Positions 1-64,000 of a stretch of 64,000 bases of DNA are shown here, piece by piece. Within the stretch, counting starts at the first letter, position 1. The number at the start of each line of letters is the position of its first letter. The stretch spans positions 1,674,001 to 1,738,000 of the forward strand of contig NZ_JAPENL010000001.1 in assembly GCF_026342015.1 (NCBI RefSeq). Reading direction: 5' to 3'. A program made the translations under genes and the position numbers. The stretch comes from Micromonospora lupini. Lineage in GTDB: Bacteria; Actinomycetota; Actinomycetes; Mycobacteriales; Micromonosporaceae. The notes under the pieces are model-generated. The model was given only the letters and a program-made list of their open reading frames with translations, searched no databases and was not told where the DNA came from.

Positions 1-30
1 CGGCCTGACGCGGCACTGCGGCGCCGAGTC

Positions 31-1042
<1,012 letters not shown>

Positions 1043-1050
<8 letters not shown>

Positions 1051-2896
1051 CGGCGATCACCTTCTCCAACGCGGCCTCCAGCTCACCGCTGATGAACGGC
1101 AGGCCACTGATCTTGGTGTGGGGCAGGGCGTCGACCAGGTAGCGGGCGCGCACGATGCCGGCGAGCTGGCCGAGGTTCATCTCCGGGACGACGACCCTGT
1201 CGTACGCCGCCAGGACCTCGCCGAGGTTGGCCGGCAGCGGGGCGAGGTGCCGCAGGTGCGCCTGGGCGATGGACAGCCCGCGCTGCCGCAGCGCCCGACA
1301 GGCGGCCCCGATCGGGCCGTACGTCGAACCCCAACCGAGCACCAGGACGCGAGCGTTCCCGTCCGGATCCTCGACGTCGAGGTCGGGAACGTCGATCATC
1401 TCGATGCGGGCCGCCCGGGTACGCACCATGAAGTCGTGGTTCGCCGGGTCGTACGAGATGTCACCGGTCTTGTCGGCCTTCTCCAGCCCACCGATCCGGT
1501 GCTCCAGGCCCGGGGTTCCCGGAATCGCCCACGGCCGGGCGAGGGTCTGCGGATCGCGCAGGTACGGCAGGAACCTGCCGTCCTCGCTGTTGGGAGCGGT
1601 GGCAAATTCGACTGTGAGATCGGGCAGCTCGTCGGCCGAGGGCAGCAGCCACGGCTCGGCGCCGTTCGCCACGTAGTTGTCCGACAGCAGGATCACAGGC
1701 GTCCGATACGTCAACGCGATCCGGGCCGCCTCCAACGCCGCGAAGAAACAGTCCGACGGCGACTTCGGCGCGATCACCGCGACCGGCGCCTCGCCGTGCC
1801 GCCCGTACAACGCCATGTTCAGGTCGGCCTGCTCGGTCTTGGTCGGCATCCCCGTCGACGGGCCGGCCCGCTGCACATCCACGATCACCAGCGGCAGCTC
1901 CAACGCCACCGCAAGCGAGATCGTCTCGCTCTTGAGCGCCACACCCGGACCGGACGTGGTCGTCACCCCCAGGGCCCCGCCGTACGACGCGCCCAACGCC
2001 GCCCCGACCGCAGCGATCTCGTCCTCGGCCTGCATCGTGATGATGCCGAAGCGCTTGTGCTTGCTCAGCTCGTGCAGGATGTCCGACGCCGGCGTGATCG
2101 GATACGCCCCGAGGAACAGCGGCAGCTTGGAGCGGACCGCGGCGGCCACCAGCCCGAGCGCGAGCGCCTGGTTGCCGGTGATGTTCCGGTGCCGGCCCGG
2201 CCGCATCGTCGCCGGCTTGACCTCGTAGCGCACCGAGAACACCTCAGTGGTCTCGCCGTAGTTCCAGCCGGCCCGGAAAGCTGTCTGGTTCGCCGTGACC
2301 AGGTCCGGCCGTTTCGCGAACCGACGCTCCAGGAACCGCAGGGTCGACTCGTACGGTCGGGAGTACATCCAGCAGAGCAGACCGAGGGCGAACATGTTCT
2401 TCGCCCGCTCGGCGTCCTTCTTCGCAATTCCCAGATCCGCCAGGGCGCCGACAGTCATCGAGGTCAACGCGACCGGGTGCACCACGTAGCCGGCGAGCGA
2501 GCCGTCCTGGACGGGATCGGCCGCGTAGCCCACCTTGGCCAGGTTGCGCCTGGTGAACTCGTCGCTGTTGAGAATGATGTCGGCTCCGGCGGGCAGCTCC
2601 GACAGATTCGCCTTGAGCGCGGCCGGGTTCATCGCCACCAGCACATTCGGCGCGTCGCCCGGGGTCAGGATGTCATGGTCGGCGAAATGGACCTGGAAGC
2701 TGGAGACACCCGGCAACGTGCCGGCGGGAGCCCGGATCTCGGCGGGGAAGTTCGGCAACGTCGAGATGTCGTTGCCGAGCTGGGCCGTCTCCGAGGTGAA
2801 CCGGTCGCCGGTCAACTGCATGCCGTCGCCGGAGTCACCGGCGAAGCGGATCACCACCCGCTCCACCTGCTCGACGCGTTTGCGGCTCGTCACCAT
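1043..2896 (-). CDS. korA: 2-oxoacid:ferredoxin oxidoreductase, fused gamma-alpha subunit
   Basis: This is the large subunit partner of KorB (617 aa, usual for the fused gamma-alpha form). The N-terminal gamma domain (about residues 10-200) begins with RFAGDSGDGMQLTG, the nucleotide/CoA-contact loop of this family. The alpha (pyrimidine-binding) domain follows, with LFLGAYPITPASDIL, QAEDEIAAVGAALGAS and TTTSGPGVALKSE. The reaction is reversible oxidative decarboxylation of a 2-oxoacid with CoA and ferredoxin. The ATG lies only 12 bases after the stop of the DUF5988-type gene, without an obvious Shine-Dalgarno, so it looks co-transcribed and possibly coupled. A ferredoxin gene is present at the far end of the cluster (61762-61965), but that protein is of the 3Fe-4S P450-partner type. 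A functional link to KorAB is not implied. Confidence 0.93.
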
Positions 2897-2908
2897 GGCC
2901 GCGGTGGC

Positions 2909-3127
2909 CTACTCCGCAATCCGGGTGCGCGTCGTCCAGCGGTAGACCCGCGGGCTGACGTCCGCGGCCGGATCGCCCACGACCTCGAAGTGTTCGGTGC
3001 CGCCCAGCAGCGGGATCTTGATCTTCAGCCTGGTGTCCTCGGACAGCACGATCCGCTGCTCACGCGGGACGTCCATCGGGCCGCCCTCGAGGAGGACGTC
3101 GACGACAGGGGCTCCATGATCGCTCAT
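2909..3127 (-). CDS. DUF5988-type small protein
   Basis: This 72-aa soluble protein contains VLLEGGPMDVPREQR near the N-terminus and KIKIPLLGGTEHFEVV in the middle. I recognise these as the pattern of the DUF5988 family, small proteins that recur in actinomycete natural-product loci and have no established biochemical function. The start is well set: AAAGGA lies six bases ahead of the ATG. The ATG overlaps the stop of the upstream gene as ATGA, a classical coupled start. No signal peptide, membrane segment or cysteine cluster is visible. Its position between a TTA-containing gene and korA makes it part of the divergent operon rather than of the PKS operon. Function unknown. Confidence 0.75.
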   Translation of the reverse strand: MSDHGAPVVDVLLEGGPMDVPREQRIVLSEDTRLKIKIPLLGGTEHFEVVGDPAADVSPRVYRWTTRTRIAE

Positions 3128-3507
3128 CGGGGATCCTTTCGACGGTTTCCGGGGGTGTCCACCGGTCCTGCCAACTGCCGGGACAGGTCGAGCCAGGCAC
3201 ACCGCTCGGCGGCGCTGAGCACGACACCGTCGTCGCCGGCCGGGTTGGAGGCGGCGACCGGGTCGGCCTCGGTCTTCCAGACCTCGGGCGGCGGGAAGCC
3301 CCAACAGATGGCGAGGCCCGCAAGTGACCGGTTCAGCTCGGTCAACAGCCCGGCGAGCACCGCTCGCGGTCGTCTTCGCTGGGGACGCTCGACCACGCCG
3401 ACCTCCATTACCGGAAGCGACCGGGTCGGCCGCGCCGTCAAAACTGCCAACCGCCGCTTGAACCGCTCTAAAGCCTCTGTCGACCCGACCCGGTGACGGC
3501 GGACCAT
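3124..3507 (-). CDS. Hypothetical protein, first gene of the divergent operon (contains a TTA codon)
   Basis: This is a 127-aa basic protein that I do not recognise. The first 45 residues are arginine-rich (RRHR, FKRRL, ERPQRRRPR). A hydrophobic/amphipathic middle part follows (VLAGLLTELNRSLAGLAICWG), then an acidic C-terminal half with LSAAERCAWLDLSRQLA. I chose the ATG at 3507 because a G-rich run precedes it at usable spacing. An in-frame GTG further upstream is possible but would extend across the 3522-3533 palindrome. The stop overlaps the next start (ATGA), which supports a real gene. Codon 13 (Leu) is TTA at 3471-3469, a rare codon in high-GC actinomycetes that typically places expression under the bldA leucyl-tRNA. 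It is divergent from the PKS genes and shares their control region. Confidence 0.6.
   Translation of the reverse strand: MVRRHRVGSTEALERFKRRLAVLTARPTRSLPVMEVGVVERPQRRRPRAVLAGLLTELNRSLAGLAICWGFPPPEVWKTEADPVAASNPAGDDGVVLSAAERCAWLDLSRQLAGPVDTPGNRRKDPR
3469..3471 (-). other. TTA leucine codon (codon 13) in the divergent small gene
   Basis: Read on the minus strand this in-frame codon is TTA, within Glu-Ala-Leu-Glu-Arg. TTA codons are scarce in high-GC actinomycetes and are decoded by the developmentally controlled bldA tRNA in Streptomyces. I saw no other TTA codon in this operon by eye. Confidence 0.85.
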
Positions 3508-3521
3508 CGGGAACCCCCCGC

Positions 3522-3533
3522 GGACGTACGTCC
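3522..3533. promoter_or_regulatory. Perfect 12-bp palindrome GGACGTACGTCC
   Basis: A perfect palindrome lies 15 bp upstream of the minus-strand start at 3507. It could be an operator for a dimeric regulator or a leader element of the small gene. No regulator gene is present in the window, so the ligand is unknown. Confidence 0.4.
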
Positions 3534-3584
3534 CCAGCTCGCGGCGCGTCACCGAGCCGCGTCCGCGTCCCCGTCCCCCCGGCC

Positions 3585-3614
3585 GCTTTAGCACTCGGCA
3601 AGCGGTGCCTAAGC
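3585..3614. promoter_or_regulatory. Imperfect inverted repeat, operator-like (CIRCE-like left half)
   Basis: Arms GCTTTAGCAC (3585-3594) and GTGCCTAAGC (3605-3614) pair at 8 of 10 positions around a 10-base centre. They are A/T-containing in an otherwise GC-dominated region. The bases 3588-3596 read TTAGCACTC, exactly one half of the CIRCE consensus bound by HrcA. The right half is degenerate and the spacing does not fit, so CIRCE identity is weak. A general operator for a dimeric repressor or activator is the safer reading. Confidence 0.4.
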
Positions 3615-3615
3615 A

Positions 3616-3632
3616 CCCACCACAACGGTGGG
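3616..3632 (+). promoter_or_regulatory. Leader hairpin 1 upstream of the first PKS gene
   Basis: CCCACC (3616-3621) and GGTGGG (3627-3632) form a 6-bp stem with loop ACAAC. It is not followed by a T-run. It may be part of the 5' leader or of the operator region. Confidence 0.35.
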
Positions 3633-3651
3633 GGTCTTGAGCGACAGCGGT

Positions 3652-3669
3652 CCGGGTCGACAGACCCGG
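3652..3669 (+). promoter_or_regulatory. Leader hairpin 2 directly before the PKS ribosome-binding site
   Basis: CCGGGTC (3652-3658) and GACCCGG (3663-3669) form a perfect 7-bp GC-rich stem with a GACA loop. It ends 12 bases before the GAGG Shine-Dalgarno of the first PKS gene. It could stabilise the leader or tune translation initiation. No T-tract follows, so a terminator is unlikely. Confidence 0.45.
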
Positions 3670-3681
3670 CATGAGCGAGGC

Positions 3682-3685
3682 GAGG
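3682..3685 (+). promoter_or_regulatory. Ribosome-binding site (GAGG) fixing the start of the first PKS gene
   Basis: GAGG ends five bases before the ATG at 3691, and a second GAGG lies a few bases further upstream. The next in-frame ATG (3718) has no purine-rich sequence before it. This choice decides whether the TTA codon at 3706 is translated. Confidence 0.65.
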
Positions 3686-3690
3686 TCTGG

Positions 3691-6600
3691 ATGGCGCACC
3701 CGCCCTTAGCTGCGATGTCCCCGGGCACCTCGGCCAGCACTCCGGCGCAGGAGCCGATCGCCGTCGTCGGCATGTCGTGCCACCTGCCGGGCGCTGCCAC
3801 CCCGGACGCCTTCTGGGAGTTGCTGCGCAGTGGCACCGACGCGATAGGCGACGTGCCCGAGGGCCGCTGGCCGGGTGCCGACGCCTCGGTACCCACCAGG
3901 GGTGGCTTCCTGGAATCCGTCGACAGGTTCGACGCCGGGTTCTTCGGGATCTCGCCGCGGGAGGCGGCCGAGATGGATCCCCAGCAGCGGCTGATGCTCG
4001 AACTCGGCTGGGAGGCCCTGGAGCACGCGGGCATCGTGCCCGCCACGCTGAAGGGCACCGCGACGGGCGTCTTCGTCGGCGCGATCTGGGACGACTACGC
4101 CACCCTGAGCTACCGCCGGGGCCTGCCGTCGATCTCACCGTTCACCGTGACCGGCCTGCACCGCAGCATCCTTGCCAACCGCGTCTCGTACACCCTGGGT
4201 CTGCGCGGCCCGAGCCTCGCGGTCGACAGCGGCCAGTCCTCGTCCCTGGTTGCCGTGCACCTGGCCTGCGAGAGCCTGCGTCGCGGCGAGTCGACGACGG
4301 CCCTGGTCGGCGGAGTGAACCTGAACATCACGGCCGAGAGCGCGGCCGGTACGGCCCGCTTCGGCGGCCTCTCCCCCGACGGCAGATGCTTCACCTTCGA
4401 CGCCCGGGCCAACGGTTACGTGCGTGGTGAGGGCGGCGCGCTTGTCGTGCTGAAGCCTCTGCGGCAGGCCCTGGCCGACGGCGACCGGATCCACTGCGTG
4501 ATCCGGGGTAGCGCGATGGCGAACGAGGGCGACACCGACGGCCTGACGGTGCCGGACGCGGACACCCAGGAGCGGGTGATCCGGACGGCCTGCCAGGTGG
4601 GCGGAGTGGACGCCGCCGAGGTGCAGTACGTGGAGCTGCACGGCACCGGGACCAGGCTCGGCGATCCGATCGAGGCGCGGTCGCTGGGCGCCGCCCTCGG
4701 TCGAGCGGCAGACCGCGAAGAGGCCCTGCGCGTCGGATCAGCGAAGACGAACGTCGGCCACCTCGAAGGCGCGGCCGGAATCACCGGCCTGCTCAAAGCG
4801 GTCCTCGCGATCAGTCACCGGGAGCTGCCGCCGAGCCTGAACTTCGCGACGCCCCACCCGGACATCCCGCTCGGCGAGCTGGGCCTCAGCGTGCAGACGG
4901 AACTGACACCGTGGCCGGAGCCGGACCGGCCGCTGGTGGCCGGTGTGAACTCGTTCGGCATGGGCGGCACCGACTGCCACGTGGTGCTGTCCGACGTACC
5001 CGAACAGCCGTACCCCGACCAGGCGGCGCCGCAGCCCCCCACGCAGGTGGCCTGGGTCCTGTCCGCAGTCGACGAGGCGGCGCTGCGCGGACAGGCGCGA
5101 GCCCTCCAGGAACGCCTCGCGGGTGATGCCGACACGTCCGCCGCCGAGATCGCCGCGGCGCTCGCCCAGACCCGCACGGCGTTCCCGCACCGCGCGGTGC
5201 TGATCGGCCGCGATCGGGACGACCTGGCCGGCCGTCTCGGCGCGCTCGCCGACGGGCACCCGGCCGCCGGCCTGGTCACCGGACGCGTTCGCGCCGAGGC
5301 GCCGGTCGCCTTCCTCTACACCGGTCAGGGCAGCCAACGCCTCGGCATGGGCCATGAGCTGTACCGGGAGGTACCCGCCTTCGCCCGCGCGCTCGACGAG
5401 ATCGACGAACAGTTGCGCCCGCACCTGGGCCGTTCGCTGCTCGACGTGATGTTCGCGCCGGAGGGCTCGCCCGGGGACGACCTGCTGGACCGCACGGAGT
5501 ACACCCAGCCCGGCCTGTTCGCCGTGGAGGTGGCGCTGCACAGGCTGCTGGAAGGGTGGGGCATCGTCCCCGGCGCGGTCATCGGGCACTCGATCGGCGA
5601 ACTGACCGCCGCGCACGTCGCCGGTGTGCTGTCGCTCGCCGACGCCTGCGCCCTGGTCGCCGCTCGCGGACGCCTCATGCAGGCGATCGACGCCGCCGGC
5701 GCGATGGTCTCCGTCCAGGCCGGCGCGGACGAGGTCGCCGCATCCCTGGCGGGCTACGAGGCCACAGTCGACATCGCCGCCGTGAACGGCCCACGGGCCG
5801 TGGTGATCTCCGGGGACGAGCAGGACGTGCTGCGGATCGCCGAGCGGTGGCGCGACCGCGGAGTCAAGGTCAAACGGCTGTCGGTCAGCCACGCCTTCCA
5901 CTCGCCACACATGGACGCGATGCTCGACGACTTCCGTGCGGTCGCCACCGACCTCACGTTCTCGCCGCCGACAGTTCCGGTCATCTCGAACGTCACCGGC
6001 GACGTGGCCACGGCCGAGCAACTGTGCTCACCCGACTACTGGGTGGACCACGTACGCGCCACCGTGCGCTTCGAGCAGGGCCTCACCACCCTGCTGGGCA
6101 CCGGCGTCGGCACGCTGGTCGAGGTCGGCCCCGACGGCGTCCTGGCGGCTCTGGCCCGCGACACCCTGGCCGACGCGGACGGGCCCGCCCCCACGGCGGT
6201 GATCCCGCTGCTACGCGCCGGGCAGCCCGAACTGACGGCCCTCACCCAGGCCCTGGGTCAGGTCTGGACCGAGGGTGTGCCGGTGCCGTGGACGGAGATC
6301 CACAACGGGACGCCGGGCCGCCGGGTCAGCCTGCCCACCTACGCCTTCCAGCGCGAGCGGCACTGGCTCGACGAAACCCCCGGAGCACACCGGACCGGGG
6401 TACGCCCGCAGACCGCCGGCAACCTCCTCGACCTGGTACGTGCCCACGCGGCGGCGGTGCTGGGTCATCCCTCGACGAGCGCGGTGGACCCGGCCAAGCC
6501 GTTTCGGAGTCTCGGCTTCACCTCGCTCACCTCGGTGGAGCTGGTCGGCCAGCTCGCCGCCGCGACAGGCGTCGCCCTGCCGAACACGCTGCTCTTCGAC

Positions 6601-9600
6601 TACCCGACGCCCGAGGCCGTCGCCGAACACCTGCGGACGGTGCTGACGGGTGAGCCGGAGCGGGCGGACGAGACCGGCCGCGCCCCGGTGGCCGCCGACG
6701 AGCCGATCGCGCTGGTGGCGATCGGCTGCCGGTATCCCGGCGGCATCCGGTCCCCCGAGGACCTGTGGCGGCTGCTGACCGAGCGCCGGGACGCCGTCTC
6801 CGGCTTTCCGGTCAACCGTGGCTGGGACCTCGACGGGCTCTACGACCCCGACCCGGAGCGGACCGGCACGTCGTACACCCGGCACGGCACCTTCCTGCAC
6901 GACGCCGACGAGTTCGACGCGGACTTCTTCGGGATCAGTCCCCGCGAGGCCGAGGCCATGGACCCGCAGCAGCGCATCCTGCTGGAGATCGCGTGGGAGA
7001 CGCTGGAACGCGCCCGGATCGTTCCCGCGAGCCTGCGCGGCAGCCGCACCGGTGTCTTCGTCGGCGCCACCTACCAGGACTACGGGCCGCGGCTGCACCA
7101 GAGCACACCCGCCTCGGGCGGCTACCTGCTCACCGGCCAGACCGCCAGCGTGATCTCGGGACGCATCTCGTACGTCCTCGGGCTGGAGGGTCCCGCGCTC
7201 ACCGTCGACACCGCCTGTTCGTCCTCGCTCGTCGCGCTGCACCAGGCCTGCCAGTCGCTGCGGGCCGCGGAGTGCGACCTGGCCCTGGCCGGCGGCGTCA
7301 CGGTGATGGGTGAGCCCGGCATGTTCGTGGAGTTCAGCCGCCAGCGTGGGCTGGCCCCCGACGGGCGCTGCAAGCCGTTCGCGGCCGCCGCGGACGGGAC
7401 CGCCTGGGGCGAGGGCGCCGGAATGCTGCTGCTGGAACGGCTGTCCGACGCCGAGGCCAACGGCCACGACGTGCTGGCGATCGTCCGCGGCAGCGCGGTG
7501 AACCAGGACGGCGCGTCCAACGGGCTCACCGCTCCCAACGGGCCGTCGCAGCAGCGGGTCATCCGGCAGGCGCTCGTCGGCGCCCGGCTGACCGGCGCCG
7601 ACGTCGACGCGGTGGAGGCGCACGGCACCGGCACCACCCTCGGCGACCCGATCGAGGCGCAGGCGCTGATGGCCACCTACGGCGTCGGCCGTCCGGCGGA
7701 CCGGCCCCTCTACCTGGGCAGCGTCAAGTCGAACATCGGGCACACCCAGGCCGCCGCGGGAATGGCCGGAGTCATCAAGATGGTCCAGGCGATGCGGTAC
7801 GGAACCCTTCCGGCAAGCCTCAACATCGACGCGCCGAGCCCGCACGTCGACTGGTCGCCCGGCACCGTCGCGCTGCTGACCGACCCGGTCGAGTGGCCCG
7901 CGACAGGCCGACCCCGTCGGGCCGGAGTCTCGGCGTTCGGCGTGTCCGGCACCAACGCCCACGTCGTCCTGGAACAACCGCCGACGCCGGAGCCCGCGCC
8001 GGCGCCTGCGGTCGACGACCCCGGCCCGGTCGCCTGGCTGGTCTCCGGACACAGCCCGGAAGGCCTACGGCGGCAGGCCACGGCACTCGCCCGCTGGGCG
8101 CGGTCGGCCGAACGCCCGCCGGCCGAGGTCGCAGCGGCGCTTGTCGCGGGGCGGGCCCGGCTGGACACCGGCGCGGTGGCGATCGGGTCGCACACCGACG
8201 AGCTTGTGGACGCGCTGGAGAGCCTCGCCGCCGGCCGGTCGCATCCCGGCCTGGTCACCGGATCCCGTACGTCCGGGCGAACCGTCTTCGTCTTCCCCGG
8301 TCAGGGCGCGCAGTGGGCCGGGATGGCGTTGGACCTGTTCGCCAGCACGCCAGTCTTCGCCGCGCAGTTGCGGGCCTGCGCCGACGCGCTGCGTCCGTAC
8401 ACCGGTTGGGACCTCATCGACGTCCTCGCCGAGCGGGACGACGCGCCCGCGTTGGAGGCGGTCGAGGTCGTACAGCCGGCACTGTGGGCGGTGATGGTGT
8501 CGCTCGCCCGGCTCTGGCAGCACCACGGTGTACGGCCGGACGTCGTGATCGGGCACTCCCAGGGGGAGATCGCCGCCGCGACCGTCGCCGGGGCGCTCAG
8601 CCTGACCGACGGGGCCAAAGTGGTGGCGCTGCGGGCACAGTCGTTGATCCGGATCGCCGGGCAGGGCGGGATGGCCTCGATCCCGCTCGGGGCCGCCGAG
8701 ACCGAGCAGCGGCTGGCCGAGTTCGACGGCCTGTCCGTGGCGGCGTACAACGGGCCCGCGCACACGGTGGTGGCCGGGGACGCCGACCTGTTGCGCAGGT
8801 TCACCGAGCGGTGTCAGCAGGACGGGCTCGACCCCCGCACGATCCCGGTCTCGTACGCCTCGCACACGGCGCACGTCCAGCCGTTGCGCGATCACCTGCT
8901 GGAAGTGCTGGACGGCATCGCCCCGCGCTCCTCGGACGTGCCGTTCCACTCGACCCTGACCGCGGCCGAGCTGGACACCACGGAGATGACCGCGGAGTAC
9001 TGGTTCGAGAACCTGCGCCGACCGGTACGCCTGCAGACCGTCCTGGCCGATCTGCTGGCCACCGGCCACACCCGGTTCATCGAGGTCAGCCCGCACCCGG
9101 TGCTGATTCCGGCGATCGCCGCCACGGCCGGCGACGACAGCACGACGGTGACCGGGACGCTCCGCCGCAACGACGGCGGCCCGTCCCGGTTCCTCACCGC
9201 GCTTGCCGTCGCGGGGCTCGGCGGCGCCGACGTCGACTGGGCCGGCCTCTTCCCCGCCGACGCGGCGCCCGTCGACCTGCCCACCTACTCCTTCGAGCCG
9301 CAGCGGTACTGGCTGCGCCCCGTCGCCGGCAGCGACGTGCCCTCGGCCGGCCTCAACGCGACGGAACACCGGCTGCTCGGCGCCATGATCACCACCCCGC
9401 GTGAGGACGGTCTGTTGCAGACCGGCCGGATCTCGCTCACCGCGCACGGCTGGCTCGCCGGGCACATGGTCAACGGTCAGGTGCTGTTCCCCGGCACCGG
9501 GTTCGTCGACCTGGCCCTGCACGCCGGTGAGCAGGTCGACTGTGACCTGCTCGACGACCTGACCATCGAGGCGCCGCTGCGGTTGGCGCCGACGTCCGCA

Positions 9601-12600
9601 GTGGACGTACAGGTGGCCGTCGAGGGCGCCGACGCCGCCGGCCGCCGGAGCATCGGCATCTACGCCCGGGAGGCCGGCGGGGGTCCCGACGCCGGGTGGA
9701 CGCGGCACGCGATCGGCACGCTCGCGCCGACGCCGCACACGCCACCCGCCCCGGTGGCCGCATTGCCGCAGGGCTCGGTCGAGGTGGACGCGGGCGACCT
9801 GTACGAGACCCTGTCCGACCACGGTTACCAGTACGGGCCGGTGTTCCAGGGCCTGCGGTCGGCCCGACGCCTGGACAGCCAGGTCAGCGCCGAGGTGGAG
9901 TTGCCCGCCGAGGAACCCGTCGACGGATTCGCCGTGCACCCGGCGCTGCTGGACGCTGCCCTGCACGCCGTCGTCGGTGTGCTCAACGACCCGGCCCGTC
10001 TGCTGCTGCCGTTCTCCTGGACGGGAGTCCGGCGGCACGGCGACATCCCCCGGCGGCTGCGGGTGACGGCCGCGGCGGACCGCCCGGACACCGCCGCGCT
10101 GCTGCTGAGCGACGAGAACGGCCGGCCGGTCGTCACCGTGGAGTCGGTCGCGCTGCGCCCGGCCGGAGCCGACCTGCTCGGCGACCCCGACGCCCTGCCG
10201 TTTCACGAGCTGCGGTGGCAACCACTGGAACCGACAGGCACCCCCACCACGGGCGAACCGCTCATCGAGCGGCTGGCGCCCGGTGAGCCGGACATGCTCC
10301 TGGAGCGTCTCCCCGCCGTGCTGGAGCGGCTGCGCTCCTGGATCGCCGACGGGCCGGAGGGAACCGTCCTCGCCCTTGTCGCGCGCACCGGTGACCTTAC
10401 CGCCGCGGCCACCCGTGGGCTGGTGGGCTGCGCGCAGACCGAGCATCCCGGCCGGATCGTCTGGCTGGAGAGCGACGACGCCGCGTCCGACGCCGAGGTG
10501 CACCAGGCGGTACGGGCCGTCCTGGCGGCCGGTGAGACACAGGCCAGGCTGCACGATGGACACCTGTTCGTGCCTCGTCTGACCCGGACGGCGCAGACCG
10601 AGCCGGAGCGACCCCCGGTCCTCGATCCGGACGGCACGGTGCTCATCACGGGCGGGACCGGGGAACTGGGACTGCTGTTCGCGCGGCACCTGGTGCAGGT
10701 ACACGGCGTACGTCATCTGGTGCTGGCCAGCCGCAGTGGCAGCGCGACGCCCGCCGCCGCCGAGGCCGAGCGCCAGCTCGGCGAGGCGGGCGCCGAGGTG
10801 ACCGTGGTGGCCTGCGACATCGCGGACCGGGACCAGGTCGCGGCCCTGCTGGCCGGGCTGGACCGCCGGCTCACCGCGGTCGTGCACGCCGCCGGCATCC
10901 TCGACGACGCGATCCTCACGTCGCTGACCTCCGAGCAGCTGGAACGGGTGGTACGCGCCAAGGCGGTGAGCGCCTGGAACCTGCACGAGCTGACCGCCTC
11001 GCACGACCTCGACGCGTTCGTGCTGTTCTCCTCGATGGCCGGTGTCCTGGCACTCCCCGGCCAGGCGAACTACGCCGCGGCCAACGTCTTCCTCGACGCC
11101 CTCGCCGCGCACCGGCACGCCCTGGGGTTGCCCGCCCAGGCCCTGGCCTGGGGATACTGGGACCGGGCCTCGGCGATGACCGATCACCTCTCGGACGCCG
11201 ACGTCGCGCGGATGGCCCGCAGCGGCCTGATTCCGCTGACCACTGCCGAGGGCCTCAGCTACTTCGACCGGGCGCTGCGCCGGCCGGAGACGGAACTGGT
11301 GCTGATCCACCCCGACCCTCGCGCGCTGCGTGAGCAGGCCCGGGAGGGCACTCTGCCAGCGGTGCTGCGGGACCTGGTGAGCCGGTCGCCGGGCCGGCCC
11401 ACCGCCGCTGTCGACTGGCGCGAACGGCTGGCCGCAGCACCGGCGACGGAGCGCGGCGTGCTCTCCCTCGAACTGGTCCTCGCCGAGGCCGCCACCGTGC
11501 TCGGTCGCGCCGGAACCGACCGGATGGCGGCGGAGAAGTCCTTCAAGGAGCAGGGCTTCGACTCGCTCACCGCTGTGGAGCTGCGCAATCGGCTGGGCAC
11601 GGCCACCCGGCTGCGGCTGCCGGCCACGGCCGTCTTCGACTACCCGACCCCGGCGCTGCTGGCCGGGTTCGTCGACGACCAGTTCACCAGCACGCCGGTC
11701 ACCGTGCCTGCCGCGACGGCCACGAGCGCCGTCCCGGTGGACGACGACCCGATCGTGGTGGTCGGGATGGGCTGCCGGTTCCCGGGTGGAGTGACCTCAC
11801 CCGAAGAGCTGTGGGAACTGGTGGTGGAGGGCCGGGAGACGGTGTCGGACTTCCCGGTGAACCGCGGCTGGGACCTGGATGAGCTTTTCGGAACGGGCCC
11901 GAACACCTCGCTGACCCGGCGCGGCAGTTTCCTGCACGACGCCGGTGACTTCGACGCGGACTTCTTCGGGATGAGTCCTCGGGAGGCTCTGGCCACCGAT
12001 CCTCAGCAGCGGCTGTTGTTGGAGACGGCGTGGGAGACGATCGAACACGCCGGGATCGACCCCACCACCCTGCGCGGTTCCCGCACCGGCGTCTACGCCG
12101 GCGTCATGTACGCGGAGTACGGCGCGCGCCTGCTGCAGACGTCCCGAGCCGAGCTGGCCGGATATTTCGCTACCTCGTCGACGAACAGCGTCGCGTCGGG
12201 GCGGATCGCCTACACCCTCGGCCTGGAGGGGCCGGCAGTCACCATCGACACGGCCTGCTCATCGTCGTTGGTGGCTATCCACCAGGCCGCGACCGCCCTG
12301 CGCAACGGCGAATGCGACCTCGCCCTCGCCGGCGGCGCCACGATCCTGGCGACCCCCGGGATCTTCGTCTCGTTCAGTCAACAGCACGGGCTCTCGGAGG
12401 ACGGACGCTGCAAACCCTTCTCCGACACCGCCGACGGCACCGGCTGGAGCGAAGGCGCAGGACTCCTCCTGCTCGAACGCCTCACCGACGCCCACACCAA
12501 CAACCACCACATCCACGCCATCCTGCGCGGCTCCGCCATCAACCAAGACGGCGCCTCCAACGGACTCACCGCCCCCAACGGCCCCGCCCAACAACGCGTC

Positions 12601-15600
12601 ATCCACGCCGCCCTCACCAACGCCCACCTCACCCCCACCGACATCGACGCCATCGAAGCCCACGGCACCGGCACCACCCTCGGCGACCCCATCGAAGCCC
12701 AAGCACTCATCAACACCTACACCCCCCACCGCACCCACCCCCTCTACCTCGGCTCCATCAAATCCAACATCGGCCACACCCAAGCCGCCGCCGGAGCCGC
12801 CGGCACCATCAAAATGATCCAAGCCATCAACCACGCCACCCTCCCCCCCACCCTCCACACCACCACCCCCACCCACCACATCGACTGGCACACCACCCCC
12901 CTACAACTGCTCACCACCACCACACCCTGGCCCACCACCAACCACCCCCGCCGCGCCGCCATCTCCTCCTTCGGCATCTCCGGCACCAACGCCCACATCA
13001 TCATCGAACAACCACCCACCCCCACCACACCAAGCCCAGCGCCACACCAGCAGACAAACGAGCCACCCAGCCCCGAAGCAGCCCAGGCAACAGGCACGGA
13101 AAACGGCGTCAAGACCGCCGAAGAAACGGCCCCAAAAGCAGGCCGCAAAACACGCGACAAGACCGGCCAGGACACCGGCGTCAAAACCGGCGAGGAAACA
13201 AGCCGCGAAACGGGCCAGGACACGGGCGAAGACTCAAGCCAGGACGCAAGTCCGGAGTCAGGTCAGGAAAGCGGCCGGGAATCAGACCAGGAGTCGGGTC
13301 AAGAGGCCGACTGGACCACACCGTGGCTCATCTCCGCGAAAACACCACAAGCCCTCACCGCCTACGCCCAACAACTCACCCACCACCTCGACACCCACCC
13401 CCACACCCCACCCGCCGCCATCGCCGCCACACTCCACCACCGCACCCGCTTCCCCCACACCGCCCTCATCTTCAACACCCACCAACTCCACGCCCTCGCC
13501 ACCAACCAACCCGGACCCACCCACCTCACCAACCCACCCCCCACCGGCAAAACCGCCTACCTCCTCACCGGCCAAGGCAGCCAACACCTCAACATGGGCC
13601 GCCAACTCCACCACACCTACCCCGCCTTCGCCCACGCCTTCGACACCACCTGCGCCGCCCTCGACCCCCACCTCCCCCAACCCCTCAAAACCATCATCTG
13701 GGGCACCAACCCCCACCACCTCAACCAAACCCTCTACACCCAACCCGCCCTCTTCGCCATCCACACCGCCCTACACCACCTCCTCACCACCCTCAACCTC
13801 ACCCCCGACTACTACCTCGGCCACTCCATCGGCGAACTCACCGCCGCCCACCTCGCCGGACTCTGGACCCTCACCGACACCGCCCACCTCATCACCACCC
13901 GCGCCACCCTCATGCACCACCTCCCACCCGGCGGCACCATGCTCGCCATCAACACCCACCCCCACAACCTCCACCACACCCTCACCCACCACCCCACCGC
14001 CACCATCGCCGCCCACAACTCCCCCACCAACACCGTCATCGCCGGCCCCACACACACCCTCAAAACCCTCGCCCAACACTGGCGAAACGAAGGCTACAAA
14101 GTCACCCCCCTCAACGTCTCCCACGCCTTCCACTCACCCCTCATGCACCACGCCGCCCAACAATTCGCCAAAACCGCCGCCACCGTCACCTACCACCCCA
14201 CCACCACACCCATCATCTCCAACCTCACCGGAACCATCGCCACCACCGAACAACTCACCAACCCCCACTACTGGGCCACCCTCATCGAACAACCCGTCCA
14301 ATTCGCCACCGGCCTCCACACCCTCCACAACCACGGCGTCACCACCTACCTCGAACTCGGACCCGACGCCACCCTCACCCACCTCACCCACGAAAACCTC
14401 CCCACCACCACCGCCCACCCCACCACCCGCAAACACCAACAAGAAACCACCACCCTCCTCACCACCCTCGCCCACACCCACCACCTCCCACCCCCCACCA
14501 CACCACCCACCACCAACCTCCCCACCTACCCCTTCCAACACCACACCTACTGGCTCACGGACGAGGCCAAGACGGACGCGGCCGGGCTCGGGCTCGTGGC
14601 CGATCCCCACCCGCTGCTCGGCGCGCGGCTCAACCTGCCCGACGACGGCCTCGTCCTCACCGGCCGGATCGGTCTCAGGACCCAACCGTGGCTGGCCGAC
14701 CACGCGCTCGGCGGTGTCCGCCTCGTGCCCGGCAGCGCGTTCTTCGACCTGGCCCTGCACGCCGGTTCGCTCACCGACGCTCCGCACGTGCAGGAGCTGA
14801 CCCTGCAGCAACCTCTGGTGCTACCGGACCGCACGGCTGTCGACGTCCAGGTCGCCATCGCGGCCACCGACGATCCGGGCGAGTGGACGATCGCGATCCG
14901 CAGCCGGGACGACGACGAGTGGACCGAGCACGCGACAGGCGTCCTCACGGCGACACCGCCGATGCCGTCCGGCGGAGCGGCCGCGTGGCCCCCGCCCGGC
15001 GCCACGCCGCTGCCGGTCGTGGACTTCTATCTGGACCGGGAGCAGCTCGGCTACGAGTACGGCCCGGTCTTCCAGGGACTGACCCAGGCGTGGCGCACCG
15101 GCACCGGCGTAGCCGCCGAGATCACCCTGCCGGCGGACCTCGACGTGACCGGCACCCACCTGCACCCAGCTCTGCTGGATGCGGCGCTGCACACCATCCA
15201 TCTACTGCGCGACGACGCCCCCGGCACACCCCGGCACGCGCCGTACACCTGGGCTGGCAGCCTGCACCGCGACCCGGATGCGCCGACAGTTCTGCGGGTC
15301 ACCACGACCCCGGCGTCCGAGCCGGACCGCTACACCATCGCCGTCGCCACGCCGTCGTCACCGGAGCCGGTCGCCACCCTGTCGGTGACCACCCGCCCGG
15401 TCGCCACCGAGGCGGGCGGCGCGCTGCGCAACGCTCTGTTCGAACTGACCTGGGTGCCGCTGCCCGCCACGAACACGCCCACCATCGGCTGGACCGGACT
15501 CGTCCTCGACGAGGACTCCGGCGGCGAGCCGGAGAACGTCCTGCGGGTCACCACCGAGGTGCTGTCCCGGCTGCGGGCGCATCGCGACGCCGACTCCGAC

Positions 15601-17283
15601 CTCGGCCCGCTCGTCGTGATCACCCGCGGCGCGGTGGCGAGTCATCCGGACGAGGCCGTCACGAGTCTCGCCGCAGCCGCCGCCTGGGGTCTGGTCCGGT
15701 CGGCGCAGACGGAGAGCCCCGGCCAGTTCTGCCTGGCCGACGTCGACGGGTCCCCGGACGATCCACAGGTGCGGACGGCCGTCGAGGCGGCCATTGCCGC
15801 CGGCGAGGGGCAGATCCTGGTGCGAGGTGGGCAGGCCCTGGTGCCACGTCTGGCCCGCCTGGCCATGGACCCACAGGCCGAGAACGACGGCCCCATCTGG
15901 GACGCGCAGGGCACGGTCCTGATCACCGGGGGCACCGGCGCGCTCGGTTCCCGCACGGCCCGGCATCTGGCCAGCCAGCATGGCGTACGTCATCTGTTGT
16001 TGGTCGGCCGGCGCGGACCGGATGCTCCCGGCGCGGATGCGCTGCGCGAGGAACTGGCCGGGCTCGGCGCCGAGGCCGCGATCGTCGCGTGCGACGTCGC
16101 GGACGAGGCGCAGCTACGCGCCCTGCTGACGCAGCACCTGGCGGGCCGTCGGCTCGCCGGCGTGGTGCACACGGCCGGCGTCCTGGACGACGCGATGATC
16201 ACGTCACTGACCACGGAACGGCTCGGCGGCGTCCTGCGAGCCAAGGTGGACGCGGCCTGGCATCTGCACCGGCTCACCACCGAGATGGGCCTGGACCCCG
16301 AGCTGTTCGTGCTCTTCTCGTCGGTGGCCGGCACGGCCGGGACGATGGGTCAGGGCAACTACGCGGCGGCCAACGCGGCGCTGGACGGGCTCGCCGGGCT
16401 CCGACACGCGCAGGGTCTTCCCGCCGTCTCGCTCGCCTGGGGCCGATGGGCCGAGACCTCGGGCATGACCGCCGGGCTGGACGCGGCCGACCGCGCCCAG
16501 CTCGACCGGATCGGCCTCGTCCCGATGCCCGTCGAGCAGGGCCTGGCCCTGCTGGACGCGGCGCTGACACACAGGCGCACCCATCCGGTGCTGGTGACCG
16601 CCCGGCTGGACCTGGCGGCCCTGCGGCGACGCGCCGATGAGGACCCTCGTCCGACGATCTTCTCGGGCCTGCTGCCGACGACACGGGCCGGTGCCCGCAC
16701 GCGAACTGGTCCGAGCCCGGAATCCCTGACCGAGGAGCTTGGCGCTCTGACCGACGAGGATCGCAGGGCGCGGATCCACGCGCTGATCATCGCCGAGGTG
16801 GCCGGGGTGTTGGCCCACTCTCCGACGACCATCCAGGCGGGACGCTCCTTCAAGGAGTTGGGCTTCGATTCGATGACCGCGATCGAGCTTCGCAACCGCC
16901 TGCACAGCCGGACCGGACTGCGGCTGCCCGCCACCCTGATCTTCGACCACGCCAATCCGGATGCCCTCGCCGAACACCTGGCGACCGCGCTGGCACCACG
17001 CAAGCCCGCGCCCGCGGTCGGCCTGCTCGACCAGATCGAGGGTCTGGAGAAGCTGCTGGCGGGCCTGTCGCCGGAGCACCTGACCAGTGCGGTGCCCGAC
17101 GACACGCGCCGCGACGAGATCACTGCACGACTGCGGGATCTCTCGTCCGCCTGGGCGTCGGTGCAGCCCGTGCCAGCGGTCGCCGAGGGGATCGACGCGG
17201 TCAGCGACGACGACCTCCTCGATTTCCTCGACAACAAATTCGGAGTCACCGGCGGCGCCGACCAGCTTCGTCAGGACGGGTGA
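3691..17283 (+). CDS. Type I PKS 1: loading module, modules 1 and 2
   Basis: This is the first subunit of the assembly line (4530 aa). It holds KSQ-AT-ACP, then KS-AT-DH-KR-ACP twice. It makes acetyl-ACP from malonyl by decarboxylation and adds one methylmalonyl and one malonyl unit, each reduced and dehydrated to a double bond. It has no N-terminal docking helix, as expected for a first subunit. The C-terminus ends in an acidic docking tail with [15 protein letters not shown] that should pair with the N-terminal coiled coil of PKS 2. I chose ATG 3691 on its GAGG ribosome-binding site; a GTG 63 bases upstream lies inside the leader hairpin region and is unlikely. The stop overlaps the next start as TGATG. 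Module 2 KS/AT DNA belongs to the near-identical repeat family described separately, with C/A-ended codons and a tetrapeptide-repeat linker. Confidence 0.95.
3706..3708 (+). other. TTA leucine codon (codon 6) in the first PKS gene
   Basis: Starting from ATG 3691 the sixth codon is TTA (Met-Ala-His-Pro-Pro-Leu). I saw no other in-frame TTA in the 58 kb of PKS coding sequence by eye. Translation of the whole PKS operon would therefore depend on a UUA-decoding leucyl-tRNA at its very first gene. Confidence 0.7.
3751..6650 (+). other. Loading module: KSQ - AT(malonyl) - ACP
   Basis: KSQ spans about residues 21-435. The usual active-site Cys is Gln182 ([13 protein letters not shown]), which marks a malonyl decarboxylase that supplies acetyl starter. 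HGTGT and [10 protein letters not shown] keep the two KS histidines. AT: Ser634 in GHSIGE, with HAFH in [11 protein letters not shown] (5887-5901), gives malonyl specificity. ACP: Ser945 lies in [11 protein letters not shown], where Thr replaces the usual Asp before the Ser. Confidence 0.9.
6697..11690 (+). other. Module 1: KS - AT(methylmalonyl) - DH - KR - ACP
   Basis: KS Cys1176 lies in [11 protein letters not shown] Ser1623 in GHSQGE plus YASH (8854-8865) indicates methylmalonyl-CoA. DH His1925 in [10 protein letters not shown] matches HxxxGxxxxP, and LLDAALH supplies the Asp. KR has [10 protein letters not shown] (B-type) and Tyr2461. ACP Ser2625 is in GFDSL. No ER is present between DH and KR. 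Predicted output is an alpha-methyl enoyl unit. Confidence 0.9.
11931..12077 (+). repeat. Short KS block shared by modules 2 and 3 (copy 1)
   Basis: This 147-bp stretch matches 17585-17731 with one base difference that I could find. It is followed by about 320 bp that have diverged, before identity returns at 12401. Patchy identity of this kind fits short gene-conversion tracts rather than one clean duplication. Confidence 0.75.
12401..13028 (+). repeat. KS repeat block B, module 2 copy
   Basis: The second half of the module 2 KS is nearly identical in DNA to modules 3 (18055-18682), 6 and 10. Codons end mostly in C or A; Gln is CAA, Glu GAA and Lys AAA, unlike the surrounding DNA. Identity stops where the variable KS-AT linker begins. 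Confidence 0.85.
13159..13302 (+). repeat. 12-bp tandem repeat, 12 units, module 2 KS-AT linker
   Basis: Twelve in-frame tetrapeptides of pattern [K/D/E]-[T/S]-x-x run in series, beginning [16 protein letters not shown] and ending [12 protein letters not shown]. The segment is hydrophilic, charged and probably disordered. Modules 3 and 6 carry the same kind of array with 14 and 8 units. Confidence 0.85.
13306..14555 (+). repeat. AT repeat block B, module 2 copy
   Basis: These 1250 bp of pre-AT linker, AT and post-AT linker are almost base-for-base the same as 18981-20230 (module 3) and 34715-35964 (module 6). A 524-bp core is also in module 10 (58924-59447). The composition is strongly C-rich and G-poor on the coding strand. 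Confidence 0.9.
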
Positions 17284-20200
17284 TGCAGATGACAAGCAAC
17301 GAGGATCGCCTACGGGAGCACGTACGACGGCTCGCCCGCGAGGTCGACGAGGCCCAGCGGACCGTCCGGGATCTGGAGTACCGCGCCCGTGAGCCGATCG
17401 CGGTGGTGGGCATGGGTTGTCGTTTCCCCGGGGGTGTGCGGTCGGCCGATGACCTGTGGGACTTGGTCGTTCAGGGCCGCGACGCCGTATCCGGATTCCC
17501 CACCGGACGAGGCTGGGACATCGACGCCCTCTACGACCCCGACCCCGACCACCCCGGCACCACCTACTGCCGCGAAGGCGGCTTCCTGCACGACGCCGGT
17601 GACTTCGACGCGGACTTCTTCGGGATGAGTCCTCGGGAGGCTCTGGCCACCGATCCTCAGCAGCGGCTGTTGTTGGAGACGGCGTGGGAGACGATCGAAC
17701 ACGCGGGGATCGACCCCACCACCCTGCGCGGCACCCGCACCGGCGTCTACGCCGGGATCATGTACTCCGACTACGGCGGTCGTCTGATCCAACGAACGCC
17801 TGAAGATGTCGAGGCGTACGTGATGACGGGCAGCGCCGGCAGTGTGGCCTCCGGCCGCATCGCCTACACGTTGGGCCTCGAAGGCCCCGCCGTCACCATC
17901 GACACCGCCTGCTCCTCATCACTGGTCGCCATGCACCACGCCGCCACCGCCCTACGCAACGGCGAATGCGACCTCGCCCTCGCCGGCGGCGCCACCATCA
18001 TGGCCACCCCCAACGTCTTCATCGAATTCTCCCGCCAACGCGGCCTCGCCCCCAACGGACGCTGCAAACCCTTCTCCGACACCGCCGACGGCACCGGCTG
18101 GAGCGAAGGCGCAGGACTCCTCCTGCTCGAACGCCTCACCGACGCCCACACCAACAACCACCACATCCACGCCATCCTGCGCGGCTCCGCCATCAACCAA
18201 GACGGCGCCTCCAACGGACTCACCGCCCCCAACGGCCCCGCCCAACAACGCGTCATCCACGCCGCCCTCACCAACGCCCACCTCACCCCCACCGACATCG
18301 ACGCCATCGAAGCCCACGGCACCGGCACCACCCTCGGCGACCCCATCGAAGCCCAAGCACTCATCAACACCTACACCCCCCACCGCACCCACCCCCTCTA
18401 CCTCGGCTCCATCAAATCCAACATCGGCCACACCCAAGCCGCCGCCGGAGCCGCCGGCACCATCAAAATGATCCAAGCCATCAACCACGCCACCCTCCCC
18501 CCCACCCTCCACACCACCACCCCCACCCACCACATCGACTGGCACACCACCCCCCTACAACTGCTCACCACCACCACACCCTGGCCCACCACCAACCACC
18601 CCCGCCGCGCCGCCATCTCCTCCTTCGGCATCTCCGGCACCAACGCCCACATCATCATCGAACAACCACCCACCCCCACCACCAACACCCAAGACACCAC
18701 CTCACAGCCACACCAGCAGACAGACGAGCAACCCACCCCCGAAGCACCACAGGAAACCGGCGTCAACACCGCCGAAGAAACGGCCCAAAAAGCAGGCCGC
18801 AAAACACGCGACAAGACCGGCCAGGACACCGGCGTTAAAACCGGCGAGAAAACAGACGCCGAAACAGGTGAAGACTCGCGACGGGACGCGAGCCTGAAGT
18901 CAGGTCAGGACACGGGCCAGCAATCAGGTCAGGAAAGCGGCCGGGAATCAGACCAAGAGTCGGGGCACGACACCGAGCAGGCCGACTGGACGACGCCGTG
19001 GCTCATCTCCGCGAAAACACCACAAGCCCTCACCGCCTACGCCCAACAACTCACCCACCACCTCGACACCCACCCCCACACCCCACCCGCCGCCATCGCC
19101 GCCACACTCCACCACCGCACCCGCTTCCCCCACACCGCCCTCATCTTCAACACCCACCAACTCCACGCCCTCGCCACCAACCAACCCGGACCCACCCACC
19201 TCACCAACCCACCCCCCACCGGCAAAACCGCCTACCTCCTCACCGGCCAAGGCAGCCAACACCTCAACATGGGCCGCCAACTCCACCACACCTACCCCGC
19301 CTTCGCCCACGCCTTCGACACCACCTGCGCCGCCCTCGACCCCCACCTCCCCCAACCCCTCAAAACCATCATCTGGGGCACCAACCCCCACCACCTCAAC
19401 CAAACCCTCTACACCCAACCCGCCCTCTTCGCCATCCACACCGCCCTACACCACCTCCTCACCACCCTCAACCTCACCCCCGACTACTACCTCGGCCACT
19501 CCATCGGCGAACTCACCGCCGCCCACCTCGCCGGACTCTGGACCCTCACCGACACCGCCCACCTCATCACCACCCGCGCCACCCTCATGCACCACCTCCC
19601 ACCCGGCGGCACCATGCTCGCCATCAACACCCACCCCCACAACCTCCACCACACCCTCACCCACCACCCCACCGCCACCATCGCCGCCCACAACTCCCCC
19701 ACCAACACCGTCATCGCCGGCCCCACACACACCCTCAAAACCCTCGCCCAACACTGGCGAAACGAAGGCTACAAAGTCACCCCCCTCAACGTCTCCCACG
19801 CCTTCCACTCACCCCTCATGCACCACGCCGCCCAACAATTCGCCAAAACCGCCGCCACCGTCACCTACCACCCCACCACCACACCCATCATCTCCAACCT
19901 CACCGGAACCATCGCCACCACCGAACAACTCACCAACCCCCACTACTGGGCAAGCCTCATCGAACAACCCGTCCAATTCGCCACCGGTCTGCACACCCTG
20001 CACAACCACGGCGTCACCACCTACCTCGAACTCGGACCCGACGCCACCCTCACCCACCTCACCCACGAAAACCTCCCCACCACCACCGCCCACCCCACCA
20101 CCCGCAAACACCAACAAGAAACCACCACCCTCCTCACCACCCTCGCCCACACCCACCACCTCCCACCCCCCACCACACCACCCACCACCAACCTCCCCAC

Positions 20201-23200
20201 CTACCCCTTCCAACACCACACCTACTGGCTGCACCCCACCGCCGGCGGCGACGTCAGGACGGCGGGCCTCACGCCGACCGGGCACCCGTTCCTGGGCGCG
20301 GCGCTGCGCCAGGCGGACGGCACGGGCTGGGTCTTCACCGGCCGCATCGCGGCGGGCAGCCGCGCGTGGCCCATGGTCAGCGGGACACCTGTCGTACCGG
20401 GAGCGGCACTTGTGGAGCTGCTCCTGCACGCGGGCGCGCAGATCGACGCCCCGCGGGTGGCCGCACTCGATGTCGCCGTGCCGATCACCCTCGACGGAGA
20501 TGGCGCCCTCACGGTTCAACTGCGGGCCGGCGCACCGGACGGGGAGGGACACGTACCGATCGAGATCTACGGGAGCGCCGACGGCGCCGTCTGGACCCGG
20601 CACGCCACCGGGTCGCTGGCAGCCGAGGCGCACGTGGGCGGGCCAACCGACGAGGAATGGCCGCCCGGCGGGGAGCCGGTCGATGTGGACGGCCTCTACG
20701 GCGAGCTGGACGCCGACGGGCTGACGGTTCCGCCCGACCTGCGCCTGGTGCGCGCCGCCTGGGCGCGGGACGACGTCCGTTACGCCGAGATCTCAATCCC
20801 GACCGCCGACGACGCGTACGCCATCGCCCCTGCTCTGCTCGACGCCGCGCTGCACGCGGCCCTGCCGGGGGCGGGCCCGGCCGGCGCGGTGGCGTTGCCC
20901 TGGACCTGGCGGGACGTACAGCTCCACGCCACTGGATCGGCGACACTGCGGGTGCGGGTCAGCCCGAACGGCACGGACGATGTCGATCTGCTGGTCAGCG
21001 ACCCCGCCGGCCATCGGGTGCTCACCGCCCGGGTGCGGCTGGACGACCGAACCGTCCCGGCCACGACGACGGCCGTCGCGCTCGCCCAGGCGTACGTCCC
21101 GGACTGGGTGACGATCGAGGGGCCGGAGACCGCCGACCCGGGCCGGTGGGCGGCGCTTGACGATCCGGAGCTGGCACAGGCCCTGAGTGGTCCCGGTCGG
21201 ACGGTCGCCGCGTCGCCGACAGGTGCTGAGGACGCGGTGCTCCTCGTCTGCCGGCCACGGCCCGGTGACGATGACGACCTGCCGGCGCGCGCCCGCGAGG
21301 CCGCCGAGCACACACTCGACGTGGTACGCGAGTGGTTGGAGCGCGATCCCGACGGCCGCCTCCTGGTGGTGCTGACCGACGGTGGGGTCGCCGTGGGGGA
21401 CGAGGACGTACGCGACCTCGGCGCCGCGGCGATCTGGGGCCTGCTCGCCTCGCCCCGCCTGGAGGACACCGATCGGATCCGGCTCGTCGACGCCCCGCCG
21501 GACTCCGCCGTCATCGCAGCCGCGCTTGCCACACAGGAGCCCCGGGTCGCCGCTCGCGACGGTCTGCTGCTGGCCCCCCGGCTCACCCGCGTCACCAGCA
21601 CGCCCGGCGGCACGGCTGGGCAGGTCGACGAGGAGGACGCGGTCCTGGTGACCGGCTCGGGGCCGTACGCCGATGTCCTGGCCGAGAGGTTCGGCCACGC
21701 GCACGTGCTGCGCGTGGCCGACCCCGGCGAGCCGGGCGCGTTGGAGGCGGCGGTGCGGGAGATACCGGCGGACCGGCGGTTGGCCGCCGTGATCGACACC
21801 GACGCGGCCCGGCACCCGGCCCGCCCGGAAACGGCCTGGCGGCTGCACCGCCTGACGATGGACCGGCAGCCCGCCGCGTTCGTCACGCTGGCAGTCATCG
21901 CCGATCCCGCCGGCGCGACCGGCGATCATGGTCCCGACCTGCACGACGAGGCGGCGGCCGGCTTTCTTGGCGCCCTGACCGCGGTGCGTCGGGCTGCCGG
22001 TCTGCCGGCGCTCACCATCGTCTTCGCCACCGAACCGACCACCGACGTCCTCCCGCTCGTGGAGCAGGCGTGGGAGACCGGGCAACCGGTGACCGTGCTC
22101 GCCGACCTCCCGCCGGGCCGGCTGCGCGCGCGGGCGCGGGCCGGAGTGCTGCCGGCGGCACTGTCCGGGCTGGTGCCCGCGCGGCTGCGGCGGGCGGCGG
22201 CTGCGGCGGGGGCGGAGGGCGGCTCACTCCGCCGTCGGCTGTTGCCGATGAGTGCCGCCGACCGGCTGGCGGCGATGCTCGCCGTGGTCCGTACCCACGT
22301 GGCCGGCGTGCTCGGCCACGCCGATCCAGCCGGGATCGAACCCGGGCGGGCGTTCAAGGAGTTGGGCTTCGACTCGCTGACCGCGGTGTCCCTGCGCAAC
22401 CGGCTGGTCGAGGCGACAGGCCTGGCGCTGTCGCCCACGCTGGTGTTCGACCACCCGTCGCCGTCCGCGCTCGTCGACGTGCTGATCGCCGAGCTGCTCG
22501 GGGAGGAGGTCGCACCGTCCCGGACCGTCGCGGCACACCGGGGAACCACAGACGAACCCGTGGCGATCGTGTCGATGGGCTGCCGGTTCCCCGGCGGGGT
22601 GACAGGGCCGGAGGACCTGTGGCGGCTGACCATCGAGGAGAGGGACGCGGTCGGGGGTTTCCCTGTCGATCGGGGCTGGGACGCGGCAGGCCTGTACGAC
22701 CCGGACCCGGATCACACCGGGACCAGCTACACGCGTGAGGGTGGCTTCCTCTACGACGCGGCGCACTTCGACGCCGACTTCTTCGGGCTGAGCCCGCGCG
22801 AGGCGTACGCCACCGACCCGCAGCAGCGGCTGCTCCTCAAGGTGGCCTGGGAGGCGATCGAGCGGGCCGGCATCGACCCGGCCGCCCTGCACGGAAGCGA
22901 CACAGGCGTGTTCGTCGGTGTCGTCTACCAGGACTATCGCTCACGGCTGCACCGCAAGCCGGACGGGTACGAGGGGTACCTCGACATCGGCAGCGCGGCG
23001 AGCGTCGCCTCCGGCCGGATCTCGTACGTCCTGGGTCTGGAAGGCCCCGCCGTGACTGTCGACACCGCCTGTTCCTCGTCGCTTGTGGCGATCCATCAGG
23101 CGGCGCAGTCCCTGCGGCAGGGCGAGTGCGATCTCGCGCTGGCCGGCGGGGCGACCGTGATGGCCACGCCCAGCACCTTCGTGGAGTTCAGCCGGCAGCG

Positions 23201-26200
23201 GGCTCTGTCCCCGGACGGCCGGTGCAAGCCGTTCGCGGCCGCCGCGGACGGCACCGGCTGGGGTGAGGGGGCCGGAGTCGTGCTGCTGGAACGGCTCTCC
23301 GACGCGCGTCGTAACGGCCACCCGGTGCTCGCTGTGATCCGCGGCTCGGCCGTCAACCAGGACGGCGCGTCGAACGGGCTGACCGCTCCGAACGGGCCGG
23401 CCCAGCAACGGGTGATCCGGCAGGCGCTGGCGAATTCGGGGCTGGAGCCGGACGGCGTCGACGTCGTCGAGGCGCACGGCACCGGCACCACGCTTGGTGA
23501 TCCGATCGAGGCCCAGGCGGTGCTCGCCACGTACGGCCGCGACCGCGACCCCGAGCGGCCGCTCTGGCTCGGGTCGGTGAAGTCGAACATCGGGCACACG
23601 CAGGCGGCGGCAGGCGTCGCCGGGGTGATCAAGATGGTCGAGGCGATGCGGCACGGCCGACTTCCGGCGACCCTGCACATCGACGCGCCGAGCCCGCACG
23701 TCGATTGGAGCGCCGGCTCGGTCAGCCTGCTCACCGAGGCCGTCGCGTGGCCGGAGAACGGCCGTCCACGCCGGGCCGGGGTGTCCGCGTTCGGAATGAG
23801 CGGCACCAACGCGCACCTGGTCATCGAGGCGCCGGAGCGAGTCGAGGCGCCGGAGCAGCCTGCGGCACCGGAGCAGACCGGCGACACGTCGCCGCGGCCG
23901 TGGCTGCTGTCCGGGCGTTCCGACGCCGCCCTACGCGCCCAGGCCGAGCGGCTCGCCGCGCACCTGGCCGAGAGCGTCGTGCCGTTCGCCCAGGTGGCAC
24001 GGGCGATGGCGACCGGGCGCAGCCGCTTCGAGCGACAGAGCGTCCTGGTGGCCGACGACTCGGACGCGGTGGCCGGGCTCCGCGCGGTCGCCGCCGGCGT
24101 CGAGGTGCCCGGTCTGGTCGGACCGGGCGAGCGGGCGGACGGCAGAACCGTGTTCGTGTTCCCCGGCCAGGGTTCCCAGTGGGCCGGGATGGCGCGCGAG
24201 TTGATGGAGCAGTCCGCGGTCTTCCGTGCCGCGCTCGAGGACTGCGCCGAGGCGCTGGCCCCGTTCGTGGACTGGTCGCCGATCGAGGTGCTGCGTGCCG
24301 GGCCGGAGGCCGGCCCGCTGGACCGGGTGGACGTGGTGCAGCCGCTGCTGTGGGCCATGATGGTGTCCCTGGCGAGGCTCTGGCAGGCGTCGGGCGTACG
24401 CCCGGACGCGGTGGTCGGGCACTCCCAGGGTGAGATCGCGGCGGCCTGCGTCGCCGGCGCGCTGTCGGTCTCCGACAGCGCGAAGGTCGTCGCCCTGCGC
24501 AGCCGTCTGCTGGTGAAGCTGGCCGGGCTCGGTGGGATGGCCTCGGTCGCGCTGGCCGCCGACGAGGTTGCGGCGCGGCTCGCGCCCTGGGGCGACCGGC
24601 TCGCCGTCGCCGCCGTCAACGGGCCCGCCTCCACCGTGGTGGCCGGTGACGCCGAGGCGTTGACCGAGTTCGTCGCGGCGACGAGGGACGACGCCCGGGT
24701 CCGGGTCATCCCGGTGGATTACGCCTCGCACACCGCGCACGTCGAGGCCGTGCGCGACGAACTGCTCGCGGCGCTCGACGGCATCCGTCCCCGCGGCACC
24801 GACATCGCCTTCTACTCGTCGGTCACCGGCTCACGGATCGACCCCGCCGAGTTGGACGCCGACTACTGGTACCGCAACCTGCGTCAGACCGTCCACTTCG
24901 ACCACGCCACCCGGTCCCTGCTCGCGGACGGCCACCGCCTGTTCGTCGAGAGCAGCCCGCACCCGGTACTCACCGTCGGGCTTCAGGAGACGTTCGAGGC
25001 CACGGAGGTCGGTGCCGGCGTACCGGCCGCGATCGGCACGTTGCGGCGTGACGACGGCGGATGGTCGCGTTTCCTCGGTGCCGCGGCGGCGGTTCACACC
25101 AGGGGTTGCGCCGTCGACTGGGCCGCGATGCTGGGCGAGCGGCTGCCGGCGATCGGCCCGGTGCTGCCCACCTACCCGTTCCAGGAGCAGCGGTACTGGC
25201 TGGACGAGCCGCCCACGGCCGCCGTCGACGTCAGCTCGGCCGGCCTGGACCGGACCGCGCACCCGTTCCTGTCCGCCGCCCTGTCGCCCGCCGACAGCGA
25301 CACCCGGTTGCTCACCGGTCGGCTGTCGCTGCGGACGCAGCCCTGGCTGGCCGACCACGCCGTGGCGGGCGTGGTGCTGCTGCCCGGCACCGCGTTCCTG
25401 GAAATGGCGCTGACCGCCGCGGGCGACGTGGGCTGCGCCGCCGTCGAGGAACTCACCCTGGACGCCCCCCTCATGCTCGATGCCGAGCACGACGTCCAGC
25501 TCCAGGTGGTGGTCGGCGCCCCGGCCGCGGACGGCACACGTCAGGTGTCCGTGCACAGCCGGCAGGCGACACCCGGAGAGGACCGGCCGTGGACCCGGCA
25601 CGCCGCCGGCCTGGTGACCGACGCCGTCCAGGCGGCGGCGCCTGCCGACGCGTCGTGGCCGCCCGAGGGCGCCGAGCCGATCGACGTCACGGACCTCTAC
25701 GACCGGCTCGACCAGCTCGGCTACCAGTACGGGCCGACGTTCCAGGGGCTTGTCGCCGCCTGGCGCCGCGGCCCGGAGCTGTTCACCGAGGTACGCCTGT
25801 CGGACGCCCTGGATCGCACCGGTTGGACGCTGCACCCGGCGCTGCTCGACGCCGCGCTGCACACCGCGGCGTTGGAGCCCGGTGGCCTGGAACGGGTACG
25901 CCTGCCGTTCTCGTGGAGCGGCGTCCGCCCCCATGCAGTGGACCCCGCCGTGCTGCGGGTCCGCATGACGCCGGTCGGAGCGGACCGCCCGGACACCGTA
26001 CGACTCGCGCTCGCCGACGGCTCCGGTACGCCGGTGCTGACCGTCGAGTCGCTGGCACTGCGCCCCGTCGACCCGGAGCAACTGCGCAGCGGCGGGTCGG
26101 CCGGCACCGAGAACCTCTTCCAGCTCGGCTGGACGCCGATCCCGCCGGGGACGCGGGCCGAGGCGGTGCGCTTCGCCGTGCTCGGCTCCGACCGCGGCCT

Positions 26201-28049
26201 GGCCGGGGCGCTGTCACGCGCCGGGGAGTCGGTGCGGGAGTTCCCCCACCTGGAGGCCCTGACCGAGGCCGTCTCGAACGGCGAGCGCGCACCGGACGTC
26301 GTGCTGGCATCCGCCCGCGACGCCGTACCGGACACCCTGGCCGCCGCACCTGACGGTCCCGCCGCCGATCCGGTGTCCGCCGCGCACGGCGGGGCCGAAC
26401 GGATCCTGCTGCTGGCGCAGAACTGGCTGGCCGCGCCGGACCTGGCCGAGACCCGCCTGGTGCTGGTGACCGAGCGGGCCGTCCGGACCGACGACGACGA
26501 ACCGCATCCCGACCTGGCCTGCGCGCCGCTGTGGGGCCTGCTGCGTTCGGTGCAGTCGGAGAATCCGGGCCGCTTCGTGCTCGCCGACCTCGACGGCACC
26601 GACGCGTCGCTGCAACGGCTACCGGGCGCGCTGGCCACCGACGAGCCGCAGTTCGCGGTACGCACCGGCACGGTGCTGCTCCCCCGACTGAGCCGGGCCG
26701 CGGCGACCACCGACGCGCCGCGCCTCGACCCGGAGGGGACGGTGCTGATGACCGGCGCCACAGGCGTGATCGGCGGGGTCGTCGCCCGGCACCTGGTCAC
26801 CCGGCACGGCGTACGCCATCTGGTGCTGGCCACCCGACGCGGCCCGGATGCGCCCGGCGCCGAGGCGTTGGTCGACGACCTGCGCGCGGCCGGCGCCGAG
26901 GTCCGGGTCGTCGCCGCCGACGCGGCGGATCCGCGGCAGGCGGCCCGCCTGCTGCGGGACATCCCGGCCGCGCACCCCCTCACCGCCGTGATCAACGCGG
27001 CGGGCGTGCTCGACGACGGCCTGATCGAGACGATGACCGCCGACCGCCTGCACGCCGTTCTGCGGCCCAAGGTGGACGCCGCCTGGAACCTGCACCGGCT
27101 CACGGCGGCCGCCCCGTCGGTCCAGTTCGTGCTCTTCTCCTCCATCGCCGGGGTGATCGGCGCCGCCGGCCAGTCCAACTACGCGGCCGCCAACGCCTTC
27201 ACCGACCAGCTGGCCCACTACCGGCAGGCGCGGGGCCTGCCGGCGGTCGCCCTGGCCTGGGGTCTGTGGGAGCAGAGCAGTGGCATGACCGCCCACCTGA
27301 GCCAGGCCGACCTGGCCCGGATGAACCGCACAGGCGTGCTTCCGCTGACCGTCGCGGAGGGTCTGGCCCTCCTGGACGCGGCACTGCAACGACCCGCCGG
27401 GCCGACGCTCGTACCGGCCCGGCTCAACCGGGAGTCGCTGCGGGCGCAGGCCGCGGCGGGGCTCATCGCCCCGGTCTTCCGGTCGCTGGTACGGGCGCCC
27501 CTGCGGGCCGCCGCCGACCCGGTCGCCGACCAGCCGCTTGGCGACCGGCTGGCCCGGCTCACCCCGGACGAGCAGGAGCGCGAGGTCGCTGCCCTGGTCC
27601 GCGGGCAGGCCGCGATGGTCCTCGGCCACGACGGCAGCGCCCTGATCGACCAGAACCGCGGGTTCCTCGACCTCGGATTCGACTCGCTGACCGCCGTCGA
27701 GTTCCGCAACCGGCTCAACGCCCTCACCGGGCTGCGCCTGCCGGCCACGCTGCTGTTCGACCATCCCTCACCCGGTGAGCTGACCCGACACCTGCTGACC
27801 CTGGTGACACCCGAGGCGGCGCCCAGCGGCGAGGACGCGGTGCTGCGGGCGGTGCTGGAGCTGGAGGCGGCACTGCCCGGCGTCGGCGAGGACGACGAGG
27901 CGCGCACCCGGCTCGCCGGCCGCGTACGCGAACTGCTGGCGCAGTTGGAGGACGACCCGGGGGGCGGTCGTGACGAGGTCTCGCTCGGATCGGCAAGTGA
28001 CGACGAGATCTTCCAATTCATCGACAACGAGCTCGGAATCGAGGGTTGA
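17283..28049 (+). CDS. Type I PKS 2: modules 3 and 4
   Basis: This 3588-aa subunit contains KS-AT-DH(dead)-KR(dead)-ACP, then KS-AT-DH-KR-ACP. It adds a malonyl unit without beta-carbon processing (leaving a ketone) and a methylmalonyl unit processed to a double bond. The N-terminal 35 residues ([20 protein letters not shown]) form a docking coiled coil; the C-terminal tail has [16 protein letters not shown]. The start is ATG 17283, which shares its A with the preceding TGA; AGGA lies seven bases upstream. ATG 17289 is also possible. Module 3 KS and AT DNA are members of the repeat family shared with modules 2, 6 and 10, whereas module 4 has the ordinary G/C-ended codon usage. Confidence 0.95.
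17585..17731 (+). repeat. Short KS block shared by modules 2 and 3 (copy 2)
   Basis: This is the partner of 11931-12077, at the same offset (5654 bp) as the longer KS repeat downstream. That places both tracts on one original alignment. Confidence 0.75.
17849..18682 (+). repeat. KS repeat block B, module 3 copy
   Basis: Matches modules 6 and 10 over about 834 bp, and module 2 from 18055 on. Around the active site it carries the same silent variants as module 10 (for example TCCTCATCACTGGTC), whereas module 6 shares TCATCGTCGTTGGT with module 2. This mosaic points to conversion between copies. Confidence 0.85.
18813..18980 (+). repeat. 12-bp tandem repeat, 14 units, module 3 KS-AT linker
   Basis: Fourteen in-frame tetrapeptides run from [16 protein letters not shown] to [16 protein letters not shown]. 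The outer units match the module 2 array, while the middle units differ in sequence and number. A homologous Gln/Glu/Pro-rich leader precedes the array in both modules. Confidence 0.85.
18981..20230 (+). repeat. AT repeat block B, module 3 copy
   Basis: Copy of 13306-14555 at offset 5675. A short patch near 19950-20000 (GCAAGCCTCATCGAACAACC and following) matches module 10 rather than modules 2 and 6, another conversion footprint. Confidence 0.9.
22554..27810 (+). other. Module 4: KS - AT(methylmalonyl) - DH - KR - ACP
   Basis: KS Cys1930. AT Ser2381 in GHSQGE with DYASH indicates methylmalonyl-CoA. DH His2692 in [17 protein letters not shown] and LLDAALH are intact. KR has GATGVIG, LDD (B-type) and Tyr3300. 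ACP Ser3468 is in GFDSL. Predicted output is an alpha-methyl enoyl unit. Confidence 0.9.
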
Positions 28050-28054
28050 GCGGG

Positions 28055-31000
28055 ATGTCCAGCGCCAACGAGGAAAAGCTGCGCGACTACCTCAAGCGGG
28101 TCACCACCGACCTGCAGCAGGCCCGGCAGCGGGTGCGCGAACTGACCGCACAGCGCGCCGAACCGATCGCGATCGTGTCGATGAGCTGCCGCTTCCCCGG
28201 CAACGTCGGCACCCCCGAGGACCTCTGGGAGCTGGTCGCCGACGGGCGCGACGCCATCGGCCCGTTCCCCGCCGAACGGGGCTGGGACACCGAGCGGCTC
28301 TACGACCCCGATCCGGACCGCGCCGGGCACATCTACGCCCGCGAGGGCGGCTTCGTCTACGACGCCGACCGGTTCGACGCGGAGTTCTTCGGCATGAGTC
28401 CGCGGGAGGCCCTGGCGACCGACCCGCAGCAGCGCCTGCTGCTGGAGACCGCGTGGGAGGCGTTCGAGCGGGCCGGCATCGACCCGGCCACCCAGCGGGG
28501 CAGTCAGACGGGGGTCTTCGTCGGCGTGATGTACGACGACTACCGCTCCCGCCTGCACACGATCCCGGACGGCTTCGAGGGCTACCTGGGCACCGGAAGC
28601 GCCGGCAGTGTCGCCTCCGGGCGGATCGCGTACGTCCTCGGCCTCGAAGGCCCGGCCGTGACAGTCGACACCGCGTGTTCGTCGTCGCTCGTCGCCATTC
28701 ACCAGGCGTGTCACGCCCTGCGCCAGGGCGAGTGTGACCTGGCGCTGGCCGGCGGGGTCACCGTGATGGCCACGCCGATGGTGTTCGTCGAGTTCAGCCG
28801 CCAGCGCGGGCTCGCGCCGGACGGGCGGTGCAAGCCGTTCGCGGCCGGGGCGGACGGCACCGGCTGGGGCGAGGGCGCCGGTCTCCTGCTGCTGGAGCGC
28901 CTGTCCGACGCGCGGCGCAACGGTCACCGGGTACTCGCCGTGGTTCGCGGCAGCGCTGTCAATCAGGACGGCCGCAGCAGCCAGCTCACCGCGCCGAACG
29001 GGCCGTCGCAGCAGCGGGTGATCCGCCGGGCGCTGGCCGCCGCGCGGCTCACGCCTGACCAGGTGGACGCGGTGGAGGCGCACGGCACGGGCACCCGGCT
29101 GGGTGATCCGATCGAGGCGCAGGCGCTGATCGCGACGTACGGCAAGCAACGGCCGGCCGACCGGCCACTGTGGATCGGATCGATCAAGTCGAACATCGGC
29201 CACGCGCAGGCCGCCGCCGGCGTCGCCGGGGTGATCAAGATGGTGATGGCCATCCATGCCGGGCGGCTGCCCCGCAGCCTCCACCTGGATCAGCCCTCCG
29301 ACCAGGTGGACTGGTCGCAGGGCGCGGTGGCGCCGCTCGCCGAGGCCGTCGACTGGCCGGACGTCGGGCGCGCGCGCCGGGCGGCGGTGTCCTCCTTCGG
29401 CATCAGCGGCACGAACGCCCACCTCATCCTCGAACAGGCCGAGGAGACGCCCGCCGAGCCGATGCCGGAGGCCGAGCCCACCGGCCCGGTGCCGGTGCCG
29501 TTCTCCGGACACACCGAAGCCGCGATGCGCGACCAGGCCGGTCGGCTGGCCGCGGCGCTGCGGTCGACCCCGATCGCGCCGGCCCGGATCGCCCATCAGG
29601 TGGCCGCCGCGCGCACGCCGTTCACCCACCGTGGTGTGGCTGTCGCCGAGGACGTCGACGAGCTGGTCGGGATGCTCGACGCCGTGGCTGCCGGCCGCGG
29701 CGCTCCCGGCACGGTCACCGGACGGGTGACCGAGGGCGCCACGGCGTTCCTGTTCACCGGGCAGGGCAGCCAGCGGGCGGGCGCGGGCCGGGAGCTGTAC
29801 GACAGGTACCCCGTCTTCGCGGCCGCCCTCGACGACGTGCTCGCCCACCTCGACCCCGGCCTGCGCGACGTCATGTTCGCCGAACCGGGCTCTCCCGGGG
29901 CCGGCCGGCTCGACGACACCGGGTGGACCCAGCCGGCGCTGTTCGCCCTCGAGGTGGCCCTCTACCGCCTGGTCACCGCGTGCGGTATCCGGCCCGACCA
30001 GCTGATCGGGCACTCCGTCGGCGAGTTGGCGGCGGCGCACGTCGCAGGCGTGTTGTCGCTGCCCGACGCCTGTCGTCTGGTCACCGCCCGGGGGCGTCTC
30101 ATGCAGGCACTCCCGAGCGGCGGCGCGATGATCGCCGTCGAGGCCGCCGAGGCGGATGTGCTGCCGCTCCTGGCGGCGGCCGGCGGACGCGTCGGGATCG
30201 CCGCGGTCAACGGTCCGCTCGCGACAGTCATCGCCGGCGACGAGGACGAGGTCGTCCAGGTCGCGGCCGAGCTGGCCGCCGCGGGACGGCGAACCCGCCG
30301 GCTGACCGTCAGTCACGCCTTCCATTCGGTACGCATGGACCCGATGCTCGCGGAGTTCCGCCAGGTCGCCGAGAGCGTCACCTACCATCGCCCCACCCTG
30401 CCGGTGGTCTCCAACCTGACCGGCACGGTGGCCGCCGACGGGGAGATGGAGAACGCCGGATACTGGGTCCGTCACGTCCGCGAGGCGGTCCGCTTCGCCG
30501 ACGGCGTGACCTGGCTCGCCAACCGGGGCGTGACGCGCTACCTGGAGCTGGGCCCGGACGGCACGTTGACCGCGATGCTCCGCGGCATCCTGGCCGGTGA
30601 CGACGGGCCGGACGTCGTGGCGGCGCCGGTGCTGCGCTCCGGTAGGTCCGAGGCACGTACGCTGCCCGCCGCGGTCGCCACCCTGCACAGCGCCGGCAGC
30701 ACGATCGACTGGTCGCCCCTGCTGCCGCCCGCCCCACCCGGCCCGGGGCCCGACCTGCCGACGTACCCGTTCCAGCGCAGCCGGTTCTGGCTCGACGAGA
30801 TCGCGCGGATCACCAGCCCGATCCACATCGGGCTGGGCGAGTCGGACCACCCGCTGCTCGCCGCTCAGGTGGACCTCTCCGACGGCGACGGCCTGCTGTT
30901 CACCGGCTCGGTGTCACCGGCCGCGCAGCCCTGGATCGCCGATCACGCCGTGCTCGGGACGTGCCTGCTTCCCGGCGCCGCGCTTGTCGAACTCGCGCTG

Positions 31001-34000
31001 CACGCCGGGGCCCGGGCGGGCGCACCGCACCTGGCGGATCTCACCCTGGAAGCGCCACTGACCTTCATCGGCCGGGACGCCGTCCACCTCCAGGTCCGGG
31101 TCGGCGAGACGGACGGCGACGGGCGTCGGACGGTCACCGTCGCCTCGCGTACCGACGACGAGGCGGCGTGGACCCGGCACGCCACCGGAACGCTTGCGGC
31201 CGGGGCGTCGACCGAGCCCCCGGTGGTGCCCGGGATGTGGCCGCCGGTGGGAGCGGAGCCGATCGACCTGGTCGACGCCTACGAGCACCTCGCCGAATCG
31301 GGTTACGAGTACGGGCCGGTGTTCCAGGGGCTGCGGGCCGCCTGGCACGACGGCGACGACCTGATCGCCGAGGTCACCCTCCCCGACGAGGCCGAGCCGG
31401 ACGGTTTCGCGGTGCACCCGGCGCTCCTCGACGCCACCCTGCACGTCCTGGCCGTCGCATCCGCCGCCACGGCGCAGACCGCGGCCCGGATCCCGTTCAC
31501 CTGGTCCGGCGTCAGCCTGACCGCGACCGGCGCACGGGAACTGCGGGTCCGGATCTCGACGTCCGGCGACGACCGGTTCCGGGTCCGGACCACCGACCAG
31601 CTCGGCAACCCGGTCCTCGACGTCGCCGAACTCGCCGTCCGCCCGATCGACCTCGACCAGCTACGCCGCTCGCAGCAGCCGGAGCAGAACGCGCTACGGC
31701 TGGACTGGGTGCCGTTCGCGGATCTCCCAGCGGACGGGACCGGGCCGGACGACACCCGAGTACTCGTGGTCGACGGCACGCCGCACCTGATCGAGGCGGT
31801 CCAGAGTGCGCTCACCGCGCTGCGCGACGAGATCGCGCAGGAACGGCCTGCGCAGGCCCGACTCGCGCTGGTGACCCGCCACGCCGTCGAGGCGGTCCCC
31901 GGCGAAGGAGTCGAGGACCTGGCCGCCGCGGCGGTGTGGGGTCTCGCCCGCTCCGCCCAGACCGAGAACCCGGACCGGATCGTCCTCGTCGACCTGGACA
32001 CCACGACCGCCGTGGACACGGTCCCGGCGATCGTCGCCGCCGCCGTCGCGGCGGGAGAAGACCAGATCGCCGTACGCGAGCGCAGGATGCGGGTTGCCCG
32101 ACTGGTTTCCACGGGGCCCCGCCAGGATCAGGGACGAGCGGCCGCGTTCGACCCCGAGCGTGCCGTGTTGGTCACCGGTGGCACCGGATCGCTGGGCGCG
32201 GTCACCGCACGGCACCTCGTGACGGCGTACGGCGTCCGGAGACTCGTCCTGGTGAGCCGCCGCGGCCTCTCCGCCCCCGGCGCCCCCGAGTTGCAGACCG
32301 ACCTGGAGCGGCTGGGCGCCGAGGTCGAGGTGGTGGCCTGCGACGTGACCGACCGGGCCGAGGTGGCGGCCCTGGTGGAACGGCTCGGCGCCGGGCTCGG
32401 CGCGATCGTGCACGCGGCCGGCACGCTTGACGACGCGATCCTGCCCGCGCTCACCGCCGACCAGGTGGAGCGGGTCCTGACCGCGAAGGCCGAGAGCGCC
32501 CGTCACCTTGACGAGCTGACCGAAGCGTACGACCTGAGCGCGTTCGTGCTGTTCTCGTCGATCGCGGGCACCCTGGGCTCACCCGGGCAGGCCAACTACG
32601 CTGCGGCCAACGCCTTCCTGGACGCGCTGGCCCGCCGGCGCCGGGCCAACGGACGGCCCGCGGTCGCGCTGGCCTGGGGGCCGTGGGAACAGGCCGGTGG
32701 CATGACGGGTCACCTGCAGGATGCCGACGTCGCCCGGATGGGTCGGATGGGCCTGTCCGCACTCACCGTCGAGCAGGGTCTGTCCCTGTTCGACGGCGCG
32801 CTGGCCGGGTCGGATCCGGCGGTGGTGACCGCGCGGCTGGACACCGCGGCGCTACGCCGGCAGGCATCGGCGGGTCTTCTCCTGTCGGTCCTCGCCGAGC
32901 TGATCCGCAGGCCGACGCGCCGCTCGGGTGACCGGTCCGGTGGCGGCAACCTGGTCGCGGAGCTGGCGCGGCGATCTCCCGAGGACCGTCTGACGGCGCT
33001 CGGCACCCTGGTCCGGGAACACGTCGCGACAGTGCTCGGGCACTCCGGCGGAGACCGGATCGAACGTGGCAAGGCGTTCCGGGACCTCGGCTTCGACTCG
33101 CTCAGCGCTGTCGAGTTGCGCAATCGGTTGACAGCCGCGACGGGCCTGCGTCTGCCCGCGACGGCGATCTTCGACTATCCGACTCCGGCTGCGCTCGCCG
33201 TCTTTCTCGACGAGCAGATCGTCGGAACGAGCCCGGCGCCTGCGACGCCGACCGGGGCAACCACAGTGGTCGACGACGATCCGATCGTGATCGTCGGGAT
33301 GGGTTGTCGGTATCCGGGGGGTGTGCGCTCAGCCGATGACCTGTGGGACTTGGTCGTTCAGGGCCGCGACGCCGTGTCCGGGTTCCCCACCGGACGAGGC
33401 TGGGACATCGACGCCCTCTACGACCCCGACCCCGACCACCCCGGCACCACCTACTGCCGCGAAGGCGGCTTCCTGCACGACGCCGGCGACTTCGACGCCG
33501 ACTTCTTCGGCATGAGCCCCCGCGAAGCCCTCGCCACCGACCCCCAACAACGACTCCTGCTCGAAACCGCATGGGAAACCATCGAACACGCCGGCATCGA
33601 CCCCACCACCCTGCGCGGCACCCGCACCGGCGTCTACACCGGCATCATGTACGCCGACTACGGCGCCCGCCTCATGCACAACCCACCCCCCGGCTACGAA
33701 GGATTCCTCGGCAACGGCAGCGCCGGCAGCATCGCCTCCGGCCGCATCGCCTACACGTTGGGCCTCGAAGGCCCCGCCGTCACCATCGACACCGCCTGCT
33801 CATCGTCGTTGGTCGCCATGCACCACGCCGCCACCGCCCTGCGCAACGGCGAATGCGACCTCGCCCTCGCCGGCGGCGCCACCATCATGGCCACCCCCAA
33901 CGTCTTCATCGAATTCTCCCGCCAACGCGGCCTCGCCCCCAACGGACGCTGCAAACCCTTCTCCGACACCGCCGACGGCACCGGCTGGAGCGAAGGCGCA

Positions 34001-37000
34001 GGACTCCTCCTGCTCGAACGCCTCACCGACGCCCACACCAACAACCACCACATCCACGCCATCCTGCGCGGCTCCGCCATCAACCAAGACGGCGCCTCCA
34101 ACGGACTCACCGCCCCCAACGGCCCCGCCCAACAACGCGTCATCCACGCCGCCCTCACCAACGCCCACCTCACCCCCACCGACATCGACGCCATCGAAGC
34201 CCACGGCACCGGCACCACCCTCGGCGACCCCATCGAAGCCCAAGCCCTCATCAACACCTACACCCCCCACCGCACCCACCCCCTCTACCTCGGCTCCATC
34301 AAATCCAACATCGGCCACACCCAAGCCGCCGCCGGAGCCGCCGGCACCATCAAAATGATCCAAGCCATCAACCACGCCACCCTCCCCCCCACCCTCCACA
34401 CCACCACCCCCACCCACCACATCGACTGGCACACCACCCCCCTCCAACTGCTCACCACCACCACACCCTGGCCCACCACCAACCACCCCCGCCGCGCCGC
34501 CATCTCCTCCTTCGGCATCTCCGGCACCAACGCCCACATCATCATCGAACAACCACCCACCCCCACCACCACCCACGACACCACCACGAACCCGGAAACC
34601 AACACCACAACCAGCGAAGAAACCGCACCCGAAACACGCCCGGAAACGGGTAAGGACGCAAGTCCGGAATCAGATCAGAACCCGAGTCTGGAGCCAGGCG
34701 GAAAAACCGAGCAGGCCGACTGGACCACACCGTGGCTCATCTCCGCGAAAACACCACAAGCCCTCACCGCCTACGCCCAACAACTCACCCACCACCTCGA
34801 CACCCACCCCCACACCCCACCCGCCGCCATCGCCGCCACACTCCACCACCGCACCCGCTTCCCCCACACCGCCCTCATCTTCAACACCCACCAACTCCAC
34901 GCCCTCGCCACCAACCAACCCGGACCCACCCACCTCACCAACCCACCCCCCACCGGCAAAACCGCCTACCTCCTCACCGGCCAAGGCAGCCAACACCTCA
35001 ACATGGGCCGCCAACTCCACCACACCTACCCCGCCTTCGCCCACGCCTTCGACACCACCTGCGCCGCCCTCGACCCCCACCTCCCCCAACCCCTCAAAAC
35101 CATCATCTGGGGCACCAACCCCCACCACCTCAACCAAACCCTCTACACCCAACCCGCCCTCTTCGCCATCCACACCGCCCTACACCACCTCCTCACCACC
35201 CTCAACCTCACCCCCGACTACTACCTCGGCCACTCCATCGGCGAACTCACCGCCGCCCACCTCGCCGGACTCTGGACCCTCACCGACACCGCCCACCTCA
35301 TCACCACCCGCGCCACCCTCATGCACCACCTCCCACCCGGCGGCACCATGCTCGCCATCAACACCCACCCCCACAACCTCCACCACACCCTCACCCACCA
35401 CCCCACCGCCACCATCGCCGCCCACAACTCCCCCACCAACACCGTCATCGCCGGCCCCACACACACCCTCAAAACCCTCGCCCAACACTGGCGAAACGAA
35501 GGCTACAAAGTCACCCCCCTCAACGTCTCCCACGCCTTCCACTCACCCCTCATGCACCACGCCGCCCAACAATTCGCCAAAACCGCCGCCACCGTCACCT
35601 ACCACCCCACCACCACACCCATCATCTCCAACCTCACCGGAACCATCGCCACCACCGAACAACTCACCAACCCCCACTACTGGGCCACCCTCATCGAACA
35701 ACCCGTCCAATTCGCCACCGGCCTCCACACCCTCCACAACCACGGCGTCACCACCTACCTCGAACTCGGACCCGACGCCACCCTCACCCACCTCACCCAC
35801 GAAAACCTCCCCACCACCACCGCCCACCCCACCACCCGCAAACACCAACAAGAAACCACCACCCTCCTCACCACCCTCGCCCACACCCACCACCTCCCAC
35901 CCCCCACCACACCACCCACCACCAACCTCCCCACCTACCCCTTCCAACACCACACCTACTGGCTCACGGAGGGTCCCGCCCACGACCTGACGGCCAGCGG
36001 GCTCACCTCGACCGGACACCCACTCCTCGGAGCCGGGCTGACCCGCCCCGACGGCGGCCTCGTCCTCACCGGACGACTCGCCCCCGGCACGACGAGCTGG
36101 CTCACGGAGCACGCGCTCGACGAGGTGCCCCTGCTGCCGGGAACCGCGCTCGTCGACATGGCGCTGCACGCGGCCCGTGCCGCCGGGTACGCCTCGGTCG
36201 AGGAACTGACCATCCACGCGCCACTGCGGCTCGACGTGGCCCAGGACGCTCAGCTGACGGTGGAGGCCCCGGACCCCGACAACCCGGACCGGGTCGGGCT
36301 GTCCATCCACTCCCGGCGCGACGACGAATGGGTCCTGCACGCCAGCGGCACCCTCGCGACGGCGCCGGTCGAGCCCGGCGACCCGGGATCCTGGCCGCCG
36401 GCCGGCGAGACCTATCCCGTGGACACCCTGTACGAGGGGATGACCGACCTCGGATACCGGTACGGGCCGCTGTTCCAGGGCCTCACCCGAGCGTGGTCCA
36501 CCGCGGACGGGGTGCTGGCGGAGATCAACCTTCCGGACGGGACCGACGTCGCGGGCTTCGGGGTCCATCCGGCCCTGCTTGACGCGGCCCTGCACGCCAT
36601 CCAGGTGATCCGCCAGGCCGAATCCGGGGAGCCGCCGCACGCGCCGTTCGCCTGGGCCGGCATTGCCGAGCACCCGGCCGATGGTCACCCCACGTCGCTA
36701 CGCGTCCACCTACGCGCCGAGTCCGCACCGGACACGTACTCGCTGGAACTGACCGATCCGGACGGCCGTCCGCGTCTGAGCATCCGGTCGCTGACCACAC
36801 GCCCCATCCGACTCGGCGAGGACTCGGCTGTCGGTCGCAACTCGCTGTTCGAGCTGGCCTGGCCGGCCGCGCCGACGGGCGGAACGCCTACCGACGGGCC
36901 GTGGGCGGTGCTCGGTACCGAGCCGGTTGCCGGCATCTCGGCGGACGTCACCCGCTACGAGAGTCTTGCTGCCCTGGTGGTCGCGCTGAACTCCGGCGAA

Positions 37001-38749
37001 CCGGTGCCCGCCGTGGTCGTGACGGCCGTATCCGGACCCGTCGTCCCGTCCTCCGACGGCCTGCACACCGTCACGCGGGACCTGATGGCGCTGCTGCAAC
37101 GGTGGCTCGACGTCGACCTGCTCGAAGAGACGCCACTTGTGGTGCTCACCTCGGGCGCGGTCGCCGCGGAGCCGGGCGAGGACGTCACCGACCTCGCCGG
37201 CGCCGCCGTCTGGGGCATGGTCCGCTCCGCGCAGACGGAGAATCCTGGCCGGTTCTGGCTGGTGGACGCCGCCGACGTCGAGGCCGCGACATTGCGCGAG
37301 GCTGTCGCTGCGGCGGTCACCAGCGACGAACACCAGATCGCGGTACGCCCGACACAGACCCGCGTACCCCGACTGACCCGCTGCACGCCGGCCGTCGACG
37401 CGGCGGACGAGCCGGTCATCCGGGCGGACGGGACGGTGCTGGTGACCGGTGGCACGGGTGCCCTCGGCTCGGTGGTGGCACGGCACCTGGTGACCGCGTA
37501 CGGCATCAGGAATGTGGTGTTGACCAGCCGACGCGGAGGCAGCGCGCCCGGTGCGGCCGAGCTGCGGGCGGAGCTCGCCGCGCTCGGCGCGCGAGCCGAG
37601 ATCGTCGCCTGCGACGGTTCCGACGAGGCCGACGTGCGGGCCGTGCTGGCCGCGATCCCGCCGGAACGGCCGCTGCGGGCGGTGGTGCACACCGCGGGCG
37701 TCCTGCGCGACGGCCTGCTGGCCACGATGACCCCGGAGCACCTCGACGACGTGCTGCGCGCCAAGGCCGACAGCGCCTGGCACCTGCACCGGCTCACCGC
37801 CGAACTCGGTGTCGAACTGGACGCGATGGTGTTCTTCTCGTCGGTGGCCGGCACACTCGGCGGTCCGGGGCAGGCCAACTACGCGGCGGCCAACGCCGTG
37901 CTCGACGCCCTCGCCCAGCACCGCAGGGCGCAGGGGCTGGCGGCTTCGTCGCTGGCCTGGGGGCACTGGTCGGACGTGTCCGGAATGGCGGGCGACCTGA
38001 CGGACGCGGACCTGGCCCGGATGCGACAGTCGGGTCTGGTCCCGTTGGGCACCAGCACGGCCCTCGCCCTGTTCGACCTGGGCGTGGCCGCCTCCCGTGC
38101 GCATCCGACGCTGGTGCCGGCACCGCTGGACCCGCGAACGCTGCGCCAGCGGGCCACCGACGGCGGGCTTCCCCGGATGCTTGTGGACCTCGTCCCGGTG
38201 GCCTCCGGCGCGGGACGGTCGACGGCGGGGGTCGCGGGGCCGCAGGCGCTGCTGGCGGCGTTGGCCCCGCTCGACACGGCGCAGCGCCAGGCGCACCTGC
38301 GGGAGATGGTGACGACCGAGATCATGAGCGTGCTCGGCCAGGCCGATCGCGGCGCGGTGCCGAGTCAGCGCACGTTCAAGGAACTCGGCTTCGACTCCAT
38401 GATGGCCGTCGAACTGCGCAACAGCCTGCGTAATGTCACCGGGCTGCGACTGCCGGCCACGCTGATCTTCGACCGGCCGACACCGGAGGCGCTGGCCGCC
38501 TTCCTGGCCGACGAGCTCGGCGCCGGGCTCGGGGAGTCGGCGGGCACCGGCGAGGACGAAACGGTCCGCGAGCTGCTGCGGACCATACCGATCACCCGGC
38601 TGCGCGACGCCGGGCTGATGGACGCGCTTCTTCGGCTGGCCGGAAACGCCGATGACAGCGCCACCTCCGGCGACACCGGATCGGAATCGATCGACGAGAT
38701 GGACGCGACAAGCCTCATTCAGTTCGCGCTCGAGAATCAGGGAGCTTGA
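28055..38749 (+). CDS. Type I PKS 3: modules 5 and 6
   Basis: This 3564-aa subunit contains two KS-AT(malonyl)-DH-KR-ACP modules. It should add two successive double bonds and complete a conjugated triene with the module 4 product. The N-terminal docking helix reads [20 protein letters not shown]. The C-terminal tail is of a different type from the other subunits: a helix pair around [18 protein letters not shown], followed by [16 protein letters not shown] chose ATG 28055 with GAGGG nine bases upstream; the TTG at 28046 overlaps the previous stop and is less likely. The gap from PKS 2 is five bases. Module 5 has ordinary codon usage; module 6 KS and AT belong to repeat family B. Confidence 0.95.
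28160..33220 (+). other. Module 5: KS - AT(malonyl) - DH - KR - ACP
   Basis: KS Cys208; the downstream motif reads [14 protein letters not shown] instead of the NQDGASNG seen in the other extension modules. AT Ser654 in GHSVGE with VSHAFHS indicates malonyl-CoA. DH His964 in [17 protein letters not shown] and LLDATLH are intact. KR has GGTGSLG, LDD (B-type) and Tyr1515. ACP Ser1682. Confidence 0.9.
33296..34569 (+). repeat. KS repeat block B, module 6 copy
   Basis: This nearly complete KS (1274 bp) matches 57358-58631 (module 10) with only a handful of base differences that I could see. Most are silent or clustered near the active-site Cys. The shared stretch begins at the GMGC motif of the KS. 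Confidence 0.9.
34619..34714 (+). repeat. 12-bp tandem repeat, 8 units, module 6 KS-AT linker
   Basis: Eight in-frame tetrapeptides: [32 protein letters not shown]. This is the shortest and most diverged of the three arrays, at the same position between KS and AT. Confidence 0.75.
34715..35964 (+). repeat. AT repeat block B, module 6 copy
   Basis: Copy of 13306-14555 at offset 21409. I could find almost no difference from the module 2 copy by eye, including silent positions. Confidence 0.9.
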
Positions 38750-38750
38750 G

Positions 38751-41700
38751 ATGACAAATGGCAACGAACTTCTCGACGCTCTGCGCGCATCCGTCAAGGA
38801 GACCGAGCGGCTTCGGAAGCAGAACCGCCAGATCCTGGCCGAGGCGCAGGAGCCGATCGTCATCATCGGCATCGGCTGCCGCTATCCGGGCGGTGTCCGT
38901 AGCCCGGAGGACCTGTGGGACCTGGTCCTCAACGAGCGCGACGTGGTGAGCCCGTTCCCGCGCGACCGCGGCTGGAACGTCGAGGAGCTCTACGACCCGG
39001 AGCCCGGCCTGGTGGGCAAGTCCTACGCCCGCGAGGGCGGCTTCCTCGACGACGCCGACTACTTCGATCCGGAGTTCTTCGGGATGAGCCCCCGCGAGGC
39101 GCTCTCCACCGACCCGCAACAGCGGCTGCTCCTGGAGACCGCGTGGGAGGCGGTCGAGCGCGCCGGCATCGACCCGACGTCGCTGAAGGGCAGTCGTACC
39201 GGTGTGTTCGCCGGTGTCATGTACAACGACTACGGCGCGCGGCTGCTCTACCGGGGCAGCGCCGGCCTGGCGGCGTTCGACGGCAGCGCGGGCAGCGTGG
39301 CGTCCGGCCGGGTGTCCTACACGCTGGGTCTGGAGGGCCCCGCGGTCACTGTGGACACGGCCTGTTCGTCGTCGCTTGTCGCCGTACACCTGGCCTGTCA
39401 GGCCCTGAAGCAGGGTGACTGCTCGCTCGCTCTGGCCGGCGGCGTCGCGGTGATGGCGACGCCTGTGGCGTTCCTGGAGTTCAGCCGGCAGAAGGGGCTG
39501 GCGCCGGACGGGCGCTGCAAGGCGTTCGCGGCCGGCGCGGACGGCGTGGGCTGGGGTGAGGGCGCGGGTCTGTTCCTGTTGGAGCGGTTGTCCGACGCGC
39601 AGCGCAACGGCCACAAGATCCTCGCCGTGGTGCGTGGGTCGGCGGTCAACCAGGACGGCGCGTCGAACGGGCTGACCGCGCCGAACGGTGTGGCCCAGCA
39701 GCGCGTGGTGCGACAGGCGTTGGCGAACGCGCGCCTGGCCGGGGACGAGGTCGACGTCGTGGAGGCGCATGGGACGGGTACGACGTTGGGTGACCCGATG
39801 GAAGCCGAAGCGCTCCTGGCGACCTACGGACAGGACCGACCCACCGACCAACCCCTCTACCTCGGCTCGGTCAAATCCAACATCGGTCACACCCAAGCCG
39901 CCGCCGGCGCCGCCGGCATCATCAAAATGATCTACGCCCTACGCCACGCCACCCTGCCCGCCAGCCTCCACATCGACGAACCCACCCCCCACGTCGACTG
40001 GTCCACCGGCACCATCCGCCTCCTCACCCACACCACCGACTGGCCACAACACCAACGCCCCCGCCGCGCCGGCATCTCCGCCTTCGGCGTCTCCGGCACC
40101 AACGCCCACGTCATCCTCGAACAAGCCCCCGACCCCACCACCACCACCAACCCCGACCCCGACCCCGCTGCCACCGACACGGCCGGCAACGAGAACACCA
40201 GCCCGTGGCCCACCACCTGGCTGCTATCCGCCCGCGACACCCACGGCCTGCACCGCCAAGCCACCACCCTGCACCACTGGAACACCACCACCGGCCACCA
40301 CGAACACCCCGACACCATCGCCACCACCCTCGCCCACCACCGCACCCACCACCCCTACCGCGCCGCCATCCTCACCACCGACGAACACCCCCACCTCACC
40401 ACCACCCTGCACACCCTCACCACCACCACCGACCACCCCGCCCTCATCACCACCCCACCCACCGGACCCACCACCGGCAAAACCGTCTTCGTCTTCCCCG
40501 GCCAAGGCAGCCAATGGGACCGCATGGCCACCACCCTGCTCCCCACCTCCCCCACCTTCCGCCAACACCTACACGACTGCGCCGACGCCCTCACCCCCCA
40601 CACCGGCTGGAACCTCATCGACGTCCTCACCCAACACCCCGACGCACCACCACTCGACGGACCCGACATCATCCAACCCGCCCTCTGGGCCGTCATGATC
40701 TCCCTCGCCAAACTCTGGCAACACCACGGCATCCACCCCGACGCCGTCATCGGCCACTCCCAAGGCGAAATCGCCGCCGCCCACATCGCCGGCGCCCTCA
40801 CCCTCGACGACGCCGCCACCCTCATCACCCGCCGCTCCCAAACCCTCACCCACCTACCACCCGGCGCCATGGCCGCCATCAACCTCCCCGCCCACACCAT
40901 CACCGAACACCTCACCACCTACAACAACCCCACCACCACCCTCACCATCGCCGCCCACAACAGCCCCACCCACACCGTCATCGCCGGCAACCCCGAACAA
41001 ATCCACCACTACATCAACCACTGCCACACCCACAACATCAACGCCAAACTCATCCCCGTCACCTACGCCAGCCACAGCCACCACATCGAACCCCTCAAAC
41101 CCCACCTCCTCACCACCCTCAACACCATCACCCCCCACCCCGCCACCATCCCCTTCCACACCACCACCAACCCCCACCCCACCGGCGAACCCACCGACAC
41201 CACACACCTCACCGCCCAATACTGGTACGACAACCTCCGCAACCCCGTCCACCTCCACCCCACCATCACCACCCTGCTCACCACCGGCCACACCACCTAC
41301 ATCGAAACCAGCCCCCACCCCGTCCTCACCCCCGCCATCACCACCACCACCGAACACCACCCCCAACACCCCAAAACCACCATCACCGGCACCCTCCGCA
41401 AAAACCACCACGACCCCACCCAATTCCTCACCAACCTCGCCACCATCCACACCCACACCACCCACACCCCCACCTGGCCCACCAACACCACCCACACCAC
41501 CACCACCCCCACCTACACCTTCGACCGGCGCCGCTTCTGGCTCGACGTGCCGTCGACGACAGGCGACCCGAGCGACGTCGGACAGGAAGCGGCCGAGCAC
41601 GGCCTGCTGGGCGCCGTGGTCGCTGTGGCAGAGGGCGACCAGCTCCTGCTGACCGGCCGGATCTCGCTGGGGACGCATCCCTGGCTCGCCGACCACGCCG

Positions 41701-44700
41701 TCCTGGGCACCGTCATCCTCCCCGGCGCCGCCCTCGTCGACATGGCCCTCACCGCGGGGCAGCGCACCGGTACGCCGTACCTGGAGGAACTCACGCTGGC
41801 GAACCCGTTGTCGCTGCCCGATGAGGGCGGCGTCCGGGTGCAGGTCGCCGTGCAGGCCGCCGACGCGGGGCGCCGTACGGTCGCCATCCACGCCGCTCCC
41901 GAGACGTCCGAGCAGGACGGCTGGACACTGCTGGCGTCCGGGACGCTGAACGCGCAGGCGACGACGACCGACGCGTACGAGACGGCCGCCGAGTGGCCCC
42001 CGCCCGGAGCGGTGGCGGTGGACGTCGCCGACCACTACGAGCGGCTCGCCGAGCGCGGCTACGACTACGGTCCGGCGTTCCAGGGGCTGACCGCCGCCTG
42101 GCGTCTGGGCGACAGCATGGTCGCCGAGATCGAGCTGCCCGCCGAGCGGGAGGCCGAGCTGACCCGGTTCACGGTGCACCCCTGCCTGCTCGATGCCACG
42201 CTGCACGCCCTGGCGCTGGACGGCGACGAGAGCGGCGGCATCCGGCTGCCGTTCGTGTGGAGCGGCGTCCGGCTGCACCAGGGCGGCGCGCGGACGCTGC
42301 GGGTGCGGCTGACACCGGAGGGTGCCGACCGCATCCGGGTGTCCGCCGCCGACGCCGAGGGCCGGCCGGTGTTCACAGTCGACAGTCTTGTGGTCCGCGC
42401 GACGTCGGCCGGCCAGCTCACCCCGGCCGGCGACTCCCTGTACCGGCTGGACTGGCAGGACGTGCCGCTGGCCGCGGACACACCGGAACCGGCCGAGGGC
42501 GCCTGGGCGGTGCTCGGGCCCGACCCGGACGGCGTGGCCGACGGCCTCGGTTTCCCGGTCACCCGGCACGCCGATCTGGCCGCGTTGCAGGCCACCCTCG
42601 ACGCGGGCGGCGCGGTCCCGGACGTCGTACTCGCGCCGTGCCCGGCCCCGTCCCCGGCGATCGGCCCGGTGCCCGCCCAGGCCCGGGGCGCGGTCGCCGA
42701 CGCCCTCGCGCTGATCCAGCAGTGGCTGGCCGACGAGCGGGTGGGCGGAGCCCGACTGGTGCTGGTGACCCGGGCCGCGGTCGCGGCCGTGCCGGGCGAT
42801 CACGTACGGGACCTGACGAACGCGCCCGTGTGGGGACTCGTCCGCACCGCCCAGGTGGAGAATCCGTACCGACTGGTCCTGCTGGACCTGGACGGGCGAC
42901 CCTCCTCGCTGGCGGCGCTGCCGGCCGCGCTGGCCACGGCGGAACCGCAGATGGTGCTCCGCGACGGCACCGCCACAGCGGCGCGGGTCGCCCGCTCCGG
43001 CGACCACCACGGGCTGCCCGTACCCGAGTCGGCCCCGGCATGGCTGCTCGGCACCACCGGCACCGGAACCCTCGACCAGGTCGCCCTGCTGCCGAACGAC
43101 GAGGCGGCGGCACCACTTCAGCCCGGTCAGGTACGCGTCTCGGTGCGGGCTGCCGGCCTCAACTTCCGCGACGTCCTCATCGTCCTCGGCGTCGTCGACG
43201 ACACTCGGCGGCTGTCCGACGAGGGGGCCGGGGTCGTCGTGGAGGTGGCCCCCGACGTCACCGACTTCACGCCCGGCGACCGTGTCATGGGCCTGTTCAC
43301 AGGTGGCGTCGGGCCGCTGACCGTGACCGACCACCGCTTCCTGATCGGCATCCCGCCCGGCTGGACGTTCGCGCAGGCAGCAACGGTGCCTGTCGTGTTC
43401 ATCACCGCCTACCACGGGTTGGCCGACCTGGCGCAGGTGCAACCCCGGGAGTCGGTGCTGGTGCACGCCGCCACCGGAGGGGTCGGCATGGCCGCGCTAC
43501 AACTGGCCAAGCTCTGGGACCTCGACGTGTACGCCACCGCCAGCGAGGGCAAGTGGGACACCCTGCGCGCCCTCGGGATACCCGACGAGCGCATCGCCTC
43601 ATCCCGCAACCTGGACTTCGAGGCCACCTTCCGGGACGCCACCGGGGGCCACGGCGTCGACGTGGTGCTCAACTCCCTCGCCAAGGACTACGTGGACGCC
43701 TCGTTGCGGTTGCTCGACAACGGCGGACGGCTGATCGAGATGGGCAAGACCGACATCCGCGACGCCGCCGAGGTCGAGGCCGCCCACCCGGGTCGTACGT
43801 ACGCCGCCTTCGACCTTGCCGACCCCGGCCCGGAACGCATCCGGGAGATCCTCACCGACCTGGCCCGGCACTTCGCCAAGGGCCACCTGAGCCCGCTGCC
43901 GCTGACCGGCTGGGACATCCGGCAGGCGCCTGACGCGCTGCGGTTCCTCAGCCAGGCCCGGCACGTCGGCAAGATGGTGCTGACCCTCCCGGTCACGCCG
44001 GAGCCGGAGGGCACCACACTGATCACCGGCGGCACCGGCGTCCTCGGGGCGATGCTGGCCCGTCACCTGGTGGCCGCCGGCACCCGTCGCCTGCTGCTGA
44101 CCAGCAGGCGCGGCCCGGCCGCGCCCGGCGCCACCGAACTGCGGCAGGAGCTCGCCGACCTGGGCGCCGAGGTCACCATCGCCGCGTGCGACGCCGGTGA
44201 CCGCGAAGCCCTCGCCGCCACGCTCGCCGCGATCCCGACCAAGCACCCGCTCACCACAGTCATCCACGCCGCCGGCGTCATCGGCGACGGCACGATCGAG
44301 GCGCTCACCGCCGAGCACATCGACCTGGCCATGCGACCGAAGGCCGACGCCGCCTGGCATCTGCACGAGTTGACCCGCGATCTGGACCTGGCCCGGTTCG
44401 TGCTGTTCTCGTCGGCGTCCGGCACGCTCGGCTCGCCGGGGCAGGGCAACTATTCCGCAGCCAACAGCTTCCTCGACGCACTGGCGCACCGTCGTCGCGC
44501 CGAAGGACTGCCGGCCATCTCGCTGGCGTGGGGGTACTGGGAGCAGGTCACCGGGATGACCCAGCATCTCAACGACAACGACCTGCAGCGGATGTCCCGC
44601 GGTGGCATCCTGCCGATCAGCGACGAGGACGGGATGGCCCTCTTCGACGCCGTACAGGACACCGCCGCGGCCAGCCTCGTCCCGGTACGGCTCGACCTGC

Positions 44701-45326
44701 GTGCCATCCGAGCCAGCACCGCGTCGGCGGACATGGTGCCGCCGCTGCTGCGTGGCCTGATCCGCCCGGCCGTCAGGCGCTCCGCCACGACGGGCCCGGC
44801 CGGAGCGGGCACCGAGGCGCTGCAGTTGGCCGGCCGGTCGGAGCAGGAGCAGCTCAGCCTTTTGCTGGCGCTGATCCGGCAGAACGTCGCGGCCGTGCTG
44901 AACCACTCGGCCGACGGTATCGACGCGGACCGGTCCTTCAAGGACCTCGGCTTCGACTCGTTGACCGCTGTCGAGTTCCGCAACCGGCTGACGACGGGGA
45001 CCGGCGTCACGTTGCCGGCCACGCTGGTCTTCGACCATCCGACCCCGAACGCTCTGGCCGAGTCGCTGCGCGAAGCGATGCTGCGAGACGCCGCACCTGC
45101 CGCGCCGTCGGTGCTCAGCGAGATCGACCGGCTGGCCGCCCAACTGGGCGTTGCCGCCCGCGACGACGCGCTGGCCGAAGAGGTCGCGCGACGGCTGCGC
45201 AGCCTGATGAACGCGTGGAGCGACGCCCGTGGCGAGGTCGCGGGGACCGACCCCGCCGACGACCTCGAGGCGGTGACCGACGATGAGCTGTTCCGTGCCC
45301 TGGACGACGAGCTCGAGACGAGCTGA
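38751..45326 (+). CDS. Type I PKS 4: module 7 (fully reducing)
   Basis: This single-module subunit (2191 aa) is KS-AT(methylmalonyl)-DH-ER-KR-ACP, giving a saturated methyl-branched unit. The N-terminal docking helix ([20 protein letters not shown]) differs in type from the NEEKLRxYLK helices of PKS 3, 5 and 6. It matches in kind the unusual C-terminal tail of PKS 3. The C-terminal tail ([15 protein letters not shown]) returns to the other type. I chose ATG 38751, one base after the PKS 3 stop, with GGGAG about six bases upstream; a longer in-frame reading from 38652 would overlap PKS 3 by 98 bases. The 3' half of the KS and the whole AT are nearly identical to module 8. Confidence 0.95.
39759..41523 (+). 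repeat. KS-AT repeat block A, module 7 copy
   Basis: About 1.77 kb from the KS HGTGT region through the end of the AT matches 46377-48159 (module 8). By eye the differences are two amino-acid substitutions and 18 bp of in-frame indels in the KS-AT linker. Composition is C-rich with A/C-ended codons, like family B but a different sequence (methylmalonyl AT). Confidence 0.9.
41682..41755 (+). repeat. 74-bp identical DH island, module 7 copy
   Basis: This segment covers the DH active-site His and is identical to 48315-48388. It is separated from repeat A by about 160 bp of diverged sequence. Confidence 0.8.
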
Positions 45327-45374
45327 GCCGCAGGTGTTCCCGATCGTGACCCGACTGACCAGGGCGGAGACCCG

Positions 45375-48300
45375 ATGAGTGACAACGAAGAGAAGCTCCG
45401 GGAATACCTGAAGCGTACGACCGCCGACCTGCGTCAGGCTCGCCGACGCCTGCGCGAGGCCGAGGAGCGGCACCTGGAACCGATCGCGGTCATCGGCGTC
45501 AGCTGCCGGTTCCCCGGCGGGGTGCGCAGCCCGGAGGACTTCTGGGAACTGCTGGAGACCGGCACCGACGCCATCGGCCCCGGACCCACCGACCGCGGTT
45601 GGGACCTGCGCGAGCTGTACCACCCGGACCCGGACCACTCGAGCACCACGTACGCCACCGAGGGTGGCTTCCTGGACGACGCCGGCGACTTCGATCCGGA
45701 GTTCTTCGGGATGAGCCCCCGCGAGGCCCTGGCGACCGACCCGCAGCAACGGATCCTGCTGGAGCTGGCCTGGGAGGCGTTCGAACATGCCGGCATCGTG
45801 CCGGCGTCCGTGCGGGGCAGCCGTACCGGCGTCTTCACGGGTGTCATGTCGCAGCACTACGCCCAGGCGGTCAAGGACTTCGAGGGCTACATCATGACCG
45901 GCACGCTGAGCGCTGTCGCGTCCGGGCGGATCTCGTACACCTTCGGGTTGGAGGGTCCGGCGGTCACCGTGGACACGGCCTGTTCGTCGTCGCTTGTCAC
46001 CCTGCACCAGGCGTGCCAGTCCCTGCGGACCGGTGAGTGCGACCTCGCGCTGTCCGGTGGGGCCACCGTGATGGCCACCCCCAACGCCTTCCTGGAGTTC
46101 AGCCGCCAGCGGGGCCTGGCGCCGGACGGCCGCTGCAAGGCGTTCGCGGCAGCCGCCGACGGGACCGGTTGGGGTGAGGGCGCCGGCCTGCTGTTGTTGG
46201 AGCGGTTGTCCGACGCGCAGCGCAACGGCCACACGATCCTCGCCGTGGTACGCGGCTCGGCAGTGAACCAGGACGGCGCGTCCAACGGGCTGACCGCGCC
46301 GAACGGGCCCTCACAGCAGCGGGTCATCCAGGCCGCGCTGGCCAATGCCCGGCTCACCGCGGATCAGATCGACGCGGTGGAGGCGCATGGGACGGGTACG
46401 ACGTTGGGTGACCCGATGGAAGCCGAAGCGCTCCTGGCGACCTACGGACAGGACCGACCCGCCGACCAACCCCTCTACCTCGGCTCGGTCAAATCCAACA
46501 TCGGTCACACCCAAGCCGCCGCCGGCGCCGCCGGCATCATCAAAATGATCTACGCCCTACGCCACGCCACCCTGCCCGCCAGCCTCCACATCGACGAACC
46601 CACCCCCCACGTCGACTGGTCCACCGGCACCATCCGCCTCCTCACCCACACCACCGACTGGCCACAACACCAACGCCCCCGCCGCGCCGGCATCTCCGCC
46701 TTCGGCGTCTCCGGCACCAACGCCCACGTCATCCTCGAACAAGCCCCCGACCCCACCACCACCACCACCACCACCACCAACCCCGACCCCGGCCCCGACC
46801 CCGCTGCCACCGACACGGCCGGCAACGAGAACACCAGCCCGTGGCCCACCACCTGGCTGCTATCCGCCCGCGACACCCACGGCCTGCACCGCCAAGCCAC
46901 CACCCTGCACCACTGGAACACCACCACCGGCCACCACGAACACCCCGACACCATCGCCACCACCCTCGCCCACCACCGCACCCACCACCCCTACCGCGCC
47001 GCCATCCTCACCACCGACGAACACCCCCACCTCACCACCACCCTGCACACCCTCACCACCACCACCGACCACCCCGCCCTCATCACCACCCCACCCACCG
47101 GACCCACCACCGGCAAAACCGTCTTCGTCTTCCCCGGCCAAGGCAGCCAATGGGACCGCATGGCCACCACCCTGCTCCCCACCTCCCCCACCTTCCGCCA
47201 ACACCTACACGACTGCGCCGACGCCCTCACCCCCCACACCGGCTGGAACCTCATCGACGTCCTCACCCAACACCCCGACGCACCACCACTCGACGGACCC
47301 GACATCATCCAACCCGCCCTCTGGGCCGTCATGATCTCCCTCGCCAAACTCTGGCAACACCACGGCATCCACCCCGACGCCGTCATCGGCCACTCCCAAG
47401 GCGAAATCGCCGCCGCCCACATCGCCGGCGCCCTCACCCTCGACGACGCCGCCACCCTCATCACCCGCCGCTCCCAAACCCTCACCCACCTACCACCCGG
47501 CGCCATGGCCGCCATCAACCTCCCCGCCCACACCATCACCGAACACCTCACCACCTACAACAACCCCACCACCACCCTCACCATCGCCGCCCACAACAGC
47601 CCCACCCACACCGTCATCGCCGGCAACCCCGAACAAATCCACCACTACATCAACCACTGCCACACCCACAACATCAACGCCAAACTCATCCCCGTCACCT
47701 ACGCCAGCCACAGCCACCACATCGAACCCCTCAAACCCCACCTCCTCACCACCCTCAACACCATCACCCCCCACCCCGCCACCATCCCCTTCCACACCAC
47801 CACCAACCCCCACCCCACCGGCGAACCCACCGACACCACACACCTCACCGCCCAATACTGGTACGACAACCTCCGCAACCCCGTCCACCTCCACCCCACC
47901 ATCACCACCCTGCTCACCACCGGCCACACCACCTACATCGAAACCAGCCCCCACCCCGTCCTCACCCCCGCCATCACCACCACCACCGAACACCACCCCC
48001 ACCACCCCAAAACCACCATCACCGGCACCCTCCGCAAAAACCACCACGACCCCACCCAATTCCTCACCAACCTCGCCACCATCCACACCCACACCACCCA
48101 CACCCCCACCTGGCCCACCAACACCACCCACACCACCACCACCCCCACCTACACCTTCGTCGCCGAGCGGCACTGGCTCACGGCGAACGCCACTGTGAAG
48201 CCCGGACAGCTCGGGCTCGACGACCCCCGACACCCGATCCTGCGCGGCAGCATCAGCCCGGCCCGCAGTCAGACGACAGTCCTGAGTGGACAGCTCTCCC

Positions 48301-51300
48301 TCGACACGCATCCGTGGCTCGCCGACCACGCCGTCCTGGGCACCGTCATCCTCCCCGGCGCCGCCCTCGTCGACATGGCCCTCACCGCCGGCGCCCACGC
48401 CGGCGTACCGCACCTGCGGGAACTGACCCTCGCCAGTCCCCTGCTCGTCCCGGAGACCGGAGAACTACGGATCCAGGTCCAGGTGGGCAAGCCGGACGCC
48501 GACGGACACCGCGCCGTCACAGTCGACTCGACGCCGGCGGGCGTGCGGGACACGGAGAGCACCGTGGCCGGCTGGACGACGCACGCCACTGGCGTCCTCA
48601 CCGAGACGCCCGAGCGACTGCCGGCCGACGAACCCGCGCCGGCCACCTGGCCGGCGGCCGGCTGGAAGCCGTTCGACGTCGAGGACGGCTACACCGAACT
48701 GGCCGAACGCGGGTACGAGTACGGCCCGGCGTTCCGCGGGTTGGAGGCCGCCTGGCGCGCGGGCGACCACGTGTACGCCGAGGTGCGCCTGCCCGACGCG
48801 GCCGGCAGCGGATTCGCCCTGCACCCCGCGCTCCTCGACGCCACGCTGCACGCGGCCGGGTTGGGACGCCCGGACGACGGGACGGTACGCCTGCCGTTCG
48901 TCTGGAGTGACGTACACCTGCACTCCGCGCCCGCGACGGCCGCCCTGCGCGTACGGATCTCCCCGACCGGCCCGGACGCCATGTCCGTGCGTCTCTGGAA
49001 CACCGAGGGCGAACCCGTCGCCACGATCGGCACGCTTGCCCTTCGGCCTCTCCCCGCCGGCGGCCTGACCGCGCTCGCCGGCGACGCCGCCCGGCCGTAC
49101 CACGTCGACTGGACCGTCGTCGCCTCCGCTGGCGCGACCCCGCGCCAGTACGCGCTGATCGGCGCGGCCGGCGACGAGCCGGCGGACGCGCTGCGGGCGG
49201 ACGGACACACAGTGCGCAGCTATCCCGGGATCGGCGTCCTGCGCGAGACCGGCCACACCCCGGACGTCACGCTGCTCTTCACCGGCACCGACGGTGAGGA
49301 CCCGGTCGGCGACGCACACGACGCGGCCCGACGCACCCTTGCGGACGTCCAGGAATGGCTGCGTACCTCGGACGGCCGGCTCATCGTCGTCACCACTGAC
49401 GCGCTGGCGGTATCGGTGTCCGACCACGTCGACGGCCTGCCCGGCTCGGTCGTGCACGGCCTGGTGCGCTCCGCCAACTCGGAACACCCGGGTCGGTTCG
49501 GGCTGATCGACCTGCAGCGACCGGCCGAGGACGCCGCGCTGCTGTCGGCGGCCGTGGAAGCCCTGACCGACGAGGAGACCGAGATCGCCGTCCGCGACGG
49601 CGAGGTGTACGCGCCTCGGCTCAGCGACTCCGCCGGCCGAGCCCTGTCGGTCCCCGAGACGACCGAGTGGTCGCTGGCGGCCACCGAGAAGGGCACGTTG
49701 GATGCTCTCGCGCTGGCGCCCGACCTGTCGGCGCGGCGGCCGCTCGGTCCGAACGAGATCCGCCTCGCGGTCCGGGCCAGCGGCCTGAACTTCCGCGACG
49801 TGCTGATCGCCCTGGACATGTATGGAGGTGACGTACCGCTGGGCAGCGAGGGCGCTGGTGTCGTCACCGAGATCGGCGCCGAGGTCACCGGCATCGCACC
49901 CGGCGACCGGGTGACCGGCCTCATCCCCGGCGGCATCGGGCCGGTGGTGGTCACCGACCACCGACTGGTCGTTCCGATCCCCGGCGGCTGGTCGTTCGCG
50001 CAGGCCGCCACGGTCCCGGTCGCCTTCCTCACCGCCTGGTACGGCCTGGTCGAGGTCGGGCAGCTCAAGGCCGGGGAGACCGTGCTGGTGCACGCGGCGG
50101 CCGGTGGTGTCGGCATGGCGGCGGTCCAGGTGGCCCGCGCCCTCGGCGCCCGCGTGCTCGGCACCGCCAACCCCGCCAAGTGGGGCGTCCTGGCCGCGAT
50201 GGGCCTGGACCCCGGCGACATCGCCTCCTCCCGCGACGCCACCTTCGAAGCCGCCTCGCGGGCGGCCACCGGCGGCAGGGGCGTGGACGTGGTGCTCAAC
50301 TCGCTTACCGGTGAACTTCTCGACGCTTCCCTTCGACTGCTCGCGCCGGGCGGCCGACTGGTGGAGATGGGCATCACCGACCGTCGCGGTGACCAGGTGC
50401 AGGCCGCCTATCCGAACGTCTCCTATCTGCCGTTCGAGCTGTTCACGGCCGAGCCGGACTGGATCCGGGCGGCCCTGGGGGAACTGGTCGCCCGATTCCG
50501 CGACGGCGTGCTGTCGCCGTTGCCCCTCACGGCCACCGACGTACGCTTCGCGCCCGACGTGCTGCGCCGGTTCGCCCAGGGCCGGCACACAGGCAAGCTG
50601 GTGCTGACCATGCCGACCCGGCCGGACCCGGAGGGCACGGTCCTGGTCACCGGTGGCACCGGAACGCTCGGCGCGCTGCTCGCCCGACACCTGGTGCAGA
50701 CAGGTGTGACCCGACGGCTCGTCCTGACCAGTCGTCAGGGGGCCGACGCGCCGGGCGCCGACGACCTGCGCCGGGAACTGGCCGACCTCGGCGCGGACGT
50801 GGACGTGGTGCCCTGCGACGTCGCCGTCCGCGCGGACGTCGCGCGCGTGCTGGCCGGGATCGATCCGGCGCATCCGCTGACCGCTGTGGTGCACGCCGCC
50901 GGGCGCCTGGAGGACCACCTGGTCACCGACCTGAGCGCGCAGGACGTCGAGGACGTGCTGCGGGCCAAGGTGGACGGCGCGTGGCACCTGCACGAGCTGA
51001 CCGCCGGGGCCGACCTTCGGGCGTTCGTGTTGTTCTCCTCGGTAGCCGGCATCCTGGGTGCACCCGGGCAGGCCAACTACGCGGCCGCGAACACCTTCCT
51101 GGACGCGTTGGCGCAGCACCGTGCGACTGCCGGGCTCCCGTCGACATCGATGGCCTGGGGGTACTGGGAACAGGCGACCGGTCTGACCGAGCACCTCGGC
51201 GAGACCGGGGCACGCCGCATCAGCGGCAGCGGTCTGATCCCGCTCACCGCCGCGCACGGCCTGGCGCTGTTCGACGCGGCGCTCGCCGGCGCCCATCCGC

Positions 51301-54300
51301 TCAGCGTCCCGGCCGGGCTGGACCTGACCGCCCTGCGTGCCCGCGCCGCGCGTACGGCGGTTCCCGCAGTGCTGCGTGACCTGGTCCGGTCCGGCGCTCG
51401 GCGTGCCGGGGCGGGTTCAACCAGCCCGGTACGTCGGCTCGCCCGGATGGACGAGGCCGAGCGACGCGCCGCCCTGCTCGACCTGGTCCTGGCCAGCGCC
51501 GGCGCGGTTCTCGGCCACGCCGACGGCCAGACCATCGACCCGGGTCGGGCGTTCAAGGAGCTGGGTTTCGACTCGTTGACCGCTGTCGAGCTGCGCAACC
51601 GGCTCGGCGCGGCCACCGGCCTGCGACTGCCGGCCACGATGATCTTCGACTATCCGACGCCCGGCGAACTCGCCGCGTTCCTGGACACCGAGTTCGCCGG
51701 TTCGGCCTCGGCAACCGTGGCGCCCGCCGCGCCGGTGGCCGTGCGGGTCGACGATGACCCGATCGCCATCGTGGGCATGAGCTGCCGGTACCCGGGCAGC
51801 GTGGCCAACCCCGAGGATCTCTGGCGGCTCGTCGAAGCCGGCCGGGACGTCATGTCCGACTTCCCCGCCGACCGCGGCTGGGACGTCGACACGCTCTACG
51901 ATCCGGAGCCCAACCAGCGCGGCCGCAGCTACGTGCGGCGGGGCGGATTCCTCGACGGGGCGGGTGACTTCGACGCCGACTTCTTCGGCATGAGCCCCCG
52001 CGAGGCGGTGGCCACCGACCCGCAGCAGCGGCTGCTGTTGGAGACCGCGTGGGAGGTCGTGGAGGCGTCCGGCATCGACCCGACCTCGCTGCGCGGCAGC
52101 CGCACAGGCGTGTTCGCCGGTGTGGTCGCCCAGGAGTACGCCCCCCGCCGGGACGAGATCCCGGAGGACCTGGAGGGCTACATCATGACCGGCAACACCA
52201 CGAGCACGGCCTCCGGCCGCGTCTCGTACGTGCTGGGCCTCGAGGGCCCGGCGGTCACTGTGGACACCGCGTGCTCGTCGTCGCTCGTCGCCCTGCACCA
52301 GGCCTGCCAGTCCCTGCGCGGCGGCGAGTGCGACCTGGCCCTCGCCGGCGGCGTCACCGTGATGGCCACTCCCGGCCTGTTCGTCGAGTTCAGCCGGCAG
52401 CGCGGGCTCGCGGCCGACGGCCACTGCAAGCCGTTCGCGGCCGCGGCCGACGGGACCGCCTTCGCCGAGGGCGTCGGGCTGCTGCTGCTCGAACGGCTCT
52501 CCGACGCTCAGCGCAACGGGCATCAGGTGCTCGCCGTGGTGCAGGGCAGCGCCATCAACCAGGACGGCGCCTCCAACGGCCTCACCGCGCCGAACGGCCC
52601 GTCGCAGCAGCGGGTCATCCGCGCGGCGCTGACCAGCGCCGGGCTCTCCGCCGCCGACGTGGACGTCGTCGAGGCGCACGGCACCGGCACCGCGCTCGGG
52701 GATCCCATCGAGGCGCAGGCGCTGCTCGCGACGTACGGCAGGGAGCGGCCGGCGGACCGGCCGCTGCTGCTCGGCTCGGTGAAGTCGAACCTCGGGCACA
52801 CCCAGGCCGCCGCCGGCGTCGCCGGCATCATCAAGATGGTCCAGGCGATGCGGTACGGCGTCGTGCCGGCCAGCCTGCACATCGACGCGCCGACCCCGCA
52901 CGTCGACTGGGCGGCCGGTGCGGTCCGGCTGCTCACCGAGCCGACGCCGTGGCCGGAGGCCGGCCGGCCGCGCCGTGCCGCGGTGTCGTCGTTCGGCATC
53001 TCCGGCACCAACGCGCACGTCATCATCGAACAGCCGCCCGCGACGGCGGCGGAACCGCTGGCCGGGGAGCATCCGCCGGTGCTGGCGTGGTCGCTGACCG
53101 CCAAGTCGCCGGATGCGCTGCGGGAGCAGGCCCGACGGCTGGGTGACTTCCTCGGCGAGCACCCCGAGGCGGCAGCGGACGAGGTAGCTGTCGCGCTGGC
53201 GACCACCCGCGCCCGCTTCGACCACCGGGCCGTGGCAGTGGGTGAGGCGGCCGAGCTGGTCGTGTCCCTGGACGATCTCGCCGCCGGGCGGCCGACTCCG
53301 GCGATCGTCACGGGTGCCGTGTCCGGCGGCCGCACCGCGTTCCTGTTCACCGGTCAGGGCAGCCAGCGCGCGGGGATGGGTCAGTCGCTGTACGGGACGT
53401 ACCCGGCGTTCGCGACGGCGCTCGACGCAGTGGCGGCCGCTCTCGACGAACACCTCGACCAGCCGATCCGGCGGTTGCTCTTCGCCCCGCGCGAATCGGC
53501 CGACGCGCGGATGCTTGACCAGACGCAGTACGGCCAGCCCGCGTTGTTCGCCCTCGAAGTCGCCCTCTTCCGACTGCTCGAATCCTGGGGGGTGCGCCCC
53601 GATGTGCTCATCGGCCACTCGATCGGAGAGTTGGCCGCGGCGCACGTGGCCGGTGTGCTGAACCTGCCCGACGCCTGTGCCCTGATCACCGCCCGGGGCC
53701 GGCTCATGCAGCAGGCGCCGGATCGGGGCACGATGATCGCGGTCGCCGCGGCGGAGGACGAGGTCGTGCCGATGCTGGCCGGCTGGGAGGAACAGGTCGC
53801 GATCGCCGCGATCAACGGCCCCGCCTCGGTGGTCCTCTCCGGCGACGAGGCGGCCGTGACCCAGCTCGCCGAGCACTGGCAGCGGGCGGGCCGCCGCACC
53901 AAACGGCTGCGGGTCAGCCACGCCTTCCACTCGCCGCACATGGACCGGGTGCTTGCCGAGTTCGAGGCGGTGGCCGGGCGGCTCACCTTCGGTCCGCCCA
54001 CGATCCCCATCGTCTCCAACCTGACCGGTGCGCTCGCGACCGACGAGGAGTTGTGCTCGCCGGCCTACTGGAGCGCCCAGATCCGCCGGCCCGTCCGCTT
54101 CCTCGACGGCATGCGTACCCTGGCCGGGCTGGACGTCCGCCGGTTCCTGGAGGTCGGTCCGGACGCGGTGCTGTCGGCCGCCGGGCCGGACTGTCTCCTC
54201 GACCAGGAACGCGCGGCGGCGACGTTCGCCTCCGCCCTGCGCTCCGAACGGCCGGAGGAACGGACGCTGCTCAGCGCCGTGGCAGCCGTCAACGTCCGCG

Positions 54301-57203
54301 GCACCGACGCGGACTGGGCCACGATCGCCGGCAGCCGGGGCGCCCGCCCGATACCGCTGCCGACGTACCCGTTCCAGCGCCGCCGCTACTGGCTGCGACC
54401 CATTGGCCGGCCGGGCGACGCCACCGGCTGGGGCCTGGACGCCACCGCGCACAGCTTCCTGGCCGGCGCTGTCGGCCTCGCCGACGGCGCGGGAACGATC
54501 TTCACGGGGCGGCTGTCCCGCGCCACCCAGCCCTGGCTCGTCGACCACGCGGTCGGCGGTGTGGTGCTGCTCCCCGGCACGGCGCTGCTGGAGATCGCGC
54601 TGGAAGCAGGGGCCGCGCTCGGCGTCGGCCATGTCGCGGAGCTCGCCCTGGAAGCTCCCCTGGTCCTCCCGGACGACGGGGCCGTCCAACTCCAGGTCTC
54701 GGTGGGGACCGACACGGGCAGCGGCGACCGGCCGATAAGCGTGCACGCACGGCCCGAGGACGGCACCGGCGCGGAGCGGCCCTGGACCCGGCACGCGGCG
54801 GGCGTGCTCACCGAGGTGCCGAACCGGACGTACGCTCCCGCCCCGGCGGCGTGGCCACCGCCCGGCGCCGAACCTCTGCCGGTGGAATCCCTCTATCCGG
54901 TCCTGAGCGACGCCGGCCTGGACTACGGGCCCGCCTTCCGCGGGGTGGAAGCCGCGTGGCGCTCCGGCGGTGACCTTCTCGCCGAGGTACGGCTGCCCGA
55001 GACGGCGCGCGCAGCCGGCGGCTTCCTCGCCCACCCGGCCCTTCTCGACGCGGCGCTGCATCCGCTGGCCCTGACCGCCGGCCCGGACGAGGACGGGGAC
55101 TCCTCCGGCCCCCGGCTGCCGTTCGTGTGGCAGGGGGTCACGTCCTGGCAGCCGTCCGGTGATCTCGTCCGGGTCCGGCTGACACCGGACGGGTCGCAGT
55201 CGGTCGCGATCACCGTGACCGACGCCTCGGGACGGCAGGTGCTCAGCGCCGAGAGCCTGGCGCTGCGCCGGATCTCCGCCGATCAGCTGGCTGCGGCCGG
55301 CGCCACGAGGACCGACAACCTGTACGTCGTCGACTGGGTGGAGCCGCAGGTGGCGCAGACCCCGTCGGAGCCCACCCGGTACGCGGTCCTGGCCGACGCC
55401 GACCCGGAGGTCCGGGCGGCGCTGGCGGCCGAGCAGCACCTCGACGTTCCCGCCCTCGCGGCCGCGGTCGACGCGGGCACGCCGGTGCCGGACGTGGTCA
55501 TCGCCGGCCTGCCGGCCCGCTCGAACGACCCAGCCGCGGACGTCCATCTGGTCAGTCAGGCGGCCCTGCGCCTGGTGCAGGCATGGCTGGCCGCCAGCTC
55601 CCTGTCCGGTGCGCGCCTCGTGCTTGTCACGCGCGGTGCGGTGGCACCGCGCCCGGGCCTGACCACCGACCCGGTCGCCACGGCCGCGTGGGGGCTGGTG
55701 CGCTCGGCGCAGTCCGAGCACGCCGGGCGGTTCACCCTCGTCGACCTCGACGAGCACGCCGATCCGCTGACGAGCCTGACGCGGGCCCTGGCTACCGGAG
55801 AACCGCAGGTAGCGGTGCGCGACGGGGTCGCGCTCGCGGCTCGACTGACGCCGTTCGACGCCACGGGCGACATCGACCGCCCGCAGGTGCGTCCGAACCC
55901 GAACGGGACAGTCCTGGTCGTCGGCGCGACCGGCGGTCTCGGTCGCCGGCTCGCGCTGCACCTGGCTCGCCGGCACGGCTCGGTGCGGTTGCTGCTCGTC
56001 AGCCGCAGCGGCCGGACCGCGGACACGGCCGAGTTCGAGGCGCAGCTCACCGCCCTGGGCGCCCGGTTCCGGATCGCCGCGTGCGACGCGTCCGACCGCC
56101 GGGCGCTCGCGGACCTGATCGCGTCGTTGCCCGCCGACGAGCCACTGACAGGCATCGTCAACGCGGCCGGTGTGGTCCACGACGGCGTGGTGGCCACCAT
56201 GACGGCGGCGCAGGTGGACACGGTGCTCACCGCCAAGGCTGACGTCGCCTGGAATCTGCACGACCTCACCCGGGAGTCGGACGTCGCGCACTTCGTGATG
56301 TTCTCGTCCTTCGCCGGTGTGGTCGGCGGCCCGGGCCAGGCCAACTACGCGGCGGCCAACGCGGCCCTGGACGGGCTGATCGCGCACCGGCGTGCCGTCG
56401 GGCTCCCGGGGGTCTCGATCGCCTGGGGCGCCTGGGATCAGACCGGGCTCACCGCCGTCCTGGACCAGGCGGACCAGGCCCGGATGCGGCGGACCGGCAT
56501 CGTGCCGCTCGCTGAGCAGCAGGGGCTCGCGCTCTTCGACGTGGCCACCGAGGCCGGGCCCGCCGAGCTGGTCGCCGCCCGCCTGGACCGCACGGTGCTG
56601 CGGCGGCAGGCGGCGGCCCTGCCACCGCTGCTGCGGGCGTTGGTGCCGTCGGCGCGCACGACGGCGCCGTCCGGGCCGGTGCTGGCGGACCGGTTGGTCG
56701 GTCTCGACGAGGAGCAGGCGGACGCCGCGGTGCTCGACTTCGTCAGGTCCAGCGCGGCAGCCGTGCTGGGCCACGCCGACGTCGGCGCGGTGGAGTCGGA
56801 CAAGCCGTTCACCGCGCTCGGCATGGATTCGCTGGCCGCCGTGGAGATGCGCAACCTGCTCACCGAGGGGACCGGGCTCCGGTTGACCGCCACCATGGTG
56901 TTCGACTTCCCGACCCCGGCGGCGCTGGCCCACCATCTGCGGACGCAGGTGGCGCCGGCCGCGACCGACGCGGCCGGCTCGATCCTCGCCGAACTCGATC
57001 GGATCGAGGCCGCTCTCGCCGACACCAGCGGCTGGGACGACACCACCCGCGGCGGGGTCACCGGCCGCCTGGAGTCCCTGCTGGCCCGGTGCCGACCAAG
57101 CGCGGACCTCACGGTCGACGAGGTCGTCGACCGGATCCAGACCGCCAGCCACGACGAGATCTTCGAGTTCATCGATCGCGATCTCGGACGGAGCACGAAG
57201 TGA
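45375..57203 (+). CDS. Type I PKS 5: modules 8 and 9
   Basis: This 3942-aa subunit contains KS-AT(methylmalonyl)-DH-ER-KR-ACP, then KS-AT(malonyl)-DH-KR-ACP. It adds a second saturated methyl-branched unit and then a double bond. The N-terminal docking helix is [20 protein letters not shown]; the C-terminal tail has [19 protein letters not shown] 45375 is preceded by GGAG at seven bases. The 48-bp gap from PKS 4 is the longest within the operon and shows no terminator or promoter that I can recognise. Module 8 shares repeat block A with module 7; module 9 has normal codon usage and no repeat. Confidence 0.95.
46377..48159 (+). repeat. KS-AT repeat block A, module 8 copy
   Basis: Copy of 39759-41523, longer by 18 bp. 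The insertions are four extra ACC triplets (Thr run of 8 instead of 4) and two extra codons (Gly-Pro) in the adjacent Asp-Pro run, both in the KS-AT linker. Offset is 6618 before and 6636 after the indels. Confidence 0.9.
48315..48388 (+). repeat. 74-bp identical DH island, module 8 copy
   Basis: Identical to 41682-41755 over the DH active-site region, flanked by diverged DNA on both sides. Confidence 0.8.
51757..56950 (+). other. Module 9: KS - AT(malonyl) - DH - KR - ACP
   Basis: KS Cys2300. AT Ser2749 in GHSIGE with [11 protein letters not shown] indicates malonyl-CoA. DH His3058 in [10 protein letters not shown] and LLDAALH are intact, with YGPAFRG. KR has GATGGLG, VHD at the LDD position (Asp kept) and Tyr3658. 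ACP Ser3819 is in [10 protein letters not shown]. Predicted output is the enoyl unit next to the final beta-keto unit. Confidence 0.88.
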
Positions 57204-57231
57204 ATCACCGGTACCCGGGAGGCGCAGTCCG

Positions 57232-60200
57232 ATGACGAACGAGTCCAACGAGGCGAAGCTGGTCGACTACCTCAAGTGGGTCACCGGCGATCTGCACAAG
57301 GCCCGACAGCGCATCGCCGAGCTGGAGTCGGCGACGCCGGAGCCGATCGCGGTGGTGGGGATGGGTTGTCGGTATCCGGGGGGTGTGCGCTCAGCCGATG
57401 ACCTGTGGGACTTGGTCGTTCAGGGCCGCGACGCCGTGTCCGGGTTTCCCACCGGACGGGGCTGGGACATCGACGCCCTCTACGACCCCGACCCCGACCA
57501 CCCCGGCACCACCTACTGCCGCGAAGGCGGCTTCCTGCACGACGCCGGCGACTTCGACGCCGACTTCTTCGGCATGAGCCCCCGCGAAGCCCTCGCCACC
57601 GACCCCCAACAACGACTCCTGCTCGAAACCGCATGGGAAACCATCGAACACGCCGGCATCGACCCCACCACCCTGCGCGGCACCCGCACCGGCGTCTACA
57701 CCGGCATCATGTACGCCGACTACGGCGCCCGCCTCATGCACAACCCACCCCCCGGCTACGAAGGATTCCTCGGCAACGGCAGCGCCGGCAGCATCGCCTC
57801 CGGCCGCATCGCCTACACGTTGGGCCTCGAAGGCCCCGCCGTCACCATCGACACCGCCTGCTCCTCATCACTGGTCGCCATGCACCACGCCGCCACCGCC
57901 CTACGCAACGGCGAATGCGACCTCGCCCTCGCCGGCGGCGCCACCATCATGGCCACCCCCAACGTCTTCATCGAATTCTCCCGCCAACGCGGCCTCGCCC
58001 CCAACGGACGCTGCAAACCCTTCTCCGACACCGCCGACGGCACCGGCTGGAGCGAAGGCGCAGGACTCCTCCTGCTCGAACGCCTCACCGACGCCCACAC
58101 CAACAACCACCACATCCACGCCATCCTGCGCGGCTCCGCCATCAACCAAGACGGCGCCTCCAACGGACTCACCGCCCCCAACGGCCCCGCCCAACAACGC
58201 GTCATCCACGCCGCCCTCACCAACGCCCACCTCACCCCCACCGACATCGACGCCATCGAAGCCCACGGCACCGGCACCACCCTCGGCGACCCCATCGAAG
58301 CCCAAGCACTCATCAACACCTACACCCCCCACCGCACCCACCCCCTCTACCTCGGCTCCATCAAATCCAACATCGGCCACACCCAAGCCGCCGCCGGAGC
58401 CGCCGGCACCATCAAAATGATCCAAGCCATCAACCACGCCACCCTCCCCCCCACCCTCCACACCACCACCCCCACCCACCACATCGACTGGCACACCACC
58501 CCCCTACAACTGCTCACCACCACCACACCCTGGCCCACCACCAACCACCCCCGCCGCGCCGCCATCTCCTCCTTCGGCATCTCCGGCACCAACGCCCACA
58601 TCATCATCGAACAACCACCCACCCCCACCACACCAACGCCGACCCCGACGCCGGCGCGGGTCACGCCGTGGATCCTGTCCGCGAGGACGCCACAGGCCCT
58701 CACCGAGCAGGCACACCGACTAGCCAGCCACCTCGACAGTCATCCCGACGCCGATCCCGTCCACGTCGGACGTGCGCTGGCCGGCACGCGTACCCGGTTC
58801 GCCGAGCGGATGGTCGTCACGGGCACCGATCTGGACGAGTTCCGTTCGGCACTGAGGGCGTACCCGGAGGGTGGCCGTGCGGTGCGCGGCCGGGCTCAGG
58901 GACAGCCCGGCCGGGTCGCCTTCCTCCTCACCGGCCAAGGCAGCCAACACCTCAACATGGGCCGCCAACTCCACCACACCTACCCCGCCTTCGCCCACGC
59001 CTTCGACACCACCTGCGCCGCCCTCGACCCCCACCTCCCCCAACCCCTCAAAACCATCATCTGGGGCACCAACCCCCACCACCTCAACCAAACCCTCTAC
59101 ACCCAACCCGCCCTCTTCGCCATCCACACCGCCCTACACCACCTCCTCACCACCCTCAACCTCACCCCCGACTACTACCTCGGCCACTCCATCGGCGAAC
59201 TCACCGCCGCCCACCTCGCCGGACTCTGGACCCTCACCGACACCGCCCACCTCATCACCACCCGCGCCACCCTCATGCACCACCTCCCACCCGGCGGCAC
59301 CATGCTCGCCATCAACACCCACCCCCACAACCTCCACCACACCCTCACCCACCACCCCACCGCCACCATCGCCGCCCACAACTCCCCCACCAACACCGTC
59401 ATCGCCGGCCCCACACACACCCTCAAAACCCTCGCCCAACACTGGCGCGGCCAGGGTCGCAAAGTCACCGAACTCAAGGTCTCCCACGCGTTCCACTCGC
59501 CACTCATGCACGACGCCGCCGAACAGTTCGCCGAGGTCGCCGCCAAAGTCACCTACCACCCCACCACCACACCGATCATCTCCAACCTCACCGGAGAACC
59601 CGCCACCACCGAACAACTCACCGACCCCCACTACTGGGCAAGCCTCATCGAACAACCCGTCCAATTCGCCGCCGGTCTGCAAACCCTGCACAAGCACGGC
59701 GTCACCACCTATCTCGAACTCGGACCCGACGCCGTCCTCAGTGGCCTTGCCCGGGAGACGCTCCGCGACCCGACCACCGCCGAGCTGCTTCCGCTGATCC
59801 GTCGCGATCGGCCCGAGGCGACAACAGTCCTCGGGGCGGCAGCGGCGGCGTGGGTGAGTGGACGGAACGTGGACTGGACGGAGGTTGTCGGCACGGCCGC
59901 CCCGGGGCCGGCCTTCCCTCTGCCGCGGTATCCGTTCCAACGGCAGACGTACTGGCTCGAATCCGGCGCCGCGAGCGGGTCGGACGACGAGAACGAGGGT
60001 CAGTTCTGGGACGCCGTGACGAACCAGGACGCCAAGGCGCTCGCCGGCCTGCTGGGCGATTCGGACGCCACCGGGGCCCTGCGCTCGCTCCTGCCGGCCC
60101 TCGCCGACTGGCGCCGGCAGGGAAGCTGGTGGCACCGCATCGGCTGGCGGCCCGACACACGCGTCGCGACGACGGCCACCACCGGCCGGTGGATCGTGGC

Positions 60201-61692
60201 CGTCGCCGAGGGCGCCGAGGCCAAGGAGGTCGAGGAGGTCGTCGCGTGCCTGGCCGAGCACGGCGTCCAGGTCACCACGGTCGCCGTGGGAGCCAGCCTG
60301 GCGCAGAGTCTCCTGGCCGAGGCGGTCGGCGACGGCGACGTCGCAGGTGTGCTGTCGATGCTGGGGATGAGACCGACACGGGAACTCCTCGACGCCCTGC
60401 GGACGCTCGAGCGCACCGATGACGTCTGGTTGCTCACCCGTGGCGCGGCCGCCGTCACCACCGAGGATGACGCGCCGTCGCTCGACCAGGCGCAGCTGGC
60501 CGCGTTCGGCCGGGCCACGGTCACCGCGTATCCGCACCAGCCGATCGCCCTGGTCGACGTCGGTCCCGGCGCGGCCGCGATGGCGCAGCTACCGCACCTG
60601 CTCGCCGAGCGGGCCGAGGGTCAGGAGGTCGCGTTGCGGCCGGCCGGTCGGTTCGTCCGTCGTCTGGAACGAACCCGGGTCGCGCCGGCACACGACCCGT
60701 CGGCCTGGTCGCCGGCCGGCCGGATCATGCTGGTCGGCGAGGGAGCGCTCGCGTCGGCGACCGAGTCCTGGCTCCGGACGGCGGGCGCCGAGGTCGTCCG
60801 CGAACAACGGGACACGGTGGCCGACGTGCTCGGGCAGCCGGCGGAGACGCAACCGACCGCTGTCGTCCTGGTCGCCGACGGGCAGGGGAAGTCGCACGGC
60901 GAACCGCTCTCGGTCGCCGACGTCGAACGCGAGGTCGATTCCCTGGTGCCGGTGGCCACCGAGATCGACAGGCTCACCCGCGGTGCCGACGGACCGACGA
61001 TGGTGGTCCTCAGCTCGCTGGCCGGGCAGCTCGGCGTACCGGAGATGGTGAACGCCGCACCGGCGCTCGCCGCACTCGACGCCCTGATCCGGCGCCGCCG
61101 CGCCGCCGGGTGCCCGGCGGTGGCGGTGGCCTGGGGCAGTGTCCGCGGTCAGAACGCCCAGCCGGCCCCGAGCGGGATGCGCCCGGTGGCGGTCGGCCTG
61201 GCCCTGTCCGCCCTCGACCGTGCCGGGCTGCTCGGTGAGCGCGGTGACGGCCTCGTCGTCGTCGACGCCGACTGGGCCACGATGGCCCGGTCGCTCCCCG
61301 GTCCGCTGCTGTCCGGGCTGGTCGGCACCGAGCCGGTGTCCGCCACCGAGACCGTCGGCGACACGGGCGGGCAGTGGCGGACCGCGTACGCGGCCGCCCG
61401 CGACGACGACGAGCGGGTCGCCCTCCTGCTCGGCCTGATCCGTGGCCACGCGGCCGCCGTACTGGGTCAGCCGGACGCCGACGCGGTGCCGGTGGACCAG
61501 GAGTTCCTGGAACTGGGGTTCACCTCCTTCACCGCGCTGGAGCTGTACAACAAGCTGGTGGAGGTGGTGGGGGTGGAGCTGTCTCCGCTCGCGATCTACG
61601 ACCACGCGACGCCCGCGGCACTCGCCCGACACGTACGCGAGGAGCTGGCGCACGCTGGGGACGAGCTGGCGCCTGTCGACGGCGAGAGCTGA
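57232..61692 (+). CDS. Type I PKS 6: module 10, terminal, without thioesterase
   Basis: This last subunit (1486 aa) is KS-AT(malonyl)-KR(inactive)-ACP. It adds one malonyl unit and leaves the beta-ketone, so the finished chain is a 3-oxoacyl thioester on its ACP. The protein ends about 15 residues after the ACP with no thioesterase, reductase or docking tail; release must be done in trans. The N-terminal docking helix is [24 protein letters not shown] 57232 follows a GGGAGG-containing leader, 28 bases after the PKS 5 stop. KS DNA is almost identical to module 6. The AT is a patchwork of family-B sequence and unrelated segments. Confidence 0.95.
57358..58631 (+). repeat. KS repeat block B, module 10 copy
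   Basis: Copy of 33296-34569 at offset 24062. Identity ends exactly where the linker becomes a Thr-Pro run without the tetrapeptide array. Confidence 0.9.
58924..59447 (+). repeat. AT repeat block B, partial copy in module 10
   Basis: This 524-bp tract around the AT active-site Ser is the same as in modules 2, 3 and 6 (offset 45363 from module 2). The 290 bp before it are unrelated to the repeat and use G/C-ended codons. The DNA after it is a mixture of matching and diverged patches. Confidence 0.88.
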
Positions 61693-61701
61693 GCGCGGCG
61701 A

Positions 61702-61733
61702 AGTGGCCGCACCTCCACGGAGGTGCGGCCACT
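61702..61733. terminator. Bidirectional intrinsic terminator between convergent operons
   Basis: AGTGGCCGCACCTCC and its exact reverse complement flank a two-base centre, a perfect 15-bp stem (shorter in practice to allow a loop). It begins 10 bases after the PKS 6 stop and ends 28 bases before the stop of the minus-strand ferredoxin gene. There is no T-run, as is usual for actinomycete terminators. Confidence 0.85.
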
Positions 61734-61761
61734 CGTCCTGCCCGCGACACGAGCGGGTGGG

Positions 61762-61965
61762 TCAGGTCTGCGCGATCTCGTTCAGGGAGATGGCCCCCGA
61801 CGGGCACAGGTTCACCGCCTCGCGTACGTCCTCGTCCTCGTCGGCCCCACGCGGCTGCCGCAGCACCACGACCATGCCGTCGTCGTCCTGATCGAAGAGA
61901 GCGGGCGCCGTCATCACGCAGCGTCCCGTGCCGAGACAGATGTCCCGGTCGGCATTGGCGATCAT
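61762..61965 (-). CDS. 3Fe-4S ferredoxin (cytochrome P450 partner type)
   Basis: This 67-aa ferredoxin has three cluster cysteines, C10 and C16 (CLGTGRC) and C54 in LCPSGAI. The second position of a 4Fe-4S motif is occupied by Gly/Thr, which is the pattern of single [3Fe-4S] ferredoxins that feed electrons to P450s in actinomycetes. AGGA lies seven bases before the ATG. It is the last gene of the minus-strand operon and lies 24 bases after the type II thioesterase stop. No P450 or ferredoxin reductase is in the window; the partner is probably a tailoring P450 elsewhere in the cluster, as ferredoxin genes accompany P450s in other spirotetronate loci. It has no signal peptide and is cytoplasmic. 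Confidence 0.93.
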   Translation of the reverse strand: MIANADRDICLGTGRCVMTAPALFDQDDDGMVVVLRQPRGADEDEDVREAVNLCPSGAISLNEIAQT

Positions 61966-61989
61966 GGGAAAGTCCTTCCGCAGAGGGGT

Positions 61990-62766
61990 TCAGACCACCG
62001 CGACGCGCCCGCTCGCGGAAGCGAGCAGGGTTCGCAGGTACGACAGCAGCAGCGGCCGGGACTCCTGGTGGAAGAAGTGGCCTCCCGGAAGCTCCCGCAC
62101 AACGCCACCGGCCCTGGTCAGGCGACGCCAACGCGCCATCTGCTCCGGGGTGACGATCGGGTCGCCGGCGCCGGTGAAGATGTTGATGGGGCAGTCCAGG
62201 GGGTCGGTTTCGGAGCCGACCCCGTACAGGTCCCGTGGCTCGCAGAGCGCCAGGTCGTCGCGGAGCAGCGCGATGGCCGCGTCCCGCCACTGCGGGTAGG
62301 ACATCAGCGCGGCCGACATCCCGCCGATGCCCACGAGCATCCGCTCCAGCTCGTCGTCGGGGCGGTCGAAGAAGCCCGGGGTCCGGCGATCGGTGCCGGG
62401 TGCGCCGGGCGGCTGACAGGCGCCGACGTTGACCATCAGCGGCCGCGACCGGCCGGTCTCGAACCGCATCCGAGCCCAGGAGTACGCGAGCATCGCGCCC
62501 ATGCTGTGCCCGTAGAAGGCGTACGGCTCGTCGAGCAGAGCGCCGAGTTCGCCGTCGAGCTGCTCCAGCAGGACCGCCAGGTCGCGGATGCGCGGCTCAT
62601 TGACACGCGCCTCGCGTCCGGGTAGCTGGATCGGCAGCACGTCGACGCCCGGCCCGAGGCGGTCGCGCCAGGTCATGAACGGCCGGGCCGTGGAGCCCGC
62701 GGGATGCAGGCACAGCAGGCGTACGGTGGCCGCCGGATCCGGAGCGGCCAGCAGGTACCGGCTCAT
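61990..62766 (-). CDS. Type II (editing) thioesterase
   Basis: This stand-alone alpha/beta-hydrolase thioesterase (258 aa) belongs to the type that removes wrong or stalled acyl groups from PKS carrier proteins. From the start MSRYLLAAPD, the catalytic Ser88 sits in GHSMG, Asp202 in GAGDPIVT and His230 in GGHFFH. LCLHPAGSTA near residue 20 is the usual oxyanion-loop region. Two ATGs lie close together: the first (62772) directly abuts the AGGAG Shine-Dalgarno, while the second (62766) is six bases away from it and is chosen. It lies 15 bases after the hydrolase stop, in one operon with it and the ferredoxin. It is not expected to release the final product, which still lacks a cis thioesterase. 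Confidence 0.93.
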   Translation of the reverse strand: MSRYLLAAPDPAATVRLLCLHPAGSTARPFMTWRDRLGPGVDVLPIQLPGREARVNEPRIRDLAVLLEQLDGELGALLDEPYAFYGHSMGAMLAYSWARMRFETGRSRPLMVNVGACQPPGAPGTDRRTPGFFDRPDDELERMLVGIGGMSAALMSYPQWRDAAIALLRDDLALCEPRDLYGVGSETDPLDCPINIFTGAGDPIVTPEQMARWRRLTRAGGVVRELPGGHFFHQESRPLLLSYLRTLLASASGRVAVV

Positions 62767-62772
62767 CGGCAT

Positions 62773-62777
62773 CTCCT
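62773..62777 (-). promoter_or_regulatory. Ribosome-binding site AGGAG deciding the thioesterase start
   Basis: AGGAG on the minus strand is six bases from the ATG at 62766 and directly touches the alternative ATG at 62772. Normal spacing favours the downstream start. Confidence 0.75.
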
Positions 62778-62781
62778 CTGG

Positions 62782-63873
62782 TCAGTGCCGTGTCGCGCCG
62801 GGAAGACGGCGGCGGGCGCGCATGAGGCCGAGGGCGAGGCCCATCCCCGCGCGCGCCACCGGCAACCGCCCCGCCATCCGCAGGATCGTCGCGAGTGTCC
62901 ACAGTCGGGTCTCGGCGACGTGCGCCGGCGCGCCGTGCACGTCGTCGTACTCGAGGACCCGTAGATCGCGCACGTGGTCGCGCAGCAGCGCCAGTTCGGA
63001 GCCGGGGATGATCTCGTCTCGGAGACACGACACGTAGGCGATCGGGACGCGGAGCCCGGCCAGGATCTCGGTGGGCAGCGCCCACTCCTCCAGGGGCGTA
63101 CCGCTGTCCGTGAGCTTCGTTCCGGTCAGTCGGCTCAGGGTGTCGACGGTGATCCGTGGCACGCGCGGCCACCAGACCGGGTCCAGGAAGAACTCCCGCG
63201 CCGGGGCGCCGACGGTGACCACCCCGCGGATGCGCGCGTCCTCGGAGGCGCAGCGCAGGGCGAGATGCCCGCTGAAGCTGAGCGCCATGAGGATCGTGGT
63301 GGCGGTGTCCGCGCGGTCGCCGAGGGAATCCAGCAACGCGCTGAGAAATCCCGCGGACTCCGGCGTGTACCGCATGGTGTTCTCACCGACGCCGGGCAGC
63401 TCGGTGACGACGACTGCCATCCCGATGCGACCGGCGCCGGCGAGGACGGGCGCCCACTGTTCCTTCACGCTGACGATGCCCCCTGTCACGACCAGCAGGG
63501 GGCGCGGATCGGTGGCGGAGAGGCCGGCGGCCCAGGCGCGTACGCGACAGCCGTCGACAGTCACCTCCAGGGGCTCGATGTCGTCGCGGCCACGGCGCCA
63601 GGCGTCGAAACTCCGCACGCAGCCCTCCTGGGCCTGCGCCCGGGCCGGCCCGTCGACGTAGGGGAAGCGTGCCATGGCGTACCGGGCGCTGGCGCCCAGC
63701 AGGTCGCCGCGGTTCCGCGCCTCGCTCGCCGCCGCCGACCACTGGCACGCCCATGATCCGGGGGCGCCCTCCTCGTCGGACGTGATCCCGGCCAGCACCG
63801 CCTCGTAGTCGGCGATGCCCTGGCCGCGGGCGTGCAGCCGGGCGAACTGCCGCAGCTCGGCCAGGTCCCTCAC
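62782..63873 (-). CDS. Alpha/beta hydrolase, tetronate acetate-elimination (Agg5/QmnD5/AbyA5) type
   Basis: This is a 363-aa FrsA/esterase-like alpha/beta hydrolase. A helical N-terminal part (about 1-100) precedes the hydrolase core. Candidate catalytic residues are Ser199 in MALSFSGHLAL (nucleophile elbow without the usual first and last Gly), Asp286 in LRDEIIPGSE and His313 in DVHGAPAH. In tetronate pathways such a protein follows an E2-like acyltransferase. It eliminates acetate from the O-acetylated hydroxymethyl tetronate to give the exocyclic methylene. Here the gene follows exactly such an acyltransferase, with its GTG start overlapping that stop (GTGA). The assignment rests on fold, length and neighbour. 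A generic esterase remains possible. Confidence 0.75.
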   Translation of the reverse strand: MRDLAELRQFARLHARGQGIADYEAVLAGITSDEEGAPGSWACQWSAAASEARNRGDLLGASARYAMARFPYVDGPARAQAQEGCVRSFDAWRRGRDDIEPLEVTVDGCRVRAWAAGLSATDPRPLLVVTGGIVSVKEQWAPVLAGAGRIGMAVVVTELPGVGENTMRYTPESAGFLSALLDSLGDRADTATTILMALSFSGHLALRCASEDARIRGVVTVGAPAREFFLDPVWWPRVPRITVDTLSRLTGTKLTDSGTPLEEWALPTEILAGLRVPIAYVSCLRDEIIPGSELALLRDHVRDLRVLEYDDVHGAPAHVAETRLWTLATILRMAGRLPVARAGMGLALGLMRARRRLPGATRH

Positions 63874-64000
63874 GCGAACCCCTCCAAGGCGTCCTTGATG
63901 TCGGCGAGGACGTCGGCGGCCTCGGCACCGTCGATCACCCGGTGGTCGAAGGCCAGGCTGAGCCGCATCGAGGGCGCCACGGTGACCGCACCGTCGCGGG
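63870..64000 (-). CDS. E2-type acyltransferase, 3' end only (Agg4/QmnD4/AbyA4-like)
   Basis: Only the last 43 residues are in the window; the gene continues beyond base 64000. The segment reads ...VAPSMRLSLAFDHRVIDGAE..., with the DHRxxDG catalytic motif of the dihydrolipoamide acyltransferase (E2) C-terminal domain, followed by the final helix ADVLADIKDALEGF. In a tetronate cluster this type of enzyme acetylates the primary hydroxyl of the tetronate ring. Its stop overlaps the GTG start of the hydrolase, so the two are translationally coupled. A housekeeping pyruvate or branched-chain dehydrogenase E2 is the alternative but would not normally sit in a PKS operon. Lipoyl domains, if any, would be outside the window. 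Confidence 0.8.
   Translation of the reverse strand, partial: RDGAVTVAPSMRLSLAFDHRVIDGAEAADVLADIKDALEGFA

Follow-up and report, generated by a model that had tools for sequence, protein, structure and literature searches.

In-frame 12-bp tandem repeats at the KS/linker-domain joint of three modules of a type I PKS

Three modules of a six-gene type I modular PKS with 11 KS domains, contained in the 64-kb stretch of DNA analysed here (the window), carry in-frame tandem arrays of 12-bp units between KS and AT, within a joint that is predicted to be disordered. When the first KS is counted as the loading module, these are modules 2, 3 and 6. We favour, with a probability of roughly two in three, the explanation that the arrays arose by slippage or unequal recombination at a position where changes in length are tolerated, and that gene conversion acts on their flanks only. 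Both the skewed, shared segments termed GRINS and length variation at the KS/linker-domain (KS-LD) joint are already known; the growth of tandem units that breaks GRINS in three modules is rated here as a new form of such variation.

The arrays and their position within the module

In-frame runs of 12, 14 and 8 tetrapeptide units had been reported at 13159-13302, 18813-18980 and 34619-34714 in a first-pass annotation of the window, and both positions and copy numbers were reproduced. All features are listed in Table 1.

Table 1. Arrays, flanking GRINS and KS-LD joints in the window. Identity is the mean best identity; skews are mean absolute GC and TA values.
Feature	Position	Strand	Remarks
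Module 2 array, 12-bp units	13111..13302	+	12 clear units from 13159, 4 degenerate units before
Module 3 array, 12-bp units	18765..18980	+	14 clear units from 18813, 4 degenerate units before
Module 6 array, 12-bp units, weaker	34586..34714	+	8 units from 34619
Module 2 joint, non-periodic part between KS-side tract and array	13029..13110	+	DNA alignment of four joints
GRINS, module 2 KS side	12211..13080	+	identity 0.949, GC skew 0.47, TA skew 0.38
GRINS, module 2 linker domain and AT	13291..14610	+	identity 0.991, skews 0.69, 0.42
GRINS, module 3 KS side	17761..18750	+	identity 0.969, skews 0.48, 0.36
GRINS, module 3 linker domain and AT	18931..20280	+	identity 0.984, skews 0.67, 0.43
GRINS, module 6 KS side	33271..34590	+	identity 0.989, skews 0.41, 0.31
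GRINS, module 6 linker domain and AT	34681..36030	+	identity 0.989, skews 0.68, 0.43
Module 7 KS-LD joint, (ACC)4	40122..40190	+	alignment with module 8
Module 8 KS-LD joint, (ACC)8 and one extra 6-mer	46740..46826	+	alignment with module 7
Module 10 joint, without array, and its ordinary (unrecoded) linker domain	58632..58926	+	tract comparison

Periodicity was evaluated by comparison with shuffled sequences. At a lag of 12 nt, DNA identity amounts to 0.61 in module 2, 0.56 in module 3 (computed over 18774-18980) and 0.47 in module 6, against 0.31-0.32 in codon shuffles, and for none of the three arrays was the observed value reached in 5000 shuffles. At lags of 6 and 9 nt no excess identity over codon shuffles was found in any of them. 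At the protein level, where 5000 residue shuffles were made per array, the identity at a lag of 4 residues was equalled 13 times in module 6 and never in modules 2 and 3. The shuffles rule out the arrays as a chance product of composition. In modules 2 and 3 the register extends upstream over four degenerate units, from 13111 and 18765. Tandem Repeats Finder, at a score of 50, reports 24-bp pieces only, located at 13150-13229 in module 2 (3.3 copies, 67% matches) and at 18900-18951 in module 3 (2.2 copies), and no repeat over the module 6 array at 34619-34714; since only parts are found, the arrays look like old, worn minisatellites.

In-frame minisatellites in bacterial coding sequences have units that are multiples of 3 and keep the frame, while their copy number differs between copies. 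The arrays are alike in each of these features: their units are repeated in tandem beyond chance, and the copy number varies among three modules with near-identical flanks. They differ in being very degenerate, and in that the variation is seen between modules of one genome.

The arrays follow the final strand of KS and precede PWLISAKT, the first linker-domain strand. When module 3 is aligned by phmmer to the DEBS chain 11sz, a first block ends at query residue 437, corresponding to residue 465, and a second one starts at query residue 531, corresponding to residue 466; the array thus adds 93 residues between neighbouring positions of the chain. Gene B has its array at residues 499-567 and its Pfam linker-domain match (PF22621) at 575-620, and in gene C, too, this match begins downstream of the array. 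The non-periodic stretch of the joint that precedes the periodic part measures at most 91 nt in module 3 and about 16 nt in module 6.

The AlphaFold2 model of module 3, obtained from a 52-row alignment, has a mean pLDDT of 86.0 and a pTM of 0.80. Most of KS, LD and AT is modelled with pLDDT values of 85-98, two loops dropping to 64-65; for residues 435-534 the values stay under 50 and no secondary structure is formed, the array itself being at about 30-42. The model of the array-free module 10 reaches a mean pLDDT of 92.1 and a pTM of 0.86. Structure prediction, suggested as a check in the first pass, thus returned a shapeless array within folded surroundings: the array is predicted to be disordered, and the folding around it to be intact.

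The array had been thought to lie inside the folded KS-AT adaptor. This is not the case, as the insertion precedes the first LD strand, the Pfam match comes after it and the array is modelled without structure; Pfam position, 11sz alignment and AlphaFold2 together exclude a location within the folded linker. Because the array sits in the joint ahead of the folded linker domain, the worry over a broken adaptor falls away, and the extra length is likely tolerated, no folded domain being touched.

The same region is treated in the accessible part of PMC10423236, where it is described as random coil in AlphaFold2 models, bafilomycin module 5 is reported to carry a natural insertion of about 25 residues there, and junctions placed in it (around us13-us17) are reported to give a wild-type-like product. 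The array occupies the same place, likewise has no predicted structure and adds length at a site that accepts it; it differs from that insertion in measuring about 90 residues, in consisting of tandem units and in being present in three modules with differing copy numbers. Extra residues near the KS-AT linker are also described for trans-AT PKSs, whose linker domain may carry LINKS insertions (PMC11907408); these are helical, with a proposed role in lateral contacts, whereas the array is predicted to be disordered. No description of tandem repeats, minisatellites or low-complexity arrays at a PKS KS-AT linker was found in the accessible text of the literature searched.

Near-identical flanks and divergent arrays

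The KS and AT blocks around the arrays proved to be near-identical, as claimed in the first pass. In pairwise comparison, modules 2, 3, 6 and 10 show 0-2 mismatches over the 627 nt upstream of the joint, and modules 2, 3 and 6 show 0-7 over the 1249 nt downstream of it; neither tract contains an indel. The KS-side tract ends at the same nucleotide in all four modules (13028, 18682, 34569 and 58631 in modules 2, 3, 6 and 10). The arrays differ at 16-39% of aligned sites, plus gaps: 31 of 195 positions with 21 gap columns between modules 2 and 3, 47 of 121 with 89 gap columns between modules 2 and 6, and 52 of 136 with 71 gap columns between modules 3 and 6. For modules 2 and 3, the 31 differences in 195 array sites compare with 7 in 1876 in the flanks; the Fisher test of array versus flanks was run on 31/195 and on a flank count nearly equal to 7/1876. 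The gaps in the alignment of these two joints are 12 and 9 nt, meaning that some changes do not correspond to one whole unit. Between the same modules, dS is 0.73 in non-GRINS KS DNA and 0.38 in the array. Since array divergence falls between the values of the flanks and of non-GRINS KS DNA, the arrays of modules 2 and 3 likely share an ancestor that postdates the modules and predates the latest homogenisation of their flanks.

According to the accessible parts of PMC9899208 and PMC10394414, GRINS are regions of 500 bp or more that are over 80% identical to a second region in the same PKS and have a mean GC and TA skew above 0.15. Our test was based on ungapped 150-nt fragments of one strand, in place of the published pairwise alignment. 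It identified 11 high-identity segments, 10 of which are skewed; the latter range between 870 and 2220 bp, with mean best identities of 0.947-0.991, GC skews of 0.41-0.69 and TA skews of 0.31-0.43. The eleventh, at 52201-52950, fails the skew test (0.05 and 0.15). When 400-nt windows are used, six islands over parts of KS and AT show a GC skew of about -0.3 to -0.76 and a mostly strong positive AT skew.

The segments that flank the arrays exceed the GRINS thresholds for both identity and skew, and they cover KS-AT, a position that this literature also reports in another PKS. The arrays fall short of these thresholds, with GC skews of +0.05, +0.08 and -0.09 and a best identity of 0.60-0.81 in most 150-nt fragments, and GRINS are broken at each of them (13080-13291, 18750-18931 and 34590-34681 in modules 2, 3 and 6), a feature absent from the published description, in its accessible part. 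AT skew inside the arrays remains 0.73-0.78. At third positions the GC skew of the arrays is like that of ordinary PKS DNA and their AT skew like that of GRINS, and the synonymous codon choice of the module 2 and module 3 arrays leans towards GRINS in the 5' half and away from it in the 3' half. The A-rich third positions and the GRINS-like codons of the 5' half mean that the array is not wholly outside the recoding process.

Modules 7 and 8 constitute another GRINS pair, with 3 substitutions in about 1.7 kb and a sole length change of 18 nt, which falls at the KS-LD joint, where modules 2, 3 and 6 bear their arrays. Tandem Repeats Finder calls nine copies of CCA at 46753-46779, in the module 8 joint. 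GRINS are unbroken in both modules and, as the homogenised tract crosses the joint, the repeat number most likely changed later. Within this cluster, the pair provides the best evidence for slippage, as opposed to conversion simply not having occurred; it likewise argues against repeats acting as a barrier to conversion.

In module 10 GRINS are broken at an ordinary linker domain. The KS-side tract is identical to those of modules 2 and 3 over 627 nt, and the AT is again identical to that of module 2 from 58927, over 521 nt. The module is a natural mosaic, in which the common GRINS KS end and AT are separated by an ordinary linker domain.

Repeats at the joint in other PKSs

An array-only protein search, with E values up to 10 and 177 candidates, covered proteins of 0.55-1.75 times the query length that have short words in common with it, and returned the own protein only; because it missed the module 2 protein of the same genome, absence elsewhere is a weak negative. 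When the array DNA was compared with 160 congeneric genomes, it matched its own genome, while 4 of the other 159 gave one weak hit each (28-41 nt, E values of 4e-4 to 8e-4). All 3 hits in the own genome lie within the cluster, and a repeat spread through the genome is thereby rejected; a known linker family was likewise rejected, on the weak negative of the protein search. The first pass had considered that the array might turn out to be a common conserved linker in unrelated PKSs; neither the protein search, with the same weakness, nor the DNA search, with its four weak hits, points that way.

No second genome with the array was found among the homologous loci, the 101 relatives or the 160 congeneric genomes. 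Of the loci, 45 match the cluster at 26-47% identity, one of them also at 88% over only 17 residues; in the 101 relatives, identity is at most 55% outside the own genome among the matches listed. In the 160 congeneric genomes, the C-terminal portion encoded by the last gene reaches at most 43%, again among the matches listed.

A survey was conducted on 233 foreign KS-AT linkers with flanking DNA, a set enriched for skewed DNA, together with 10 of the 11 own KS, the loading KS being missed by the linker pattern. The linkers of modules 3, 2 and 6 measure 193, 186 and 142 aa, lengths attained by 1, 2 and 16 foreign linkers, respectively. At the strictest cut, a strong joint repeat is present in 5 of the 216 foreign joints tested, about 0.7 being expected from the shuffle criterion; their best lags are 9, 15 and 18 nt. 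The clearest foreign case is Frankia sp. QA3 (L019:3094-3190), where (GVPAD)n is repeated in 6.5 copies of 15 bp with 92% matches. A TTEPTP/TTEPTR repeat occupies the joint at 12646 of L227, from another genome. Among 221 linkers of 120 homologous proteins, P0005 and P0102 bear joint repeats of 7 and 4 residues. A strict protein-repeat detector, which misses the window's own worn array, found 17 repeats in 240 proteins with 319 joints; 2 are at the joint, which makes up 0.9% of residues (p = 0.009), and 15 are in other regions, so that the joint is not the sole such place. The first 120 of the 240 proteins had been retrieved with words that include the array, which may bias this set.

The presence of different units at the KS-LD joint of other PKSs indicates that this site takes up unrelated repeats, if seldom. 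The description of the insertion as odd has to be tempered to that extent, given the few other actinobacterial PKSs with different tandem repeats at the joint.

Origin and meaning of the arrays

In the explanation that we prefer, in-frame 12-bp repeats would gain or lose units by slippage or unequal recombination at the KS-LD joint, array length would be near-neutral, with weak selection on it, and gene conversion would homogenise GRINS on both sides and leave the array out. Weighing against it are the 9-nt gap between the module 2 and module 3 joints, the GRINS-like traits of the arrays, the dN/dS ratio given below and the survey, in which neither repeats nor greater length of the joint are significantly linked to GRINS-like DNA. 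The initial alternatives of a flexible spacer or a by-product of recombination were the right pair of ideas, attached to the wrong site, inside a folded adaptor.

The first of these, an array selected in modules 2, 3 and 6 as a charged flexible spacer that tunes the distance between KS and AT or the access of the carrier protein, is unlikely, although several observations agree with it. Tetrapeptide pattern and charge are kept in the three modules, which also share AT domains of one common sequence family, presumably malonate-type as read from GHSIG and HAFH. The dN/dS ratio between the module 2 and module 3 arrays is 0.33 over 64 codons, in an alignment that favours matching residues and so lowers dN; being different from 1, it suggests that array composition may be constrained. 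The fraction of D, E, K and R in the array-bearing joints is 0.26-0.31, and a fraction no smaller than the lowest of these is found in 12 of 130 longer foreign joints: the joints are indeed charged, as initially stated, but not exceptionally so. Against selection stands module 10, which has the same KS end and AT without an array, as well as the length variation of the module 7 and 8 joints, based on a different repeat. Furthermore, the repeats that occupy the joint in other PKSs are unrelated, and no related array was found outside the own genome, either by the weak protein search or, apart from 4 weak hits, in the 160 congeneric genomes.

Slightly less probable still is that the array, once formed as a by-product of recombination, became a barrier, differences in joint length stopping conversion tracts so that the KS and LD-AT halves are homogenised separately. 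The common end point of the KS-side tracts in four modules, the exact splitting of three GRINS at the array and the switch of partner at the joint of module 10 would all be accounted for. The homogenised tract of modules 7 and 8, however, crosses the joint despite the 18-nt difference in length. Nor is the association between joint repeats and GRINS significant in the survey, where "GRINS-like" is defined by skew alone: repeats occur in 4 of 64 GRINS-like joints and in 3 of 152 others (p = 0.20), linker length does not differ significantly between 74 GRINS-like and 159 other joints (p = 0.13), and linkers of at least 130 aa are 18 of 74 and 23 of 159, respectively (p = 0.051). An earlier, smaller survey, limited to one sign of skew, contained 3 GRINS-like joints. 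Opposite skew (GC +0.55, AT -0.55) was observed upstream of the joint at L133:7021 and nearby, in PKS modules of another congeneric genome.

An assembly error is very improbable: near-identical modules are hard to assemble, and the nearest relative's sequence, a partial Micromonospora lupini protein of 838 aa that is 92% identical to the C-terminal part of the last PKS gene, starts inside the shared AT and does not include its own joint, but units and arrays differ within about 130-220 bp, which ordinary reads should span, the frame is intact in three genes, and the 7.35 Mb genome is assembled in 4 contigs with a completeness of 100; chance low complexity, the companion explanation, is excluded by the shuffles. 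The 92% identity to that protein also makes Micromonospora the likely genus.

Whatever their origin, the arrays indicate that the joint naturally holds about 90 extra residues, and changes in length while the surrounding 1.7-1.9 kb are near-identical. It may therefore help in choosing sites for domain-swap junctions and inserted spacers, and serve as a natural marker for the ends of homogenised tracts between GRINS copies. More speculatively, and with a low probability, the KS-LD joint might be the one length-free position of the module, where repeats cut conversion into KS and LD-AT halves, thus shaping domain co-evolution and the clean exchange of AT cassettes. Should the array act as a barrier, repeat growth would be linked to the way in which AT specificity is spread over the assembly line.

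As to the limits of the cluster, the last PKS gene (57232-61692) has matches to KS, AT, ACP and a dimerisation element, and in part to KR; no Pfam match to a thioesterase was found in it at the cut used. The frame at 62782-63999, on the minus strand, is still open at the end of the window and shows a weak match to the esterase FrsA, far below the curated cut-off; its product is possibly a hydrolase adjoining the cluster. At the opposite side, the cluster is bordered by a gene on the minus strand (1043-2896) for a 2-oxoacid:acceptor oxidoreductase alpha subunit, matched by TIGR03710 above the cut-off.
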